Shown here: positions 1 to 64,000 of the stretch, in pieces
How positions within the stretch are numbered: the first letter of the stretch is position 1
Layout of the letters: every line of letters starts with the position of its first letter
Position numbers and translations under genes: made by a program
Origin: Bordetella sp. BOR01
GTDB lineage: Bacteria > Pseudomonadota > Gammaproteobacteria > Burkholderiales > Burkholderiaceae_B
Length of the DNA stretch: 64,000 nucleotides
Direction of reading: 5' to 3'
NCBI RefSeq assembly: GCF_019218885.1
Contig: NZ_JAHUWT010000003.1
Location: forward strand, 310,001-374,000
The notes under the pieces: model-generated
What the model was told of the DNA's origin: nothing
Database searches by the model: none
Seen by the model: only the letters and a program-made list of their open reading frames with translations

Positions 1-1349
1 GAGATCGTCTCGCCCGCATACCAGCGCTGCCGTTCGCGTTCTTTGTACGCCTTGCGCTTCCATTCAGTGGACGGCAGCACGCCGGCGCGCTCGCCGTCCA
101 GGTCGATGCCGGTGATCTGGCCGAAGCCGAATTGCTTGGAAAAATCGTGCAGGGCGTTCACGCCGATTTCCGGGCCCAGCGAATAGAAGTAAGTGTCCGA
201 CGACACCACGATGGCGCGGTGCATGTCGGTCATGCCATAGGCGGCACCGCCGGCGTTGCGGAACCGCTGGCCGCCGAACTCGTAGTAGCCCGGATCGGAG
301 ATACGCTCGGTGGCGCTGCGCACGCCCAGCTCCAGCGCGGCCAGCGCCACGAAGGGCTTGTAGGTCGAACCGATAGGATACGTGCCGTACAGCGGCCGGT
401 TGATCAGGGGATGGTCGGGCGATTCGTTCAGCAGGCGCCAGTTCTCGACATCGATGCCGTCGATGAACAGGTTCGGGTCGAACGACGGCTGCGACACGAA
501 GGCCAGCACTTCGCCGGTATCGGGGTCCAGGGCCACCAGGGCGCCGCGCTGGGTGCCGAACGCTTCCTCGGCGACGCGCTGCAAGTCCAGGTCGATGGAC
601 AACATGATGTCGGAACCGGGCACCGGATCGATGCGGCGCAGCGTGCGCACCGGGCGCCCGCTGGCGGTGACCTCGACCTCTTCGACGCCGGTCTGGCCGT
701 GCAATTGCTGTTCCCAGCTTTTCTCGATGCCCTTCTTGCCGATGACATCGGTACCGCGGTAGTTGCCCAGCTGGCCGGCGTTTTCCAGGGCCTCGATGTC
801 GTTGTCGGCGATGCGGCCGATATAGCCCACCACGTGGCCGGCCGTGGCGCCCTGGGGGTATTCGCGCACCCAGCGGGCCCGCAGCTCGACGCCGGGGAAT
901 TCAAAAGCATGGGCCGCGAACCAGGAGGCCTCGGTTTCGTTCAGGTTATTGCGCAGCACCAGGCTGGCATAGCGGCTGGATTCGACCACGCGGCGCTTGA
1001 AGCGGCGCAGGTCGCCCGGGCTGACGTACACAATGGGCGTCAGGCGGTCGAGCAGCGCATCGACGTCGCCGGCCTGGGCCGGCACCACTTCGAGCGTATA
1101 AGTGCGGTAGTTGCGCGCCATGACCTGGCCGTTGCGGTCCAGGATCTCGCCGCGCCGCGGCGCGATCGGCACCACCGCGATGCGGTTGCGGTCGGCGCGT
1201 TCGGACAGCCCTTCGTAGCGGTCGACCTGCAAATACCAGAAGCGGCCCACCAGCACGCCAAAGCAGGCCAGCGCGAACACGCCGCCCACCCAGGCGCGCA
1301 ACCTGAATCGCTGCTTCTGCTGTTGGCCGGTTTTCTTGAACTCGAACAT
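1..1349 (-). CDS. mrdA: Penicillin-binding protein 2 (peptidoglycan transpeptidase), C-terminus cut by window edge
   Basis: This is the transpeptidase that crosslinks peptidoglycan during side-wall elongation, working with RodA and MreBCD at the inner membrane. The visible 449 residues start MFEFKKTGQQQK and have one N-terminal membrane segment (about residues 18-36). The PBP dimerisation region follows (LQVDRYEGLSERADRNRI). The active-site motif YPIGSTYKPF puts the acyl-enzyme serine at residue 328, close to Ser330 of E. coli PBP2. The end of the gene, including the KTG box, lies before base 1. It is the fourth gene of an operon transcribed mreB-mreC-mreD-mrdA, 27 bases after mreD, and rodA would be expected next, outside the window. 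The identification is firm. Confidence 0.95.
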   Translation of the reverse strand, partial: MFEFKKTGQQQKQRFRLRAWVGGVFALACFGVLVGRFWYLQVDRYEGLSERADRNRIAVVPIAPRRGEILDRNGQVMARNYRTYTLEVVPAQAGDVDALLDRLTPIVYVSPGDLRRFKRRVVESSRYASLVLRNNLNETEASWFAAHAFEFPGVELRARWVREYPQGATAGHVVGYIGRIADNDIEALENAGQLGNYRGTDVIGKKGIEKSWEQQLHGQTGVEEVEVTASGRPVRTLRRIDPVPGSDIMLSIDLDLQRVAEEAFGTQRGALVALDPDTGEVLAFVSQPSFDPNLFIDGIDVENWRLLNESPDHPLINRPLYGTYPIGSTYKPFVALAALELGVRSATERISDPGYYEFGGQRFRNAGGAAYGMTDMHRAIVVSSDTYFYSLGPEIGVNALHDFSKQFGFGQITGIDLDGERAGVLPSTEWKRKAYKERERQRWYAGETI

Positions 1350-1376
1350 GGGCGGGGCCTGTCGTGAAAACAGGCC

Positions 1377-1943
1377 CTAAACGGATGACGATTCGACGTC
1401 GTCGGTGCCGCGCTGCGGCAGGTGCAGCACCCAGCCGGCCAGCGGCCAGATCGCTACAGTGAGCAACACGCCCAGGGTCCAGTCCCAGCCCGGCCATTTG
1501 CCGGCCAGCCAGGCAAGCAGCATCTGCTGCACCAGCCGCGCCACAAAGAACACTGGCAGCATGTGCATGGCCTGGCTCCAGGGGTCGAAGCGCTGCAGGC
1601 GGCGATGCAACGCCACCGCCCCATAGGCCACCAGCGTATACGACAGCGCATGCCCGCCCAGCACGCTGGCATCGTGCACATCCAGCAGCAAGCCGAAGCA
1701 GAATGCCGCCACCAGGCCAACCCGGCGAGGTTCATGCACGCACCAGAAGGCCAGCACCAATAGCAGGATGTCGGGCGCGCCGTCCCATACCCGCCAGGGC
1801 AGCAGCGACAGCAGCCAGGCCAGCAGCAGCGTGCCCCAGACAAACGCCCCGTGCGCCGGGCGCGCAAGGCGCTCGGGACGTACATTGCTGGGCGTACCCA
1901 GGCGGCGCGGGGCCTGCTGTGCCGCCTGGTTATTGCGATCCAC
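1377..1943 (-). CDS. mreD: Rod shape-determining membrane protein MreD
   Basis: Inner-membrane component of the elongasome, linking cytoskeletal MreB and MreC to the wall synthases. The 188-residue product has a short polar N-terminus and then about five hydrophobic segments (from TLLLAWLLSLLPW at about residue 38 to VLLTVAIWPLAGWVLHL near the C-terminus). The acidic-aromatic LLLDVHD motif is typical of MreD. The start overlaps the end of mreC by 14 bases, which supports translational coupling. MreD proteins diverge strongly in sequence, so position in the operon carries much of the evidence. The length is usual for the family (about 160-190). Confidence 0.92.
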   Translation of the reverse strand: MDRNNQAAQQAPRRLGTPSNVRPERLARPAHGAFVWGTLLLAWLLSLLPWRVWDGAPDILLLVLAFWCVHEPRRVGLVAAFCFGLLLDVHDASVLGGHALSYTLVAYGAVALHRRLQRFDPWSQAMHMLPVFFVARLVQQMLLAWLAGKWPGWDWTLGVLLTVAIWPLAGWVLHLPQRGTDDVESSSV

Positions 1944-2814
1944 CGGTATCGGCCTCTTGAAGATTTGATTGCGCGCGTGCCACGTCGACCTGCAACACCA
2001 GGAAATGGCGGTAGCGCTCGGGATGGGCCAGGGGTTCGCAAATGGCGCGCGCGAATCCCGATGCGGTATCGCGCTCGACCGTCAGCACCTTGGCCACTGG
2101 CAGGCCGGCGGGAAACAGCCCGCCGACGCCACTGGTAACGATGATATCCCCTTCCTTGATGTCGGCATTGGCGGCCAGGTAGCGCACTTCGATGCGGCCC
2201 GGCGCATTCGAGCCGAAAGCGATCAGGCGCAGGCCATTGCGCAGCACCTGTACCGGCACGGACACGCGTTCGTCGGTGACCAGCGCGGCTTCCGCCGCCA
2301 TGGGCGTGACGCGCACGATCTGGCCCACCACCCCGCCTTCGTCGATGACCGGCATGCCCGGGGCCAGCCCGGCCTGGCTGCCCTTGTTGAACACCAGCCG
2401 CTGTTGGAAGCTGTTGGCCGGCTCGTACAGCACTTCGACCACCACGGCCGCCTGGTCGACAGTATCGGTCACGCCCAGCAGGCGCCGCAACTGGGCGTTC
2501 TCGGCGGCCAGTTGCGCGGCGTGGCTCGCCACCTGCGACAGCTCGATGCGCTGGCGCTGCAGGGCCTCGTTTTCAGTGCGGATGCGGCTGGCGGCATTGA
2601 ACCATTCATTGAACTGCTGGGCCAGGTCGCGCGGCGCCATGACGGCCCGCTGGAACGGGTACAGGCCCACGGCCACCGCGCGCCGCAGGGGTTCGAGGAC
2701 GTGGAATTGTGAATCGAGAACCAGCAGGGCCAGCGACAGGGCGACCATGACGGCCAACCGGACTTCGGCCGGCGGGCCGCGCCTGAACAGCGGTGGAGAC
2801 CCTTGTCGTTGCAT
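1930..2814 (-). CDS. mreC: Rod shape-determining protein MreC
   Basis: Bitopic inner-membrane protein whose periplasmic part activates PBP2 and holds the elongasome together. The 294 residues show a cytoplasmic N-terminus with RRGPPAEVRLAV, one membrane helix (about residues 20-36) and a coiled-coil stretch (about 60-110, RTENEALQRQRIELSQ). Two beta-barrel domains follow, with family motifs VVVEVLYEPANSF, PVIDEGGVVGQIV and GDIIVTSGVGGLFPAGLPV. It lies 78 bases after mreB and overlaps mreD. Length and motif order match the family well. Confidence 0.95.
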   Translation of the reverse strand: MQRQGSPPLFRRGPPAEVRLAVMVALSLALLVLDSQFHVLEPLRRAVAVGLYPFQRAVMAPRDLAQQFNEWFNAASRIRTENEALQRQRIELSQVASHAAQLAAENAQLRRLLGVTDTVDQAAVVVEVLYEPANSFQQRLVFNKGSQAGLAPGMPVIDEGGVVGQIVRVTPMAAEAALVTDERVSVPVQVLRNGLRLIAFGSNAPGRIEVRYLAANADIKEGDIIVTSGVGGLFPAGLPVAKVLTVERDTASGFARAICEPLAHPERYRHFLVLQVDVARAQSNLQEADTGGSQ

Positions 2815-2892
2815 GAATACCGAACCCAGGCGTCAGCCCGAAACCGCTGCGCCGGGCAGCGCCGGCGAGGCGGCGCCGGCCGGCGGGACGGA

Positions 2893-4161
<1,269 letters not shown>

Positions 4162-4470
4162 ATGGCGCTCAACGAACAAGACGTGGCCCGCATTGCCCGG
4201 CTGGCCAGAATTGAATTGACTCCCGACCAGCGCAATCGCGCCCAGGACGAACTCAACGGCATCCTTCACCTGATCGAGCGGCTGCAGGCCGCCGATACCC
4301 AGGGCGTAGAGCCGCTGGCCCACCCCCTGTCGGCCCACCAGGACATCACCTTGCGCCTGCGCCCGGATGCGGTCACCGAGACGGCCTCGGAAGCGCGCCG
4401 GGCCGAGCTGCTGGCCAATGCGCCGGACGCCCGCGACGGCCTGTTCCTGGTTCCCAAGGTCATCGAATAA
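4162..4470 (+). CDS. gatC: Aspartyl/glutamyl-tRNA amidotransferase subunit C
   Basis: Small subunit that stabilises the GatAB amidotransferase, which converts misacylated Asp-tRNA(Asn) or Glu-tRNA(Gln) to the amide forms. The 102-residue product begins MALNEQDVARIARLARIEL, the conserved GatC opening helix. It ends with the family's NAPDARDGLFLVPKVIE, which wraps around GatA. It is first in gatC-gatA-gatB, with three bases between its stop and the gatA ATG. The length matches the usual 95-105 residues. Confidence 0.96.
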   Translation: MALNEQDVARIARLARIELTPDQRNRAQDELNGILHLIERLQAADTQGVEPLAHPLSAHQDITLRLRPDAVTETASEARRAELLANAPDARDGLFLVPKVIE

Positions 4471-4473
4471 GCC

Positions 4474-6012
4474 ATGACGACTTCCGCCCTGCATACCCAA
4501 TTCGGCGGCATCGCCGAACTGCGCGCCGCGCTTGCCCAGCGCCAGGTCAGCGCCCGCGAACTGGCGCAAAGCGCCCTGGACGCGGCCGCCGCTGCCAGCG
4601 CCCTGAACAGTTTCCTGCACATCGACGAGGCCCTGACGCTGGCGCAGGCCGATGCGGCCGATGCCGCCCTGGCTGCCGGCACGGCCGGGCCTCTGGCCGG
4701 CGTGCCCATCGCCCATAAAGACGCCTTTGTCACCCGCGGCTGGCGCACTACCGCCGGCAGCAAGATGCTCGAGGGCTACGCCAGCCCCTTCGACGCCACC
4801 GTGGTGCAGCGCCTGCAGGCCGCCGGCGCCGTCTCGGTGGGCAAGCTCAATTGCGACGAATTCGCCATGGGCTCGGCCAACGAGAACTCGGCCTACGGGC
4901 CGGTGCGCAACCCCTGGGACCACGCGGCCGTGCCCGGCGGTTCGTCGGGCGGCTCGGCCGCCGCGGTGGCGGCCCGCCTGGTGGCGGCCGCCACGGGCAC
5001 CGACACCGGCGGCTCGGTACGCCAGCCGGCGGCCCTGTGCGGCGTCAGCGGCATCAAGCCCACATATGGCACCGTGTCGCGCTTCGGTATCGTGGCCTTC
5101 GGCTCCAGCCTGGACCAGGCCGGCCCGCTGGCCCCCAGCAGCCGCGACCTGCTCGAACTGCTCGACCCCATGAGCGGTTTCGACCCCCACGACGCCACCA
5201 GCCTGGAAACCTGCGACGGCACGCCCAACGTGCCGGGCCGCATCCGCGCCGCCTACGACGCCGCGCAAGCCGGCTACGATGCGGCCGGCAGCCAGCCCCT
5301 GAAGGGCCTGCGCATCGGCGTGCCGCAAGAATATTTCGGTGCCGGCCTGGCGCCCGACGTGGCCGCGGCGGTCGAAGCCGCGCTGGCCCGGTTCGAGGCC
5401 CTGGGGGCCCAACGCGTAGCGGTGTCGCTGCCGCGCACCGAACTGGCCATCCCGGCTTACTACGTGATCGCGCCGGCCGAAGCGTCCAGCAACCTGGCCC
5501 GCTACGACGGCGTGCGCTACGGGCACCGCGCGGCCGAATATGCCGACCTGAACCAGATGATCTCGCGCTCGCGCGCCGAGGGCTTCGGCGACGAGGTCAA
5601 GCGCCGCGTGCTGATCGGCACCTACGTGCTGTCCCACGGCTACTACGACGCCTACTACCTGCAGGCCCAGCGGGTGCGCCGCCTGATCGCGCAAGACTTC
5701 CAGCGCGCCTATGCCGACCAGTGCGACGTGATCATGGGCCCGGTGACCCCCACCGTGGCCAAGAACCTGGGCGACAATCGCGACGACCCCACCGCCGACT
5801 GGCTGGCCGACGTCTACACGCTGGGCGTCAGCCTGGCGGGCCTGCCGGCGATGTCCATCCCTTGCGGTTTTAGTGCGCCCCCACGCCCCATCGGCCTGCA
5901 GATCATCGGCAACTACTTCGACGAAGGCCGCCTGCTGGCCATCGCCGACCGCTATCAACAAGTCACCGACTGGCACCGCCGCGTGCCCGGCCAGCAAGGC
6001 ACCGAGCAATGA
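4474..6012 (+). CDS. gatA: Aspartyl/glutamyl-tRNA amidotransferase subunit A
   Basis: Glutaminase subunit of GatCAB, an amidase-signature enzyme that releases ammonia from glutamine and channels it to GatB. The 512-residue sequence has the Ser-cisSer-Lys triad in the expected order: Lys in [10 protein letters not shown] (about residue 81), the glycine/serine loop [14 protein letters not shown] (about 155) and the nucleophile region [16 protein letters not shown] (about 178). The C-terminal part has MGPVTPTVA and [17 protein letters not shown], both usual for GatA. It overlaps gatB by four bases (ATGA), indicating coupled translation. Confidence 0.97.
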
Positions 6013-7466
6013 ACTGGGAAATCGTCATCGGCCTGGAAACGCACACCCAGCTTTCCACTGACGCCAAGATCTTTTCGGGCAGCAGCACCCGCTTCGGCGC
6101 CGCGCCCAACACACAGGCCAACGTGGTCGACCTGGCGCTGCCCGGCAGCCTGCCCGTGATGAACCGCGGGGCCGCCGAGCGCGCCATCCGCTTCGGGCTG
6201 GCGGTCGGCGGCACGGTGGCACCGCGCTCGGTATTCGCCCGCAAGAACTACTTCTACCCCGACCTGCCCAAGGGCTACCAGATCAGCCAGTACGAGTTGC
6301 CGGTGGTGCTGGGCGGAACCGTCTCGTTCTTCGTGGGTGAAGAAGAAAAAACCATCAACCTGACGCGCGCCCACCTGGAAGAAGACGCCGGCAAATCGCT
6401 GCACGACGACTTCGCGCTGGCCAGCGGCGCCCCGGCCAGCGGCATCGACCTGAACCGCGCCGGCACGCCGCTGCTGGAAATCGTGACCGAACCCGAAATG
6501 CGCTCGGCCGCCGAGGCGGTAGCCTATGCGCGCGCGCTGCACAGCCTGGTGGTATGGCTGGGCATCTGCGACGGCAACATGCAGGAAGGGTCGTTTCGCT
6601 GCGATGCCAACGTATCGGTGCGCCCGGCAGGCCAGAAAGAATTCGGCACGCGTACCGAGGTCAAGAACGTCAATTCCTTCCGCTTCCTGGAACGGGCCAT
6701 CCTGTTCGAGGCACGCCGCCAGATCGAACTGATCGAAGACGGCGGCACAGTGGTGCAGGAAACCCGCCTGTACGACGCCGACCGCGACGAAACGCGCAGC
6801 ATGCGCAGCAAGGAAGATGCGCACGACTACCGCTATTTTCCCGACCCCGACCTGCCACCGCTGGTGATCTCGCCCGAATGGGTCGAGCAGGTGCGCGCCC
6901 AGATGCCCGAACTGCCGGCGGCCTTGCGCGCCCGGTTCGAGCGCGACTACGGCCTGTCGGCCTACGATGCGGCCCAGTTGTCGGCCAGCCGCGGCCTGTC
7001 CGCCTACTTCGAAGACGCGGCGCGGGCATTGCCGGCCGGCCAGGCCAAGCAGGCGGCCAACTGGATCATGGGTGAACTTGCCGCCGGCCTCAACCGCGAA
7101 GAGAAAGACATCGCCGACGCGCCGGTGCAGGCCTCCGCCCTGGCCGCCCTGATCGCCCGCATCGCCGACGGCACCATTTCCAACAAGATCGCGCGCGACG
7201 TGTTCGCGGCCATGTGGGCCGGCGAGCACGGCGGCCAGCCCGACGCCATCATCGAGGCGCGCGGCCTGAAGCAGATCAGCGACACCGGTGCCATCGGTGC
7301 CATGATCGACGAGGTGCTGGCGGCCAACCCGGCCATCGTGGACGAATACCGCGCCGGCAAGCAGAAGGCGTTCAACTCGCTGGTCGGCCAGATCATGAAA
7401 GCCGCCAAGGGCAAGGCCAATCCGCAGCAGGTCAACGAACTGCTCAAGCAGAAGCTCGATAGCTGA
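6009..7466 (+). CDS. gatB: Aspartyl/glutamyl-tRNA amidotransferase subunit B
   Basis: ATP-dependent transamidase and tRNA-binding subunit of GatCAB. The 485-residue product begins with [17 protein letters not shown], the GatB signature, and includes [15 protein letters not shown] and the metal/ATP region [23 protein letters not shown] and [14 protein letters not shown] are also present. The C-terminal helical YqeY-like domain ends in [15 protein letters not shown]. It closes the gatCAB operon; a GC-rich palindrome lies six bases beyond the stop. Confidence 0.97.
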
Positions 7467-7471
7467 AAAAA

Positions 7472-7491
7472 GCCCGGGCGGCCGCCCGGGC
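7472..7491. terminator. Perfect 20-bp GC palindrome after gatB
   Basis: The sequence gcccgggcggccgcccgggc equals its own reverse complement and starts six bases after the gatB stop. A run of six A precedes it, so the U-tract would form on the minus-strand transcript, while the plus strand has no T-run after the stem. It may therefore pause or end gatB transcription weakly, or block antisense transcription from the other side. Confidence 0.5.
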
Positions 7492-7660
7492 GCCAGCCAC
7501 AGCAGGGTTTACCCTGCTTCGCGCTTCTCAAATCCGAACTTTCACAAAGCTGAATAGCCGATCTCGCTGATTCGCGGAAGAATAATGTCGGGGCCAGTTG
7601 CGCACAGCAGCCCGGGCCATGGGCCCACCCCAAGACATAACGCGAACACCAGGAGATAGG

Positions 7661-8641
7661 ATGAATTTTCGCCAACCGCTCACCGCTGCCCTGTCGGTAA
7701 TCACGCTTTCGATCGCCTCGGCAGCCTACGCGGCCGACTACCCCACGCGCCCGATCACGCTGATAGTGCCCTTCGCCGCGGGCGGCCCCACCGACGTCGT
7801 GGCGCGCACGCTGGGCAACGAACTCAGCAAGGAACTCGGCCAGCCCATCGTGGTCGAGAACCGCACCGGTGCGGGCGGCACGCTTGCGGCAACCTTCGTG
7901 GCCAACGCCGAGCCCGACGGCTACACCTACCTGATCCACCACAACGGCATGGCCACGGCCACGGCGCTGTATCCGAACTTGAAGTTCGACCCGCTGAAAA
8001 GCTTCGCCTACGTGGGTGAAGTCGTCGATGTGCCCATGACGCTGCTGGGCCGCAAGAGCCTGCCGCCCAACAACATGGCGGAATTCATCCAGTACGCCAA
8101 GAGCAACGCCGACAAGATCAACCTGGCCAATGCCGGCCCCGGCGCGGTATCGCAGCTTTGCGGATCACTGCTGCAGCAGGCCCTGGGCGTGAAGTTCACC
8201 ACGATCCCGTACCAGGGCACCGGCCCTGCGATGGCCGCGCTGCTGGGCGAACAGGTCGACGTGCTGTGCGACCAGACCACCCAGACCATTCCGCACATCG
8301 CGGCCGGCAACGTGAAGTTCTACGGCGTCACCACGCACGACCGCATTTCCAAGCTGCCCGACGCCCCCACCCTGGAAGAACAAGGGCTGAAGGGCTTCGA
8401 GGTCAAGGTGTGGCATGGCATCTACGCGCCGGCGGGCACTCCCGCCGAATCCGTTGCCACTTTCAACAAGGCGCTGCAGACGGCGCTGCAGTCTCCGGCA
8501 TTCACCGGCAAGATGGCCGACCTGGGCGCGGAAATCGTGTCCAAAGACCGCCAGACGCCCGAGTCGCTGCAAAAATGGGTGAAGTCCGAAATCGACAAAT
8601 GGACCCCCGTGCTCAAGGCCGAGGGCATGAACGTCAACTAG
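7661..8641 (+). CDS. Bug/TctC-family periplasmic solute receptor
   Basis: Extracytoplasmic binding protein of the tripartite tricarboxylate receptor type; ligands of this family are usually organic acids. The start at 7661 has an AGGAG six bases upstream and gives 326 residues. A Sec signal peptide ends at SAAYA/ADYPTRP. The mature N-terminus has the Bug signature ITLIVPFAAGGPTDVVAR and later VVENRTGAGGTLA. A central VPYQGTGPAMAALLGEQVDV matches the ligand-lid region of the family. No TctAB membrane genes are nearby, which is normal for Bug orphans. It ends three bases from the convergent pyrE. The ligand cannot be read from sequence. Confidence 0.9.
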   Translation: MNFRQPLTAALSVITLSIASAAYAADYPTRPITLIVPFAAGGPTDVVARTLGNELSKELGQPIVVENRTGAGGTLAATFVANAEPDGYTYLIHHNGMATATALYPNLKFDPLKSFAYVGEVVDVPMTLLGRKSLPPNNMAEFIQYAKSNADKINLANAGPGAVSQLCGSLLQQALGVKFTTIPYQGTGPAMAALLGEQVDVLCDQTTQTIPHIAAGNVKFYGVTTHDRISKLPDAPTLEEQGLKGFEVKVWHGIYAPAGTPAESVATFNKALQTALQSPAFTGKMADLGAEIVSKDRQTPESLQKWVKSEIDKWTPVLKAEGMNVN

Positions 8642-8644
8642 GCG

Positions 8645-9322
8645 CTACAGGATGCCGTACTTGGCCCGGTAGGCCAGTACGGCGTCGCGGTTGCCGGCGA
8701 ATTGCGCGTCGTGCTGCAGCAGGGCCAGGATATCGGCCAGCGATGCGATGCTGACCACTGGCATGCCGTAGGTCTTGGCCACATCTTGCACGGCCGAATG
8801 CGGCGACAGGGCATCGTCGGGCCCGGCACGCTCTTGGCGGTCGAGGGCAATGAGCACGGCGGCCGGCTCGGCACCGGCGGCGCGGATGATCTCGACCGAT
8901 TCCCGCACCGAGGTACCAGCGGTGATCACGTCGTCGATGATGACCACCTTGCCCTGCAGCGAGGCCCCCACCAGGGTGCCGCCTTCGCCATGGTCTTTGG
9001 CTTCTTTGCGGTTGAACGCGAACGGCACGTCGCGCCCTTTCATGGCGGGGTGGCCGGCCAGCGCCACGGCCGTGGCAGTGGCCAGCGGAATGCCTTTGTA
9101 CGCGGGCCCGAACAGCATGTCGAAGGCCACGCCCGAATCCAGCAGCGCCTGGGCGTAGAACTGTGCCAGCCGGCCCACCGAGGCACCGCTGTTGAACAGC
9201 CCCGCATTGAAAAAATAGGGGCTGATGCGGCCCGACTTGACCTTGAAGCTGCCAAAGCGCAGCACACCCTCGTCAAGGGCGAAACGGACGAAGTCGGTAG
9301 AAGTGGCAGAATCGGCGGCCAT
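8645..9322 (-). CDS. pyrE: Orotate phosphoribosyltransferase
   Basis: Fifth step of de novo pyrimidine synthesis: orotate plus PRPP gives orotidine 5'-phosphate, in the cytoplasm. The 225 residues contain [16 protein letters not shown] at the N-terminus and [11 protein letters not shown], which is typical of PyrE. The catalytic lysine/histidine loop [12 protein letters not shown] and the PRPP-binding motif [13 protein letters not shown] (about residues 125-137) follow. Length agrees with the family (210-230). It is divergent from the exonuclease III gene and convergent with the upstream Bug gene, so it is probably transcribed alone. Confidence 0.96.
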
Positions 9323-9474
9323 GCGACGGGGTTTCCGGAAAACGAGAAGAGAGCAGCATTTTAGCTGCCTTCGTCCCGCGCTTTGCCAGAGGCCGGCTTG
9401 CGCCAGCCGTGCATCAGTCGGTTAAATTCGGCGCTTGGACCGGCGCCGGCCGGCCGCTTTTCAGGAGTTCCGTC

Positions 9475-10263
9475 GTGCTGCGCATTACCTCGATCAACCT
9501 CAATGGCATCCGCTCGGCCTTTCGCAAGGGCCTGCAACCCTGGATGCAGGCCCACGGCGCCGATGTGCTTTGCCTGCAGGAAATCAAGGTCTCCCACGAA
9601 GACCTGACCGAAGACCTGCGCCACCCGCCCGGCTATACCGGGCATTTCTGCCATGCGATCAAAAAGGGCTACAGCGGCGTGGGCATGTACTTGCGCAATA
9701 CCGCCGAGCGCGTGCAAACCGGGCTGAACTGCGAAGAATTCGATGCCGAAGGCCGCATCATCCGCGCCGACTGGAAGAACCTGTCGGTCATCAGCGCCTA
9801 CCTGCCCTCGGGGTCCAGCGGCGATGAACGCCAGCAGGCCAAGTACCGTTTCCTGGATGTGTTCGGCCCCTGGCTGGACGAGATGATGGATGAACACAAG
9901 AAAACCGGCCGCGAATTCGTGATCTGCGGCGACTGGAACATCGCGCACAAGGAAATCGACCTGAAGAACTGGAAAGGCAACCTGAAAAACTCGGGCTTCC
10001 TGCCCGAAGAGCGGGCCTGGCTGACCGAAGTGTTCGACCGGCGCGGCTTCGTGGACGTGTTCCGTACCCTGGACGAACGCCCCGACCAATACACCTGGTG
10101 GAGCAACCGCGGCCAGGCCTGGGCCAAGAACGTAGGATGGCGTATCGACTACCAGATCGCCACGCCGGGCATCGCCGCCCGTGCCCGCGGCGCCGCCATC
10201 TACAAAGACGAGCGTTTCAGCGACCACGCACCGCTGACCATCGACTACGACATCACCTTATAG
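9475..10263 (+). CDS. xth: Exodeoxyribonuclease III (AP endonuclease)
   Basis: Mg2+-dependent AP endonuclease and 3'-5' exonuclease of base-excision repair. I place the start at a GTG (9475) with AGGAG seven bases before it, giving VLRITSINLNGIRSAF, the canonical N-terminus; the frame is open further upstream without family similarity. Active-site motifs occur in order: LCLQEIKV (metal Glu), ICGDWNIAHKEIDLKNW (Asp/Asn), VGWRIDYQI and SDHAPLTIDYDI (Asp-His pair). The 262-residue length is typical. The pyrE start lies 152 bases away on the other strand. Confidence 0.94.
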   Translation: MLRITSINLNGIRSAFRKGLQPWMQAHGADVLCLQEIKVSHEDLTEDLRHPPGYTGHFCHAIKKGYSGVGMYLRNTAERVQTGLNCEEFDAEGRIIRADWKNLSVISAYLPSGSSGDERQQAKYRFLDVFGPWLDEMMDEHKKTGREFVICGDWNIAHKEIDLKNWKGNLKNSGFLPEERAWLTEVFDRRGFVDVFRTLDERPDQYTWWSNRGQAWAKNVGWRIDYQIATPGIAARARGAAIYKDERFSDHAPLTIDYDITL

Positions 10264-10560
10264 GCTTGGTTGCCCGGCCCCGTGTTTAAAAAATTGGGGC
10301 CATATTATTGGCATGAGCAGGGCGCCCGGCCCGGCCTGCCCTGCCCGCCCAGCAAGCCGGCGCCGCGGCAATGGCACGGCGGCCGTCCTGCGCTCCGCGT
10401 CAAAAATATAGGGACGGTTTTATTCACCCAGGGAAATTGCGCCACGGCATGTTGGCCGCAGCCCGTTCTGCGGCCCTTGAAAGCACCGGCGGAATTATGC
10501 GTCCCCAATATCAACCAGCCGCAACACCAATATCCATGCGGGTTTGCGGGCAGCGCCATT

Positions 10561-10589
10561 TTGCGCGGCCTTCCCGTTGCTCGTACAAT
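10561..10589 (+). promoter_or_regulatory. Candidate sigma-70 promoter of gdhA
   Basis: TTGCGC (10561-10566) and TACAAT (10584-10589) are separated by 17 bases, the ideal spacing, about 100 bases upstream of the gdhA start. Transcription would begin near 10595, just ahead of the hairpin at 10599-10622. The assignment rests on hexamer match only. Confidence 0.5.
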
Positions 10590-10598
10590 TCCGCACCG

Positions 10599-10622
10599 AG
10601 CCAGTGCAATCGCGCACTGGCT
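10599..10622 (+). other. 9-bp perfect hairpin at the 5' end of the gdhA leader
   Basis: AGCCAGTGC and GCACTGGCT pair perfectly around the six-base loop aatcgc. If the promoter call is right, this stem lies within the first few transcribed bases, where such hairpins often protect mRNA; it could also be a dyad operator. No U-run follows, so it is not an intrinsic terminator. Confidence 0.5.
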
Positions 10623-10688
10623 TGGACCCTACTCGCACCATATCCGGGCAACCTTGCACCGGTTTGCGGCGTTCCCCAGGAGACCCGA

Positions 10689-12032
10689 GTGAAACTGCAG
10701 AGTCTTGACGACTTTCTGCGCCAGGTCGCTGCGCGCGACCCGCAGCAACCCGAATTCATGCAAGCCGTGCACGAAGTGATGGCCAGCCTGTGGCCTTTTC
10801 TTGAGCAACACCCCCATTACGCCGAGCACGCCCTGCTCGAACGGCTGGTCGAACCCGAGCGCGTGATCCAGTTCCGCGTGTGCTGGACCGACGACCGAGG
10901 CCAAGCCCACGTCAACCGCGGCTTCCGCGTGCAACACAGCTCGGCGATCGGCCCGTTCAAGGGCGGCATGCGCTTTCATCCGTCGGTAAACCTGTCGGTG
11001 CTGAAGTTCCTGGGTTTCGAGCAAACCTTGAAAAACGCCCTGACCACGCTGCCCATGGGCGGCGGCAAGGGCGGCTCGGACTTCGACCCCAAGGGCAAGT
11101 CCGACAGCGAGGTCATGCGCTTCTGCCAGGCGCTGATGCTCGAACTGCACCGCCACCTGGGGCCCGACACCGATGTGCCGGCCGGCGACATGGGCGTGGG
11201 TGCCCGCGAAGTCGGCTTCATGGCCGGCATGATGAAAAAACTGTCCAACTCGGCTGCCAGCACCTTCACCGGCAAGGGCCTGACCTTTGGCGGCAGCCTG
11301 ATCCGTCCCGAAGCCACCGGCTATGGCACGGTGTACTTTGCCGAAGAAATGCTCAAGCGCGAAGGCTTGTCGTTCGACGGCTTGCGCGTGTCGGTCTCGG
11401 GCTCGGGCAACGTGGCGCAGTACGCGATCGAGAAAGCCATGACGCTGGGGGCCCGCGTGGTCACCGTGTCTGATTCCGACGGCACAGTGGTCGACGAGGC
11501 CGGCTTCACCCACGAGAAGCTGGGTGCGCTGATGCACCTGAAGAACGACCTGCGCGGCCGCCTGGCCGAGTACGCCGGGCAGTTCAAGCTGAACTACGTC
11601 GCGGGCAAGCGCCCCTGGCACGTGCCGGTGGACGTGGCACTGCCCTGCGCCACCCAGAACGAACTGGAACTGGAAGACGCCCGCACGCTGATCGCCAATG
11701 GCGTGAAGTGCGTGGCCGAAGGCGCCAACATGCCGTCTACCCTGGATGCCGCCAAGGCATTCATCGAGGCGGGCGTGCTGTACGCGCCGGGCAAGGCCAG
11801 CAATGCGGGCGGCGTGGCAGTGTCGGGCCTGGAAATGAGCCAGAACGCCATCCGCCTGGCCTGGACGCGCGACGAAGTCGACCAGCGCCTGCACGCCATC
11901 ATGCGCGACATTCATGAAAACTGCGTGCGCCACGGCCAGGGCCGCGGCACGGCGGTCAACTACCTGGATGGCGCCAACATCGCCGGCTTCGTGAAAGTGG
12001 CCGACGCGATGCGGCAGCAGGGCTTGTATTAA
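10689..12032 (+). CDS. gdhA: NADP-type glutamate dehydrogenase
   Basis: Catalyses reductive amination of 2-oxoglutarate to glutamate in nitrogen assimilation. A GTG start at 10689 preceded by CAGGAGAC gives 447 residues, the same length as E. coli GdhA. Motifs include the substrate loop GPFKGGMRFHPSVN, the catalytic-lysine segment LPMGGGKGGSDFDPKGKS and PAGDMGVGAREVGFM. The Rossmann motif VSVSGSGNVAQYA and the C-terminal ASNAGGVAVSGLEMSQN are also present. This is the 50-kDa hexameric class, usually NADPH-dependent. It has its own promoter region and is monocistronic by position. Confidence 0.95.
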   Translation: MKLQSLDDFLRQVAARDPQQPEFMQAVHEVMASLWPFLEQHPHYAEHALLERLVEPERVIQFRVCWTDDRGQAHVNRGFRVQHSSAIGPFKGGMRFHPSVNLSVLKFLGFEQTLKNALTTLPMGGGKGGSDFDPKGKSDSEVMRFCQALMLELHRHLGPDTDVPAGDMGVGAREVGFMAGMMKKLSNSAASTFTGKGLTFGGSLIRPEATGYGTVYFAEEMLKREGLSFDGLRVSVSGSGNVAQYAIEKAMTLGARVVTVSDSDGTVVDEAGFTHEKLGALMHLKNDLRGRLAEYAGQFKLNYVAGKRPWHVPVDVALPCATQNELELEDARTLIANGVKCVAEGANMPSTLDAAKAFIEAGVLYAPGKASNAGGVAVSGLEMSQNAIRLAWTRDEVDQRLHAIMRDIHENCVRHGQGRGTAVNYLDGANIAGFVKVADAMRQQGLY

Positions 12033-12034
12033 GG

Positions 12035-12105
12035 CCCCCCCCCGAAGCGCTGCGCGCTTCCCCCCCAGGGGGGCGACGCTGGCGGACCGGCGGAGCCGGC
12101 TCCGC
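12035..12105. repeat. GC-rich intergenic palindromic element after gdhA
   Basis: A run of nine C (12035-12043) can pair with GGGGGG (12068-12073) around an inner hairpin GAAGCGC-TGC-GCGCTTC (12044-12060). A second perfect palindrome, GCGGAGCCGGCTCCGC, follows at 12090-12105. Elements of this make-up between convergent genes recur in Bordetella-like genomes as far as I recall; only one copy is visible here. It sits just after the gdhA stop, where it could act in transcript ending. Confidence 0.55.
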
Positions 12106-12200
12106 TGCGTCCCCGGTCTGGGTGCACCTGTTCATTCTCGAGTGAGTCGTACTTTGAACTACTGATACGCGGGCAAGGCCGGGCACTGCACCGCAATGGT

Positions 12201-12839
12201 TCAATGCCAGTCGTCGCGGTACACGAAGCGTGGCATCTGCCAATTGAAGCGCAGCGCCAGCAAGCGGAAAGCCAGGCCCACCACCAGCGCCACCGGCACC
12301 GCGGCATTGGGCGACAAGCCAGTTGCCAGCAAGCCCATATACAGGCCACCGGTCACCAGGGACACGCTGGCGTAGAGCTCTTTGCGAAACAGCAGGGGCA
12401 CGTCGTTGCACAGCACGTCCCGCAGCACGCCTCCCGCGCAGCCCGTGATCATGCCGCTGATCAGCACGATGCTGATCGGCAGCTGCATCTGCTGCGCGAC
12501 CTTGCAGCCGATGATGGTGAAGGCCACCAGCCCCACCGCGTCCAGCAGCAAGAACAGGCTGCGCAGGCGCCGCATCAGCGGCGCCCCCAGCGCGGTCAGC
12601 AGCGCGGCGCCGGCCGTCATGCCCAGATATTCGGGGTGCGCCACCCAGGTCAGCGGGTAATGGCCCAGCAGCACATCGCGCAAAGACCCGCCGCCCAGCG
12701 CCGTCACGCAGGCGATGATGCACACTCCCATCCAGTCCATGTCGCGGCGGCCCGCGGCCAGCGCAGCCGTCATGGCCTCGGCCACGATGGCCACCAAGTA
12801 CAGAGAATGCAGCAACAATGTGGACGTTTCAACGTGCAT
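12201..12839 (-). CDS. TRIC/UPF0126-family membrane channel protein
   Basis: Small integral membrane protein with two tandem copies of a three-helix repeat plus a seventh helix. Each repeat carries the family's glycine-rich kink and arginine motif: GGGSLRDVLLG in the first half and GGVLRDVLCNDVP in the second. I take the ATG at 12839 (MHVETSTLLLHSLYL), giving 212 residues, because GAGGT lies upstream; a GTG at 12857 would add six residues. Bacterial TRIC proteins are described as trimeric monovalent-cation channels, and E. coli YicG has been linked to glycine transport, so the substrate is left open. Confidence 0.85.
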   Translation of the reverse strand: MHVETSTLLLHSLYLVAIVAEAMTAALAAGRRDMDWMGVCIIACVTALGGGSLRDVLLGHYPLTWVAHPEYLGMTAGAALLTALGAPLMRRLRSLFLLLDAVGLVAFTIIGCKVAQQMQLPISIVLISGMITGCAGGVLRDVLCNDVPLLFRKELYASVSLVTGGLYMGLLATGLSPNAAVPVALVVGLAFRLLALRFNWQMPRFVYRDDWH

Positions 12840-12884
12840 GGGCAACCTCGAAGACACCGCGCACAGCCGGGGCGGGCTCGCGCG

Positions 12885-14126
12885 TCAGGCCGACGGCTCC
12901 AGCGCGTCGATGGTACGGCGCTGGTTCCAGAGCAACAACAAGCCCGGCAGCGCGATGGCCACCGTCAGCAGGAAGAAACCCGGCCAGCCCAGCCAGTGCA
13001 CCAGCGGCGGCGTCAGGGGGCCGGCCAGGTAGATGCGGCCCACGGCCGACAGGGCCGACAGCAAGGCGAATTGCGTGGCTGAAAAGCGCTGCTGGCACAA
13101 CGCCATCAGCAGCGCCACGAACGATGCGGTACCCAGGCCGCCGCACAGGTTCTCGATACCCACCGCGGCGCCCATCAGCCAGATGCTCTTGGGGCTGACG
13201 GCGATCACCCAGTAACCCAGGTTGGAAACGGCCTGCAAGATGCCGAAGGCCATCAGCGAACGATACAGCCCCCAGCGTGCCATCAGCGAACCGCCGGCCA
13301 GCGCGCCGACGATAGTGGCGACCAGCCCCAGCACCTTGTTGACGGTGCCCACTTCGGTCGGGTCGAAGCCGGCGCCGCGGATCAGGAAGGTCGTGGACAA
13401 TGCCCCCGCAAAGGCATCGCCCAGCTTGTACAGCACGATCAGCGCCAGCACGGTATAGGCGCCGCGCCGGCTGAAGAATTCACGGAATGGCTCGACCACC
13501 GCCAGGCCCAGGCTGCGCGGCGCGGTGGCGGGCTGTTCGGGTTCGGGCGCCCACAAGGTGGCCAGCGCGCAGGCCAGCATTATCGCGCCCATCAACACGT
13601 AGGTCGCGCCCCAGCCCAGCCACTGGTCGGCCAGGATCAGCGCCAGCCCGCCGGACACCACCATGGCCAGCCGATAGCCCAACACCTTGATGGCCGCCCC
13701 CGCCCCCCGTTCTTCGCGGCGCAGCACGTCGGTGCAATAGGCGTCGAAGGCAATGTCCTGGGTGGCCGAGAAAAACGCCACCGCCACAGCCAGCAAGGCC
13801 AGCGGCAACAGGGCCGAGGCCGGCGACAGCGCGCCCATGGCCATGATGGTGGCCGCCAGCAGTATCTGCGTAACCAGCATCCAGCCGCGCCGGCGCCCCA
13901 GTACCGGGGGCACGTAGCGGTCGACCAGCGGCGCCCACAGGAACTTCAGCGTGTAGGCCGATCCCACCAGCGTCAGGAAACCGATTTCTTCCAGCGACAC
14001 GCCATCGACCGTGGCCCACGCCTGCAAGGTTCCCCCGGTAAGGGCCAGCGGCAACCCGCTGGCAAAGCCCAGCACCAGCAAAGGCGCCACCCGGCGGCTG
14101 AAATAGACATGGGATGCGGCGGAAAT
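12885..14126 (-). CDS. ampG: AmpG-like muropeptide permease (MFS), possible ATT start
   Basis: Proton-driven inner-membrane transporter expected to import anhydro-muropeptides for wall recycling. The sequence has LLVLGFASGLPLALTGGTLQAW at its first helix, a conserved block of AmpG, then FLTLVGSAYTLKFLWAPLVDRY, GRRRGWM, SATQDIAFDAYCTDVL and ERGAGAAIKVLGYRLAMVVS. The first ordinary start in frame is a GTG at 14090, but this would cut off the roughly 15 residues that precede the first helix in E. coli AmpG. An ATT at 14126 lies six bases after a perfect AGGAG (14137-14133) and restores them (ISAASHVYFSRR). I use that start; it gives 413 residues. The alternative is the GTG with 401. Confidence 0.75.
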   Translation of the reverse strand: MSAASHVYFSRRVAPLLVLGFASGLPLALTGGTLQAWATVDGVSLEEIGFLTLVGSAYTLKFLWAPLVDRYVPPVLGRRRGWMLVTQILLAATIMAMGALSPASALLPLALLAVAVAFFSATQDIAFDAYCTDVLRREERGAGAAIKVLGYRLAMVVSGGLALILADQWLGWGATYVLMGAIMLACALATLWAPEPEQPATAPRSLGLAVVEPFREFFSRRGAYTVLALIVLYKLGDAFAGALSTTFLIRGAGFDPTEVGTVNKVLGLVATIVGALAGGSLMARWGLYRSLMAFGILQAVSNLGYWVIAVSPKSIWLMGAAVGIENLCGGLGTASFVALLMALCQQRFSATQFALLSALSAVGRIYLAGPLTPPLVHWLGWPGFFLLTVAIALPGLLLLWNQRRTIDALEPSA

Positions 14127-14262
14127 AGAGGGCTCCTGGCAACGACGGCGCGGCGGGCGCCGGACACGGCATATTAACCAATGGCCGCCGGCCGGCGGTG
14201 CGCTGCCCCAGTGTCAGCCGCTCGCCGCGCGCCGCCGCGCAGCGCTTCAGGGGTGGGCCCCT

Positions 14263-14877
14263 TCAGGCCGCGTACCGATATACCGCCAGAGTGCTGCGCC
14301 AGCCCGGCAGCACGGTGATCTCGCGGTCTTCGTGGAATGTGGCGCGTTCGAGTATGCGCAGCCCAAGCTCACCGGCCAGGCGTTCGAAATCGCGCAAGGT
14401 GCACAGGTGGATGTTGGGCGTGTTGTACCACTGGTAAGGCATCTGCCCGGTCACGGGCATGCGCCCACGCAAGATCGACCAGCCGTGCGGCCAGTAGCCG
14501 AAGTTGGGGAATGACACGATGCCGTAGCGCGCCACCCGCGCCATCTCGCGCAGGATATGCTCGGTGCGATGCATGGACTGCAGCGTCTGCGACAGCACCA
14601 CGGTATCGAACTGCTTGTCGTCGAACAAGGCCAGGCCGTCTTCCAGGTTTTGCTGGATCACCTCGACGCCGCGGCCCACGCAGGCAATGACATGGTGGTC
14701 GTCGATCTCGACACCCGCGCCGCGCACCTGGCGCTGGTCGCGCAGGTAGGCCAGCAACGCACCATCGCCGCAACCCAGGTCGAGCACCCGGCTGCCAGGC
14801 TCGATCCAGCTGGCGATGCGGACCAGGTCGGGACGCATCCCGGCCGTGCGTCCGGAACGGGCGGAAACGGGACTCAT
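14263..14877 (-). CDS. metW: Methionine biosynthesis protein MetW
   Basis: SAM-methyltransferase-fold protein that accompanies MetX in many proteobacteria and is required with it for homoserine acylation in some species. The 204 residues contain [15 protein letters not shown] (SAM-binding loop, about residues 31-45), [13 protein letters not shown] and the central [32 protein letters not shown] and [16 protein letters not shown] are also MetW signatures. It overlaps metX by four bases (ATGA) and follows it in the operon. Confidence 0.93.
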
Positions 14878-16163
14878 GCGGGATATCCTTCAGCGCAGGC
14901 CGGCACGGCCGCCGGCTCGGTTGACGGGGCTGCGGCCAGGGCCGCCGTCGCGGGTTCGCCCAGGCCCAGTTCGCGAGCAATGCGGTCGTAGTAGCCACGC
15001 ACCACGGCGTGATAGCGCGCGTCGTCGAGCAAGAAGGCATCATGGCCGTGCGGCGCGTCGATCTCGGCATAAGTCACCGGGCTGCCGTTCTTGAGCAATG
15101 CGCGCACGATCTCGCGCGAACGCTCGGGCGGAAAGCGCCAGTCGGTAGAGAACGACACCAGCAGGAAATCGGCCTGCGCCGGCGCCAACGCGCGCGCCAG
15201 GTCGCCGCCGGTGCCGCGTGCCGGATCGAAGTAATCCAGCGCACGGGTGATCAGCAGGTAAGTATTGGCGTCGAAATAGCGCGTGAATTTCTCGCCCTGG
15301 TAGCGCAGGTACGATTCGACCTCGAACTCGACGTCGTAGCCGTAGCGATACGCGCCGCCTTCGGCCGGCTCGCGCTGGGTACGGCCGAATTTCTCGGCCA
15401 TGTCATCGTCGGACAGGTACGTGATGTGGCCCAGCATGCGCGCCACCGACAGGCCGCGGCGCGGCACGGTGTTGTGCGCGTAATAGTCGCCGCCGTGGAA
15501 GTCGGGGTCGGTGATGATGGCGCGCCGCGCCACTTCATTGAAACCGATGTTCTGCGCCGACAGGCGCGGCGTGCTGGCAACCACGATGCAGTGGGCGACC
15601 CGTTCGGGACAGGTGATGGCCCAGCTGAGGGCCTGCATGCCGCCCAGCGATCCGCCCATGACGGCCGCGAAACGCTCGATGCCGAAATAGTCGGCCAGGC
15701 GTGCCTGGGCGTGTACCCAATCTTCGACCGTCAGCACGGGAAAGGCGGCACCCCAGGGATGGCCGGTGGCCGGGTTGATGCTGGCCGGCCCGGTGGAGCC
15801 GAAACAAGATCCCAGGTTGTTGACGCCAATCACGAAATAGCGATTGGTATCCAGGGACTTGCCCGGGCCCACCATGTTGTCCCACCAGCCGATATCGGTG
15901 GGATCGTCGACGGCCAGGCCGGCGACGTGGTGGGACGCATTCAGGGCATGGCAAACCAGCACGGCGTTGGTGCGCTGCGCGTTGAGCGTGCCGTAGGTCT
16001 CGACCGCCAGTTCGTACGATTGCAGCGATTGGCCACCGGCCAAGGGCAGCGGTTCGTCGAAGCGGATCAGCTGGGGAGTGACGATGCCAACCGAACCAGG
16101 TTCGGCTGGAGTGATGGCGCCGGGGGCAAGCCCCCCGGCCGGATCAAGGGCGGGAGCGGTCAT
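14874..16163 (-). CDS. metX: Homoserine O-acyltransferase
   Basis: Alpha/beta-hydrolase-fold enzyme that acylates homoserine at the entry to methionine synthesis. The start at 16163 gives 429 residues and has AGAGG five bases upstream, inside the riboswitch-like leader. Features are [17 protein letters not shown], the nucleophile elbow [13 protein letters not shown] (Ser172), the acid in [11 protein letters not shown] and the histidine in [13 protein letters not shown]. Whether the donor is acetyl-CoA or succinyl-CoA cannot be settled here; several betaproteobacterial MetX proteins are annotated as succinyltransferases. It is followed by metW with coupled translation. Confidence 0.94.
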
Positions 16164-16168
16164 ACGGA

Positions 16169-16225
16169 CCTCTTTAGCTGGATTTATAGAGGCGCCCGCA
16201 AGCGGATCAGGCAAATCGGCGCCGG
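16169..16225 (-). promoter_or_regulatory. SAM-II (SAM-alpha) riboswitch upstream of metX
   Basis: On the minus strand the metX leader reads GGCGCC (16223-16218), GATTTG, CGCTTGCGG, GGCGCC (16196-16191), then TATAAATCCAGCTAAAGAGG (16188-16169). The order and spacing match the SAM-II aptamer: a P1 stem of the two GGCGCC arms, a GAUUU loop and the invariant AUAAAUnnAGCUAAA strand ending in the Shine-Dalgarno sequence, which joins the pseudoknot when SAM binds. This predicts repression of metX translation by S-adenosylmethionine. The match was made by eye; a covariance search would settle it. Confidence 0.83.
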
Positions 16226-16320
16226 TTTAAGTGGTAAGAGTTTAGCATTGCCTGCAGGGGTGGAGGCCCGTGACTGGGGGGTGCCGCGGGCAGTGGGGCG
16301 GCTGGCGGCCTGCAGTGATG

Positions 16321-16413
16321 CCAGGTGTCAGGCTCCGCAGGTGCCTGACACCCTACGATGGAGACAGTCGTGGCACACAAGGGTGTCAGGCACCTGCGGA
16401 GCCTGACACCTGG
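16321..16413. repeat. Perfect 33-bp inverted repeat, each arm itself a hairpin
   Basis: Arms at 16321-16353 and 16381-16413 are exact reverse complements, separated by 27 bases. Within each arm GGTGTCAGGC pairs with GCCTGACACC around TCCGCAGGT, so the DNA can form either two small hairpins or one long stem. It lies 33 bases after the gntR stop and upstream of metX on the same strand. This nested architecture is that of a REP/BIME-like intergenic element; it may also end gntR transcription. I found no other copy in the window. Confidence 0.85.
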
Positions 16414-16446
16414 AAACAGCCAGGAATGGCACCGTTGCGGCGGCGC

Positions 16447-17205
16447 TTACACGGCCAGGGCGCCACCGGGTTCCTGGCCCAGATATTCGTAGGCGGCGGT
16501 GTTCACTCGGGAAATGCGCCATTCCACGGGCTGGCGGTTGTACGAGTAGGCGACACGGCGGATTTCCAGCAGGGGGGTGTGTTCGGCCACGCCCAGCCAG
16601 TCGGCATGCGCGGTGTCGGCCAGGCAGACGCGCAGGCGTTCGTCGGTGGCGATGACGTTCACGCCGAAGACGTCCTGGTACAGCGCATACAGGGTGCTGG
16701 GCCGCTCGCGCAGGTGGTGTTCGGCCATGCCGGGAAAGCGGGACTCGGGCAGGCAGATGTCGTCGGCCATCACCACGTCGCCGTTCAGCGACAGCACGTT
16801 CGAGAACTCGTATACGTAGGCGCCCGCCGGCAGCCCCAGGTGTTCGCGCGTGACGGCGGTGGCGCGCACGCGGCGAAAGCGCAGTAGTTGCGTAGAGGGA
16901 TACGACTTGTGGCCGTCCTGGCGCAGGATGCGGAAGAACTTGAAGAAATGGTGGTTGCGCGTGTGCACGGCCACATACGTGCCGCGCCCCTGGTGGCGCA
17001 CCAGGATGTTCTCGGCGGCCAGTTCGTCGATGGCCTTGCGCAGGGTGCCGATGGATACGCCGAAACGCTCGGCCAGGGTTTTCTCGGGGGGCACGGCGTC
17101 GCCCTGCTTCCATTCCCCCCGCGCCAGCGCCGCAAGCACCGCCTGCTTGACCTGGGTGTACAGGGGACTGCCAAGGGGAACAGTCGTCGTCGAGGTGTTT
17201 TTCAT
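16447..17205 (-). CDS. GntR-family regulator with UTRA ligand domain (HutC type)
   Basis: Transcription factor of 252 residues. Residues about 12-80 form a winged helix with the GntR pattern SPLYTQVKQAV, GEWKQGDAVPPEKTLAERFGV and SIGTLRKAIDELAAEN, then HQGRGTYVAV. The remainder is a UTRA domain, with FPGMAEHHLRERPSTLYALY and the C-terminal VEWRISRVNTAAYEY. It is divergent from the suyAB-like genes; a palindrome in the spacer is its likely operator. It probably senses the substrate or an intermediate of that pathway and acts as a repressor, as most UTRA regulators do, but this is inference. Confidence 0.9.
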   Translation of the reverse strand: MKNTSTTTVPLGSPLYTQVKQAVLAALARGEWKQGDAVPPEKTLAERFGVSIGTLRKAIDELAAENILVRHQGRGTYVAVHTRNHHFFKFFRILRQDGHKSYPSTQLLRFRRVRATAVTREHLGLPAGAYVYEFSNVLSLNGDVVMADDICLPESRFPGMAEHHLRERPSTLYALYQDVFGVNVIATDERLRVCLADTAHADWLGVAEHTPLLEIRRVAYSYNRQPVEWRISRVNTAAYEYLGQEPGGALAV

Positions 17206-17258
17206 GGCGGAACCGGATTGAAGAGGCCGAATTGTAGCGGCGCATCACGTCGCAATCC

Positions 17259-17285
17259 AAATCATACAACTCATATATATGATTT
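17259..17285. promoter_or_regulatory. Dyad operator between the GntR gene and the suyAB-like operon
   Basis: AAATCATA (17259-17266) and TATGATTT (17278-17285) form a perfect 8-bp inverted repeat with an 11-base spacer in the AT-rich centre of the divergent intergenic region. Position and symmetry suit a dimeric GntR/UTRA repressor. The TATATAT core may also serve as a -10 element. Confidence 0.55.
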
Positions 17286-17375
17286 AGTTGACGTCAATGT
17301 GCCACGCGCCTAAGATGCGACGAACCGGCCCCGGACCGAGCAACCTGGGCGGCCATCACACCAGAGAGGACAACA

Positions 17376-17657
17376 ATGATTCACGCCGTATTGCACGATG
17401 CGAAAGACACGGTGGCGGTCGCCGTCGTGGAAGGCCTGAAGGCGGGCACCGAACTGAATGCCTGGATCATGGATGAAGACAAGATCATCCATCTGAAGGC
17501 GCTGCAGGACATTCCCATTGGCCACAAGGTGGCCCTGAAAGACATGGCGGTCGGCGACACGGTGTTCAAGTACGGCACCGACATCGGCAAGGTGGTCGAA
17601 CCCATCAAGGCGGGCCAGCACGCCCACGTCCATAACATCAAGACCAAGCGCTGGTAA
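17376..17657 (+). CDS. suyA: UxaA/SuyA-type lyase, small SAF-domain subunit
   Basis: Small subunit of a two-part UxaA-family lyase. The 93 residues form one SAF domain ([21 protein letters not shown]-like fold, [31 protein letters not shown] at the end). Separate subunits of about 93 and 390 residues are characteristic of (2R)-sulfolactate sulfo-lyase SuyAB, which splits 3-sulfolactate into pyruvate and sulfite, whereas altronate dehydratase is a single chain. An AGAGGA lies before the ATG. It opens the operon, 43 bases ahead of the large subunit. Assignment to sulfolactate depends mainly on the two dehydrogenases downstream; another hydroxy-acid lyase is possible. Confidence 0.7.
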
Positions 17658-17700
17658 GCGGCGGCGGTCTTCATTACCGACTACACATATAGGAAACGCC

Positions 17701-18876
17701 ATGGCCATCGTCAATGCTTCGACCACTTTCCAGGGATACCGCCGCGATAACGGACGTGTCGGCGTGCGCAATCACGTCATCGTCCTGCCGGTGGACGATA
17801 TCTCGAATGCCGCCGCCGAAGCCGTCGCCAACAACATCAAGGGCACCCTGGCCCTGCCCCACCCGTACGGGCGCCTGCAGTTCGGCGAAGACCTGGAACT
17901 GCACTTCCGCACCCTGATCGGCACGGGCTGCAATCCCAACGTGGCCGCCGTCATCGTCATCGGCATCGAAGAAGGCTGGACCAAGCGCGTCGTCGACAGC
18001 ATCGCCGCGACCGGCAAGCCCGTGGCCGGCTTCAGCATCGAACTGCACGGCGACCTCGACACCATCATGCGGGCCTCGCGCCAGGCCAAAGAATTCGTGC
18101 ACTACGCCACCGCCCTGCAACGCACCGAATGCCCCATCGCCGACCTGTGGGTATCGACCAAGTGCGGCGAGTCGGACACCACTTCGGGCTGTGGCGCCAA
18201 CCCCACCGTGGGCAACGCCTTCGACAAGCTGTACGCACTGGGCAGCACCCTGGTGTTCGGCGAGACCACCGAACTGACGGGCGGCGAGCACATCGTGGCC
18301 GAACGCTGCGCCAATGACGCGGTGCGCGAACGGTTCATGTTCATGTTCAACCGCTACCAGGAAGTGATAGACCGCTGGAAAACCAGCGACCTGTCCGAAT
18401 CGCAGCCCACCAAGGGCAACATCGCCGGCGGCCTGACCACCATTGAAGAAAAGGCACTGGGCAACATCCAGAAAATCGGCAAGAAGTGCCGCGTGGACGG
18501 GGTGCTGGACAAGGCCGAGATTCCCACCGGCAAGGGCCTGTGGTTCATGGATTCGTCGTCGGCCGCTGCCGAGATGGTGACACTGTGCGCGGCTTCGGGC
18601 TACGCTGTGCACTTCTTTCCCACCGGCCAGGGCAATGTCATCGGCAACCCCATCCTGCCCGTCATCAAGATCTGCGCCAACCCGCGCACGGTGCGCACCA
18701 TGGGCGAACACGTGGATGTCGACACCTCGGCATTGCTGCAGCGTGAAATCGACCTGGACCAGGCCGGCGACAAGTTGCTGGAATGCATGCTGGCCACCGC
18801 CAACGGCCGCTGGACCGCCGCCGAAGCGCTGGGGCACCGCGAATTCGTGCTGACGCGCCTGTACGAAAGCGCCTGA
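17701..18876 (+). CDS. suyB: UxaA/SuyB-type lyase, large subunit
   Basis: Catalytic subunit, 391 residues, of the same lyase. It shows family features [22 protein letters not shown] at the N-terminus, [17 protein letters not shown], and the metal/substrate loop [21 protein letters not shown] around residue 155. [20 protein letters not shown] and [21 protein letters not shown] follow. In SuyAB the metal centre activates the leaving sulfonate. The cluster context (NitT/TauT-type transporter, slcC- and comC-like dehydrogenases) supports a sulfonate substrate; altronate or galactarate-type dehydration is the alternative. Confidence 0.72.
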
Positions 18877-18958
18877 CCGAAGCCAACGAGGTTTACCGAA
18901 GATGTACGCAGTCCGCATGGATCCGGCCCGCTTGACCGCCGGGCCTTGAAAACAATAT

Positions 18959-19013
18959 GCGGCGTACGCCGCACCGGCGCACAGAATGCCGGGCCCGTAC
19001 GCCGCCGTACGCC
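18959..19013 (+). promoter_or_regulatory. Three CGTACGCC boxes upstream of the ABC transporter genes
   Basis: A 14-bp palindrome GCGGCGTACGCCGC (18959-18972) is followed by two direct CGTACGCC copies at 18996-19003 and 19006-19013, ten bases apart. All lie in the 167-base gap between the lyase and the binding-protein gene. Helically phased repeats suggest a protein-binding site, perhaps for separate control of transport, but low-complexity GC sequence could produce them. Confidence 0.35.
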
Positions 19014-19043
19014 TATCCAGGCGCAATCCCCAAGGAGGAAGAC

Positions 19044-20057
19044 ATGAAGCGATTTACGCGTATTGCATCGGCCGCCTGCCTGTCGGCCGGCATGTTGCTG
19101 GGCACGACGGCCCGCGCCGAGGTATCGGAGCTGACCGTCGCCGTGCAGCCGGGCATCAGCTATTTGTCGCTGATGGTCATGCAGGATGAAAAGCTGATTG
19201 AAAAGCACGCCAAGCAGGCCGGCATCGACGACCTGGAGGTGAAATGGTCGCGCTTTGCCGGGGGCAACGTCATGAACGAAGCCGTGCTGTCGGGCAGCCT
19301 GCATTTCGCCTCGGGCGGAGTGGGCCCGCTGGTGACCATGTGGGCGCGCACGCGCGGCAACTTGAACGTGAAGGCGGTATCGGCCATCAATGCCATGCCG
19401 CTTTACCTGAACTCGCGCAACCCCCAGGTCAAGTCCATCAAGGACCTGACCGAGAAAGACCGGATTGCCCTGCCCGCCGTGCGGGTGTCGATCCAGGCCG
19501 TGACCCTGCAGATGGCGGCCGAGCAGGCGTTCGGCAAAGGCCAGCAGAACCGGCTGGACAAGCTGACGGTATCGCTGTCGCACCCCGACGGCATGACGGC
19601 GCTGCTGTCCGGGTCGAGCGAGATCACGGCGCATTTCACCTCGCCGCCCTTCCAGGACTTCGAACTGAAACAACCCGGCATCCATCGCATTCTCAGCTCT
19701 TATGAGGTGCTGGGCGGCCCCGCCACCTTCAACCTGGTATGGACCACCGAGAAATTCCACAAAGAGAACCCCAAGGTCTATGCGGCTTTCGTGGCGGCGC
19801 TGCAGGAAGCCACCGACAAGATCAACAACGACAAGACCTGGGCGGCCCAGGCTTATTTGCGCCTGGCCAATGACAAGCGCACCAAGCTGGAAGACGTGGT
19901 CGAGATCCTGAACAACCCCGATATCTCGTACACGCTGACGCCGAAGAACATCATGAAGTACGTGGATTTCATGCATAAGGTGGGGTCGATCAAAACCATG
20001 CCCGACTCCTGGAAAGACCTGTTCTTTCCCAACGCCCAGCAACTCGAGGGTAGCTGA
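19044..20057 (+). CDS. NitT/TauT-type ABC transporter substrate-binding protein
   Basis: Periplasmic receptor of an ABC importer of the nitrate/taurine/sulfonate class. A strong AAGGAGG precedes the ATG at 19044, giving 337 residues with a signal peptide ending LLGTTARA/EVSELTVAV. The mature part has the NMT1/SsuA-like order: ISYLSLMVMQDEKLIEKHAK, the loop VNEAVLSG-like VMNEAVLSGSLHFASGG, and SHPDGMTALLSG. It is followed by ATPase and permease genes. In this locus it probably brings in the sulfonate substrate of the SuyAB-like lyase, alongside the Bug receptor further downstream. Confidence 0.88.
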   Translation: MKRFTRIASAACLSAGMLLGTTARAEVSELTVAVQPGISYLSLMVMQDEKLIEKHAKQAGIDDLEVKWSRFAGGNVMNEAVLSGSLHFASGGVGPLVTMWARTRGNLNVKAVSAINAMPLYLNSRNPQVKSIKDLTEKDRIALPAVRVSIQAVTLQMAAEQAFGKGQQNRLDKLTVSLSHPDGMTALLSGSSEITAHFTSPPFQDFELKQPGIHRILSSYEVLGGPATFNLVWTTEKFHKENPKVYAAFVAALQEATDKINNDKTWAAQAYLRLANDKRTKLEDVVEILNNPDISYTLTPKNIMKYVDFMHKVGSIKTMPDSWKDLFFPNAQQLEGS

Positions 20058-20114
20058 GCGCCGCATCGAACCCAGCCCCGGCCCGTGGCCGGGGCGGCAA
20101 ACAGGAGGGCAGGC

Positions 20115-20912
20115 ATGACCGATGCAAGAACTGCCGCGCCGCTGCTGGACGTACGCGGCGTGACCCTGCAGTACAAGACCCCTGAATACCTGATCACCGC
20201 CACCTACCGCGTGGACTTCCAGGTGCTGCAGGGCGATCGCTTCATCTTGCTGGGCCCCTCGGGCTGCGGCAAGTCGACGTTGCTGAAAGCCGTGGGCGGT
20301 TATCTGCCGCCGGTGGAAGGCGAGATCCGGCTGAAATCGGAAGTGGTCACGCGGCCCGGGCCGGACCGCATGATGGTGTTCCAGGAATTCGACCAGTTGC
20401 TGCCCTGGAAGACCGTGCGCCAGAACGTGGCCTTTGCCCTGTTGGCCAGCGGCCGCCTGAATGCGCGCGAAGCCGACGAGCGCGCCATGCACTACATCCA
20501 TAAAGTGAACCTGACCAAGTTCGCCGACAACTATCCGCACATGCTGTCCGGCGGCATGAAACAACGCGTGGCCATCGCACGCGGCATGGCTATGGAACCC
20601 GACATCCTGCTGATGGACGAACCGTTCGCGGCGCTCGACGCGCTGACCCGCCGCAAGATGCAGGACGAGCTGCTGCAGCTCTGGGACGACACCCGCTTCA
20701 CGGTGCTGTTCGTGACCCATTCGATTCCCGAGGCGATCAAGATCGGCAACCGCATCCTGCTGCTTTCGCCCCATCCGGGCCAGGTCAAGGCCGAGATCAA
20801 CAGCGTGCCGCGCGGCGAGAGCGATGCCGGCCGGCACCAGGAACTGGAAGACAAGATCAACGCGATGCTGTTCTCGGACCGCGTCGAAGAAGAGGGACAG
20901 CACCATGGCTGA
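20115..20912 (+). CDS. NitT/TauT-type ABC transporter ATPase
   Basis: Cytoplasmic nucleotide-binding subunit, 265 residues from the ATG at 20115 (AGGAGGG upstream). Walker A LGPSGCGKST is at about residues 46-55, the Q-loop is in VFQEFDQLLPW, the signature is LSGGMKQRVAIARG, and Walker B is ILLMDEPFAALD with the H-loop in VTHSIPEAIKIG. These are the SsuB/TauB type. It overlaps the permease gene by eight bases. Confidence 0.93.
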   Translation: MTDARTAAPLLDVRGVTLQYKTPEYLITATYRVDFQVLQGDRFILLGPSGCGKSTLLKAVGGYLPPVEGEIRLKSEVVTRPGPDRMMVFQEFDQLLPWKTVRQNVAFALLASGRLNAREADERAMHYIHKVNLTKFADNYPHMLSGGMKQRVAIARGMAMEPDILLMDEPFAALDALTRRKMQDELLQLWDDTRFTVLFVTHSIPEAIKIGNRILLLSPHPGQVKAEINSVPRGESDAGRHQELEDKINAMLFSDRVEEEGQHHG

Positions 20913-21786
20913 TCTGGACGCCCGCCCCGCCGCCGGCCGTGCCGAGCGCTACCTGGAACCGGTTGCCGACGAAGCCTTCGGCGTAGTTCAGAAACCCTTG
21001 TCGACCTGGGAGCGGCTCTACAACATCGGCGCGCTGCGCAAGCTGTTCCTGCTGGCCGTGCTGGCACTGATCTGGGAGACCTATGCCCGCAGCATCAACA
21101 ACCCCCTGCTGTTTCCCACCTTCGGCGCCACCCTGGGCGCGCTGTACGACGGGTTCGTGCACGGCGCGCTGCTGCTCAAGGCCTGGACCTCGATCCGCGT
21201 GCTGCTGGTGGGCTATGCCGCGGGCATCGCGCTGGCCGCGCTGCTGACCGTGCTGGCCATTACCACCCGCCTGGGCACCGACTTGCTGGAGACGCTGACC
21301 TCGATGTTCAACCCCTTGCCCGCCATCGCGCTGCTGCCGCTGGCACTGATCTGGTTCGGCCTGGGCGAAGGCAGCGTGGTATTCGTGCTGATCCACTCGG
21401 TGCTGTGGGCAGTGGCACTGAACACGCATTCCGGCTTCCTGTCGGTATCCATGACGCTGCGCATGGTGGGACGCAACTACGGCCTGTCGGGCTTGGGCTA
21501 TGTGCGGCGCATCCTGATTCCCGCGGCGTTTCCCAGCATCCTGACCGGCCTGAAGATCGGCTGGGCCTTCGCCTGGCGCACCCTGATCGCCGCCGAACTG
21601 GTATTCGGGGTCAGCTCGGGTTCGGGCGGGCTGGGCTGGTTCATCTACGAGAACAAGAACCTGCTGGAGATTCCCAATGTATTCGCCGGGCTGTTCACGG
21701 TGATCCTGATCGGCCTGCTGGTCGAGAACGTCATCTTCCGCACGATAGAGATCCACACCATACGCAAATGGGGAATGCAGCACTGA
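20905..21786 (+). CDS. NitT/TauT-type ABC transporter permease
   Basis: Integral membrane subunit, 293 residues, of the same importer. After a polar N-terminus of about 45 residues there are six hydrophobic segments. The BPD_transp_1 coupling loop is seen as RNYGLSGLGYVRRILIPAAFPSILTGLKIGWAFAW, of which the EAA-like part contacts the ATPase; it was read in pieces here. I chose the ATG at 20905, overlapping the ATPase end by eight bases, because upstream in-frame sequence is the shadow of the ATPase gene. Confidence 0.9.
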   Translation: MADLDARPAAGRAERYLEPVADEAFGVVQKPLSTWERLYNIGALRKLFLLAVLALIWETYARSINNPLLFPTFGATLGALYDGFVHGALLLKAWTSIRVLLVGYAAGIALAALLTVLAITTRLGTDLLETLTSMFNPLPAIALLPLALIWFGLGEGSVVFVLIHSVLWAVALNTHSGFLSVSMTLRMVGRNYGLSGLGYVRRILIPAAFPSILTGLKIGWAFAWRTLIAAELVFGVSSGSGGLGWFIYENKNLLEIPNVFAGLFTVILIGLLVENVIFRTIEIHTIRKWGMQH

Positions 21787-21832
21787 CCAGCCGCGCGATC
21801 GGCGGCGACACGAGACCAAAGGAGAACTTGTA

Positions 21833-22840
21833 ATGCGCAACGACCGTCACGCCTGTCCCGATACCCAGCGGCGCAAGGCGCTGGGCCTGCTCGGTGCCGG
21901 CGCCATCGCCCTGGCCCCCTGGTCGCGCGGCCTTGCCGCCCCGCAAGGGTGGCCGCAGCGGCCCATCAGCTATATCGTGCCGTTCCCGCCAGGCGGCCTG
22001 ACCGACGTGGCGGCTCGCCAGGTCGGCCAGGCGCTGGCCACGGGCGAAGGATGGAATGTGGTGGTCGAGAACAAGCCCGGCGGCAGCGCCAACATCGGTG
22101 CCTCGCTGGTGGCCCGCGCCGATGCCGACGGCTATAGCTGGCTGGCCATCACGATGACGCACGCGGCCAATGCCACGCTGTTCGCCGGCAAGGCGGGCTA
22201 CGACCTGAAGAAAGACCTGGTGCCGCTGGCCGGCCTGGCCTCGTCGGCCATGATGGTGGTGGTCAATGCCAAGAGCCCCATCCGCAGCCTGGCGGAACTG
22301 ACCGCCGCGGCCAAGGCCAAGTCGCTGTCGGCCGGTTCCAGCGGCAACGGCACGCCGCCCCACCTGACCCTGGCGCTGTACCAGAAACTGACCGGCACCT
22401 CGCTGCTGCATGTGCCCTACAAAGGCGGCGCCCCTTCGCTTACCGACCTGATCGGCGGGCAGCTGGATGTGATTTTTTCCAACTATCCCGAGTCGCTGCC
22501 GCACGTCAAGAGCGGCACGCTGCGCGCGCTGGCGGTCAGCACCCAGGAACGCAGCCCCGACCTGCCCGATGTGCCCACGGTGGCCGAAGCCGGCCTGCCG
22601 GACCTGATCGTCGAGAACTTCACCGGCGTGCTGGGCCCGGCCGGCATGCCCGACGACCTGGTGCTGCGCATCGGCGGCGCCATCGAAAAGCAGGTGTCGC
22701 AACCCGCCATGCAACAAGCCCTGCATCGCCTGGGCTTCATCCCGCGACCGCGCGGCCCGGTCGCTTTCAAGCAATACCTGGACAGCGAAGTCGATCGTTG
22801 GGGCAAAATCATCCAGGAAGCCAAGATCCAGGTCGGCTAG
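21833..22840 (+). CDS. Bug/TctC-family receptor with Tat-like signal
   Basis: Periplasmic solute receptor, 335 residues, with AGGAG before the ATG. The leader contains RRKALGLLGAGAIAL, a twin-arginine-like motif ahead of a hydrophobic core, suggesting Tat export, unlike the Sec-type leaders of most Bug genes here. The mature part shows PISYIVPFPPGGLTDVAAR, VVVENKPGGSANIGASLV and LLHVPYKGGAPSLTDLIGG, which define the family. It sits between the ABC transporter and the dehydrogenases. It may act in uptake or sensing of the same substrate. Confidence 0.9.
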   Translation: MRNDRHACPDTQRRKALGLLGAGAIALAPWSRGLAAPQGWPQRPISYIVPFPPGGLTDVAARQVGQALATGEGWNVVVENKPGGSANIGASLVARADADGYSWLAITMTHAANATLFAGKAGYDLKKDLVPLAGLASSAMMVVVNAKSPIRSLAELTAAAKAKSLSAGSSGNGTPPHLTLALYQKLTGTSLLHVPYKGGAPSLTDLIGGQLDVIFSNYPESLPHVKSGTLRALAVSTQERSPDLPDVPTVAEAGLPDLIVENFTGVLGPAGMPDDLVLRIGGAIEKQVSQPAMQQALHRLGFIPRPRGPVAFKQYLDSEVDRWGKIIQEAKIQVG

Positions 22841-22901
22841 CCGGCCACTTTCCTTGCGGGCTGGCGCAGGCCGGCCCGCCCAACGCCACTGAAGAAGCCA
22901 G

Positions 22902-23831
22902 ATGCACATCGTCATTTCCGAATTCATGGATGAAGCGGCCGTTGCCGCGCTGCGCGCGGATTTCGACGTGCGCTACGAACCCGACCTGGTCGACCGGCGC
23001 GACGCGCTGCTGGCCGCCCTGGCCGATGCCGACGCACTGATCGTGCGCAACCGCACCCGGGTCGACGCCGCGCTGCTGGCGGCCGGCCCCGGGCTCAAGG
23101 CCGTGGGCCGCCTGGGCGTGGGCCTGGACAACATCGACGTGCCCGCCTGCCAGGCGGGCGGCATCGCGGTGCTGCCTGCCACCGGCGCCAATGCCCGCGC
23201 CGTGGCCGAATACGTCATGGCCACGGCCCTGATGCTGTTGCGCGGCGCCTATCAAAGCAGTGCACAGGTTGCGGCCGGCGCGTGGCCGCGCACCGAACTT
23301 TCCAACGGGCTCGAAGCCCAGGAGCGCACGCTGGGCATCGTCGGCTTCGGCGGCATCGGCCGGCTGGCTGCCAGCCTGGCGCAGGGGCTGGGCATGCAGG
23401 TCGCCGCCCACGATCCGCTGCTGCGCGACGAAGATCCCGCCTGGCGCGCAACAGGCGTGCAAGCCCTGCCGCTGGACGCCCTGCTGGCGCGCGCCGACGT
23501 GCTGACCCTGCATATCCCCTTGACCGATGCCACGCGCAACCTGCTGGACGCGGGCCGGCTGGCGTCCATGAAGCGCGGCGCCGTGCTGATCAACACGGCG
23601 CGCGGCGGCATCGTCGACGAAGCCGCGCTGGCGCAGGCACTGCGCAGCGGCCATTTGCGCGGCGCCGCCATCGATGTCTTCCAGGATGAACCGCTACCGG
23701 CCGGCAGCCCGCTGGCCGATGCGCCCAACCTGGTGCTGACGCCGCACATCGCCGGCCTGACCCAGGAAGCCAACACGCGCGTCTCCGGCATGGTCGCGCA
23801 GCGCGTGGCCCAGGCACTGCAAGCACGCTGA
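22902..23831 (+). CDS. slcC: D-2-hydroxyacid dehydrogenase, SlcC-like (sulfolactate dehydrogenase candidate)
   Basis: NAD-dependent dehydrogenase of the PGDH/formate dehydrogenase fold, 309 residues. It has the substrate loop VGRLGVGLDNIDVPAC, the nucleotide motif LGIVGFGGIGRLAASLA (about residues 144-160) and the catalytic Arg-Glu-His triad in INTARGGIVDEAAL, DVFQDEPL and TPHIAGLT. In the described Chromohalobacter pathway (S)-sulfolactate is oxidised by SlcC to sulfopyruvate, then reduced by ComC to the (R) form, which SuyAB cleaves. The presence of exactly these neighbours supports that role; family membership alone would allow other hydroxy acids. Confidence 0.68.
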   Translation: MHIVISEFMDEAAVAALRADFDVRYEPDLVDRRDALLAALADADALIVRNRTRVDAALLAAGPGLKAVGRLGVGLDNIDVPACQAGGIAVLPATGANARAVAEYVMATALMLLRGAYQSSAQVAAGAWPRTELSNGLEAQERTLGIVGFGGIGRLAASLAQGLGMQVAAHDPLLRDEDPAWRATGVQALPLDALLARADVLTLHIPLTDATRNLLDAGRLASMKRGAVLINTARGGIVDEAALAQALRSGHLRGAAIDVFQDEPLPAGSPLADAPNLVLTPHIAGLTQEANTRVSGMVAQRVAQALQAR

Positions 23832-23857
23832 ACCTGTCTTCTTTACTTGAGTCTTCC

Positions 23858-24877
23858 ATGGCAACCGTAGACCTGAAGTCTTTGCATCAACTAGCCGCTG
23901 CCGCGCTGCGCGGCGCCGGCGCCAACCCCGACATGGCCGACAGCACGGCACGCGCGCTGGTCTATGCCGATGCGCAGGGCCTGCCCTCGCACGGGGTATC
24001 CCGCGTGCCCTCTTATGCGGCCCACGTACAGAATGGCCGCGCGGTGGGCGGCGCCGTGCCGCGTATCGCGCAGCAGCGCGGCGGCGCGGTGCTAGTCGAC
24101 GCCGGCGCGGGCCTGGCCTTCCCGGCCTGTGCCCTGGCCGTGCAAGAAGCGGCCGCCCGCGCGCGGGCGCATGGGGTAGCGTTCGCGGGCGTCACCAACA
24201 GCCATCATTTCGGCGTGGCGGCCTATCACCTGGACGCCCTGGCGCGTCAAGGCCTGGTCGGCCTGGCACTGGGCAATTCGCCGGCCGCCATGCCGGCCTG
24301 GGGCGGCAAGCGCGCACTGTTCGGCACCAACCCCATCGCGGCCGCCTTTCCGCGCCGCGATGCCGACCCGCTGGTCATCGACCTGTCGCTATCCGAAGTG
24401 GCACGCGGCAAACTGATGGTGGCCGCGCGCGAAGGGCGCGAGATTCCGCTGGGATGGGCCCTGGATGCCGACGGCAATCCCACTACCGACCCCCAGGCCG
24501 GGCTGGCCGGCAGCATGCTGCCCATGGGCGGCGCCAAAGGCGCCATGCTGGCCCTTGTCGTCGAACTGCTGGCTTGCGCACTGACCGGCGCGCACTTCGG
24601 TTTCGAGGCGGATTCCTTCTTCACCGAAGCTGGCAACCAGGCACGCATCGGACAAGCCTTCCTGGCCATCGACCCGGGCGCGCTGGCCGGCCAGGATGTC
24701 TACCTGGAACGTGTGGAGACCCTGGTTGCGGCCATGCTGGTCGACAGCGACGTGCGCCTGCCCGGCGCGCGGCGCGCCGGCCTGCAGCAGCGGGCCAGCC
24801 AGCAAGGCGTCGAGATTCCAGATGCCCTGCTGGCGCAACTGCGCCAATTGGCGAACCCGATGGCGGGCCAGGCCTAG
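23858..24877 (+). CDS. comC: Malate/L-lactate dehydrogenase family protein, ComC-like
   Basis: NAD(P)H-dependent oxidoreductase of the MDH2/LDH2 fold (not the Rossmann MDH), 339 residues. Family markers are SHGVSRVPSYAAHV near residue 47, VAFAGVTNSHHFGVAAYHL with the catalytic histidine, LGNSPAAMPAWGGKRALFGTNPIAAAFP, and MLPMGGAKGAMLALVVELL. (R)-sulfolactate dehydrogenase ComC belongs here. Together with the SlcC-like enzyme it could racemise sulfolactate through sulfopyruvate. It is the last gene of the plus-strand cluster and ends seven bases from the convergent exporter gene. Confidence 0.68.
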   Translation: MATVDLKSLHQLAAAALRGAGANPDMADSTARALVYADAQGLPSHGVSRVPSYAAHVQNGRAVGGAVPRIAQQRGGAVLVDAGAGLAFPACALAVQEAAARARAHGVAFAGVTNSHHFGVAAYHLDALARQGLVGLALGNSPAAMPAWGGKRALFGTNPIAAAFPRRDADPLVIDLSLSEVARGKLMVAAREGREIPLGWALDADGNPTTDPQAGLAGSMLPMGGAKGAMLALVVELLACALTGAHFGFEADSFFTEAGNQARIGQAFLAIDPGALAGQDVYLERVETLVAAMLVDSDVRLPGARRAGLQQRASQQGVEIPDALLAQLRQLANPMAGQA

Positions 24878-24884
24878 CGCCTGT

Positions 24885-25625
24885 TCACCAGAAGCCGCGC
24901 ACGCCGGCGATCACCAGCGCGACGCCGGACAAGGTCAGCAGCCCCAGCACCAGGCGGCGGAATGTCGCATCGCTGAAACGGCGGTACAGGTGCACGCCGA
25001 CCAGGGCAGGCACCAGCACGGCGGCGCCCACGATGGAGAACACCGGCACGGTCTGCGCGGTAAGCAGGCCGGCGGCGGCATAGCCGGCCAGGGTGACGCC
25101 GTGCATGGCCAGGTTGAAGCTCTGGAATACCGCGCGCTGCTGGTCGCGAGGCCAGCCTCGCAACACGCACCATAGTGTGGGCGCCGGCCCGGGCAAACCG
25201 CCAAAGCCGCCCATGGCGCCGCCCAGCCAGCCCACCGCCGCGTCGGCTGCGCGGCCGCCGCGCGTAATGCGCGGCAGTTCAGCCGCCAGCAGCATGGCGG
25301 GGCAATACACCAGCAGCACCACCCCCACGCCCAGCCTGAACGCGGCCGGATCCACATAGCGCAGCAAGGCCACGCCCAGCGGCACGCCGGCCAACCCGCC
25401 CAGCAGAAACGGCATCAGCCGGCGCCAATCGAAGCCATGCCGCAATGAACGCACCGCCAGCAACTGGCCGATCAGCGATCCGAACACCACGGCCGGCGCC
25501 GCCATCGCGGGCGGCAAGGTCCAGGACCAGAACGCCATTGCCACCAGGCCGAAGCCGAAGCCGGCCAGGCCCTGCACAAAGGCCGCCACGCAGGCGCCCG
25601 CCGCCAGCAACAACCAGGTTTCCAT
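24885..25625 (-). CDS. TSUP (TauE/SafE) family membrane exporter
   Basis: Integral membrane protein of 246 residues from the ATG at 25625 (METWLLLAAGACVAAF), with about eight hydrophobic segments and the internal duplication typical of TauE/SafE proteins. LIGQLLAVRSLRHG and GGLAGVPLGVALLRYVDP lie in repeat one, LGGAMGGFGGLPGPAPTLW in repeat two. TSUP members export sulfite or other sulfonate-derived anions, and some carry unrelated ions. An earlier start at 25682 would overlap the upstream ThDP gene. It ends convergently to the sulfolactate-type cluster, whose lyase would release sulfite. Confidence 0.82.
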   Translation of the reverse strand: METWLLLAAGACVAAFVQGLAGFGFGLVAMAFWSWTLPPAMAAPAVVFGSLIGQLLAVRSLRHGFDWRRLMPFLLGGLAGVPLGVALLRYVDPAAFRLGVGVVLLVYCPAMLLAAELPRITRGGRAADAAVGWLGGAMGGFGGLPGPAPTLWCVLRGWPRDQQRAVFQSFNLAMHGVTLAGYAAAGLLTAQTVPVFSIVGAAVLVPALVGVHLYRRFSDATFRRLVLGLLTLSGVALVIAGVRGFW

Positions 25626-25635
25626 CCGTCCGGGC

Positions 25636-27261
25636 TCAGGCTTGCCTGACCACAGGGGCGGGCAGGCCCGCCAGCGCGACATTCACGCACGTCGGTACAT
25701 CGGCGTGCACCGCGTCCTGCAAGGCGCGGGCCAGTTCGTCGGCCTGGTTCACCCAGGCGCCCCGCGCGCCGAAGCCTTCGGCCACCCGGTCATAGCGGGT
25801 GGGAAGCAGCTCGCAGCCGACCAGGCGTTCGGCACCGTAGCTGTTGAGCTGTATCTGGTATTCGGCGTTCCAGCGCGCGTCGTTGCCCACCACGCAGATG
25901 AAGGGCAGGCCGTAACGCACGGCGGTATCGATCTCGGCGCAATGGAAACCGAAGGTGCCGTCCCCCATCATGGCCACCACCGGCGCCCCGCGATGCGCCA
26001 GCCGGCCCGCCAGGGCCATGGGCAAGGCGCTGCCGATGGCGCCGGCCGCACCATTGATGACGCGATGCGGCGCGCGCAGGCAGGCCTGGGCCCATTGGCC
26101 GAACTCGCCGCCATCGCACACCAGGACTGAATCGGGATGCGTATCCAGCACCTGCTGCACTGCCCGGCACAGTTCGGCCGGATGCAGGCCATTCCCATTG
26201 CCGCTGCCATTGCCGCGCGCCTCGTTCCAGGCGGGCGGCCGGTACGCCAGGGCCGTCTCGACCTGCGCCAGCCATTCGGGTAAGCCGCGCAGCGACAATG
26301 ACGCCAGGCTGTCGAGCGCCGCATGGGTGTCGGCCAACAGCGTTTCTTGCAGGCGCTCGCCCAAGGCGCGGCGAGTGCGTGCCCATTCGCGCTCGTCGGC
26401 GTCGATCTGCATGAATACGCACGCGGCGTCGAACGCCTGGCCGAACTGCAGTGTGAAATCCAGGCGCTTGCCCAACAGCAGCACGCAGTCGGCACGCGCC
26501 AGCATCGGGGCGAACGCGCCCAGCGCGGGGTCGTTGGCCCCGCGCGGGCTTTCCGTGGCTACCACCGGCACGCCCCAGGCCTGCTGCAGCGCGGCCACCC
26601 GGGCGCGGCCCGCGTCGGTCAGCCCCTGCGGCCCCACCAGCACCAGCGGCCGCTGGGCACGCCCCAGGCGCGCCACCAGCGTGGCCGCCTGGCCGGCATC
26701 CAGCGGCATGGGCACCGGCGCGTAATCGCGCGCCACGGGCAAGGGGCCGTCGGCGGATTGTTCCAGCGTGTCGGTGGGCAGGCTCAGGTGCACGGGCCCC
26801 GGCCGGCCGCTGCGCGCCACCCGGCAGGCCCGGGCAAAGTCGGCCGCCAGTCCGGCCGCCGAGCCGGCCGCCCACGAGGCCTTGGTTACCGGGGCCGCCA
26901 TGGCGGCCTGGTCCATTTCCTGGAAAGCGCCCCAGCCTGCCTGGCGATTGGGCGCGTGGCCCGACAGCAGCACGACGGGCGATTCGGACATCTGCGCCGT
27001 GTACAGCGCGGACACCGCGTTCGCATGGCCGGGGCCGCCCGTCACCAGCGCCACGCCCGGCTCGCCCGTCAGGCGGGCCCAGGCATCGGCCATGTGCACC
27101 GCGCCGGCTTCGTGGCGCACGTGCACCAATTCGATACCGGCCGACAGGGCCGCATCGAAGACGGGCATGATGTGGTTGCCGGAAAGCGTGAACAGGCGGG
27201 TGATGCCCGCCGCCTTGATCGAGCGGGCCAGGGTATCGGCGCCGCGAGCGGAAACTGCCAT
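25636..27261 (-). CDS. ThDP-dependent enzyme of the acetolactate synthase/decarboxylase fold
   Basis: Thiamine-diphosphate enzyme of 541 residues with all three domains: PYR (1-170), central (190-320) and PP (360-541). The cofactor-activating glutamate is E51 in HVRHEAGAVHMADA, and the PP-domain metal motif is MMGDGTFGF with N in VVGNDARWN. The reaction is unassigned: relatives include acetolactate synthase, oxalyl-CoA decarboxylase and benzoylformate decarboxylase. It is not the two-part sulfopyruvate decarboxylase ComDE by architecture. The start has AGGAG eight bases upstream. In this operon it probably decarboxylates or cleaves a 2-oxo acid made by the upstream redox and hydratase enzymes, which is inference. 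A GNGSGNGNG linker precedes the PP domain. Confidence 0.85.
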   Translation of the reverse strand: MAVSARGADTLARSIKAAGITRLFTLSGNHIMPVFDAALSAGIELVHVRHEAGAVHMADAWARLTGEPGVALVTGGPGHANAVSALYTAQMSESPVVLLSGHAPNRQAGWGAFQEMDQAAMAAPVTKASWAAGSAAGLAADFARACRVARSGRPGPVHLSLPTDTLEQSADGPLPVARDYAPVPMPLDAGQAATLVARLGRAQRPLVLVGPQGLTDAGRARVAALQQAWGVPVVATESPRGANDPALGAFAPMLARADCVLLLGKRLDFTLQFGQAFDAACVFMQIDADEREWARTRRALGERLQETLLADTHAALDSLASLSLRGLPEWLAQVETALAYRPPAWNEARGNGSGNGNGLHPAELCRAVQQVLDTHPDSVLVCDGGEFGQWAQACLRAPHRVINGAAGAIGSALPMALAGRLAHRGAPVVAMMGDGTFGFHCAEIDTAVRYGLPFICVVGNDARWNAEYQIQLNSYGAERLVGCELLPTRYDRVAEGFGARGAWVNQADELARALQDAVHADVPTCVNVALAGLPAPVVRQA

Positions 27262-27306
27262 CGAAGAGACTCCTTGTCCTGCAACGGTGTGATTATCCAG
27301 GGCGCG

Positions 27307-28305
27307 CTACTTGAGTGAAATGCCGGTGGTGCGACCCAGTTTCTGGTATTCCTGCACCTGCGCCTGCACGAACTCGCGCGTCGGTCCGGCGGCGCGCACG
27401 TCCGGCACGCTGCCCAGCTTGCGGGTGCCGTCGTTCCAGGCCGTATCCGACGATACGCCACGCAGCACGTCGGCCCATTTGCGCACCGCCGCGTGGTCCA
27501 TGCCCGGCGGGCCATACAAAGCGCTCCACCCGGTAATGGCCTCGAGCTGCGGAAAGCCCGCCTCGCGCGCGGTAGGCACGCCGGGCAGCGTCTGCAGGCG
27601 TGCCGGCGTGGTCGTCACCAGTGCGCGCAGCCGGCCATCGTTCAACGGACCCGAGATCGGCGCGTAATTGGTACAGACGAAATCCACCTGCCCCGACATG
27701 GTGGCCAGCGTGGCCTCGCCCGACCCCTTGTAGGTAATGGGCATGGCCGCGGCGGGCGGCAAGCCCAGCACGCTGAACAGCAGCTGCGGGCCCAGGTTCA
27801 GCACGGTGGCCGGACCGGTGGTGGCATAGTTCAGCACGCCCGGCCTGGCCTTGATCGCCGCCACCAGATCGGCCAGCGACCGGTAGGGCGAGTTTTTCGG
27901 AACCGCGCATACATACGGGTTCAGTTCCAGCAGGCCCAGAAAAGTGAAGTCGTCCCATTGATACGACAGGCTGGTTTGCAGGGCCGGCAAGATGGCCTGC
28001 GACCCGACCCGCGCCATCAACAGCGTGTAGCCGTCCGGATCGGCGTCTTTCACGTATTGCGAGCCGATGGCGCCGTTGGCGCCGGCGCGGTTGAGCACCA
28101 CCAGGGGCTGCCCCAGGTACCGCTGCGCCACGGCGGCCAGGTTGCGGGCCGCCAGGTCGGCATCGCCCCCCACGCTGAATGGGGTCACCAGCGTCACGGC
28201 CCGCTGCGGATACGTCTGCGCCGCGCCATTGCCTGCCAGCGCCAGGCTCGCCACCAGCCACCCCGCGGCCGCCAGCAGCCGCCATATCGTTGCTTTTATA
28301 GCCAT
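27307..28305 (-). CDS. Bug/TctC-family periplasmic solute receptor
   Basis: Receptor of 332 residues with a Sec signal (WLVASLALAGNGAAQ/TYPQRAV). The mature segment has VTLVTPFSVGGDADLAARNLA, where the usual P(Y/F)xPGG motif is changed to PFSVGGDAD. LVVLNRAGANGAIGSQYV and PITYKGSGEATLATMSGQVDF follow. The changed loop means the ligand pocket may differ from the carboxylate receptors elsewhere in the window. It lies inside the minus-strand operon between the flavoprotein and the ThDP enzyme, so it likely recognises the substrate of this pathway. Confidence 0.88.
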   Translation of the reverse strand: MAIKATIWRLLAAAGWLVASLALAGNGAAQTYPQRAVTLVTPFSVGGDADLAARNLAAVAQRYLGQPLVVLNRAGANGAIGSQYVKDADPDGYTLLMARVGSQAILPALQTSLSYQWDDFTFLGLLELNPYVCAVPKNSPYRSLADLVAAIKARPGVLNYATTGPATVLNLGPQLLFSVLGLPPAAAMPITYKGSGEATLATMSGQVDFVCTNYAPISGPLNDGRLRALVTTTPARLQTLPGVPTAREAGFPQLEAITGWSALYGPPGMDHAAVRKWADVLRGVSSDTAWNDGTRKLGSVPDVRAAGPTREFVQAQVQEYQKLGRTTGISLK

Positions 28306-28386
28306 TGTCGTCTCCTTGGGCGTCTTGAGCGCCGATCCCTCGCTATCCCGGCATCCGGCACCTTGCGTGTCCGGCCCCAGGCTCGA

Positions 28387-30120
28387 TCACGCGGCCGCCT
28401 GCTCCAGCAAGGTCTGTCCGGGCTGCACGCGAGTGAACTGCACAGGTTGCCGGCTGACCTGCATGGCGCCATCGTGCTGCGCCACCACGGAAAACCACGA
28501 ATGCTCCAGGTCGCGCACGTCGGGAAAATCGGCCCGGAAGTGAGCGCCGCGCGAGTCTTCGCGCGCCAGCGCGGCTCGCACGATGGCTTCGCTGACGTGC
28601 ACCAGGCTTTCCAGGTTCAGCCAATCGTGCCAGGTCATGTTGTAGGGGCGGGCGGCTTGCGCCACGCCGGTACGGTCGAGCTCGCCGCGCAGCACGGCCA
28701 GCGCGGCCAGCGCCCGGTTCAGGCCCGCGGCATCGCGCACGATGCCCGCATCGTCCCACATCAACGTCGACAACTGCTCGCGCAAGGCATGCAGGTCGCC
28801 CCCGCGCCGCCCCAGCGGCGCCTGCACACGCACCAGGGCCGCCTGCACCACCGCGGCGTCTGGTTCGGCCCAGTCCTGGGCCGGCACCCATTGCGCCATG
28901 GCGTCGCCCGCGATGCCGCCGAATACCGTCGAATTGGCCACGCCATTGCCCCCCAGCCGGTTCGCGCCATGCACGCCGCCCGTATCTTCACCAGCGGCGT
29001 ACAGCCCCGTCAGCGCCGTGCGGCAATCGGGTTGGAACAGCACGCCGCCCATCATGTAATGGGCCGTGGGCACCACCTCGACCCGGCCCCCCGCCAAGTC
29101 GAAGCCACAATCGGCGCAGCGTTCCACCATGCCCTTGAACTGCCGGCGCACCTGCTCGGGCCCCAGATGGGCCATTTCGATATACACGCCGCCATTGGGC
29201 GATGTACGCCCCGCACGCATCTCGGCATAGATGCCGCGCGACACGATATCGCGCGTGGCCCGTTCGGCGCGCGCATCCACCGCCTGCATGAAGCGCTGGC
29301 CCGCGCCGTTGAGCAGGTATCCGCCCGAGCCGCGCAGGCCTTCTTCCAGCACGGTTCCCGTCATCCGGGTATCGGTCCCCGCCAGCAAGCCGGTGGGATG
29401 GAACTGCACCATTTCCATGTCGCGCAAGCCCAGGCCCGCGCGCAACGCCATCGACAGGCCATCGCAGCTCTTGTCGCCCGAGGGGGTGTGAAAGCGGTAC
29501 ATCGTCGGGCCGCCGCCGGTGGCCAGCAACACCGCCTTGGCCCGCACCAGCACGAATTCGCCCGTGCGAATGTCTATCATCAGCACGCCCGCGATGCGCC
29601 TGCCGTCGCGCGAGGGCACCAGTTCAACGGCACGATGCTCTTCCATGCGATGGATGCGGCGCGCCCAGACTTGCTCGGCCAGCCGGTTGATGATCTCGAT
29701 GCCGGTCAGGTCGCCCTTGTGCACGGTGCGGTCGAAGGTCTGGCCGGCAAAGGCCTTCTGGTGCAGCGTGCCATCGGCGTTGCGGTCGAAGAAGCAGCCC
29801 AGCTCGTTTTCCAGTTCATGGATGCGCTCGACGGCCTTGTTCACCAGCGTCCAGGCCAGTTCCTGGTCGGGCAGCCATTTGCCGCCCTCGATGGTGTCCA
29901 TGAAATGCCGCTCGGGCGAATCGCCTTCGGCCAGCGCCACGTTGTAGCCGCCCTGCACCATGCGAGTACAGCCGCATTTGCCCAGCAAGCCCTTCACCGC
30001 CACGGTGATATCCAGGCCGGGCGCCGTGTCGTGCGCGTGCAGGGCCGCGAACAATCCGGCGCCGCCCGACCCCAGGATCAGCACATCGGTCTGCCGCACG
30101 GGCACATCGGCCGCGCTCAT
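28387..30120 (-). CDS. Fumarate reductase/succinate dehydrogenase-like flavoprotein subunit, no covalent-FAD histidine
   Basis: FAD-binding catalytic subunit of 577 residues; start at 30120 overlaps the hydratase stop by four bases (ATGA). Dinucleotide loop LILGSGGAGLFAALHA is at residues 14-29. Catalytic elements of the SDH/FRD family are kept: MEMVQFHPTGL, the Arg in ATRDIVSRGIY, HYMMGGV and GANRLGGNGVANSTVFGG. In SdhA/FrdA the FAD is bound through the His of SHTVxAxGG; here the aligned residue is Cys51 (CGCTRMVQGG), so FAD is probably non-covalent as in aspartate oxidase. The four subunits are all encoded in this operon. Substrate is probably a C4 dicarboxylate or analogue rather than succinate itself, by context. 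Confidence 0.85.
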   Translation of the reverse strand: MSAADVPVRQTDVLILGSGGAGLFAALHAHDTAPGLDITVAVKGLLGKCGCTRMVQGGYNVALAEGDSPERHFMDTIEGGKWLPDQELAWTLVNKAVERIHELENELGCFFDRNADGTLHQKAFAGQTFDRTVHKGDLTGIEIINRLAEQVWARRIHRMEEHRAVELVPSRDGRRIAGVLMIDIRTGEFVLVRAKAVLLATGGGPTMYRFHTPSGDKSCDGLSMALRAGLGLRDMEMVQFHPTGLLAGTDTRMTGTVLEEGLRGSGGYLLNGAGQRFMQAVDARAERATRDIVSRGIYAEMRAGRTSPNGGVYIEMAHLGPEQVRRQFKGMVERCADCGFDLAGGRVEVVPTAHYMMGGVLFQPDCRTALTGLYAAGEDTGGVHGANRLGGNGVANSTVFGGIAGDAMAQWVPAQDWAEPDAAVVQAALVRVQAPLGRRGGDLHALREQLSTLMWDDAGIVRDAAGLNRALAALAVLRGELDRTGVAQAARPYNMTWHDWLNLESLVHVSEAIVRAALAREDSRGAHFRADFPDVRDLEHSWFSVVAQHDGAMQVSRQPVQFTRVQPGQTLLEQAAA

Positions 30121-30728
30121 CGCGTCACTCCCAGGCTGGCCAGCACGGCCTGGCGCCGGGCGGCGACGTCCTCGGCCACCTGGTCGTACAGCGAACCCCC
30201 GTGGCTGTCCATCGCCACCAGCAAGGGCCCGAAATCGCGAATGCGGAACTTCCACAGGGATTCGGGGTTCAGGTCGTCGAGGTCGACATCTTCGATGCAC
30301 TCGATCCAGGTGGTCTCCAGCGCCGCGGTACCGCCCACGATGCCCAGATAGGCGCCGCCCAGTTCCGCAAAGGCCTTGCTCGAGCCCTGGTGCATGCCGC
30401 CCTTGCCCACGATGAGGCGTACCCCGCATTGCCGCATCAGTTGGGCAGTGAAGCGTTCCATGCGCGAAGAGGTCGTGGTGCCGATGCACACGGATTCATA
30501 GCCGGCCGGGCTCTGCGGCGTGGCCGCCACTTTGCGCACATTGGGCGCGGTATGGATGACCGCATGGCCGTTCATGTCGAAGCGAGTGGCGCGGCCCTGG
30601 TCGAACAAGGCGATATAGCTGGCGTCGCGTATGCCGAACAGCGTGTGCTGCAAGGTCACCGTATCGCCCACGCGCAGCGCGCGCGCCTGCGCTTCGGTCA
30701 CCGGCATGGCCAGGTTGTGATGAGTCAT
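30117..30728 (-). CDS. Class I fumarase/tartrate dehydratase, beta subunit
   Basis: Small subunit, 203 residues, of a two-part iron-sulfur hydro-lyase. Family motifs are LRVGDTVTLQHTLFGIRDAS, VGKGGMHQGSS (about residue 128), GAYLGIVGGTAALET and WKFRIRDFGPLLVAMDSHG. Two-subunit enzymes of this group include tartrate dehydratase TtdAB and archaeal-type fumarase. It starts 20 bases after the alpha subunit and overlaps the flavoprotein start, showing that hydration and oxidation are coordinately expressed. Confidence 0.9.
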   Translation of the reverse strand: MTHHNLAMPVTEAQARALRVGDTVTLQHTLFGIRDASYIALFDQGRATRFDMNGHAVIHTAPNVRKVAATPQSPAGYESVCIGTTTSSRMERFTAQLMRQCGVRLIVGKGGMHQGSSKAFAELGGAYLGIVGGTAALETTWIECIEDVDLDDLNPESLWKFRIRDFGPLLVAMDSHGGSLYDQVAEDVAARRQAVLASLGVTR

Positions 30729-30748
30729 GGTTGCAGTTCCTGGTGCGC

Positions 30749-31627
30749 TCAGAATCCGTACTGCACGCCCTGCGGCGTGAAGCTGGCCCGCGCGCGGCGC
30801 GCCGAGTGGCATTGCATATTCACGGCCACCGGATTCATGGTGATGTGCGTGGCGGCCAGTTCCACATGCACCGCAAAGGCCGTGGCGTCGCCGCCCAGCC
30901 CCTGCGGCCCCACCCCCAGCTGGTTCACGGCCGCCGACAGCTCGCTTTCCAGCTGCGCGCCCAGCGCGTCGTCGCAGCGCGAGCCCAGCGGCCGCGTGGC
31001 GGCCTGCTTGGCCAGGTGCACGCACAAGTCCGAAGTACCACCCACCCCCACGCCCACGATGGTGGGCGGACAGGTCTTGCCGCCGGCCTGCATCACGCAG
31101 TCGATGACGAATATCTTGACGGCATCCAGCCCTTCGGCCGGAATCGCCATGCGCAAGAACGAGTTGTTCTCGGACCCGCTGCCCTTGGGGATCATCTCGA
31201 TCTCCAGCCGCTCGTCTTCTTCGCAAAAATCGACATGGATGACGGGTACCCCCGGCCCGCAGGACGTATGCGCGTTCTTGCGGCTGATGGGGTGCACCAC
31301 GCTCGAGCGCAACGGGTGTTCGCGCGTGGCGCGTTCACAGCCGGCACGGATGGCCTGTTTCAGGCGCCAGCCGTCCAGCGCCACGCGGCGGCCCACCAGC
31401 ACGTTGTAGATGGGAATGCCGGTGTCCTGGCACAGCAGGTTGTCGCGGTCTTCGGCGACCGCGATATTAGTGGTCATGGTGTCCAGGATGGACCGTGCGC
31501 GCTCGGACGATTCGGTACTGCGCAGGCGCTCGAAGCCCTGCTTGATATCGTCGGGCAGGCGCTTGAGCGCCCGTATGTACAGTTCGCGCGCGGCATCTTC
31601 CACCTGCGCATAATCGATCTCGGACAT
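30749..31627 (-). CDS. Class I fumarase/tartrate dehydratase, alpha subunit
   Basis: Iron-sulfur subunit of 292 residues. The three cysteines that hold the [4Fe-4S] cluster are visible: LLCQDTGIPIYNV (C66), the middle GGKTCPPTIVGVGVGG, and GTSDLCVHLAKQA. HPISRKNAHTSCGPGVPV and GSGSENNSFLRM are also conserved. Its relatives reversibly hydrate fumarate, mesaconate or dehydrate tartrate. Here it is made together with an SDH/FRD-like complex that could supply the unsaturated acid, so a malate-like product is expected. The start follows the membrane subunit by three bases. Confidence 0.9.
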   Translation of the reverse strand: MSEIDYAQVEDAARELYIRALKRLPDDIKQGFERLRSTESSERARSILDTMTTNIAVAEDRDNLLCQDTGIPIYNVLVGRRVALDGWRLKQAIRAGCERATREHPLRSSVVHPISRKNAHTSCGPGVPVIHVDFCEEDERLEIEMIPKGSGSENNSFLRMAIPAEGLDAVKIFVIDCVMQAGGKTCPPTIVGVGVGGTSDLCVHLAKQAATRPLGSRCDDALGAQLESELSAAVNQLGVGPQGLGGDATAFAVHVELAATHITMNPVAVNMQCHSARRARASFTPQGVQYGF

Positions 31628-31630
31628 GAT

Positions 31631-31984
31631 TCAACCCAGCATGTTGGCAACGAACAGCAAAGACACCGCCAGCGACGCGGCCGTGCCGACGGCGATCCAG
31701 CCCCGCCGCAAGCCGCCCCAGGGGGCGAACTCGATCCACAACAGGCGCAAGCCGCCGGCCAGGTGCACCGCCAGGCACAGCACCAGGGCCCATTCGCCGA
31801 ACTTGAAAATGGGCGCTTCGTACCAGCGCAATGCGCCATCCAGCGCGGCTTCGCCCTGCAACGCCAGCCCCAGCGTCCAGAAGTGCACCGGCAGGAAGGC
31901 CAGCAGCAGCAGGCCGGACACACGGTGCACGGCAAACGCCAGCCAACTGGCGTGCATACGGGCGCGCAGGTCATTGCGGCGCAT
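31631..31984 (-). CDS. SdhC/FrdC-like cytochrome b membrane subunit
   Basis: Membrane anchor of 117 residues with three hydrophobic segments. The succinate dehydrogenase cytochrome b motif is seen in HASWLAFAVHRVSGLLLLAFLPVHFW, whose HRxSG and following His are quinone and heme-site residues; this was read in two overlapping pieces. Start at 31984 leaves a single base to the preceding anchor gene. With the adjacent 113-residue protein it completes a two-anchor complex that passes electrons between the flavoprotein and the quinone pool. Confidence 0.82.
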   Translation of the reverse strand: MRRNDLRARMHASWLAFAVHRVSGLLLLAFLPVHFWTLGLALQGEAALDGALRWYEAPIFKFGEWALVLCLAVHLAGGLRLLWIEFAPWGGLRRGWIAVGTAASLAVSLLFVANMLG

Positions 31985-31985
31985 G

Positions 31986-32327
31986 TCAGCCCCCAAGAGT
32001 GACGGCGGCCACGGCGCGCCAGCCCAGCACCAGCAGCAGCGCGCCGGCCACAAGCCCCGCGGGGCCGGCCGCCTTGCGCAGCGGCGCCGATTCGTCGAGC
32101 ACGTTGCGCAAGCCGATGGCCGCGTGCACCGACACCAGCAGCACGAAAATGCCGTAGAACGCCATCCAGGCCAGGCTGCCACGCGTGCGGCCCAGGATCT
32201 CGGCCGCACTGAGGCCGCCTCGCACCGCCAGCGTGATGATGGCCAGGTGGGCCAGCACGAACAGCGCCATGGCGGCGGCGCTGGCGCGCTGCCAGTACCA
32301 GCGCCGCGCGGCGCGCGCCGCGCTCAT
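31986..32327 (-). CDS. SdhD/FrdD-like membrane anchor subunit
   Basis: Second hydrophobic anchor of 113 residues with three predicted helices: ASAAAMALFVLAHLAIITLA, AWMAFYGIFVLLVSVHAAIG and PAGLVAGALLLVLGW. Histidines in helices one and two (LAHLA, SVHAA) are placed for heme b ligation. The sequence is divergent, so the call depends on hydrophobic pattern, size and position between the iron-sulfur and cytochrome b genes. It overlaps the iron-sulfur gene by four bases. Confidence 0.8.
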   Translation of the reverse strand: MSAARAARRWYWQRASAAAMALFVLAHLAIITLAVRGGLSAAEILGRTRGSLAWMAFYGIFVLLVSVHAAIGLRNVLDESAPLRKAAGPAGLVAGALLLVLGWRAVAAVTLGG

Positions 32328-33133
32328 GGGGCGGCTCCGGACAGGCTGGCCGGGTTGCCGGCGCCGGCCTCGGCATCATCGGCATCGGCCTCGGCCTCGG
32401 GCAGTTCGCCGCGCAGGGCGGCCCGCGCGGTCACGCGCTTGAGCCCGGCGATGGCGGCGGTAGGCGCGATGCCCTTCGGACATCGCACCGTACAGGAACC
32501 CTGCGTATGGCAGGCGTGGCAACCGGCATCGCCCGCTACCGCGGCGAGACGCCGCGCCCCGGCCGTATCGCGTTCATCGTTGACCAGCGTCCAGGCGCGA
32601 TTGAGCGCCGCCGGACCCAGGAACCGGGGTTTCCAGCTGACCACATCGCACGAGGCATAACAGACCCCGCAACCTATGCATTCGATGCCGGCGTCGGCGG
32701 TGCGCCGCGCACGCGATGCCGGATCGACACGCGCCACCGGGTCATGGCGGCCGGCCGGCCCCGCGAAGCGGCCCTGGGCACGCTGCCATTTGTCGAAGAA
32801 CGGCGCCATGTCGGTGACCAGGTCCTTGACGACAGGCAGGTTCGACAGCGGCGCCAGTTCGATGCGGCCGCCGCTTGCCACGCGCGATACGTGCGTGCGG
32901 CAGGTCCAGCGTGCCACGCCATTGACCGTCATGGCGCACGAGCCGCACATGCCCACGCGACAGGCGTAGCGGTACGACAGCGTGGGGTCCAGGTGGCGCT
33001 GGATATGGGTGGCCACGTCCAGCACGGTCTGGTGGTCGCGGCGCGGTACCTCGAACGCCTGGAAGCCGCCGTCGGCACCGCCGCGCCAAACGCTGACTTG
33101 CAGGACACCAAGGGGCGAATCTTGCTGCGGCAT
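32324..33133 (-). CDS. SdhB/FrdB-like iron-sulfur subunit
   Basis: Electron-transfer subunit of 269 residues, first gene of the nine-gene operon. The [2Fe-2S] set is ACRVGMCGSCAMTVNG plus the later WTCRT; the [4Fe-4S] set is CIGCGVCYASC; the [3Fe-4S] set is CHTQGSCTVRCPKG. I use the ATG at 33133 (MPQQDSPLG); a TTG at 33187 would add 18 residues without similarity. The C-terminus carries an acidic stretch EAEADADDAEAG not usual for SdhB. The spacer to the divergent LysR gene holds AT-rich promoter sequence. Confidence 0.9.
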   Translation of the reverse strand: MPQQDSPLGVLQVSVWRGGADGGFQAFEVPRRDHQTVLDVATHIQRHLDPTLSYRYACRVGMCGSCAMTVNGVARWTCRTHVSRVASGGRIELAPLSNLPVVKDLVTDMAPFFDKWQRAQGRFAGPAGRHDPVARVDPASRARRTADAGIECIGCGVCYASCDVVSWKPRFLGPAALNRAWTLVNDERDTAGARRLAAVAGDAGCHACHTQGSCTVRCPKGIAPTAAIAGLKRVTARAALRGELPEAEADADDAEAGAGNPASLSGAAP

Positions 33134-33251
33134 GCCTGTTTCACCCAGGAAAAGCAACGTTCTTAATACTGCCGCGCGCTTTGACAAAAGTAAAACTATT
33201 AATTATTTTTGATAGACCAAGTTTTTCTTATAGCTATCCGCGAGGCTCGCC
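33134..33251. promoter_or_regulatory. AT-rich divergent control region between the SDH/FRD-like operon and its LysR regulator
   Basis: The 118 bases are far more AT-rich than the surroundings. A dyad CTAT-N12-ATAG (33196-33215) encloses TAATTATTTTTG, and a second CTTATAGCTAT lies at about 33228. Dyads near T-N11-A spacing between a lysR gene and its divergent target are typical LysR-type sites. Inducer-dependent activation of the operon is expected but not shown. Confidence 0.5.
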
Positions 33252-34124
33252 ATGTCATCCATCCGGCAGTTCCGTACCGCCCTGGCGGCCGCCCAACTGG
33301 GCAGCTTCGTGGCCGCGGGCCGCCACGTGGGGCTGACCCAGGCGGCCGTCAGCCTGCAGATCAAGAATCTGGAAAGCGAACTCGACACGCAGCTATTCGA
33401 ACGCCGCGCGCAAGCGGCGGTGCCCACGCCGCACGGCCGCCAGGTGCTGGCCGAACTGGAAGACCTGGTAGCCCGCTACGAACAGTTGCTGGCGCAAAGC
33501 GGCGATACGCTGCGCGGCAGCCTGCGCATCGGCACGCTGGTGTCGTCGTTGATGGGTACTTTCGGCACGGTGCTGGCACGCATCAAGCGCGACTACCCCG
33601 CCCTGCACATCACCCTGCTGGCGGGGCAGTCGGCCGACTTCGCGGCGCGCGTGGCGGGCGGCGAACTCGATGCCGCCGTGGTCACCGAACCGCCGCCTGG
33701 CGTCGAGCCCACGCTGGTATGGACGCCGCTGTACCAAGAGCCCCTGGTACTGATCGCGGCCGCACGGCTGCGCCGCAAGTCGGTGGCCTCGCTGCTGGCG
33801 ACCGAGCCCTTCCTGCAATTCGACCGTTCGCTCTGGACCGGCCATCTGATCACCGAGGCCCTGGCCCGCCAGGGCGCCACGCCAAACACGATTCTGGAAC
33901 TGAACTCCATCGAGGCCATTGCCGAACTGGTGCGCCAGGATTACGGGGTGGCGGTGGTGCCGCTGCTGGCCAATGCCGATTGGCGCGCCAGCAAGCAATT
34001 GGCCGTCAAGCCATTACCGGGGCCGGCCATCCTGCGCCGGGTCGGGATGCTGGAGCGGCGGCGCCACGGGAAGCTGGCGATCACCCGTACCTTACGGGGG
34101 GTGTTTGCGCAGAACGCTAGGTAG
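33252..34124 (+). CDS. LysR-family transcriptional regulator
   Basis: Regulator of 290 residues. The N-terminal winged HTH is IRQFRTALAAAQLGSFVAAGRH with GLTQAAVSLQIKNLESEL as recognition helix region (about residues 27-45), then a linker helix. The co-inducer domain begins near GSLRIGTLVSSLMGTF, and its second half has SIEAIAELVRQDYGVAVVPLL. It is divergent from the nine-gene SDH/FRD-fumarase operon, 118 bases away, so it is the likely local activator. Confidence 0.92.
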   Translation: MSSIRQFRTALAAAQLGSFVAAGRHVGLTQAAVSLQIKNLESELDTQLFERRAQAAVPTPHGRQVLAELEDLVARYEQLLAQSGDTLRGSLRIGTLVSSLMGTFGTVLARIKRDYPALHITLLAGQSADFAARVAGGELDAAVVTEPPPGVEPTLVWTPLYQEPLVLIAAARLRRKSVASLLATEPFLQFDRSLWTGHLITEALARQGATPNTILELNSIEAIAELVRQDYGVAVVPLLANADWRASKQLAVKPLPGPAILRRVGMLERRRHGKLAITRTLRGVFAQNAR

Positions 34125-34225
34125 GGGGTCTTGCGGCCGAGAGCAGGTTCTTAAGGCGTCGAGGCCGGTGGCGTCTAGGCTTGCGTCTTGGCAGTCCATG
34201 AGGAGTGTAGAGCCGAGGATGTAAC

Positions 34226-34239
34226 TCGGACCGGTCCGA
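34226..34239. promoter_or_regulatory. 14-bp palindrome upstream of the LuxR-type HTH gene
   Basis: TCGGACCGGTCCGA is a perfect palindrome about 95 bases ahead of the preferred LuxR start. Its size suits a small dimeric regulator and it may be a lux-box-like site for the adjacent HTH protein, but there is no independent support. Confidence 0.35.
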
Positions 34240-34333
34240 TAACTTGGTGCCTGGCGCCGGGCGGGCGGTTGTAGGGCTGGTGTTACAGATGGAGAATCGG
34301 CGCCTTCCCGGCCCCGCCTGCCCTGCCACCCCA

Positions 34334-34549
34334 ATGCAAGAAAAACCTCTTTCCAATCGCGAGCGCGACTGTCTGCACTGGTCTGCGTTGGGCAAGACCA
34401 GCTGGGAAACCGCCATCATCCTGGGCGTAAGCGAACGCACGGTCAATTTCCACATTGGCAACGCCTGCAGCAAGCTGGGGGTCTACAACCGTCGCGCCGC
34501 GGTAGCGCTGGCGCTCAGGCAGGGCCTGCTGCCCTCGCTCATCGATTGA
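34334..34549 (+). CDS. LuxR-type HTH domain protein lacking a sensor domain
   Basis: Short protein that is little more than a GerE/LuxR helix-turn-helix: LSNRERDCLHWSALGKTSWE, AIILGVSERTVNFHIGNACS, KLGVYNRRAAVALALRQGLL. The closest pattern is the DNA-binding half of autoinducer-type LuxR proteins (the GKTSWE motif and NFH helix). Those normally carry a 160-residue acyl-homoserine-lactone domain in front, which is absent. With the ATG at 34334 it has 71 residues; ATG 34289 would give 86. No good ribosome site precedes either. It may be a remnant of a full LuxR gene or a free-standing HTH. Its end overlaps the convergent lipoprotein gene by 11 bases. Confidence 0.65.
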   Translation: MQEKPLSNRERDCLHWSALGKTSWETAIILGVSERTVNFHIGNACSKLGVYNRRAAVALALRQGLLPSLID

Positions 34550-35075
34550 GCTTGACGGCGCGCACGAATTCTTGCGCGCGTTCCCGCGGCAGGGTCTGCT
34601 CGGTACCCGCGGCCACCGCGTCGATCAGCATCGTGTCGGTCACCCACACCCTTGCCATCAGCCAGCCCGGCTGCTGCCCAGCCTGGCCGCGCACCTCGAT
34701 CTCGTCGCCATAGGCTGGCAGCGGCTGGGGTGGCTGAGTGCTCAGGTTGGCATAAAGCGACTGCATCAAGGCATGGCCCAGTGCATCGCGCGCAGCCGGA
34801 TCGCCAGCCACTTCGGGCGGCAGGGGCGCATGGCCCACGGCAAACATGGCCCCGTCCACCTGCGCCATGGTCAGGGTAAACCGCAAGGAGTGGCCGGCCA
34901 GGGCAATTTCGCGGGTCTGCGTCTGCACTTTGGCCGGAAACGCAGCCTGGACATGGCCATCGGCCACTTCCATTTCGCGCCAGTTGTAACTTGGCGTGCA
35001 GGCAGCCAACAGCAACGCCACGCCCAGCAAGTGGGGCAAGCGCGCGGGCCACAGGCGAAACAGCTTTGAAATCAT
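34539..35075 (-). CDS. Predicted lipoprotein of unknown function
   Basis: Protein of 178 residues with a lipoprotein leader: basic MISKLFRLWPARLPH, a hydrophobic stretch and the lipobox LLAAC, which would be lipidated at Cys26. The mature domain has alternating beta-type hydrophobics (VQAAFPAKVQTQTREIALAG, SLRFTLTMAQVDGAMFAVGH) and ends ERAQEFVRAVKLNR, a layout seen in small envelope proteins without known role. No recognised domain. It is divergent from gshA by about 160 bases. Confidence 0.75.
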   Translation of the reverse strand: MISKLFRLWPARLPHLLGVALLLAACTPSYNWREMEVADGHVQAAFPAKVQTQTREIALAGHSLRFTLTMAQVDGAMFAVGHAPLPPEVAGDPAARDALGHALMQSLYANLSTQPPQPLPAYGDEIEVRGQAGQQPGWLMARVWVTDTMLIDAVAAGTEQTLPRERAQEFVRAVKLNR

Positions 35076-35233
35076 GGTGTTGCGGTCTCCGATACCTGGC
35101 AGGAATACGGCATTATTGTCGCCTATCCCATGCGGGCCTGCGTTTGGTCAATTGCCCCTGGCGGCAGTGCAGGCTCCCTCGGCAGGAAATGCCTACACCC
35201 CGTAAAATCCGCGCTCAATCCTAGAATATCGAT

Positions 35234-36817
35234 ATGACCGTGACCGATACCGCTGCCAGCCGCCTGGCCCGTCTACAGGCCCATCCCGCCCTGCTCGCCC
35301 AGACCCTGCGCGGCATCGAAAAAGAAGGGTTGCGAGTCGACACCCGCGGCAAGCTGGCATCCACCGCCCACCCGTCGGGCCTGGGCGCGGCCCTGACCAA
35401 CGAGCACGTCACCACCGATTATTCCGAAGCGCTGCTCGAACTCATCACCGGCACCCACAACCGGGTCGAGCCTTTGCTGGCCGAACTGGAAAACACCCAC
35501 CGGTTCGTCTATAGCGTGCTCGACGGCGAATACATCTGGAACCAATCCATGCCGGCGACGCTGCCCGCCGAAGCCGACATCCCCATCGCCTGGTACGGCA
35601 CGTCCAATACCGGCATGCTCAAGCATGTCTACCGGCGCGGCCTGGCCGAACGTTACGGCAAGGCCATGCAATGCATCGCCGGCGTGCACTACAACTTCTC
35701 GCTGTCCGATGCGGCCTGGGAAACCCTGGACCCCGGCACCCCCAGCGCCCAAGACCGGCGTTCGCGCGGCTATATCGCCCTGATCCGCAATTTCACGCGC
35801 TATTCCTGGCTGCTGATGTACCTGTTCGGCGCCGCGCCGGCACTGTCGCGCAGCTTCATGGGCGATCGTCCGCATCCATTGCAGGCCCTCGATGCCGACA
35901 CCCTGTACCTGCCCCACGCCACCAGCCTGCGCATGAGCGACCTGGGCTACCAGAACAACAACGCACAAGCGCAGCTCAAGCTCTGCTACAACGACCTGGA
36001 AACCTTCCTGGCCCGGCTGTATGGTGCCGTCACGCAGCCCTGGCCCGACTACCAGGCCATCGGCACGCATCGCAACGGCGAATGGATCCAGCTCAACACC
36101 AACGTGCTGCAGATCGAAAACGAGTACTACTCCAGCATCCGCCCCAAGCGCGCCACCGGCCGCGGCGAACGCCCGGTCACGGCGCTGGCCGAACGCGGCG
36201 TGCAATATGTGGAAGTGCGCTGCCTGGACATCGACCCGCAGCAGCCCGCCGGCATCGCCGCCGACACCGCGCGCTTCATGGACGCCTTCCTGCTGTTCTG
36301 TGCAACGTCCGACAGCCCGTTCTTTATGCAGGACGGCTATTGCCAGCGCAGCGCCGACAACTTCTCGGTCGTGGTCAAAGAAGGTCGCAAGCCGGGCCTG
36401 CTGCTCGATCGCGATGGCGCGGCCGTCAGCGTGCCGGCCTGGGGCCACGAACTGCTTGACCAGGTCGCCCCGTACGCCGCGCTATACGACCAGGCGCTGG
36501 GCGGCGACGCCTATGCGCGCGCGCTGCAAGCCCAGCGCGCCAAGCTCGACCATCCCGACGCTACGCCCTCGGCGCGCCTGCTGGCCGACCTGCGCGACGG
36601 CGGCATCTCGTTCCACGACTATTCGCTGCAACTCAGCCGCCAGCACGCCCAGACGCTGCGCGCCCAGGCGCTGCCCGCCGATGTCGCCGCCAGCTATGCC
36701 GAAACCGCACGCCGGTCGCATGCCCAGCAAGCAACGCTGGAACAAACCGACGACGTCGATTTCGACACCTACGTGGCGCGCTATCACGCCGCGCTGAAGG
36801 CACCGGGCCAATCCTGA
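35234..36817 (+). CDS. gshA: Glutamate-cysteine ligase
   Basis: First step of glutathione synthesis: ATP-dependent formation of gamma-glutamylcysteine. The 527-residue chain is of the gammaproteobacterial type (E. coli 518). Typical blocks are RGIEKEGLRVDTRGKLA near residue 25, TTDYSEALLELITG, WNQSMPATLP, IAGVHYNFSL, GYQNNNAQ, IQIENEYYS-like LQIENEYYSSIRPKR and YVEVRCLDIDPQQPAGI. Two short bases CT before AGAATATCGATATG give little Shine-Dalgarno support, but the N-terminal similarity fixes the start. It is monocistronic here. Confidence 0.95.
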   Translation: MTVTDTAASRLARLQAHPALLAQTLRGIEKEGLRVDTRGKLASTAHPSGLGAALTNEHVTTDYSEALLELITGTHNRVEPLLAELENTHRFVYSVLDGEYIWNQSMPATLPAEADIPIAWYGTSNTGMLKHVYRRGLAERYGKAMQCIAGVHYNFSLSDAAWETLDPGTPSAQDRRSRGYIALIRNFTRYSWLLMYLFGAAPALSRSFMGDRPHPLQALDADTLYLPHATSLRMSDLGYQNNNAQAQLKLCYNDLETFLARLYGAVTQPWPDYQAIGTHRNGEWIQLNTNVLQIENEYYSSIRPKRATGRGERPVTALAERGVQYVEVRCLDIDPQQPAGIAADTARFMDAFLLFCATSDSPFFMQDGYCQRSADNFSVVVKEGRKPGLLLDRDGAAVSVPAWGHELLDQVAPYAALYDQALGGDAYARALQAQRAKLDHPDATPSARLLADLRDGGISFHDYSLQLSRQHAQTLRAQALPADVAASYAETARRSHAQQATLEQTDDVDFDTYVARYHAALKAPGQS

Positions 36818-36920
36818 TACAGCGCGTTTCCATCCAGGCCGCGTAAAGGCGTATCGTTGGGGTTTCCGCCCGCCGCGCGCGGCGCCACGCGACGGGCTGC
36901 CCTCTGCCAGGAGGCTGCCC

Positions 36921-37439
36921 ATGCCACGCCACCTTGTCCTGATTTTGTCGGCCGCGTTGCTGGGCCTGGCCGGCGTCGTGCCTGCCGCCCCGCCCCTTCA
37001 GGCAGTCGACACCATCGACCTCGAGCGGTACGCCGGCAAGTGGTATGAAATCGCCCGGCTGCCCACCCCCTTGCAGCGGCTGTGCGTGGACGATGCCACG
37101 GTTGAATACACCGTTGCCCCGCAAGGCGCATTGCATATCAACAACCGCTGCCGCACCAAAGACGGCAGCATCGCCGCGGTATCGGGGCTGGCCACCCAGC
37201 ACGAGGGCGCCACCGGCGCACAGTACCAGGCCGACTTCCTGCAACCGGCCACGCAGTACTGGATCATCGGGCTGGACAGCGACTACCGCTGGGCCGTGAT
37301 CGGCGGCCCCGAGCGCAAGACCCTGTGGATTCTTGCGCGCACGCCGCAATTGCCGCCCGAACAACTCGAACAGGCCTTGCAGGCCGCGCGCGCGCAAGGC
37401 TATACGCTGGACGAACTGCAATACACGCCGCAACACTAG
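36921..37439 (+). CDS. blc: Bacterial lipocalin (Blc-like)
   Basis: Periplasmic or outer-membrane-facing lipid-binding beta-barrel, 172 residues. A Sec leader ends around GVVPAAPPLQA, without the lipobox of E. coli Blc. The lipocalin signature is complete: VDTIDLERYAGKWYEIARLP (SCR1, with GxW), the middle NRCRTKDGSI with a cysteine pair possible to RLCVDDA, YWIIGLDSDYRWAVIGGPERKTLWILAR (SCR2/3 with TDPDY replaced by LDSDY). AGGAGG precedes the ATG. Roles in membrane lipid maintenance are known for the family. Confidence 0.92.
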   Translation: MPRHLVLILSAALLGLAGVVPAAPPLQAVDTIDLERYAGKWYEIARLPTPLQRLCVDDATVEYTVAPQGALHINNRCRTKDGSIAAVSGLATQHEGATGAQYQADFLQPATQYWIIGLDSDYRWAVIGGPERKTLWILARTPQLPPEQLEQALQAARAQGYTLDELQYTPQH

Positions 37440-37457
37440 GCGGGCCGGCCGCAGCGC

Positions 37458-38399
37458 TCATTGCAAAGGCGCCGGCCGCAACCAATCGCGATGATGCTGC
37501 TCGATATGTTCCTGTACAAAGCCCGCCAACGCGCGCGTGGCCATCGACGGAAAGCGGTTGGGCGCGGTCAGCAGGTAGATGCCGTTGCCTACCCCTTCAG
37601 GCTCGAACTCGGGCAGCACTTCGCGCAACTGCCCGTCGCGTAACTGGTTCCATACGGCGTAGCGCGGCAACAGCGCCACGCCCAGTCCAGCCAGCACGGC
37701 CTCTCGCAGAAAGGGGTAGTCGCCCGATTGCAGGCGCGGCGCCACGCGCAAGATCAACGGATCGCCGTGCGCATGCTTCAGGCGCAAGTCGAAGCGACGG
37801 CCCAGCGATTGCGGCGCAATCAACGAACAACGCCCCAGCTGATCCAGCGTCAGCACCGGCCGGCCATCCAGCAAGAAAGCCGGGGCTGCGCACAGGCTCC
37901 ACTGGATGCTGCACAGGCGCCGTGCCACATGGTCTTCGGGCGGGGCCGACGTGATCTTCAGCGCCAGATCGACCTCGGCCGACACCAGGTCGCCGATGTT
38001 GTCGTTGATGTGCACGCACAAGGCGATATCGGGATAGCGCCGCGTGAACTCCAACAGCACCGGCGCCAGATACAAATGGCCCAGCCCGGTTGGCAGGCGT
38101 ATGCGCACGTCGCCGCGCACCGTACCGCCCAGGCTGTCGATCGACGACTGGGCCGCGCGCATCTCATCCAGCAGACGCACACCGTGCTGGTACAGCAGGC
38201 GGCCGGCCTGGGTCAGTTCCACATGGCGAGTAGTACGGCGCAGCAACTGCGCCCCCAGCGCCAGTTCCAGGCGCTTGAGCCGATGCGACATGTTCGAACG
38301 CGTCATGCCGCAACGCTGCGCCGCCGCACTGAGATTGCGCGACTCGACCATGGCTACGAACAGCCTGACCAAGTTCAGGTCCGGGATATTGTCAAACAT
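37458..38399 (-). CDS. LysR-family regulator
   Basis: Regulator of 313 residues with HTH NLVRLFVAMVESRNLSAAAQ and RCGMTRSNMSHRLKRLELAL (about residues 8-47), then LLRRTTRHVELTQAGRLLYQHG. The effector domain has GDVRIRLPTGLGHLYLAPVL and AVLAGLGVALLPRYAVW, the pattern of the ArgP/CrgA-like subgroup. It is divergent from a CoA-transferase/oxidoreductase/Bug operon with a 90-base gap, which it probably controls. It ends 15 bases from the convergent lipocalin. Confidence 0.92.
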   Translation of the reverse strand: MFDNIPDLNLVRLFVAMVESRNLSAAAQRCGMTRSNMSHRLKRLELALGAQLLRRTTRHVELTQAGRLLYQHGVRLLDEMRAAQSSIDSLGGTVRGDVRIRLPTGLGHLYLAPVLLEFTRRYPDIALCVHINDNIGDLVSAEVDLALKITSAPPEDHVARRLCSIQWSLCAAPAFLLDGRPVLTLDQLGRCSLIAPQSLGRRFDLRLKHAHGDPLILRVAPRLQSGDYPFLREAVLAGLGVALLPRYAVWNQLRDGQLREVLPEFEPEGVGNGIYLLTAPNRFPSMATRALAGFVQEHIEQHHRDWLRPAPLQ

Positions 38400-38489
38400 C
38401 GTTCACCATTGCAGGCACAGACACATGCATTGTCAAGCGCGATGGGGCTGCCTACCATCGGTGGATACACCCACTTCCCGTTGCACCCC

Positions 38490-39692
38490 ATGCCTGCCTG
38501 CTCATCCGCTTCCCCGGCACTGCCCTTTGCGGGCTTGCGCATCCTGGATATCAGCCAGGGAATCGCCGGCCCCTATTGCGCACAGATCCTGTGGCAACAA
38601 GGCGCCGATGTGGTCAAGGTCGAACCGCCTGATGGCGACTGGGGCCGGCACGTAGGCGTGCTGCGCGGCGCGCACAGTGCCCTGTCGATCGCCTACAACG
38701 CCGGCAAGCGGGGCCTGTGCCTGGACGCCCGCTCCCCGCGCGGCAAGGCCCTGCTGGGGCAGTTGGCGCGCCAGGCCGACGTGTTGATCCAGAACTTCCG
38801 GCCCGGCGTGGCCGCGCGTATCGGCGTGGACTATGCCGGGCTGGCGGCCGATCGGCCCGAATTGGTGTACGTGTCGATCAGCGGCTATGGCCAGGACGGC
38901 CCGTATGCCAATGCCCCGGCTTCGGATTCGGTAATGCAGGCCGACAGCGCGCTGATGGTCGCCAATCAGTCGCCCGACGGCGAACCGCGCCGCATCGGCC
39001 TGCTGATGGCCGACATCGCCACCGCACTGTACGCGGTCCAGGCCACCAGTGCGGCGCTGTACCGGCAGGCGCGCGGCCACGGCGGCACCCACGTCGAACT
39101 GAGCCTGCTGCATGCCTGCGCCGCCCTGCAGGTCAATGACATCGTGGCGCATGCCATAGCCGGCGCGCGCGTGGCCGGACCGGTCAGCGCCCCCAATGGG
39201 GTGTTCGACACCGCCGATGGGCAGTTGTCGGTACTGGCCCTGAACAACGACCAGTTCGCCCGGCTGTGCCGTGCCCTGGACCGCCCGCAGTGGCTGGCCG
39301 ACCCCGCGTACGCGGACAATGCCAGCCGGATGGCCCGGCGCGACATCCTGCACGGCGAGCTTGCCGCGCAACTGCGCCAACAGTCCTCGGCCTACTGGAT
39401 CGAACGGCTGGCCCGCGAAGATGTGCTGCACGCCAGCGTGCGCGACTACGACGACCTGGCCGCCCACCCGCAGGCGCGCCACCTGGGCCTGTTCGAACCG
39501 CTGGCGCAACCCGGCGGCCCGCCGCTGCCCTACGCGCGCGCGCCCGGCCTGCCCGGCAGCCGGTCCTTGGCCGCCGCGCCAGCCATCGGCGAGCATTCCC
39601 GGGAAGTCCTTACCGACTGGGGCCTGTCCAGCGCCGATATCGACGCGCTGCTGCAAGCCGGCATCGTGCGGCAGGCGGAGCAGCCGGCATGA
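38490..39692 (+). CDS. Family III (CaiB/BaiF) CoA-transferase
   Basis: Transfers CoA between an acyl-CoA and a carboxylic acid. The 400-residue product has the family fold: GLRILDISQGIAGPYCAQIL, GADVVKVEPPDGDWGR, LIQNFRPGVAARIGVDYAGL, and the aspartate that forms the acyl-anhydride, Asp175 in GLLMADIATALYAV. The C-terminal LAAQLRQQSSAYWIERLARE is also usual. It is the first gene of a three-gene operon and ends in ATGA overlapping the next gene. The acid substrate is unknown and may be the ligand of the Bug receptor two genes on. Confidence 0.92.
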   Translation: MPACSSASPALPFAGLRILDISQGIAGPYCAQILWQQGADVVKVEPPDGDWGRHVGVLRGAHSALSIAYNAGKRGLCLDARSPRGKALLGQLARQADVLIQNFRPGVAARIGVDYAGLAADRPELVYVSISGYGQDGPYANAPASDSVMQADSALMVANQSPDGEPRRIGLLMADIATALYAVQATSAALYRQARGHGGTHVELSLLHACAALQVNDIVAHAIAGARVAGPVSAPNGVFDTADGQLSVLALNNDQFARLCRALDRPQWLADPAYADNASRMARRDILHGELAAQLRQQSSAYWIERLAREDVLHASVRDYDDLAAHPQARHLGLFEPLAQPGGPPLPYARAPGLPGSRSLAAAPAIGEHSREVLTDWGLSSADIDALLQAGIVRQAEQPA

Positions 39693-40693
39693 TGCGCGCC
39701 CTGCTCTGCGAGCGCCACGGCCCGGTACGGGACGTGGCATGGCGCGACATCGACGATGCGCCCGCGCCAGGCCCGCACGAAATCACCATCGAGATCGACC
39801 ATGCCAGTGTCAGCCATGCGACGCGCCTGCTGATCGAAGGCAGTTACCAAAGCCGGCCACCGCTGCCCTTCGTGCCAGGCACCGAAGCCGTGGGCCGCAT
39901 TGTCGCCCGCGGCACGGCCGTCTCGCGGCTGGCCGCGGGAGACCGCGTGGTGGCCGTGTCGCGCTGGGGCTGCTATGCGCAGCGCCTGACCTTGCCCGAA
40001 TACACCGTGTATCGGGTGCCGGACGGCCTGGACGCGCTGACGGCGCTACCCGTGCCGATCTCGTACGGCACGGCCTACACCGCGTTGCTATGGCGCGCCG
40101 CCCTGCAGCCGGGCGACGCGGTCCTGGTTCTGGGCGCGGGCTCGGGCGTGGGCCTGGCCGCCGTCGAAATCGCCGCCCTGCTGGGCGCCACCGTGATCGC
40201 CTGCGCCAGCACCGAAGCCAAGCGCCAGGCCGCACGCCAGGCCGGAGCCGCTTATGCGTTGGCCGCCGACGCGGACCTGGCCAACCAGGTCAAGGCCTGC
40301 ACCGGGGGGGTGGGTGCCGACATCGTCTTCGACGCGGTGGGCGGCCCAGCCTTCGAGCACAGCGTGCGCGCGGCCGCGGCCAATGCGCGCATGCTGTCCA
40401 TCGGCTTTGCCGGCGGACAGGTACCGGCCGTGCCGCTGAACCTGCTGCTGGTCAAGAACATCGCCTTGCATGGCTTCTTCTATGGCCGCTACCTGGGCTG
40501 GACCCCGGCCGACGAACGCATCGTGCACGCCCCGGCGTTGCAGCGCTGCATGCACACTTTGCTGGACTGGGCCCGCGCACAGCGGATCCGGCCTGCTGTC
40601 ACGGCGGTGTATCCGGCCGCCGATCTTGCCGCCGCCCTGGCCGCGCTGGAAACCCGGCGCGTCATCGGCAAAGTGGCACTCAAAATAAAATAG
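39689..40693 (+). CDS. NADPH:quinone oxidoreductase-like MDR protein
   Basis: Zinc-independent medium-chain reductase of 334 residues. It has a GroES-like N-terminal domain (PFVPGTEAVGRIVARG), the nucleotide motif VLVLGAGSGVGLAAVEIAALLGA (about residues 145-167, AxGxxG type) and GGVGADIVFDAVGG. No zinc ligands are present. Relatives reduce quinones or act on enoyl-CoA esters. It is coupled to the CoA-transferase by a four-base overlap, which suggests reduction of the CoA ester produced by it, although this is inference. The start has a tandem ATGATG. Confidence 0.88.
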   Translation: MMRALLCERHGPVRDVAWRDIDDAPAPGPHEITIEIDHASVSHATRLLIEGSYQSRPPLPFVPGTEAVGRIVARGTAVSRLAAGDRVVAVSRWGCYAQRLTLPEYTVYRVPDGLDALTALPVPISYGTAYTALLWRAALQPGDAVLVLGAGSGVGLAAVEIAALLGATVIACASTEAKRQAARQAGAAYALAADADLANQVKACTGGVGADIVFDAVGGPAFEHSVRAAAANARMLSIGFAGGQVPAVPLNLLLVKNIALHGFFYGRYLGWTPADERIVHAPALQRCMHTLLDWARAQRIRPAVTAVYPAADLAAALAALETRRVIGKVALKIK

Positions 40694-40703
40694 GAGACAC
40701 CCC

Positions 40704-41690
40704 ATGCTTGCCTTGCTGCACCCCTTGCACCGTACCGCGGCTATGACCCTGGCGCTGGCCTGCCTGGCGACCGGTGCGCCGGCGGCCCGCGCCGCCAGCG
40801 ACTTTCCCACCCGCTCCATCACCATGGTGGTGCCGTATCCGCCCGGTGGCCCCACCGATACCGTGTCGCGCCTGGTGGCCGCCGAAATGTCCAAGACCAT
40901 AGGCCAGAACGTGGTGGTCGAGAACAAGCCCGGCGCCAGCGGCATGATAGGCGCCGACCTGGTGGCGCGCGCCAAGCCCGATGGCTATACCTTCCTGGCC
41001 AATGCGTCGCTGCACGTCATCAACCCCTATTTGTACAAGTCGATGCGCTACGACTCGTTCAAAGACTTCGCGCCCATCACCCAGTTGGCCGATGTGCCAC
41101 TGGTGCTGGTGGTACCCGAGAGCTCCAGCGTGCGCACCGTGCAAGACCTGGTAAAGCTGGGCAAGACGCGTCCACTGAACTTTGGTTCGGCCGGCACCGC
41201 ATCGGCACAGCAGCTGGCCGGCGAATCGTTCAAGGTGCGCAGCGGCCTGGCCATGCAGCACGTGCCCTACAAAGGCAGCGCGCCCGCGCTGACCGACCTG
41301 GTGGGAGGGCAGATTCAACTGATGTTCGATTCGATGCCCTCGGCCATGCCCTTCATCAAATCGGGCAAGCTGCGCGCCGTGGCGGTCACCACCCCGCAAC
41401 GGGTAGACGAGCTGGCCAACATTCCCACCATGGCCGAGTCCGGCTTTCCGGGCTTTGACATCAGCACCTGGTATGGCCTGTGGGCGCCGGCGGGCACGCC
41501 GCCCGAGATCGTGGCCAAGCTCTCACAGCACGCAGCGCGCGCGTTGAAGCAGCCGGGCCTGGTCAGCCAGTACGCCAGCCTGGGCGCCAAGCCGGTGGGT
41601 TCGGACCCGCAAACCTTTGCCCGCTTCACTGAATCCGAAGGCAAGAAGTGGCGCGACATCGTCACGGCCGCGCAGATCCAGCCCCAATAG
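40704..41690 (+). CDS. Bug/TctC-family periplasmic solute receptor
   Basis: Receptor of 328 residues, with TAGGAGACACCCC before the ATG. The Sec leader ends APAARA/ASDFPTRS. The Bug signature SITMVVPYPPGGPTDTVSR, VVVENKPGASGMIGADLV and MQHVPYKGSAPALTDLVGG are all canonical. It closes the CoA-transferase operon, so its ligand is probably an organic acid activated by the first gene product. It ends 15 bases from the convergent GH15 gene. Confidence 0.92.
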   Translation: MLALLHPLHRTAAMTLALACLATGAPAARAASDFPTRSITMVVPYPPGGPTDTVSRLVAAEMSKTIGQNVVVENKPGASGMIGADLVARAKPDGYTFLANASLHVINPYLYKSMRYDSFKDFAPITQLADVPLVLVVPESSSVRTVQDLVKLGKTRPLNFGSAGTASAQQLAGESFKVRSGLAMQHVPYKGSAPALTDLVGGQIQLMFDSMPSAMPFIKSGKLRAVAVTTPQRVDELANIPTMAESGFPGFDISTWYGLWAPAGTPPEIVAKLSQHAARALKQPGLVSQYASLGAKPVGSDPQTFARFTESEGKKWRDIVTAAQIQPQ

Positions 41691-41705
41691 CGCCCAAATC
41701 GGTGG

Positions 41706-43526
41706 TCAGTCGCGCGGCGCGTCGCTTGACGAGCGCTGGCGCGCCGTGCCGCCGGCCGCACTGAGGTTGTACGCCGTATTCACCAGCCCGATGTGCGAGA
41801 ACCCCTGCGGGAAATTGCCCACCAGCCGCTTGCGCACCACGTCGTATTCCTCGGCCAGCAGGCCCAGGTCATTGCGCAGCGACAGCAAGTGGTCGAACAG
41901 CTGCGTGGCATCATCCAGGCGGCCCTGCATGATGTAGGCATCGGCCAGCCAGAAACTGCAGGCCAGGAACACCCCCTCGTCGCCCGGCAGGCCATCATCG
42001 CTGTGCACGGTGCTATAGCGCAGCAACAGCCCATCGCGCAGCAAATCGTTCTCGATGGCCTTGACGGTGCCTGTCACGCGCGCATCGTCAGGCGGCAGGA
42101 AACCCACCTGCGGAATCAGCAGCAGGCTGGCATCCAGCGCCGTGCCGCCGTAATACTGCACAAAAGTATTGCGTTTCGCATCGTAGCCGTTGGTGCAGAT
42201 ATCGTTGCGTATCGTCTGGCTCAGCGCGCGCCAGCGGTCCACCGGGCCGTCCAACCCGAAGCGTTCGCACGACTTGATGGTGCGATCCAGCGCCACCCAG
42301 CACATCAGCCGCGAATGCGTGAAGGCGCGGCGCGGCCCGCGCATTTCCCATATGCCGTGGTCGGGCTGGTTCCACCATTGCTCCAGCGGCTTGAGCAACA
42401 CCTTCTGCATGCGCCAGGCTTCGGCCAGCGGCGCCAGGTCGGCCATGCGGCCGGCGTGCAGCGTCTCGATCAGTTCGCCGTACACGTCCAACTGCATCTG
42501 CCCAGCCGCGGCGTTGCCGATGCGGACCGGCGCGCTGCCTTCATAGCCGGGCAACCACGGGATCTCATGCTCGGGCAACCAACGTTCGCCGGCAATGCCG
42601 TACATGATCTGCAGTTGATTGGGGTGGCCGGCCGCCGCGCGCAGCAGCCATTGCCGCCAGGCTTCGGCCTCTTCGCGATAGCCGGCGTTCAGCAGCGCAT
42701 ACAGTGTCAGCGCCGAATCGCGCAGCCAGCAATGGCGGTAGTCCCAGTTGCGGCTGCCGCCCAGTTGCTCCGGCAACGACGTGGTGGGCGCGGCCACGAT
42801 GCCGCCGGTGGGCTGGAAGGTCAGCAGCTTCAGCGTGATCAGCGATCGCACCACCGCGTCACGCCGCGTGCCGGGGCCGTTTTCCCAGCGGCAGCGCTTG
42901 GCCCATTCATGCCACCACGCAATGGTGCGATCCATGCTTTCCAGGCGGTCGGGTACGAAATGCGGCGTCCGGTGCGACCGGTGATACGACAGGGTGAATG
43001 GCACGGTCTGGCCTTCCTGCACCGTGAAGCTGGCCACGCTTCTCATGTCCCGCCCTTCCAGCGGCACCGCCGTGTGCAGCTCGACCGCGTCCGGCCCGGC
43101 AATGGCGCTCAGCCCGTAGTCGCGGCGCCGCACCCACGGCACGGCCTGCCCGTAGTTGAAGCGCAGCGTCAGCTCCATCTGCATGTCCACGCGACCCGAC
43201 TCGCCGCGCACGATGCGCACGACATCGGCGCGCTCGTCATCACCGCTCAAGGGCATGAAGTCGTATACGAGCACCGTGCCCGTGGCGGTTTCATGGCGCG
43301 TTTCCAGCACTGCAGTATCGGGCAGGTAGCGGCGCGTGGCCGGCGCACCCGGCTGCTGCGGCGCCAGCAGCCAGCGGCCATGGCTATCGTCGCCCAGCAG
43401 CGCCGCAAAGCAGGCCGGCGAATCGAAATGCGGCAGGCACAGCCAGTCGATCGAGCCATCGCGCCCCACCAGCGCGGCCGACAGCATGTTGCCGATCAGT
43501 CCGTAGTCTTCGATAAGCTTGGACAT
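41706..43526 (-). CDS. Glycoside hydrolase family 15 (glucoamylase/trehalase-like)
   Basis: Cytoplasmic inverting glucosidase of 606 residues. The N-terminal beta-domain begins LIEDYGLIGNMLSAALVGRD and includes IDWLCLPHFDSPACFAALLG. The (alpha/alpha)6 domain has RHCWLRDSALTLYALLNAGY, the region of the catalytic acid ELIETLHAGRMADLAP, and the catalytic base in GLLAEEYDVV near residue 560. No signal peptide is visible. Bacterial relatives hydrolyse trehalose or alpha-1,4-glucans. It follows an SDR gene by five bases on the same strand, so released glucose may be oxidised by that neighbour. Confidence 0.88.
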   Translation of the reverse strand: MSKLIEDYGLIGNMLSAALVGRDGSIDWLCLPHFDSPACFAALLGDDSHGRWLLAPQQPGAPATRRYLPDTAVLETRHETATGTVLVYDFMPLSGDDERADVVRIVRGESGRVDMQMELTLRFNYGQAVPWVRRRDYGLSAIAGPDAVELHTAVPLEGRDMRSVASFTVQEGQTVPFTLSYHRSHRTPHFVPDRLESMDRTIAWWHEWAKRCRWENGPGTRRDAVVRSLITLKLLTFQPTGGIVAAPTTSLPEQLGGSRNWDYRHCWLRDSALTLYALLNAGYREEAEAWRQWLLRAAAGHPNQLQIMYGIAGERWLPEHEIPWLPGYEGSAPVRIGNAAAGQMQLDVYGELIETLHAGRMADLAPLAEAWRMQKVLLKPLEQWWNQPDHGIWEMRGPRRAFTHSRLMCWVALDRTIKSCERFGLDGPVDRWRALSQTIRNDICTNGYDAKRNTFVQYYGGTALDASLLLIPQVGFLPPDDARVTGTVKAIENDLLRDGLLLRYSTVHSDDGLPGDEGVFLACSFWLADAYIMQGRLDDATQLFDHLLSLRNDLGLLAEEYDVVRKRLVGNFPQGFSHIGLVNTAYNLSAAGGTARQRSSSDAPRD

Positions 43527-43531
43527 CGCGC

Positions 43532-44350
43532 TCAACCCGCACCGCGAAATGCGGGGTACAGCGTCATGCCGCCGTCCACAAACAAGGTCGAGCCGGTCAC
43601 GTAGTCGGAATCGTCGCTGGCCAGCCAGGCCACCGCGCGCGCTACATCGTCCGGCTCGCCGATGCGCCCGTAGGGAATCAACTTCAGCAGCGATGCCAGG
43701 CTTTCCGGGGTATTCCAGGCCGGGGCGTTGATGGGCGTGCGGATCGCCCCCGGCGCCACCGAATTGACGCGGATCTTCATGGGTGCCAGTTCCTGTGCCA
43801 GCGATTGCATCAGCAACGACACACCGCCTTTCGAGGCCGCGTAGTTGGCCTGGAACGCCCACGGGATGACTTCATGCACCGAGCTGATGAAAATGATCTT
43901 GCCCGCCGCGGCATCGGCCGGCGGCTTGGGCTGGCGGTTCAGGAAGGCGCGCGCCGCGGCGCGCGCGCACAGGAACTGGCCGGTCAGGTTGACGTCGATG
44001 ACCTGCTGCCACTGCGCCAGCGTCATGTCCTGGATGGCGGCCGGCTGCTCGATGCCGGCGTTATTGACCAGGATGTCGATACCCTGGAAATGGTCTTGCG
44101 CCGCGCGAAACAGTTGTTCCACGTCGTCTTCGCGGCTGATGTCGGCGGCTGCCGCGACGGCGGCGCCTCCGGCACCCGAGATGGCATCCACCACTTGCGC
44201 GGCGCGCCGCGCGGAATCTTCATTGGGGCGATGGTTCACCACCACCCGTGCGCCCGCCGCCGCCAGTTCCAGCGCGATGCCCTTGCCGATGCCCGAGTTG
44301 GCCCCGGTGACGATGGCAACGCGCCCAGACAGATCTACTGCATGCCGCAT
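43532..44350 (-). CDS. SDR oxidoreductase, glucose 1-dehydrogenase-like
   Basis: Classical short-chain dehydrogenase of 272 residues. Cofactor loop VTGANSGIGKGIALELA is at about residues 14-30 and is followed by NHRPNEDS, consistent with NADP or dual use. NNAG is in DILVNNAGIEQPA, the catalytic serine in FISSVHEVIPW, and the tyrosine/lysine pair in YAASKGGVSLL. The C-terminal YVTGSTLFVDGGMTLYP is also typical of glucose 1-dehydrogenases. Being first in a two-gene unit with GH15 supports a sugar substrate. Confidence 0.85.
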   Translation of the reverse strand: MRHAVDLSGRVAIVTGANSGIGKGIALELAAAGARVVVNHRPNEDSARRAAQVVDAISGAGGAAVAAAADISREDDVEQLFRAAQDHFQGIDILVNNAGIEQPAAIQDMTLAQWQQVIDVNLTGQFLCARAAARAFLNRQPKPPADAAAGKIIFISSVHEVIPWAFQANYAASKGGVSLLMQSLAQELAPMKIRVNSVAPGAIRTPINAPAWNTPESLASLLKLIPYGRIGEPDDVARAVAWLASDDSDYVTGSTLFVDGGMTLYPAFRGAG

Positions 44351-44656
44351 GCTGCTCTCCTTGCGGCGCGCGGAGACTGGATCTCGTGGGCGCCGCTTGT
44401 CGATAGCCAGGCCCCAGCTTAGACCCTGATGCGGCCCCGGTCCAACCCGGCCCCGTGCTGCCCGGGGCCGCGAAGCAAAATTCTTGCTTGCCGCCGGGCT
44501 TGCCCGAAGGAAAAAAAATCCCCGGCCTGTGCCGGGGAAAATGACTTCAAGACTCTGCTTCAGGCCGCTCTAGCCTCATAGCGGCACAATTCTGGCACAA
44601 ATACGAATAAATATCAATATCAACTAAAGAGCAGGCGGGCGGACACTGGCGCCCAG
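44351..44656. other. 306-base spacer between two minus-strand genes
   Basis: The spacer separates the SDR gene start from the flavin monooxygenase stop. It contains a strong minus-strand terminator (given separately) and an AT-rich stretch ACAAATACGAATAAATATCAATATCAAC at about 44595-44625, which I do not interpret further. No tRNA-like fold or open frame with coding character was found. Confidence 0.5.
44511..44538 (-). terminator. Intrinsic terminator after the flavin monooxygenase gene
   Basis: Read on the minus strand it is TCCCCGGC-acag-GCCGGGGA followed by eight T: a perfect 8-bp stem with a four-base loop and a U-tract, the textbook form. It lies about 120 bases beyond the stop of the monooxygenase gene and ahead of the SDR-GH15 unit, so it separates the two transcription units. 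Confidence 0.9.
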
Positions 44657-45985
44657 TCAGGCCGATGCCATTTTTCGGGCCACATCGTCCGTCAACTGCC
44701 TGCGGTAACCCCGCCCGTCCACTTCCAGCGTATAGCGCGCCGACTCCACGTACCGGCGCGCCCGGTGCTGGTGATGCGCGTCGATTTCACGCTGCATCAC
44801 CTGACGGCCAGGCAAGCGCGTTTCACCCGCCAGCACCGAAGCCAGCCATCGGCCCTGCACCTCGACCAACGGAATCGTCGGCCCGATAGGCTGCACCAGC
44901 CCCAGCAGGTACAGCCCGGGATGGTCGGGTACCAGCATGCGGCGGTACAGGTCGGCACGGCCGTTGCGCACCGCGAAGACCTCGGGCGGCAGGAAAGGAA
45001 AGCTGGTCTTGTAACCGGTGGCGTGGATGATCACGTCGATAGGCTCGCGCGTACCGTCCTCGAAGGCAACCGACGCGCCGTCCAGCTGGGCGACGTTCGG
45101 CTTTATCTTGATCCAGCCGTGGCCGCAGTACGGGATCAGTTCCTGGCTGAGCGTCGCGTGTTCGCGCCAGATCGGATGGCGCGGCCGCGGTATGCCGAAG
45201 CGCGCCTGGTCGCCGGTGACCAGGTACGCCAGCCGCTGCACCACCGTGCGCGCCAGCCGCGTCGGCAAGCGCAGCCGCCCGGCCAGGAACCCCAGCCAGC
45301 GATCGATGGGATGCCCCATGATGTACTTCGGCATGATCCAGGCGCTGCGCCGCGTAGAAAGAAAGGTGGCATCGGCCGTCTTGCACAGATCCACCGCCAC
45401 ATCCACCGCCGAATTACCGATGCCCACGATCAGTACGCGCTTGCCCTTGAAGGGTTCCGCCGTGCGGTAGTGGTGGGAATGCAGCTGCTCGCCGTCGAAA
45501 CTGCCGCCGAACTCCGCCCAGCGCGGATCCCAAAGGTGGCCGTTGGCCACCACTACCGCGCGATAGCGCCGGATTTCGCCGCCTTGCAGCGTTACCTGCC
45601 AGCTTGCGTCGGCCCAGGGTTCGACGCGCTCGACGCAGGTATTGAAGCGGATATGCGGCCGCACGCCGAAATGCTCGGCATAGGCCTCCAGGTATTGCAG
45701 CACCTCGAAATGCGACAGGAAATCGGGGTAGGTGTCAGGGATCGGATAATCCGAATAGCCCAGGTTCCGGCGGCTGGTGTCGATATGCAGGCTGCGATAG
45801 GCCGACGACATGCCATTGTCGTTCTCATAGCGCCACATGCCGCCCAGGTTCGAGCCGGCTTCGAAGCATTCGAACGGCACCCCCTTTTCTATCAGTGCCT
45901 TGGCGGCGGTCACGCCGGATGAGCCCGCGCCGATGATGCAGACTGGAAGCCCGGCATCGCGGGCCATGCTGGTCGAATCAAGCAT
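44657..45985 (-). CDS. Flavin-containing monooxygenase
   Basis: FAD/NADPH monooxygenase of 442 residues. FAD loop CIIGAGSSGVTAAKAL is at about residues 16-31, followed by FEAGSNLGGMWRYEND. The class signature FDGEQLHSHHYR fits FxGxxxHxxxY, the FMO form rather than the Baeyer-Villiger W form. The second loop is VLIVGIGNSAVDVAVDL for NADPH, and ATGYKTSFPFL is the C-terminal marker. Such enzymes oxygenate soft nucleophiles, amines or ketones. It ends an operon with the epimerase-like gene upstream (27-base gap). Confidence 0.9.
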   Translation of the reverse strand: MLDSTSMARDAGLPVCIIGAGSSGVTAAKALIEKGVPFECFEAGSNLGGMWRYENDNGMSSAYRSLHIDTSRRNLGYSDYPIPDTYPDFLSHFEVLQYLEAYAEHFGVRPHIRFNTCVERVEPWADASWQVTLQGGEIRRYRAVVVANGHLWDPRWAEFGGSFDGEQLHSHHYRTAEPFKGKRVLIVGIGNSAVDVAVDLCKTADATFLSTRRSAWIMPKYIMGHPIDRWLGFLAGRLRLPTRLARTVVQRLAYLVTGDQARFGIPRPRHPIWREHATLSQELIPYCGHGWIKIKPNVAQLDGASVAFEDGTREPIDVIIHATGYKTSFPFLPPEVFAVRNGRADLYRRMLVPDHPGLYLLGLVQPIGPTIPLVEVQGRWLASVLAGETRLPGRQVMQREIDAHHQHRARRYVESARYTLEVDGRGYRRQLTDDVARKMASA

Positions 45986-46012
45986 AGTGAAGCCTTTTGT
46001 CGAAGATGGGAT

Positions 46013-46990
46013 TCAGTTCACTGGCGATGCGGCGTCGGCCAGGTACTGGTCGATGATGGCGTCGAAATCGGCATCGGCATGCAAGCCCAGCGTGCTTGCC
46101 TGGTTCGACACGAAGACTGCGGGCCAACTGTCCACGATGCGCTGCAAGGCGGCATCTGCTTCGTAGCGGATGGCGCCCACGGCGCGCCGACCGCCGCGCC
46201 GCAGCACACTGGCGGCCATCTCGGCAATGCTGACCGTCAGGGCGGGCAGGTTCATGGCGCGGGCATGCGGCAAGCGGCCGGCGGGCGTATCGTGCAGGCG
46301 AACCAGCGCTTCGGCCACGGCACCTGCCGACGCCACGGGAATGCGCGTATCCGGCGCCAGCCCGCACACCACATCGCGTCCGGACAAGGGCTCGCGCACG
46401 ATGGCCGCCACGCGGTCCGACACCGCCGGACTGGCGGCACCCGGCCGGATCAGCACGATAGGCAAGCGCAGCGCGCGCGCGTCGGCCCGGCCCAGGCGGC
46501 TGTAGTTGGCCAACAGCAATTCCACGATTGCCTTATGCGTGCCATAGGTGGTGTCGGGTTCGGCACGCACGGTGTCATCCACAACGTCGGGCAATGCGCC
46601 GCCGAACACCGCGATGGAACTGGCGAACACGAACCGGGGCGGCCTGGCCGCGCCCTCGATCAAATGGCGCACAGGCGCGACATTCGTGGCGTAGGCCTGT
46701 ACCGGATCCTGTTCGGCCTGCAGCGTCAGGGTGGCGGCCAAATGGAAGATCGAGTCGCATGCTTGCTGCGCCAGTTCGGCGGCGAAAGCCGGACTGGCCA
46801 GGTCCCCTGCCAGGGTACGCACCGGCACGGCGGATTGCGGCGGCGCGGCGACAGGGTGCCGGTCGACCAGCACCAGCTCATTGATGGGCTCAAGCCCGCC
46901 GGTGCCGGCCGCCAGCCGCCCCGAGCTCAACAAGCGCCGCGTCAAGGCGGTGCCCAGAAATCCGGCCGCGCCGGTGACCATGACTCGCAT
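46013..46990 (-). CDS. NAD-dependent epimerase/dehydratase (DenD-like extended SDR)
   Basis: Extended SDR of 325 residues: GAAGFLGTALTRRLL at residues 7-21, IFHLAATLTLQAEQDP, the catalytic serine region FASSIAVFGG and the YGTHK (YxxxK) pair in TTYGTHKAIVELLL. LPIVLIRPGAASPAVSDRVAAIVREPLSG is the pattern of D-erythronate dehydrogenase DenD and relatives, which oxidise four-carbon sugar acids. Whether it has that substrate here is open, since the neighbours are a monooxygenase and TetR genes rather than erythronate kinases. It is divergent from a TetR gene. Confidence 0.82.
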   Translation of the reverse strand: MRVMVTGAAGFLGTALTRRLLSSGRLAAGTGGLEPINELVLVDRHPVAAPPQSAVPVRTLAGDLASPAFAAELAQQACDSIFHLAATLTLQAEQDPVQAYATNVAPVRHLIEGAARPPRFVFASSIAVFGGALPDVVDDTVRAEPDTTYGTHKAIVELLLANYSRLGRADARALRLPIVLIRPGAASPAVSDRVAAIVREPLSGRDVVCGLAPDTRIPVASAGAVAEALVRLHDTPAGRLPHARAMNLPALTVSIAEMAASVLRRGGRRAVGAIRYEADAALQRIVDSWPAVFVSNQASTLGLHADADFDAIIDQYLADAASPVN

Positions 46991-47011
46991 CGCGCGTCTC
47001 CGTTGTACGAT

Positions 47012-47037
47012 AAAAACATCCTACCGGGTATGTTTTT
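47012..47037. promoter_or_regulatory. Inverted-repeat operator between the DenD-like gene and tetR
   Basis: AAAAACAT (47012-47019) and ATGTTTTT (47030-47037) form an 8-bp dyad around CCTACCGGGT, in the middle of the divergent spacer. A CTACCGGGTA core with flanking AT is the kind of site TetR-family dimers use. It probably mediates repression of the monooxygenase operon and autoregulation. Confidence 0.5.
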
Positions 47038-47099
47038 TTAATGCAAGGTGAAAGCTGTCCTTGGCCGGTTCCCACACGGGTAAACTGGCTGCGCCCATC

Positions 47100-47732
47100 A
47101 TGGCGTCAATCCGGAAAGCTATGCAACGCCGAACTCTATCCATCCAGGAAATCCTGCAGACTGCCGCCGAATGCTTCATGGAGCAGGGCTTCCATGCAAC
47201 CACGCTGGACGACGTCGCTCGCCGCATGGGCGCCACCAAGGGCCGCATCTACCACTACTATGCGTCCAAGGTTGACCTGTTCTTCGATATCCATCGTCAC
47301 GGCATGGCACTCTTGTTCGGCGCCGTCGAGCCAGCCATGCAAACGCCGGGAAACAGCATGGCGGTGCTGGAAGCCATGCTGATGGCGCATGCCAAGGCGC
47401 TGCTCGAGCATCATGCTTATGAAAGCGTGGTGGTACAAGGCGTGCAACTGCACCGCTTCGGCGCGCTGACGCCGGCGCAGCGCCAGGTGCTGGACGAGCT
47501 CATCGCCAGCCGCGACCGTTTCGAGCTGTTGTTCAAGCAGCAGATGGCCGTCGCCAAGGCGGACGGATCGCTGGCCGACCTGGATATTTCCATCGCCGTA
47601 AAGACGGTACTGGGCGGGTTGCAATGGTCGTTGATCTGGTACCGGCCCGAAGCCGATACCAATGCCGCCGCCCGGCGGCGGCTGGCAGCGAAAATGGTGC
47701 GCACCCTGGTCAGCGGCTTGCACGCCAGATAG
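47100..47732 (+). CDS. TetR-family regulator
   Basis: Regulator of 210 residues from the ATG at 47100 (MASIRKAMQRRT); ATG 47121 and TTG 47061 are alternatives. HTH region: IQEILQTAAECFMEQGFHAT, TLDDVARRMGATKGRIYHYY, ASKVDLFFDIHRHG. The ligand domain has PAQRQVLDELIASRDRFELLF and VLGGLQWSLIWYRPE, resembling FadR/AcnR-type acyl-CoA-responsive repressors, where this segment closes the pocket. It faces the DenD-like/monooxygenase operon and probably controls it. Confidence 0.88.
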   Translation: MASIRKAMQRRTLSIQEILQTAAECFMEQGFHATTLDDVARRMGATKGRIYHYYASKVDLFFDIHRHGMALLFGAVEPAMQTPGNSMAVLEAMLMAHAKALLEHHAYESVVVQGVQLHRFGALTPAQRQVLDELIASRDRFELLFKQQMAVAKADGSLADLDISIAVKTVLGGLQWSLIWYRPEADTNAAARRRLAAKMVRTLVSGLHAR

Positions 47733-47838
47733 CGGGCTCATGCGCAGTCCCCAGGCGCCGCAGCGATGCGCCGATAGTAAAATCCAGGCATTCCATGTTT
47801 GGGGCGGCCACTGCCGCCGGAACCAGAGAGACAGTCTT

Positions 47839-48483
47839 TTGCCGACATCATCTGCGCGCAGCCAGGCCTCGTTGAAAGATGAACTGCACGAACTCAAGGC
47901 AACGCACATATTGCGCGAGGCCGGCAAGCTGTTCGTCGAATGCGGCTTCGTGGGCACCACCATGGACGCCATTGCCGCACGGCTCGACATGAGCAAGCCG
48001 TTCATCTACCAATTCTTCAAGAGCAAGCACGCCATCCTGGTCGCCTTGTACGACCGCGAACTGCGCGACTCGCTGGCCGTGCTGACCGACGTGTCCGCCC
48101 GTACCGGCCCGGTTCACGAACAGCTGCTGCAATTCGTGCGCGTGGCCGTCAGGAAGAACGTGACCAATCAAGGGCTGACGAACATGCTGGCGCTGGAAGA
48201 AAAACATCTTCCAGCCGAAAAGATGGCGGAGATCCGCGCGCTCGAAGCACGCTTCAATCGCAATCTCAAAGACATCGTCACGGCCGGCGTGCAGGCGGGC
48301 GTATTCCATGTCGACAATCCCGGCATGGCGTCGCGCGCGATCATGGGCATGCTGCTGAGCGTAAAGCGCTGGTACCGTCCGTCGGGCAGCCTGGGCGTCG
48401 ATGCCATCGCCGAACAGTTCTGCGACTTCGCGCTGCGCATCGTGGGCTATGGCGGCTTGCATCCCGATACCCCCGCCACCTAG
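47839..48483 (+). CDS. TetR-family regulator (second)
   Basis: Regulator of 214 residues. The frame is open upstream but only the part from the TTG at 47839 (LPTSSARSQASLKDELHEL) has coding character; AGAGAG precedes it. HTH: HILREAGKLFVECGFVGT, TMDAIAARLDMSKPFIYQFF, KSKHAILVALYDREL. C-terminal domain ends IMGMLLSVKRWYRPSGSLG, the TetR_C_33/17-like pattern. It lies 107 bases after the first tetR and its end overlaps the convergent thiolase by four bases. It may bind the twin dyads at 51105-51142. Confidence 0.85.
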   Translation: MPTSSARSQASLKDELHELKATHILREAGKLFVECGFVGTTMDAIAARLDMSKPFIYQFFKSKHAILVALYDRELRDSLAVLTDVSARTGPVHEQLLQFVRVAVRKNVTNQGLTNMLALEEKHLPAEKMAEIRALEARFNRNLKDIVTAGVQAGVFHVDNPGMASRAIMGMLLSVKRWYRPSGSLGVDAIAEQFCDFALRIVGYGGLHPDTPAT

Positions 48484-50027
48484 GGCCGGCCGAACTCGGG
48501 CACAAACGTATTGCGGCCATCGCGGTGGCTGACCCGCCCGCGCAGGCCCAGGCTGTCCTCGTCGCGCAGGCGCAACAAGGTCGCCTGGTCGGCCGGCGTA
48601 TTGGCGATGAAACGCTGGCCCGTTGCCAGCTCGCGCCCCACCACCAGTCCATAGCGCGGCCCGTCGCGGTCGTGCATCACCGTATATGACTCGACCGTGG
48701 CGGCGCCCGCCGGGCATTCGGTAAACGGGGCCGTCGGCAAGCGGTCGAGCTCATGTTGCAGCGTCCCGGGGTCTTCGCGCCGCCAGGCTCCACGCGTCGG
48801 CGTCGTCGAGTACACCCCGAACGCATGCTTGGTCACATAGTTGCCGTTCGCCGTGACCAGGCCGAAGGCGCCGGGGCGAGCGCGCAAGCGGCGCATCATC
48901 GCCGATATCGAATGCACCACGTAGCTGTTTCCCGGGCCGCCAAAGTACGGCAGCCCCCCCGTTACGGTCAGCCCGCGCGGGTCGTCTTCGGCCAGGCCGA
49001 TCTCTTGGCAGGCGATCTCGACGGCGGACGAGAAGCAGCTGTACAGGTCCAGGAAATCGACCTGGGCCAGGTCCAGTCCCGCCATCTGCAAGGCCTGCCG
49101 CGACGCGGCCCGGATCGCCGGCGATGAATGCAGGTTGATGCGCTCAGATACGTACCAGTGATCGTGCGCATCGGCGCAGCCGTGCAGGTAGATCCATTTT
49201 TCGCGCGGGATGCCCAGCGCCTGTGCCTGCCCCACCGAGGTAATGACCAGGGCGGCGGCCTGGTCGATGAAGGCGTTCGAGTTCATGAGCCGCGGATAGG
49301 GGAACCCGATCCAGCGGTTCTCGGCGTCTACCGTGGCCAGGCGTTGTGCGCTGTAGCCGTCGCGCCGCGTTGCCAGGGGATTGTCGGCCGCCACGCGGCT
49401 GAAGCGGGCCATCAGGCCGGCCATGGCTTGCAGGTGTTGCGCGACCGTACGCCCGCGCGCACCCCGGATGGCGTTCTCGAACAGCGGGTAGATCGAGATT
49501 GCCGCCCGCATATCGTGGCGGTCTTCGGTATCGCTCCAACCGCGCCGAGGGTCGCCGACGAGCTCTGGCGTACCCCCTGGGTCTTCGGCCCACGACACCG
49601 GCAAGGCGCGTTTCTCGACACCATACTGTGTGCGCAGCGCCTCGCCGCCGAAAATCAGTGCGGCGCGCAAGTCGCCCCGCGAAATCCGTTCGGCGTACTG
49701 GTTCACCATGTACTGCGGCATGTTGCCGCCGTTCCAGGTGTAGAGGGTTTGCGCCGGCCGCAGGCCAAGCCGGTCGCTTACGCTCTTGGGCGGGTTGGTC
49801 GAGGCGCCCAGTTTCGTGGCGAAGCGATGCGAGGTATCTGCGAAACAGCGCAACATGGTCACCGAGTCGATGACCTGGGCCGTCGCGGCGGCACCCGTAT
49901 CCGCCAGCGCCAGCCGGGCCGCCTGGGCTATCAGGTCATAAGGCGAACGGCCCTGCTCCGCGAGCGTCGTCATGTCGGTGACATCACCGCAACCCACCAG
50001 AATGGGCGTATTCAAGGATTCATTCAT
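48480..50027 (-). CDS. Thiolase-like protein with C-terminal TLP1 domain, no nucleophilic cysteine
   Basis: Thiolase-superfamily protein, 515 residues. It shows CGDVTDMTTLAEQGRSPYDL, the segment WNGGNMPQYMVNQYAERISRG, where thiolases have their nucleophile Cys and here there is GGN, and LIFGGEAL. IYLHGCADAHDHWYVSERIN and TGGLPYFGGPGNSYVVHSI belong to the second half. The last 90 residues (AAATVESYTVMHDRDGPRYGLVVGREL) are the added beta domain of these acetyl-CoA acetyltransferase-like proteins. Without the cysteine a retro-aldol or other CoA-ester reaction is more likely than thiolysis. Confidence 0.82.
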   Translation of the reverse strand: MNESLNTPILVGCGDVTDMTTLAEQGRSPYDLIAQAARLALADTGAAATAQVIDSVTMLRCFADTSHRFATKLGASTNPPKSVSDRLGLRPAQTLYTWNGGNMPQYMVNQYAERISRGDLRAALIFGGEALRTQYGVEKRALPVSWAEDPGGTPELVGDPRRGWSDTEDRHDMRAAISIYPLFENAIRGARGRTVAQHLQAMAGLMARFSRVAADNPLATRRDGYSAQRLATVDAENRWIGFPYPRLMNSNAFIDQAAALVITSVGQAQALGIPREKWIYLHGCADAHDHWYVSERINLHSSPAIRAASRQALQMAGLDLAQVDFLDLYSCFSSAVEIACQEIGLAEDDPRGLTVTGGLPYFGGPGNSYVVHSISAMMRRLRARPGAFGLVTANGNYVTKHAFGVYSTTPTRGAWRREDPGTLQHELDRLPTAPFTECPAGAATVESYTVMHDRDGPRYGLVVGRELATGQRFIANTPADQATLLRLRDEDSLGLRGRVSHRDGRNTFVPEFGRP

Positions 50028-50050
50028 TGATGGCTACCTATACAACCGGT

Positions 50051-51031
50051 TCAATCGACGCGGGCGCCGGACTCGCGCACCAGCTTGCCCCACTTCTCGC
50101 TATCGGCCGCCAGCACTTCGGCAAACTGGGCGGGGCTATTGGTGCGCGTTTCTAGGTACATGGCGTCGAAGCGCTTCTGCATGGCAGGCGCGCTCATGAT
50201 CTTGACGATTTCCGCATTCAGCCGCTTGGTCACGGCGGCCGGCATATGCGCCGGGCCCACCACGCCAAACCACAAGTCGCTGCCGGCGCGGGCATACCCC
50301 TGCACGCCGGCCTCGTCCATGGTGGGCACATCGGGCAGGAAGGCACTGCGCTTGCTGCTGGTCACGGCCAGCGCCCGCAGTTTGCCGGCCTGTATCTGGG
50401 GCACTGACGACACCAGCAAGTCGAACATGCAGGTGACCTGCCCTGCGACCACACTGGCCAGCGCCGGCGCTCCGCCGCGGAACGGAATGTGCGACATCTG
50501 GGCGCCCGTCAGTTGGGTCAGCAGCACGCCCGACAGATGATTGGTCGAGCCGCTACCCGATGAGGCAAAGTTCACCTTGTCGGGATGCTGTTTGGCATAG
50601 GACACCAACTCAGCCACACTGCGTACCGGCACCTCGTTGTTCACCACCAGCACATTCACGTAGGCAATCACCTGCGAAATAGGCGTGAAACCACGCAAGG
50701 CGTCATAGGGCAATTTGTCGCCATACAAATGGGGATTGATGGCATGCGTGCCCGTGGTGGCCAGGCCTATGGTGTAGCCATCGGGCGCCGCCCTGGCGAT
50801 CGCGGCCGACCCTATCGAACCGCCCGCGCCGCTGACATTCTCGACCACCACCGGCTGCCGCAGCTCGTGCGCCAGCTCGGCAGCCACGGCCCGCGAGACG
50901 ACATCGGTGGGCCCGCCCGCCGGATAAGGCACGATGAACCGCAAGGGCTTGGCGGGATAGTCTTGGGCAAGCGCCCCGGCGGCCGCCAGCGCGCCGCATG
51001 CCAGCACTGCCATCCTGGTCAGGTATTTCAT
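50051..51031 (-). CDS. Bug/TctC-family periplasmic solute receptor
   Basis: Receptor of 326 residues; the ATG at 51031 has CAGGAGACAACACC before it. Sec leader MKYLTRMAVLACGALAAAGALA/QDYPAKPL. Signature LRFIVPYPAGGPTDVVSRAVA, VVVENVSGAGGSIGSAAI, MSHIPFRGGAPALASVVAGQV. It follows the operator pair and precedes the thiolase gene on the minus strand, so it likely recognises the compound degraded by the thiolase island. Confidence 0.92.
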   Translation of the reverse strand: MKYLTRMAVLACGALAAAGALAQDYPAKPLRFIVPYPAGGPTDVVSRAVAAELAHELRQPVVVENVSGAGGSIGSAAIARAAPDGYTIGLATTGTHAINPHLYGDKLPYDALRGFTPISQVIAYVNVLVVNNEVPVRSVAELVSYAKQHPDKVNFASSGSGSTNHLSGVLLTQLTGAQMSHIPFRGGAPALASVVAGQVTCMFDLLVSSVPQIQAGKLRALAVTSSKRSAFLPDVPTMDEAGVQGYARAGSDLWFGVVGPAHMPAAVTKRLNAEIVKIMSAPAMQKRFDAMYLETRTNSPAQFAEVLAADSEKWGKLVRESGARVD

Positions 51032-51104
51032 GGTGTTGTCTCCTGGTGTCTTATGAGTCGGCCGGTGCTGGTGACATTGGCACTGGCACTGCCATTTGTT
51101 GACC

Positions 51105-51122
51105 ATCTACTATTCAGTAGAT
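51105..51122. promoter_or_regulatory. Dyad operator 1 (tandem pair)
   Basis: ATCTACTATTCAGTAGAT: perfect 7-bp arms with the central four bases ATTC. It lies in the 190-base spacer between two divergent Bug receptor genes and is repeated with two base changes 20 bp further on. The size and symmetry suit a TetR-family dimer; a TetR gene lies 3 kb away. Confidence 0.7.
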
Positions 51123-51124
51123 TA

Positions 51125-51142
51125 ATATACTATTTAGTAGAT
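51125..51142. promoter_or_regulatory. Dyad operator 2 (tandem pair)
   Basis: ATATACTATTTAGTAGAT matches the first site at 16 of 18 positions, and the centres are 20 bp apart, about two helical turns. Two dimers could bind on the same face of the DNA and repress both divergent units. Confidence 0.68.
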
Positions 51143-51221
51143 GCGCCGAAGTCAACCTGTGATCTTGGAGACCAGGACTAACCGTACAAACCACAAAGAT
51201 GGGCATACCAGGAGACAACTC

Positions 51222-52193
51222 ATGCAACGTCGCACCTTTCTGGCGAACGGACTTGCGCTTGCCCTTGCGGGCCATGGCGCCGCGGCGCGCGCCGCCGGCT
51301 ACCCGGCGCGTCCCATTGCGCTGGTCATCGGCTATACGGCCGGCGGCCTCACCGATGTGATGAGCCGCGCGATCGCCGAGCGCATGGCCGCCGGCCTGCG
51401 GCAGAGCGTCATCGTCGAGAACCGGCCCGGCGCCGCCGCTTCCATCGCGGCGGCCAAAGTCATGGAGGCGCCGCCAGACGGCTACACGCTTCTGCTGGGC
51501 ACCGCCAGCCTGGCCATCAACCCTTCGTTGCAGCCCGACCTGGCGCCACGAGATCCCGGCAAGGACTTGCTGCCGGTCGGCACGGCTTACTTCAGCCCTT
51601 TCGTCTTGCTGGTGCGCGATGACCTGCCCGCGGCCAATCTTCAGGAATTCATCACCTACGCGAAATCGAACCCCGGCAAGATCAACGTGGCCAGTTCCGG
51701 CAACGGGTCGGTCAACCACTTGCTGTTAGAGATGTTCAACCGCCGCGCGAACGTCGACTTGGCGCATATTCCGTACAAGGGTGCCTCGCAGGCGCTGGTG
51801 GACCTGCGAGGCGGGCGCATCAGCGCCACCTTCGCCACGCCGACCGACGCGCTGCCCGTCATGCGGGCCGGCGCAGGCCGCATCCTGGCCGTGACGTCGG
51901 CCGAACGCATCGCCTTGCTGCCGGATGTTCCCGCCGTGGCCGAGACGCTGCCTGGTTTTCATGGCGTGTTCTGGCAGGCGCTGTTCGCGCCGGTAGGCAC
52001 GCCACAGGCCGTGGTCGACAAGCTCGCGGCGGCCCTGCGCGCCACCACAGAAGACACCGCCCTGCGCGCCCGGGTGCAGGAACAGGGCATCACGCTGCAG
52101 CCAGGCGGCCCGGATCAATTGCGCAAGCAACTCGCCGAAGAAACCGCGATGTGGCGCCAGCTGATCACGGACGCCCACATCACCATCAATTGA
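51222..52193 (+). CDS. Bug/TctC-family receptor with Tat-like signal
   Basis: Receptor of 323 residues from the ATG at 51222 (CAGGAGACAACTC upstream). Leader MQRRTFLANGLALALAGHGAAARA has a twin-arginine-like RRTFLANG. Signature PIALVIGYTAGGLTDVMSR has a changed loop (GYTAGGLTD), then VIVENRPGAAASIAA and LAHIPYKGASQALVDLRGG. It is divergent from the other Bug gene over shared operators and is followed after 16 bases by the thiolase/DUF35 genes. Two receptors with different leaders in one locus suggest two ligands or a transport and a sensing role. Confidence 0.9.
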   Translation: MQRRTFLANGLALALAGHGAAARAAGYPARPIALVIGYTAGGLTDVMSRAIAERMAAGLRQSVIVENRPGAAASIAAAKVMEAPPDGYTLLLGTASLAINPSLQPDLAPRDPGKDLLPVGTAYFSPFVLLVRDDLPAANLQEFITYAKSNPGKINVASSGNGSVNHLLLEMFNRRANVDLAHIPYKGASQALVDLRGGRISATFATPTDALPVMRAGAGRILAVTSAERIALLPDVPAVAETLPGFHGVFWQALFAPVGTPQAVVDKLAAALRATTEDTALRARVQEQGITLQPGGPDQLRKQLAEETAMWRQLITDAHITIN

Positions 52194-52209
52194 ATAGCGA
52201 AAAACCACA

Positions 52210-53343
52210 ATGAGCTGGATCGTAGGGGCGGCAAGTACGCCGTATGGCGCTTTGCGCAATAGCGACACGCTGGGGCTGATGAGCCAGGCTGCCGCAGCGG
52301 CCCTGGCCGATGCGCAGTTGGAACGCGGCGACATCGACGGGCTGCTGTGCGGGTATTCGACCACCTTGCCGCACCTGATGCTGGCTACCGTCTTCGCCGA
52401 GCATTTCGGGCTGGCCCCGTCGTATGCGCATGCGCTGCAGGCAGGCGGCGCCACCGGCCTGGCGATGCTGATGCTGGCGCATCAGTTGGTCGACAGTGGC
52501 CAGGCCAGGCACGTGCTGGTGGTTGCCGCAGAAAACCGGTTAAGCGGCCAATCGCGCGACTCTGCGATCCAGACACTGTCGCAGGTGGGCCACCCGGTTT
52601 ACGAGCTGCCGTTCGGCCCCACCATTCCGGCCTATTACGGCCTGGTCGCATCGCGATACATGCACAGCTACGGCGCCACCGAAGAAGACTACGCCGAACT
52701 GGCGGTATTGATGCGGCGGCACGCGGCCCGCCATGCCGGCGCGCAATTCCGCGACCCGATCAGTATCGGCGACGTCATGGCGTCCCGGCCGATATCGACA
52801 CCGTTGAAGTTGCTGGATTGCTGCCCGGTCTCCGACGGCGGCTCGGCCTTCATCGTCGGCAAAAGCCCTACCACTGCGCAGCGCGTCAAGGTGCGGGGCT
52901 GCGGACAGGCCCATACGCATCAACACGTATCCGTGGCCCCGGACCTGACCCGCTTCGGCGCCGCCCAGGCGCTGGCCCGGGCCGAAGCCGCCTCGGGCAT
53001 GTCGGCCCGCGACGCCGTCTACGCCGGCATCTACGACAGCTTCACCATCACGCTGGCCATCCTGCTCGAGGAACTGGGCCTGGCCCCGCGCGGCGAGGCC
53101 GGCACCCTGGCGCGCGAAGGTCATTTCGATCTTGACGGGCCATTGCCCCTGAACACCCATGGCGGCTTGCTCAGCTACGGGCACTGCGGGGCCGGCGGCG
53201 CGCTGGCGCACCTGGTCGAGGCCCACCTGCAGATGACCGGGCGCGCCGGCGATCGCCAAGTGCCCGATGCCTCGATCGCTTTGCTGCATGGCGATGGCGG
53301 CGTACTCTCTTCTCATGTCAGCGCCTTTCTGGAGCGTGCCTGA
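52210..53343 (+). CDS. Thiolase-fold protein (Ltp2/SCP2-type), no nucleophilic cysteine
   Basis: Thiolase-superfamily protein of 377 residues. IVGAASTPYGALRNSDTLGL opens the fold; at the position of the catalytic cysteine the sequence is HALQAGGATGLAMLMLA. The distal histidine loop is LLSYGHCGAGGALAHLVEA. It overlaps by one base with a DUF35 zinc-ribbon/OB-fold gene. A Cys-less thiolase paired with DUF35 is the architecture of Ltp2-type retro-aldolases that cleave side-chain 3-hydroxyacyl-CoA esters. The lyase role is therefore inferred from pairing and missing residue, not from direct similarity to a tested enzyme. Confidence 0.82.
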   Translation: MSWIVGAASTPYGALRNSDTLGLMSQAAAAALADAQLERGDIDGLLCGYSTTLPHLMLATVFAEHFGLAPSYAHALQAGGATGLAMLMLAHQLVDSGQARHVLVVAAENRLSGQSRDSAIQTLSQVGHPVYELPFGPTIPAYYGLVASRYMHSYGATEEDYAELAVLMRRHAARHAGAQFRDPISIGDVMASRPISTPLKLLDCCPVSDGGSAFIVGKSPTTAQRVKVRGCGQAHTHQHVSVAPDLTRFGAAQALARAEAASGMSARDAVYAGIYDSFTITLAILLEELGLAPRGEAGTLAREGHFDLDGPLPLNTHGGLLSYGHCGAGGALAHLVEAHLQMTGRAGDRQVPDASIALLHGDGGVLSSHVSAFLERA

Positions 53344-53726
53344 TGTCCACGACCTGTTCCGAAACCGACCCTGCACAAGGCGACTGGACAACCGGGCAGC
53401 CCCTCATCCGCTATCAGCACTGCAGCCATTGCCAGGCCACCTGGTACTTCAAGCGCGGTTTCTGCCCGCAGTGCGGCGCTGCCGACCCCCACGACCGGAT
53501 TGCCTGCGGAACCGGGCAGGTCTATGCCGTGACCCAGGTCAACCGGCCGCCGGTTCGAGAGCTGGCCGCCCACACGCCCTATTGCATCGTGCTGGTCGAC
53601 GCGGCAGAAGGCTTTCGCCTGATGGCGCACGGCGACCTGTCGCTACGCATCGGCGACCGGGTAACCGCGCAATACAAGCCGTTCGGCGCGCAGTTCATTC
53701 CCCATTTCACACTTGAGCCTGCATGA
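53343..53726 (+). CDS. DUF35 zinc-ribbon/OB-fold partner of the thiolase-like protein
   Basis: Small protein of 127 residues. The zinc ribbon is visible as HCSHCQATWYFKRGFCPQCG (Cys pairs about residues 29-32 and 43-46), followed by an OB-fold with AVTQVNRPPVRELAAHTPYC and HGDLSLRIGDRVTAQYKPFG. Such proteins bind a thiolase-like partner and supply the acyl-CoA channel. ATG overlaps the upstream TGA by one base, so the two are translated as a unit. Confidence 0.88.
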   Translation: MSTTCSETDPAQGDWTTGQPLIRYQHCSHCQATWYFKRGFCPQCGAADPHDRIACGTGQVYAVTQVNRPPVRELAAHTPYCIVLVDAAEGFRLMAHGDLSLRIGDRVTAQYKPFGAQFIPHFTLEPA

Positions 53727-53733
53727 GCTTTCC

Positions 53734-55854
53734 ATGAACGACAACTTGCGCGCTGCCCTGGATCCTCGCTCTATCGCAATCGTCGGTGCTTCCGACAATA
53801 CCGACAAAGTCGGCGGCCGGCCGCTGGACTACCTGCAGCGCTTCGGCTACGGCGGCAAGCTGTTCCCGGTGAACCCGGGCCGCGCCGAAGTGCAGGGCCT
53901 GAAGGCCTATGGCAGCATAGAGAGCCTGCCCGAAACGCCTGAAATGGCCATCGTGGCCATTCCCGGAGACACGGCGGTGGATGCGGTGCGGCAGTGCGCC
54001 GACCGCGGCACCAAGGTGGCCATCATCATGAGTTCGGGGTTTGGCGAAGGCAACTCCGCGCAAGGCCGCGACAAAGAAGCCGACATGGTGCGCCATGCAC
54101 GCGAGCGCGGCATGAGAATCGTGGGCCCCAATTCGCAAGGCCTGGCCAACTTCGGCACCGGCGCGGTCGCCAGCTTCTCGACCATGTTCAAAGAGAACGC
54201 GCCCGCCGACGGCCATGTAGCGGTGTTGAGCCAGAGCGGCGCGCTCAGTGTCGTCCCATATGGGTTCCTGCGGCGGCGCGGCATAGGCGTGCGCCATGCC
54301 CATGCAACCGGCAACGACGCTGACGTAACCATCGCCGAGCTGGCCGCGGCGGTGGCCGAAGACACGCGCGTGAAGCTGATGCTGCTGTATCTGGAAGGCA
54401 TTCCCGACCCCCACCACCTTGAACACATGGCCCGGATCGCGCGCGACCGGAAAATGCCCATCCTGGCGCTCAAGTCCGGCCGCACGCCAGACGGACGCGC
54501 GGCCGCCCAGTCGCACACCGGCGCACTGGCCAACGAAGACCGGGTGGTCGACGCATTCTTCGAACATCATGGTATCTGGCGGGCACAAACCATGAATGAA
54601 CTGGTCGACGCCACCGAACTGTACCTGAAGGGCTGGACCATACGCGGCCGCAAGCTGGTGGCGGTAAGCAATTCCGGCGCGGTCTGCGTGCTGGCGGCCG
54701 ACGCCGCGGCTGGCGCGGACATGCCCATGGCCAAGCTGTCCGCCTCGACGCGCACGGCGCTGGGCCGGATACTGCCCAGTTTTGCCAACATCTCGAACCC
54801 GATCGACGTCACCGGCGCACTGCTGACCGACAGCAGCCTGTTCGGCAAAACGCTGGGCACGGTAGGCGCAGACCCCGCCGCCGATGCGTTTTTCGTAGGG
54901 TTTCCCGTGGCGGGCGCGGGCTACGATGTCCAAGCCTTCGCCGCTGCCGCCGGGCACCTCGAGGCAGCCACCGGCAAGCCGGTGGTCGCCGCGGCGCCCC
55001 AGCCGAATGTGGCGGCCCACTTTATCGAGCAAGGCATCCCCACCTTTCCGACTGAAGCGCAGGCGATTGCGGCGTTGGGACGCTGCCTGAAGCACTACGA
55101 ACTGATGGATCGCGCCGCCGCGCGGCAGGCTGCGGCCAACGGCCAATACCGCCCATATCCAGCGCCGAACAGCCGGGATCCCGCTACCCCCGCCACGACC
55201 CGCATGCTCAATGAAGCCGACAGCCTGGGCCTGCTGGCCGGCAACGGACTGGCCATGGTGGAGCACCGCCTTTGCACCTCGCTCGGCGCCGCCCTCGATG
55301 CACTGGAAAGCTTCGGCGGAGCGGTCGTGATGAAAGGCTGCTCGGGCGATGTCGCGCACAAGACCGAACTGGGCATCGTCAAGCTCGGCATCCGGACAAA
55401 GGAAGAGGCCGCCGGCGCCTGGCAGCTGATCGAAGCGGCGCTCGCGGCCCGGCAAATGCGCCTGGACGGAATCATCGTTGCGCGGATGGAACGAGGACGC
55501 CACGAGCTCATGATAGGCGCGCACCGGGATCCCGTATTCGGGCCGGTCGTCGTCGTCGGCGATGGCGGGAAATATGTGGAAGCCCTGCCCGACGTGCAGC
55601 TTTTGCTGCCCCCGTTCAGGCGGCAGGATGCGCTGGAAAAATTACGGCAATTGCGTATTGCCCCAATTTTTGCGGGGGTGCGGGGCGAGGCGCCGATGGA
55701 TATCGGCGCCGTGGCCGACGCAGCGGTCGCGGTCGGGCAGTTGATGGCCACGCATGCGGACATCCACAGCGTGGACGTGAACCCCATTCTGCTGAAAAGC
55801 CAGGGCGAAGGGTATTGCGCGCTGGATGCCGTGGTGCTGAAAACCGGCGAATAG
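53734..55854 (+). CDS. ADP-forming acyl-CoA synthetase (acetate-CoA ligase family)
   Basis: Fused alpha-beta ADP-forming ligase, 706 residues from the ATG at 53734. Order: CoA-binding domain (RSIAIVGASDNTDKVGGRPL, PVNPGRAEVQG), succinyl-CoA ligase-like flavodoxin domains (ILALKSGRTPDGRAAAQSHTGAL, with the phospho-histidine in SHTG), then an ATP-grasp domain (VVMKGCSGDVAHKTELGIVKLG, VNPILLKSQGEGYCALDAVVL). It activates an acid to its CoA ester with ATP, and would feed the thiolase-like enzymes here. A TTG at 53713 is an alternative start, overlapping the DUF35 gene. Confidence 0.88.
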   Translation: MNDNLRAALDPRSIAIVGASDNTDKVGGRPLDYLQRFGYGGKLFPVNPGRAEVQGLKAYGSIESLPETPEMAIVAIPGDTAVDAVRQCADRGTKVAIIMSSGFGEGNSAQGRDKEADMVRHARERGMRIVGPNSQGLANFGTGAVASFSTMFKENAPADGHVAVLSQSGALSVVPYGFLRRRGIGVRHAHATGNDADVTIAELAAAVAEDTRVKLMLLYLEGIPDPHHLEHMARIARDRKMPILALKSGRTPDGRAAAQSHTGALANEDRVVDAFFEHHGIWRAQTMNELVDATELYLKGWTIRGRKLVAVSNSGAVCVLAADAAAGADMPMAKLSASTRTALGRILPSFANISNPIDVTGALLTDSSLFGKTLGTVGADPAADAFFVGFPVAGAGYDVQAFAAAAGHLEAATGKPVVAAAPQPNVAAHFIEQGIPTFPTEAQAIAALGRCLKHYELMDRAAARQAAANGQYRPYPAPNSRDPATPATTRMLNEADSLGLLAGNGLAMVEHRLCTSLGAALDALESFGGAVVMKGCSGDVAHKTELGIVKLGIRTKEEAAGAWQLIEAALAARQMRLDGIIVARMERGRHELMIGAHRDPVFGPVVVVGDGGKYVEALPDVQLLLPPFRRQDALEKLRQLRIAPIFAGVRGEAPMDIGAVADAAVAVGQLMATHADIHSVDVNPILLKSQGEGYCALDAVVLKTGE

Positions 55855-55863
55855 CGCCCTTTC

Positions 55864-56652
55864 CTAGAAGGCCGCCCGCACCACGCCGCCGTCCACGCGC
55901 AGCGCCGCGCCGTTGGTGGCAGACGAGGCTTCCGAGCACACGTACACCACCAGGTTGGCAACTTCCTCGGTTGTCGCAAAGCGCTTGAGCAGCGAACTGG
56001 GGCGGGCGGTCTCGAAGAATTCCTTCTCGAACTCGGCGAACGGCTTGCCGCCCGACAGCTTGTCCACGAACTCGTGCACGCCCGCCGACTTGGTGGGCCC
56101 CGGCAGCACCGCATTGACGGTAACGCCCGTGCCCGCGCAGCTTTCCGCCAGCCCGCGCGACAAACCCAGTTGCGCCGTCTTGGTCACACCATAGTGGATC
56201 ATCTCGACCGGGATCTGGATACCGCTTTCGCTGCTGATGAACACCACCCGGCCCCAGTTCTTGGCCTTCATGCCCGGCAGGTAGGCGCGTGCAAGGCGCA
56301 CGCCCGACATCACGTTGGTATCGAAGAAGCGCTGCCAGTCTTCGTCGGGTATATCCTCGAACGGCTTGGGGTCGAATATGCCCAGGTTGTTCACCAGCAC
56401 ATCCACCGCCGGAAATCGCTGCACCAGCAAGGCAATTTGCGCGGGGTCGGAAAGATCGCCGGCGACACCCTCGGCGGACGCGCCCGGCACCTGGGTACGC
56501 AGTTCCTGCAAGGCATCGTCCACCGACTGCTGCGAGCGGCCGTTCACAATGACGCGCGCACCTTCGCGCGCCAGGCCCACGGCAATGGCATGGCCGATGC
56601 CCTTGCTCGAGCCCGATATCAGCGCCAGCTTGCCCTTCAAGTGCAGATCCAT
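55864..56652 (-). CDS. SDR oxidoreductase
   Basis: Short-chain dehydrogenase of 262 residues; the ATG at 56652 has GGAGACAGGC before it. LALISGSSKGIGHAIAVGLA (about residues 9-28), DVLVNNLGIFDPKPF, catalytic serine in VFISSESGIQIP and MIHYGVTKTAQLGL (YxxxK). The C-terminus ends GAALRVDGGVVRAAF. It is convergent with the acyl-CoA ligase (nine bases) and divergent from the GntR gene. Likely a 3-hydroxyacyl or alcohol dehydrogenase of the island, substrate unknown. Confidence 0.85.
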   Translation of the reverse strand: MDLHLKGKLALISGSSKGIGHAIAVGLAREGARVIVNGRSQQSVDDALQELRTQVPGASAEGVAGDLSDPAQIALLVQRFPAVDVLVNNLGIFDPKPFEDIPDEDWQRFFDTNVMSGVRLARAYLPGMKAKNWGRVVFISSESGIQIPVEMIHYGVTKTAQLGLSRGLAESCAGTGVTVNAVLPGPTKSAGVHEFVDKLSGGKPFAEFEKEFFETARPSSLLKRFATTEEVANLVVYVCSEASSATNGAALRVDGGVVRAAF

Positions 56653-56758
56653 GCCTGTCTCCCTGAGACTCTGTCCGCAGAAAGCGGAACTTCCTGCCGG
56701 CAAGTCTAGACCGTAGCGGATGACAACCGGCTAAAAACCCCCTCTCGCGGTCATCATA

Positions 56759-56774
56759 AGATTGTTAACAATCT
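56759..56774. promoter_or_regulatory. Perfect 16-bp palindrome, FCD-GntR operator candidate
   Basis: AGATTGTTAACAATCT is its own reverse complement and lies 15 bases upstream of the gntR ATG, in the 136-base divergent spacer with the SDR gene. An ATTGTTAACAAT core is the type seen at FCD-GntR operators. It overlaps the promoter or ribosome-binding area of gntR, which predicts autorepression. Confidence 0.7.
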
Positions 56775-56788
56775 GATTGTGCTCTAAG

Positions 56789-57568
56789 ATGAATCAACAC
56801 TTCCTGCCGCGCCCCATCGTGTCCAAGCCCAGCCAACTTCTTACCGACCTGGAAAACGCCGTGGCCTTCCGCTTGTTCGAAGGCCGCCAGCACACCCCTA
56901 CCCTGACCGTGCCCGAGCAGATCGCGGCCCAGGTGGGCGATGCCATCATCAAGGGCAAGCTGCTGCCCGGCGAAGCCCTGAACGAGCAGCGCCTGGCCGA
57001 TTCGTTCCATGTCAGCCGCGGACCGGTGCGCGATGCCATCCGCATCCTGGAACGCGAAGGGCTGGCCACCATCTATCCGCGCCGCGGCGCCGTGGTCACC
57101 GACCTGACCCTGGACGAGGTGCGCGACATCTTCGAGATCCGCATCGGCCTGCTCGAAATCGTGGCGCGCAAGATCGCGGCCTGCCATACGCCCGAATACC
57201 TGGCCACCCTGCGCGCCGGTGTTGAAAAACTGGAAGCCCTGGCCCGCCTGGAAGACGACCAGGGCCGTTACGCCGAAACCTCGTACCGCCTGTCCATCCT
57301 GTCGGTGCGCAACTGCAACAACCCGCGCCTGACCCAGATGCTGACCGCGCTGTCGCTGCAAACGCTACGCTATTCCTACATCAGCCTGGCACCGGCCGAA
57401 CGGCGTCGCGCGTCGGCCGTGCTGTGGCGCAAGGGCCTTGCCGCGCTTGAACGCGGCGATGCCAAGACCTATATCGCCATCTCGCGGCAGCGCGTCGAAG
57501 AATCCGGCACCGCCGTCGTGCGACGCCTGTCCGACAGCGCCCAGCAACCCTTGCGGAGACGAGCATGA
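56789..57568 (+). CDS. GntR-family regulator with FCD ligand domain
   Basis: Regulator of 259 residues; GTG 56777 is an alternative start with four more residues. The winged helix covers about residues 40-110: VPEQIAAQVGDAIIKGKLLPGEALNEQRLA, DSFHVSRGPVRDAIRILEREGL, IYPRRGAVVTDLTLDEVRDI. The C-terminal all-helical FCD domain starts at FEIRIGLLEIVARKIA and has a shortened metal-site pattern. It overlaps the CoA-transferase gene by four bases, so it is first in the operon it presumably represses. Confidence 0.9.
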   Translation: MNQHFLPRPIVSKPSQLLTDLENAVAFRLFEGRQHTPTLTVPEQIAAQVGDAIIKGKLLPGEALNEQRLADSFHVSRGPVRDAIRILEREGLATIYPRRGAVVTDLTLDEVRDIFEIRIGLLEIVARKIAACHTPEYLATLRAGVEKLEALARLEDDQGRYAETSYRLSILSVRNCNNPRLTQMLTALSLQTLRYSYISLAPAERRRASAVLWRKGLAALERGDAKTYIAISRQRVEESGTAVVRRLSDSAQQPLRRRA

Positions 57569-58779
57569 ACGCGGCCTCGCCCGGTCCGCTGGCGGGCCTG
57601 AAAGTGGTGGAGATCTGCTCCACCATTGCCGGTCCGGCCTGTGCGCGGCTGCTGGCCGACTTCGGCGCCGACGTCACCAAGGTCGAACCCCTGGAAGGCG
57701 ACGGCGTGCGCCAGATGGGCCGGCATGTCGATGACGTGTCGCTGTACGCAGCCACCATCTTGCGCGGCAAGCGCTCGGTGTCGCTGGACCTGAAATCTGA
57801 ACAAGGCCGCGCCATCACGCGCGCATTGGTAGACCGGGCCGACATCCTGGTGGAAAACAACCGCCCCGGCGTCATGGAACGCCTGGGCCTGGACTACGAC
57901 ACACTGTCGGCCACCAATCCCGGCCTGGTGATGGTACGCATCAGCGGCTACGGCCAGGACGGCCCCTACGCCGGCCGGCCCGGCTACGGCGCCATCTGCG
58001 AAGCCTTCGGCGGCGTGCGCCACATGACGGGCGACCCCGACCGCCCGCCCGCGCGCGTGGCCCTGGCCACCACCGATTACCTGACCGCCGTGTACGCGGC
58101 CTTCGGCGCCATGATGGCCATCCACGAACGCGGCCGCACCGGGCTGGGCCAGGTGGTGGACGCGGCCCTGTACGAGACGTCGTTCAGCCAGATGGAGCCC
58201 TACGTGCCGGCCTTCGAGAAGCTGGGCTTCGTGCCCAAGCGCGTGGGACCCAACCTGCCCACCATGGCGCCCAACAGCCTGTACCCCAGCGCCGATGGCG
58301 CCTGGGTGCTGATCGCCGCCAACAGCAACATCATCTTCAGCCGGCTGGCGCAGGTGATGGGGCAACCCGAACTGCTGGCAGACCCGCGCTTTGCCACGAT
58401 CCGTGCGCGCGGCGAGCGCCAGAACATGACGGCGCTGGACGCCATCATCGGCGCATGGACCCGCCAGCACGATGCCGAACCCCTGGAACAGCTGCTGATC
58501 GCCGAATCGATCCCGGCCTCGCGCATCTACACCATTGCCGACATCTACGAAGACCCGCACTACGCCCAGCGCGGCATGCTGGTGCGCGTGCCGCACGACA
58601 CCCTGGGGCATACCACCCAGGCCGGCGTCGTGCCCAAGCTGTCGCGCACGCCGGGCCATATCCGCCACAGCGGTCCGGACCTGGGTGCCGACACGCAGGC
58701 CGTGCTGCAAGAGCTGGGCATGACCGCTGAAGACATCCAGGCGCTGCAAGCGCAACAACTCATCAAGACCCGCCCGTAG
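57565..58779 (+). CDS. Family III CoA-transferase (second)
   Basis: CaiB/BaiF-type transferase of 404 residues: GLKVVEICSTIAGPACARLL, GADVTKVEPLEGDGVRQMGR, VENNRPGVMERLGLDYDTL, RISGYGQDGPYAGRPGYGAI, and the anhydride-forming aspartate D171 in ALATTDYLTAVYAAFGAMMA. It would activate the operon's acid to the CoA ester for the following carboxylase-type subunit. Start overlaps gntR by four bases. Confidence 0.92.
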   Translation: MNAASPGPLAGLKVVEICSTIAGPACARLLADFGADVTKVEPLEGDGVRQMGRHVDDVSLYAATILRGKRSVSLDLKSEQGRAITRALVDRADILVENNRPGVMERLGLDYDTLSATNPGLVMVRISGYGQDGPYAGRPGYGAICEAFGGVRHMTGDPDRPPARVALATTDYLTAVYAAFGAMMAIHERGRTGLGQVVDAALYETSFSQMEPYVPAFEKLGFVPKRVGPNLPTMAPNSLYPSADGAWVLIAANSNIIFSRLAQVMGQPELLADPRFATIRARGERQNMTALDAIIGAWTRQHDAEPLEQLLIAESIPASRIYTIADIYEDPHYAQRGMLVRVPHDTLGHTTQAGVVPKLSRTPGHIRHSGPDLGADTQAVLQELGMTAEDIQALQAQQLIKTRP

Positions 58780-58819
58780 CGCAGACACCGTCCCGGCGGG
58801 CATCCAACGGAGACCAGGC

Positions 58820-60373
58820 ATGGAAGACACGCGCGGCGCACCCGCCGCCCAGGATTGGGAAGCAGAACGGCAAGAGCTGGCCCTGCGGCGTGAACAGGCT
58901 GCCGCCATGGGCGGGCCGCAAGCGCTGGACAAGCACAAGGCGCGCGGTCGCCTGAACGCGCGCGAGCGCATCGCGCTGCTATGCGATACCGGGTCGTTTC
59001 GCGAACTGGGGCGCATCGCCGGCAAAGGCCGCTACGATGCCGACGGCTTCTTCCAGTCCCTGTCGCCGGTCAACGCCATCATCGGCTCGGGCCGCGTCGA
59101 AGGCCGCAAGGCCATGATCTCGGCCGACGACTACACCCTGCGCGCGGGCTCGTCGGAAGCCACGATTTCCGACAAGTGGATCTACGCCGAACGCATGGCC
59201 CTGGACCTGAAGATGCCCCTGGTGCGCTTGGTGGACACCGCCGGCGGCAGCGTCAAGCTGCTGGAGCAGCAAGGCGCCAGCAAAATCCCCGGGTACCCGA
59301 CCTGGCCGGTAGTGCCTTTGCTCGATGCCGTGCCCGTGGTGGGCGTGGCCCTGGGCGCCTGCGCGGGCCTGGGCGCCATCAAGGTGCTGATGTCCCATTT
59401 TTCGGTAATGGTGCGCGACCAGGCGCAGGTCTTCGCCGCCGGGCCGCCGGTAGTCAAGCAGGCCTACGGCATCGATATCGACAAGAACGAGCTGGGCGGC
59501 TACCAGGTGCATCGCCGCAGCGCGCTGGTGCATAACGAGGCCACCAGCGAAGAAGAAGCCTTTGCGCAGGTGCGGCGCTTCTTGTCGTACCTGCCCCGCC
59601 ATGCGGGCCTGATGGCCGACCGCATTGCCGCCGACGACCCGCCCGGCCGCGCCGACGACTGGTTGAAAGACGCCATACCGAAAGACCGCCGCAAGATCTA
59701 CGACCCGCGCAAGATACTGGCCTCGGTGTTCGACCGCGACAGCGTGTTCGAGATCGGCCGCTACCAGGGTGGCTCGACCATAACCGCGCTGGCCCGCCTG
59801 CATGGCTATCCGGTCGGCGTGCTGTGCAGCGACCCCCGCATATCGGGCGGCGCGATGACCACCACCTCGGCCTGGAAAATCGAGCGGCACGTCAAACTGT
59901 GCCAGACCTTCAACCTGCCCGTCGTGCACCTGGTAGACCAGCCTGGCAACGCCACCGGCCCCGAGGCCGAACTCAGCGGCACGCTGCTGGGGGCCGTGCG
60001 GGTGCTGACCACGATCGAAAAATCCACCGTGCCCTGGGTGTCCATCATCATGCGGCGGGCCTTCGGCATGGCGGGCGGCCTGCACGCGCCCAAGCACTTC
60101 CCGCAACTGAACCACCGCTTTGCCTGGCCCTCGGCCCGCTGGGGCTCGATACCCATCGAAGGCGGCGTGGCGGCGGCGCACCGCAACGATATCGCGGCCG
60201 CCGACGACCCCGCGACCGAACAGGCCCGGCTGGAAGCCTATTACCACCGCCTGGCATCGCCCTTTCGCACGGCCGAGAAGTTCGGCATGCTGGACGTCAT
60301 CGACCCGCGCGAAACGCGCGATGTGCTGTGCGACTGGGTCGAAGATGCCTGGGAGGTCCTGAAAGCCCGCTAG
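58820..60373 (+). CDS. Acyl-CoA carboxylase-type carboxyltransferase subunit (PccB/MccB family)
   Basis: Biotin-dependent carboxyltransferase of 517 residues with two crotonase-like halves. N-half: KHKARGRLNARERIALLCDT, ISADDYTLRAGSSEATISDK, GGSVKLLEQQGASKIPGYP. C-half: VGVLCSDPRISGGAMTTTSAW, LVDQPGNATGPEAELSGTLL, MRRAFGMAGGLHAPKHF. Members transfer carboxyl from biotin to propionyl-, acetyl-, methylcrotonyl- or geranyl-CoA; which is not evident. A biotin carrier is encoded two genes on, but no biotin carboxylase is in the window. EGGVAAAHRND near the end matches the CoA-binding loop of AccD-type enzymes. Confidence 0.9.
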   Translation: MEDTRGAPAAQDWEAERQELALRREQAAAMGGPQALDKHKARGRLNARERIALLCDTGSFRELGRIAGKGRYDADGFFQSLSPVNAIIGSGRVEGRKAMISADDYTLRAGSSEATISDKWIYAERMALDLKMPLVRLVDTAGGSVKLLEQQGASKIPGYPTWPVVPLLDAVPVVGVALGACAGLGAIKVLMSHFSVMVRDQAQVFAAGPPVVKQAYGIDIDKNELGGYQVHRRSALVHNEATSEEEAFAQVRRFLSYLPRHAGLMADRIAADDPPGRADDWLKDAIPKDRRKIYDPRKILASVFDRDSVFEIGRYQGGSTITALARLHGYPVGVLCSDPRISGGAMTTTSAWKIERHVKLCQTFNLPVVHLVDQPGNATGPEAELSGTLLGAVRVLTTIEKSTVPWVSIIMRRAFGMAGGLHAPKHFPQLNHRFAWPSARWGSIPIEGGVAAAHRNDIAAADDPATEQARLEAYYHRLASPFRTAEKFGMLDVIDPRETRDVLCDWVEDAWEVLKAR

Positions 60374-60495
60374 TTCCGCTTTTTCCCATTGCCCCGATCC
60401 CGACGCAGCAGATTCCGCTATTCCATCAATGACGGATGCGCCGGCCACCAGGCCTTGGGCCGGGTGCCCGCGCCGAATTCCGCAAAGGAGACAAG

Positions 60496-61485
60496 ATGAG
60501 CGCTTCATTTCGCAGCTTGATGGTGTGGGTGGCATTCGTGGCGGCCACCTTCGGGTGGCCCGCCGATGCCCAGTCGTGGAAGCCGCAGCACAGTATCGAA
60601 TTCGTGGTGCCGGCAGGCCCGGGCGCCGCCCTGGACACCGCCGCGCGCGAGCTGCAGCGGCTGCTCGACAAGCAGAAGATACTGGACCAGACCCTGGTCA
60701 TCACCAACAAGCCAGGCGGCAGCGGCGCGGTGGGCCTGCAGACCTTGCGCGCGCACGAGGGCGATTCGCACTGGCTGGGCACGTTCAGCACCGGCATGAT
60801 CAGCGCCCGCGTCCTGCACCCCGATGCGCTTTCCTACGCCGAGATGACGCCCATTGCCTTGTTGCTGGAAGAGTCCATGCTGGTCGCGGTGCGGGCCGAC
60901 TCGCCCTTGAAGAACGTACACGACCTGGTCGCCCAACTGAAGCAGAAACCCGACTCGCTGTCGATCGCGGTGGCCACCTCGGTAGGCAACCACATCCACC
61001 TGGCCATCGCCAAGCCGCTGAAGCAGGCGGGCGTGGACATCACCAAGCTGGTCATCGTGCCCTACAAGTCTTCTGGCGAATCCATCACGGCCCTGCTGGG
61101 CGGACACGTCGACGTGGTGTCCGCCTCGTCGCCCAATGTCCTGTCGCAGTACAAGGCCGGCACCATCCGCCTGTTGGCCGTGACCACGGCCGAACGCCTG
61201 CCGGGGCAGTTAGCGGCGGTGCCCACCTGGAAAGAACAAGGCATCGATGCGGTATCCACTTCGGTGCAAGGAGTGCTGGGGCCCAGGAACATGAGCCCCG
61301 CGCAGTTGCAGTACTGGGAAACCGCGCTGGCCAAGGTGGCCGCCAGCAAGGAATGGAACGACTTCCTGCAAACCCAGTTGTGGCGGCCGCGCTTTGCCAG
61401 GCACGAAGAAATGCAGAAAGTGCTGGATGCCGAATATGCATCCACGCGCGGCCTGCTGCTGGACCTGAACCTGGCCAGGCCCTGA
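60496..61485 (+). CDS. Bug/TctC-family receptor, divergent
   Basis: Receptor of 329 residues from the ATG at 60496 (AAAGGAGACAAG upstream). Leader ends WPADA/QSWKPQ. It has a shortened signature IEFVVPAGPGAALDTAARELQ, where PYxPGGxxD is replaced by PAGPGAALD, followed by LVITNKPGGSGAVGLQTL. The ligand loop is therefore likely different from the other Bug proteins. It lies between the carboxyltransferase and biotin carrier genes, which ties uptake to the operon's substrate. Confidence 0.85.
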   Translation: MSASFRSLMVWVAFVAATFGWPADAQSWKPQHSIEFVVPAGPGAALDTAARELQRLLDKQKILDQTLVITNKPGGSGAVGLQTLRAHEGDSHWLGTFSTGMISARVLHPDALSYAEMTPIALLLEESMLVAVRADSPLKNVHDLVAQLKQKPDSLSIAVATSVGNHIHLAIAKPLKQAGVDITKLVIVPYKSSGESITALLGGHVDVVSASSPNVLSQYKAGTIRLLAVTTAERLPGQLAAVPTWKEQGIDAVSTSVQGVLGPRNMSPAQLQYWETALAKVAASKEWNDFLQTQLWRPRFARHEEMQKVLDAEYASTRGLLLDLNLARP

Positions 61486-61531
61486 CGCCGGCCAAGGCTG
61501 TTTACTGGCGATAGACCAAGGAGAACCCGAC

Positions 61532-61753
61532 GTGGGACGCATAAACGTGGTGGCCGAAGTTACCGGCACGGTATGGAAGATCGAGGCCCGGCCGGGCGCG
61601 GCGGTGCAGGCCGACGATGTCATCATCCTGGTGGAATCGATGAAGATGGAAATCCCGGTGCTGGCCATCGATGCGGGCAGCGTTGCCGAAATCCTGGTGA
61701 AAGAAGGGGAAGCGGTACAGGAGGGCCAGACGGTGGCCGTGATCGCTACCTGA
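61532..61753 (+). CDS. Biotin carboxyl carrier protein (73 residues)
   Basis: Stand-alone biotinyl domain with a GTG start and AAGGAGAAC before it. The biotinylation motif is ESMKMEIPV with Lys38, and the flanking beta strands GTVWKIEARPGAAVQADDVI and AEILVKEGEAVQEGQTVAVI form the flattened barrel. It is about half the length of AccB (no Pro/Ala-rich linker). Biotin ligase and biotin carboxylase must be supplied from elsewhere, probably from the housekeeping BirA/AccC. The end overlaps the convergent MmgE/PrpD gene by eight bases. Confidence 0.9.
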   Translation: MGRINVVAEVTGTVWKIEARPGAAVQADDVIILVESMKMEIPVLAIDAGSVAEILVKEGEAVQEGQTVAVIAT

Positions 61754-63137
61754 TTGCCGCTTCCGCTGCCCCTGCCTCATTCGCCGCCGGCGGCAACACA
61801 TCGCCGTCCAATAGCGCCTGCCACAGGGCTTGCGGCTGCGGCGTGGCAAGGCCGGCGTTGCGCAGGAACTTGTCGCGCACCTGCTGCACCGCGGCCGGCC
61901 GCTCGGCGCTGCCCAGCACCTGCTCGACGCGTGCGGCGAGCACTGTCGCATCGTCCAGCGTCACCGACAATTCTGCACCGAAGCGTTCAGGAAAGCCGCT
62001 GTCCGGCCAATCGGATACGCCGATACGCGCGGCCAGCCGCAGGGCCGGCTCGCTCAGGGGCCCGGTGGTCATTGCCGTGACATCGATGGGCTGGTCCAGC
62101 AGGGCCATCGCCACGCAATACGGCAGGCTGTACTTGGCGTCGTTGGTATCGCGCGGCGCCTGCTTGCGTTCCCAGGGCTGCGCGATGACCAGGCCAGCGC
62201 CGTGCGCCACCCGGCAATGCGCCGATTCGATGCGCCGGCCCAATGCCTGCGCCTCGCCGCGCAATTGGTTGGCCGCCTCGAGATACGGATGAATGTAGTG
62301 GCAGCAGGGATACAGCTTGAATGCGGCGTCGCGCAAGACCCAGGCGGCCCCCAGGCTGTCGAGCCCGGCCGCCAGCCTGTCCCCCGCCGCCTGGTCGTCG
62401 GCGTAGGCCGCGTATATCCCGTGCTTGCCTTCCAGCACCGTCAGCGGGCCGGTCATGCCGGCCATGGCCAGGCCGGCGGCCCATAGGCCCGCATGCGCGG
62501 CCCAGCCCGGGTGCAGCGCCTTGACGTTGGAGCCATCGCTCAAGAATTCGAATATGCCGCTGGCCTGGCTACCCGCGATACCGCCGGCGCGCGCCACGAT
62601 GTCGGCCGGCGCGCCGCGCGCGGCAGCCGCCAGCATGGCCGCCACGACGGCGCCGCCCACCGACGTGACCTGGAAGCCGCGGCGCTGGAACGCGCCAGCC
62701 GCCGCCTGTCCGACACGCACCAGCAGTTCCCAGCCGGCCACGGTCAGCCGCACGACCTCGGGCAGGCCCAGATCCAGTTCCTGCGCCACCGCCAACACCG
62801 GCGGCACGATGACCGAACTGCCATGCACGATCGAGCCCATATGCGTATCGTCGTACTCCAGCGAGTGCATGGATGCGCCGTTGGCCAAGGCCGCCACCGT
62901 GGCGGGCGCGGAGATACCCATGCCCAGCACCGCGGCCTTGCCCGGCGCGGGAAACTGGGCCAGCAGCTTCGCCAGGAAGGCACGGTGCGCCGGCACGCTG
63001 GACGCGGCCAGCCCCACGCCGATCGCATCGGCCAGGTGCAGGCGGGCCAGTTGCTGCACATCGTGCGGAACATCGCGCAGCGACAGGCCATGCAGGAAGA
63101 CCGCCATGCGCACTGCGGCGGGCTGGCTGGCGCTCAT
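61746..63137 (-). CDS. MmgE/PrpD-family protein
   Basis: Protein of 463 residues of the 2-methylcitrate dehydratase/cis-aconitate decarboxylase/epimerase family. Markers: LARLHLADAIGVGLAASSVP, ANGASMHSLEYDDTHMGSIVHGSS (conserved D/E-Y-D-D and H), RVGQAAAGAFQRRGFQVTSV, ALHPGWAAHAGLWAAGLAM and NDAKYSLPYCVAMALLD near the end. These enzymes dehydrate or decarboxylate tricarboxylic acids or racemise hydantoin-like compounds. Start at 63137 overlaps the upstream FAD gene by four bases. Substrate unknown. Confidence 0.88.
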   Translation of the reverse strand: MSASQPAAVRMAVFLHGLSLRDVPHDVQQLARLHLADAIGVGLAASSVPAHRAFLAKLLAQFPAPGKAAVLGMGISAPATVAALANGASMHSLEYDDTHMGSIVHGSSVIVPPVLAVAQELDLGLPEVVRLTVAGWELLVRVGQAAAGAFQRRGFQVTSVGGAVVAAMLAAAARGAPADIVARAGGIAGSQASGIFEFLSDGSNVKALHPGWAAHAGLWAAGLAMAGMTGPLTVLEGKHGIYAAYADDQAAGDRLAAGLDSLGAAWVLRDAAFKLYPCCHYIHPYLEAANQLRGEAQALGRRIESAHCRVAHGAGLVIAQPWERKQAPRDTNDAKYSLPYCVAMALLDQPIDVTAMTTGPLSEPALRLAARIGVSDWPDSGFPERFGAELSVTLDDATVLAARVEQVLGSAERPAAVQQVRDKFLRNAGLATPQPQALWQALLDGDVLPPAANEAGAAEAAIR

Positions 63138-64000
63138 GCCCGCGGCTCCGCGGCCGCGCGGCCGGCCAGGTAGCCCAGGCCGATAGCCGTCAGCAGGCCA
63201 TTGCCCGAACAATAGCCCTCGGCGCCCGAACTGCCGCTGATGCCCGCCGCCGCGCCGCCGCCGGCATACAGCCCGGCGATGGCCGAACCGTCGTCACGCA
63301 ACACCCGGCCGGCCGCGTCGACCGCCAACCCGCCCTGGGTGTGGAACAGGCCCGGCGTCACCCGGCAGATCCACAGTTTTCCCGTCAGCGGCGCCATGCC
63401 GAAATGCCTGCGCCCTTGCGGATCGGCGCTGGCGCCCTCGGCGCCGGCCGCCTGGTTGTAATCGGCCAGCGTGCGCGCCAGCGCCGCTTGCGGCAGTTCG
63501 AAAATGGCGGCCAGCCCCGCCACGCTGTCGCTGCCCTTCACGCCGTTGTGGTCGACCAGTTCCTGGAATTCTTCTTCTTTGCTCGCCAGGGCCTTGATCC
63601 GGTCGTCGAAAATGGCATACACCGGGCCTGCCTGGCCCAACACCCGCTTTGCATAGCCCGAATAGCCCAGGTCTTCGTTGCCGAAGCGCTGGCCGGCCGC
63701 ATTCACCAGAATGCCGCCCTTCTCTATCGTGGTCCACGACAGCAGCGATCCATGCGGATAGGCCACCGCCGCATAACCCTGGTAGGCCTGCATGTTCGCC
63801 AGCCGCGCGCCCAGCTGCCGGCCCCAGAGCACGGCCTCGCCCTCGCTGCCCAGCGCGCCGAAGTACTCGGCACCCGCGATCTCGGTGCAGTACGTTCGCA
63901 CCAGTTCGCGGTTGGCGGCAAATCCATTGGTGGCCAGGATCACCCCGCGGGCGCCGATGCGCGATGTCTCGATGCCGGGCCCCGTCACCGCCGCGCCGAC
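63134..64000 (-). CDS. FAD-dependent dehydrogenase, N-terminus outside the window
   Basis: C-terminal 288 residues of an FAD-binding_2 protein (fumarate reductase/3-ketosteroid dehydrogenase/tricarballylate-dehydrogenase fold). GVILATNGFAANRELVRTYC is the usual segment before the capping domain; TIEKGGILVNAAGQRFGNE, LFHTQGGLAVDAAGRVLRDD and IAGLYAGGGAAAGISGSSG followed by GYCSGNGLLTAIGLGYLAGR complete the FAD domain. The N-terminal GxGxxG lies beyond base 64000. Substrate unknown; coupling to the MmgE/PrpD gene suggests an unsaturated di- or tricarboxylic acid. Confidence 0.88.
   Translation of the reverse strand, partial: VGAAVTGPGIETSRIGARGVILATNGFAANRELVRTYCTEIAGAEYFGALGSEGEAVLWGRQLGARLANMQAYQGYAAVAYPHGSLLSWTTIEKGGILVNAAGQRFGNEDLGYSGYAKRVLGQAGPVYAIFDDRIKALASKEEEFQELVDHNGVKGSDSVAGLAAIFELPQAALARTLADYNQAAGAEGASADPQGRRHFGMAPLTGKLWICRVTPGLFHTQGGLAVDAAGRVLRDDGSAIAGLYAGGGAAAGISGSSGAEGYCSGNGLLTAIGLGYLAGRAAAEPRA

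Follow-up and report, generated by a model that had tools for sequence, protein, structure and literature searches.

A nine-gene operon next to a sulfolactate lyase cluster in Bordetella sp. BOR01 may encode a quinone-linked 3-sulfopropionate dehydrogenase and its partner hydratase

We analysed a stretch of 64,000 nucleotides, hereafter the window, in which nine genes follow one another on the minus strand from position 33133 to position 24885, with overlaps or with gaps of 81 bp at most. The first encodes an SdhB/FrdB-like iron-sulfur subunit (32324 to 33133; TIGR00384, 181 bits for a cut-off of 88; Fer2_3 and Fer4_8 domains), in whose window translation the 2Fe-2S, 4Fe-4S and 3Fe-4S cysteine motifs are all visible by eye. 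It is followed by two membrane proteins, an SdhD-like anchor of 113 residues (31986 to 32327; TIGR02968, 30 bits, below the cut-off of 41.8) and an SdhC-like cytochrome b subunit (31631 to 31984; Sdh_cyt, 46 bits, above the cut-off; TIGR02970, 50.6 bits, slightly under the NCBIfam cut-off of 52.3). Then come the alpha (30749 to 31627; Fumerase, 295 bits) and beta (30117 to 30728, starting at 30728; Fumerase_C, 99 bits) subunits of a class I (Fe-S) hydratase, which we propose as a 3-sulfoacrylate hydratase, and an SdhA/FrdA-like flavoprotein (28387 to 30120; FAD_binding_2, 252 bits; Succ_DH_flav_C, 95 bits), the proposed 3-sulfopropionate dehydrogenase. A Bug/TctC periplasmic receptor (27307 to 28305; TctC, 143 bits), a ThDP-dependent enzyme (25636 to 27261; TPP_enzyme N, M and C domains) and a TauE/SafE (TSUP) anion exporter (24885 to 25625, with a start at 25625 or 25682; TauE, 118.9 bits) complete the array. 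Eight of the nine proteins exceeded their Pfam cut-offs, the exception being the 113-residue anchor (Sdh_cyt, 25.1 bits, slightly under 25.8). NCBIfam gave the same kind of protein for seven of the nine, with no match for the TSUP and Bug proteins; among the models listed, the only ones matched above cut-off were some of the SdhB and hydratase alpha models.

Upstream of the operon lies a control region (33134 to 33251) with a GC content of 0.415, compared with 0.666 for the window; a value as low or lower was found in only 2 of 3194 sampled 118-bp windows. It contains, by eye, an inverted CTAT-N12-ATAG motif at about 33196 to 33215, and is bordered by a divergent LysR regulator gene (33252 to 34124, plus strand; LysR_substrate, 127 bits; HTH_1, 61 bits). 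The gene array, its AT-rich control region and the LysR gene are thus as the first-pass annotation had described them. That annotation would have been undone if these were the organism's ordinary TCA genes; they are not the sole copies, since another contig carries a canonical SdhA, which has the FAD-linking His motif, and one fumarase each of class I and class II.

Only 7 bp separate the end of the operon from a convergent cluster that was absent from the first-pass annotation. It begins with suyA (17376 to 17657, plus strand, as are the following genes; SAF domain) and suyB, encoding the large subunit of (R)-sulfolactate sulfo-lyase (17701 to 18876; GD_AH domains), with a GntR/UTRA regulator gene divergent from suyA (16447 to 17205, minus strand; UTRA and GntR domains). 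SuyA and SuyB are 81% (over 93 residues) and 83% (over 391 residues) identical to their counterparts of Cupriavidus pinatubonensis HN-2, whose suyB stands in an hpsN-hpsO-transporter-dehydrogenase-suyAB array resembling the published JMP134 array. Next is an ABC transporter of the NitT/TauT/SsuABC type (18957 to 21786), whose top NCBIfam models, all below their cut-offs, are of the aliphatic sulfonate kind for the binding protein (18957 to 20057), of the nitrate/taurine kind for the ATPase (20085 to 20912) and of the SaoP/nitrate/sulfonate kind for the permease (20824 to 21786). A second Bug/TctC receptor (21833 to 22840; TctC, 185 bits) precedes an SlcC-like D-2-hydroxyacid dehydrogenase (22902 to 23831; 2-Hacid_dh domains) and a ComC-like Ldh_2 dehydrogenase (23858 to 24877; Ldh_2, 345 bits), the latter being the gene that ends 7 bp from the operon. 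The SlcC-like protein had phosphoglycerate dehydrogenase as its top NCBIfam model, below cut-off, and shares 59% identity with a protein of Sinorhizobium mexicanum whose gene has a SuyB-like gene as a neighbour at about 1 kb; the top model of the ComC-like protein was L-sulfolactate dehydrogenase (216.7 bits, short of the cut-off of 500). Both dehydrogenase families are therefore represented in the suyAB cluster, separated from suyAB by the ABC and Bug genes, and the two genes are best read as a predicted sulfolactate racemase pair. A search of this genome for HpsN, the known sulfolactate feeder, gave no match at E 1e-130, and no sulfosugar genes were recognised among the neighbouring proteins inspected.

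The operon flavoprotein belongs to the complex II superfamily by its domains, FAD_binding_2 and Succ_DH_flav_C both being present, and is 34% identical to E. coli SdhA. We take Arg286, His354, Arg399 and His242 to be the catalytic residues in E. coli SdhA numbering; catalytic R290, H354, R388 and H241 were kept in all 93 aligned flavoproteins. Thr254 of SDH/FRD, presumably a contact to the substrate carboxylate, is replaced by E259 in 93 of 93, a departure from SDH/FRD proper. The distal-anion site carries an insert of six residues (five in three distant members), which holds a threonine, T254, and an arginine or lysine at position 252, both in 93/93. As judged from the alignment, this SDH-like flavoprotein keeps the main catalytic residues and has an altered distal-anion site. 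In SDH/FRD proper, FAD is covalently bonded through a histidine; the corresponding place is occupied by Cys51, directly before the invariant Thr52, in all 93 flavoproteins. Loss of the covalent FAD bond in E. coli FrdA spoils succinate oxidation. The oxidative direction is thus not secure, the FAD-linking histidine having been lost. The AlphaFold model of the flavoprotein was of poor quality around the active site.

In the hydratase, both class I domains (alpha and beta) are present and the three Fe-S cysteines of the alpha subunit (66, 186 and 273) were kept in 76 of 76 sequences. The alpha subunit also exceeded the cut-off of the fumarate hydratase model NF004885 (307.6 bits for 276), which counts against a sulfonated substrate such as we propose below. 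Hydratases of two divergent types, which share about 30% identity, are found with this one SdhA family. The anchors each have an invariant histidine, His68 in the SdhD-like (49/49 aligned) and His74 in the SdhC-like protein (62/62), at positions that we take to be those of the heme b ligands in ubiquinone-type SDH. The ThDP enzyme reached none of the cut-offs of the 25 NCBIfam models listed, the best being acetolactate synthase and 2-hydroxyacyl-CoA lyase, and its closest PDB chain is a 2-hydroxyacyl-CoA lyase. An assignment as Xsc sulfoacetaldehyde acetyltransferase was rejected (TIGR03457, 199 bits for a cut-off of 676); no protein of this genome matched Xsc above cut-off.

We then looked at the company kept by the SdhA-like gene. 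Among 300 genomes of the host's order, counting SuyB at 60% identity or more, SuyB was present in 38 of the 39 genomes with the SdhA-like gene and in 13 of the 261 others (Fisher 8e-36, kinship between genomes being ignored). The pair was on one contig in 31 of these 38 genomes, with starts at most 20 kb apart in 30; one genome with the SdhA-like gene lacked SuyB (G211), and in another the two were 1.9 Mb apart (G098). The SdhA-like gene accompanies the sulfolactate lyase far more often than does HpsN, the former being found in 38 and the latter in 8 of the 51 SuyB genomes of the order; seven of the 38 genomes with both SdhA-like and SuyB also had HpsN. Neither feeder was present in 12 of the 51, which counts against the 3-sulfopropionate reading. 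In a phylum sample that has some genomes in common with the order sample, SuyB was found in 4 of 8 SdhA-like genomes compared with 8 of 341 others (p = 5e-5); two of these four had the second hydratase type and SuyB on another contig, and one had no FumAB within 1.5 kb.

At 70 loci with the hydratase type of this operon (type 1), some on short contigs, SdhB was present in 60 and the anchors in 61 and 62, the ThDP gene in 31 (two of them at 25% identity) and the TSUP gene in only 15; the scarcity of the last also counts against the 3-sulfopropionate reading. The set of genes is thus held together in its core, SdhB and the anchors with the hydratase, and not as the exact nine of the first-pass annotation, of which ThDP, Bug and TSUP vary. 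Flanks of 9 kb or more on both sides were available for 38 type-1 loci, and 25 of these had SuyB within about 10 kb. None of the 12 second-type loci had SuyB within its flanks, and four genomes with the second type had no SuyB match at all. Candidate genes of this kind come from Burkholderiales and Alphaproteobacteria, Methylobacterium and Paracoccus among the latter, and there are more distant ones in haloarchaea. In Methylobacterium oryzae, one stretch carries SdhB, the anchors, hydratase, SdhA, ThDP, TauE (on the other strand) and SuyAB, together with a symporter, SlcC-like and ComC-like genes, a molybdopterin oxidoreductase and a sulfate-exporter-family protein; it supports the 3-sulfopropionate scheme because nearly all its genes stand together there. 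Two haloarchaea offer weaker support: SdhA and SdhB relatives lie beside TauE and a SuyAB-like pair of 33-34% identity, an argH-like gene replaces FumAB, and the two loci gave no anchor matches. The Haloarcula argH-like protein matched XcbC at 257 bits, below the cut-off of 575, and the argH model at 323, above its cut-off. XcbC belongs to coenzyme M synthesis, by a pathway that passes through sulfoacrylate.

3-Sulfopropionate, which is succinate with a sulfonate in place of one carboxylate, is a product of anaerobic sulfoquinovose and DHPS fermentation and of homotaurine use. With a probability of about 0.66, we propose that two enzymes of the operon feed the SuyAB cluster: a class I Fe-S hydratase, and a 3-sulfopropionate dehydrogenase that belongs to the complex II superfamily, sits in the membrane and passes its electrons to quinone. 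What the genomes show is the gene identities by homology, the near-obligate co-occurrence with SuyB and linkage to it in the order, and the altered substrate site; we infer which substrate is used, in which direction, with which electron acceptor and with what regio- and stereochemistry. The complex II-type enzyme would convert 3-sulfopropionate into 3-sulfoacrylate, the fumarate analogue, with electrons passing to ubiquinone, and the hydratase would give 3-sulfolactate, the malate analogue. SlcC and ComC would interchange the sulfolactate enantiomers through sulfopyruvate, cleavage of the (R) form by SuyAB would yield pyruvate and sulfite, the latter leaving the cell through the TSUP protein; uptake is probably by the Bug proteins and the ABC transporter. 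It is on account of suyAB and its slcC/comC-like neighbours that 3-sulfolactate is taken as the hydrated product, and hence 3-sulfopropionate as the likely substrate, and that SuyAB rather than the ThDP enzyme would release sulfite; the ThDP enzyme has no place in this scheme. The operon would then probably let bacteria use 3-sulfopropionate, and a TCA-cycle complex would have been re-tooled for an organosulfonate, sending its electrons into the respiratory chain. The first-pass annotation had proposed oxidation of a substituted succinate, hydration and ThDP cleavage of the malate analogue, with sulfite-type export. SDH-like oxidation of a sulfonated succinate analogue, fumarase-like hydration and sulfite export agree with the neighbourhood, whereas sulfosuccinate or another substituted succinate as substrate, and cleavage by the ThDP enzyme, become less likely with the suyAB cluster adjoining. 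A more elaborate version, which we consider rather doubtful, would make this a new type of respiratory enzyme, a 3-sulfopropionate:quinone oxidoreductase with FAD bonded to the invariant cysteine, that feeds two regiochemically different hydratases. Type 1 would add water to C2, giving sulfolactate for SuyAB, and type 2 to C3, giving a hydroxysulfonate that would break up into sulfite and malonate semialdehyde without a sulfo-lyase; among the 12 type-2 loci, two have genes resembling CoA-acylating methylmalonate-semialdehyde dehydrogenase nearby and one more has a fragment.

A spare succinate dehydrogenase and fumarase or tartrate dehydratase serving accessory C4-dicarboxylate metabolism, and merely travelling with sulfonate genes, would explain the fumarate hydratase score and the 8 of 38 full-flank type-1 loci at which SuyB, ComC, SlcC, TSUP, YeiH and SorA were all out of reach. 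Such a role is unlikely in view of the SuyB co-occurrence in 38 of 39 genomes with its linkage, the invariant change at a residue presumed to contact the substrate carboxylate, and the canonical SdhA and fumarases elsewhere in the genome. Sulfosuccinate could also lead to sulfolactate, by way of sulfofumarate, 3-sulfomalate and, after oxidation and CO2 loss (for which ComC or the ThDP enzyme might serve), sulfopyruvate; this route would employ the ThDP enzyme and suit the Bug/TctC receptors, which fit a di- or tri-anion. It is quite unlikely nonetheless, as the extra oxidative decarboxylation has no dedicated conserved gene (ThDP in 31/70 type-1 loci) and the rebuilt distal site favours a changed distal anion over an added side group.

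The reverse direction, in which sulfolactate would lose water to give sulfoacrylate and quinol would then reduce this, so that 3-sulfopropionate formation serves as an electron sink, fits the lost covalent-FAD histidine and the flavoprotein's top NCBIfam model, the thiol:fumarate reductase TfrA (512.9 bits, below the cut-off of 718). We regard it as distinctly improbable: SuyAB would compete for sulfolactate, sulfite exporters are nearby, two plasmid loci carry genes annotated as sulfite oxidase or sulfite dehydrogenase, and two anchors with conserved histidines suit ubiquinone reduction. Least probable is another alkyl-sulfonate or sulfinate of like shape, for instance 3-sulfinopropionate or a 2-substituted sulfopropionate, with the order of reactions unchanged; in Sulfitobacter a gene annotated as 3-sulfinopropanoyl-CoA desulfinase does lie at a distance of about 11 kb from SdhA, but simple chemistry, dehydrogenation and then hydration, allows 3-sulfolactate from the unsubstituted C3 sulfonate only.

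The 3-sulfopropionate reading offers concrete candidate genes for a degradation for which the open literature searched names none. Excerpts of papers of 2022-2026 (PMC9594981, PMC11489063, PMC12890257) variously call for investigation of 3-sulfopropionate degradation, give a thesis as the only report of it, or describe the mechanism in Bilophila as unclear. For Roseovarius nubinhibens, a route from homotaurine through 3-sulfopropionate and sulfoacrylate to sulfolactate has been proposed (Mayer thesis, as cited in PMC11489063); its intermediates are identical to those of our scheme, and the cited excerpt names no genes for the steps. The SlcC/ComC-SuyAB module of Chromohalobacter and Paracoccus wurundjeri, as given in excerpts of PMC12421959, shares suyA-suyB, slcC-like and comC-like genes and a TauE-family exporter with the present locus; here, HpsN was not found, and the SDH/hydratase operon would act as the feeder. 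The hpsRNOUPsuyAB DHPS cluster of C. pinatubonensis, as excerpted from PMC11382572, resembles ours in SuyA and SuyB (81% and 83% identity, strain HN-2) and differs in that sulfolactate is formed from DHPS by an NAD enzyme and not, as proposed here, from 3-sulfopropionate by a respiratory one.

Like class I fumarase and TtdAB, the operon hydratase is a two-subunit Fe-S enzyme with three cysteines kept; unlike them, it is one of two divergent types accompanying this SdhA family. With complex II (SQR/FRD) the operon has in common the four-subunit gene set, the Fe-S motifs, two His-bearing anchors and the four catalytic residues. It differs in the flavoprotein, with Glu for Thr254, an insert of 5-6 residues and Cys for the FAD-linking His, and in its genomic partner, which is SuyAB and not the TCA genes.

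The nine genes that the first-pass annotation had read as one operon are all present; they occupy 33133 down to 24885 of the minus strand and follow, as had been described, an AT-rich gap of 118 bp and a divergent LysR gene. Eight of the nine products exceeded the Pfam cut-offs for the broad families claimed for them, the ninth falling slightly under. It had also been asked whether these could be the organism's only succinate dehydrogenase and fumarase genes. Since another contig of the same genome encodes fumarases of both class I and class II and a separate SdhA whose FAD-linking motif is normal, they are not the sole copies. Past the LysR gene and on the same strand there is a glutamate-cysteine ligase gene (PF04262; 35234-36817).

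Overlooked by the first-pass annotation was a convergent cluster on the plus strand, whose end is 7 bp from the end of the operon's last gene. It consists of suyA (17376-17657) and suyB (17701-18876), encoding the sulfolactate sulfo-lyase SuyAB, a nitrate/taurine/sulfonate-type ABC transporter (18957-21786), a Bug receptor (21833-22840), and SlcC-like (22902-23831) and ComC-like (23858-24877) dehydrogenases; a GntR regulator gene is divergent from suyA. SlcC and ComC are described, in the excerpts consulted, as a two-enzyme sulfolactate racemase acting before SuyAB (PMC12421959, PMC9594981). The intergenic gap to the left of the GntR gene contains an inverted repeat (16316-16418; arms of 39 nt, 95% complementary, 25 nt apart) that looks like a dispersed palindrome.

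The operon and this partner cluster form a real set, conserved and coherent in function, and we judge it probable, at roughly two chances in three, that they comprise the genes for a pathway proposed earlier, for which we found no genes. The SDH-like enzyme would oxidize 3-sulfopropionate to 3-sulfoacrylate, passing the electrons to ubiquinone, and the hydratase would convert 3-sulfoacrylate into 3-sulfolactate. SlcC and ComC would then interconvert the 3-sulfolactate enantiomers, SuyAB would cleave sulfolactate to pyruvate and sulfite, and the TSUP protein would export the sulfite. Cupriavidus necator H16 reportedly excretes 3-sulfopropionate. According to an excerpt of PMC11489063, degradation of 3-sulfopropionate is unreported except in a thesis on Roseovarius nubinhibens, which proposed a route via sulfoacrylate and sulfolactate; an excerpt of PMC12890257 states that the mechanism in Bilophila was still unclear as of 2026. 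No pairing of sulfopropionate with fumarate hydratase or succinate dehydrogenase was found in the open papers searched; the search did not reach most subscription papers or the thesis, and the genes may already have been published outside it.

The comparison covered 94 neighbourhoods: that of the window, 13 plasmid loci (from 18 records matched) and, out of 563 relatives from genome contigs, the best 80. A hydratase alpha subunit at least 60% identical to that of the window (type 1) occurs in 70 of them, the window included; in 13 the identity is below 60%, and in 11 the subunit is missing or lies beyond reach. Many contigs being short, the 70 type-1 loci show SuyB in 37 and ComC in 39. When only loci flanked by 9 kb or more on either side were considered (56 of 93), SuyB accompanied 25 of the 38 type-1 loci, and one or more of SuyB, ComC, SlcC, TSUP, YeiH and SorA was present in 30, with none in the remaining 8. 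Methylobacterium oryzae carries nearly the entire scheme in a single stretch, its last genes encoding a molybdopterin oxidoreductase and a sulfate-exporter-family protein. Two neighbourhoods, L070 and L084, hold two SuyAB-like copies each. On an arsenite oxidizer's plasmid, a TRAP transporter, an annotated sulfolactaldehyde 3-reductase and gabD stand behind the operon (L043:24155-26680) and could feed 3-hydroxypropanesulfonate or DHPS into its pathway. Four metagenome bins titled Bordetella parapertussis (L079, L110, L113, L117) are probably mislabelled, because their SdhA-like proteins are merely 71-73% identical to that of the window and because, in a quick tree, they cluster with unnamed betaproteobacterial bins and not with the Alcaligenaceae rows near the window.

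Conserved co-occurrence of the nine genes, the check suggested in the first-pass annotation, held in part. The ThDP enzyme and TSUP were found in only 31 (29 at 50% identity or more, two matches at 25%) and 15 of the 70 type-1 loci, respectively. The ThDP enzyme, thus present in fewer than half, also stayed under the cut-offs of the NCBIfam models shown; an Xsc route for it was rejected, as no Xsc was found over the cut-off, either as the operon protein or in the genome. The SdhA-like protein and SuyB did keep company. Among 300 genomes of the order, the former (counted at E 1e-100 or better) was found in 39 and SuyB (at least 60% identity) in 51, five of 56 genomes being left out as distant (35-38% identity). 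SuyB was present in 38 of the 39 genomes with the SdhA-like protein, G211 being the single exception, versus 13 of the 261 others (Fisher 8e-36, kinship ignored). The two genes share a contig in 31 of these 38 genomes, their starts 2.6-18.5 kb apart in 30 and 1.9 Mb apart in G098. In a sample of 349 genomes of the phylum, which partly overlaps that of the order, the SdhA-like protein was found in 8, with SuyB in 4 of these versus 8 of the 341 others (p 5e-5; one of 13 SuyB genomes left out as distant, at 36% identity).

The flavoprotein of the window aligns with E. coli SdhA at 34% identity. Residues were counted in the window and 92 loci, one of 93 loci being left out by the length/stop filter. 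His242, Arg286, His354 and Arg399 of E. coli are kept as H241, R290, H354 and R388 in all 93, and Thr254 of E. coli SdhA, a substrate carboxylate contact, is replaced by Glu259 in 93/93. Just before Glu259 there is an insert of six residues (five in two haloarchaea and Rhodococcus), in which Thr254 of the window numbering is invariant (93/93) and position 252 is Arg in 90 and Lys in 3. From the alignment, one carboxylate site looks kept and the other rebuilt, the pattern needed for a substrate bearing a carboxylate and a sulfonate. A negative Glu259 near a sulfonate is not the first expectation, and its pairing with Arg252 is a guess; the AlphaFold model (mean pLDDT 73; below 50 around the active site, at residues 44-82, 108-139, 211-216, 237-243, 249-255 and 385-392) is too poor there for a call on it. 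In the aligned anchors, the histidines expected for heme, SdhC His74 (62/62) and SdhD His68 (49/49; 61 and 48 loci passed the filters, plus the window), are conserved. In a quick tree, a long branch separates all 93 flavoproteins from the SdhA and FrdA of E. coli, two outside rows that do not fix the family's place within the superfamily.

The pathway could also run in reverse, in line with the loss of the FAD histidine: all 93 flavoproteins have Cys51 where E. coli SdhA has His, immediately ahead of the FAD-motif Thr. That SuyAB and sulfite-disposal genes accompany the operon speaks against this direction. As to the substrate, 3-sulfopropionate was preferred as the C3 compound because sulfolactate would be reached from it with exactly the conserved enzymes; a route from sulfosuccinate would need an additional oxidative decarboxylation, and no sulfosuccinate pathway was found in the titles and abstract starts searched.

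This one flavoprotein family is paired with several lyases or hydratases: type 1 FumAB, a divergent type 2 FumAB (12 loci; identity to type 1 about 30%), an argH-like protein and, more loosely, an aconitase-X-like protein. The argH-like protein occurs in two haloarchaeal loci, which also have TauE and a pair 33-34% identical to SuyAB, called SuyAB-like only since it would fail the identity bar of the SuyB counts; no matches to the anchors were found in these two loci, and their support for 3-sulfopropionate degradation is weak. Their argH-annotated genes (L042:12365-13867 and L046:12287-13789) are divergent, adjoin the SdhA/SdhB-like genes near the SuyAB-like pair, and may encode something other than argininosuccinate lyases. 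With the argH model the Haloarcula protein reached 323 bits, above the cut-off; with XcbC it reached 257, under the cut-off of 575. XcbC belongs to bacterial coenzyme M synthesis, a route that passes through sulfoacrylate using the argH-like superfamily; in the portions of literature searched on this synthesis, neither "sulfoacrylic" nor sulfoacrylate was found named. This likeness is at most suggestive of sulfoacrylate as a common intermediate. Aconitase-X-like genes stand near the SdhA-like gene in three loci (L128:6162-7409, without FumAB in reach; L048:9515-10747; L133, about 3869); a type 1 FumAB is also present in one of the three and a type 2 in another. The Rhodococcus RHA1 locus, one of the 13 with a hydratase alpha under 60% (here 47% identical), fits neither type, and SuyB is about 20 kb away.

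No SuyB was found within the flanks of the 12 strict type-2 loci, nor at E 1e-60 in four type-2 genomes of the phylum sample outside the order (G345, G476, G498, G614). That type-2 loci are never accompanied by SuyAB is a claim weakened by the plasmids of Paracoccus: SuyB is about 23 kb away in P. versutus and P. ferrooxidans and on a different plasmid in P. seriniphilus. Two further genomes with type 2, G158 and G438, have it on another contig. The last gene of the Pseudomonas sp. MPC6 operon (L040:17409-18899) passes the cut-off for CoA-acylating methylmalonate-semialdehyde dehydrogenase; Cupriavidus sp. P-10 has a 60% identical gene about 3 kb from SdhA (L049, about 11084), Methylobacterium nodulans a fragment (L050, about 10883), and L138, with no FumAB in reach, a partial match at its edge. 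As a speculation, type 2 might hydrate at C3, giving the bisulfite adduct of malonate semialdehyde and sulfite release without a lyase.

HpsN is the known DHPS feeder of SuyAB. At E 1e-130 it was not found in the Bordetella sp. BOR01 genome and was found in 9 of the 300 order genomes, including 7 of the 38 with the SdhA-like protein and SuyB. The 51 SuyB genomes divide into 31 with the SdhA-like protein without HpsN, 7 with both, 1 with HpsN only and 12 with neither. SuyA and SuyB of the window match their counterparts in Cupriavidus pinatubonensis HN-2 at 81% and 83% identity; the HN-2 genes sit in an hpsN-hpsO-MFS-dehydrogenase-suyA-suyB array; this array agrees with the hpsRNOUPsuyAB DHPS cluster published for the species, as given in an excerpt of PMC11382572.
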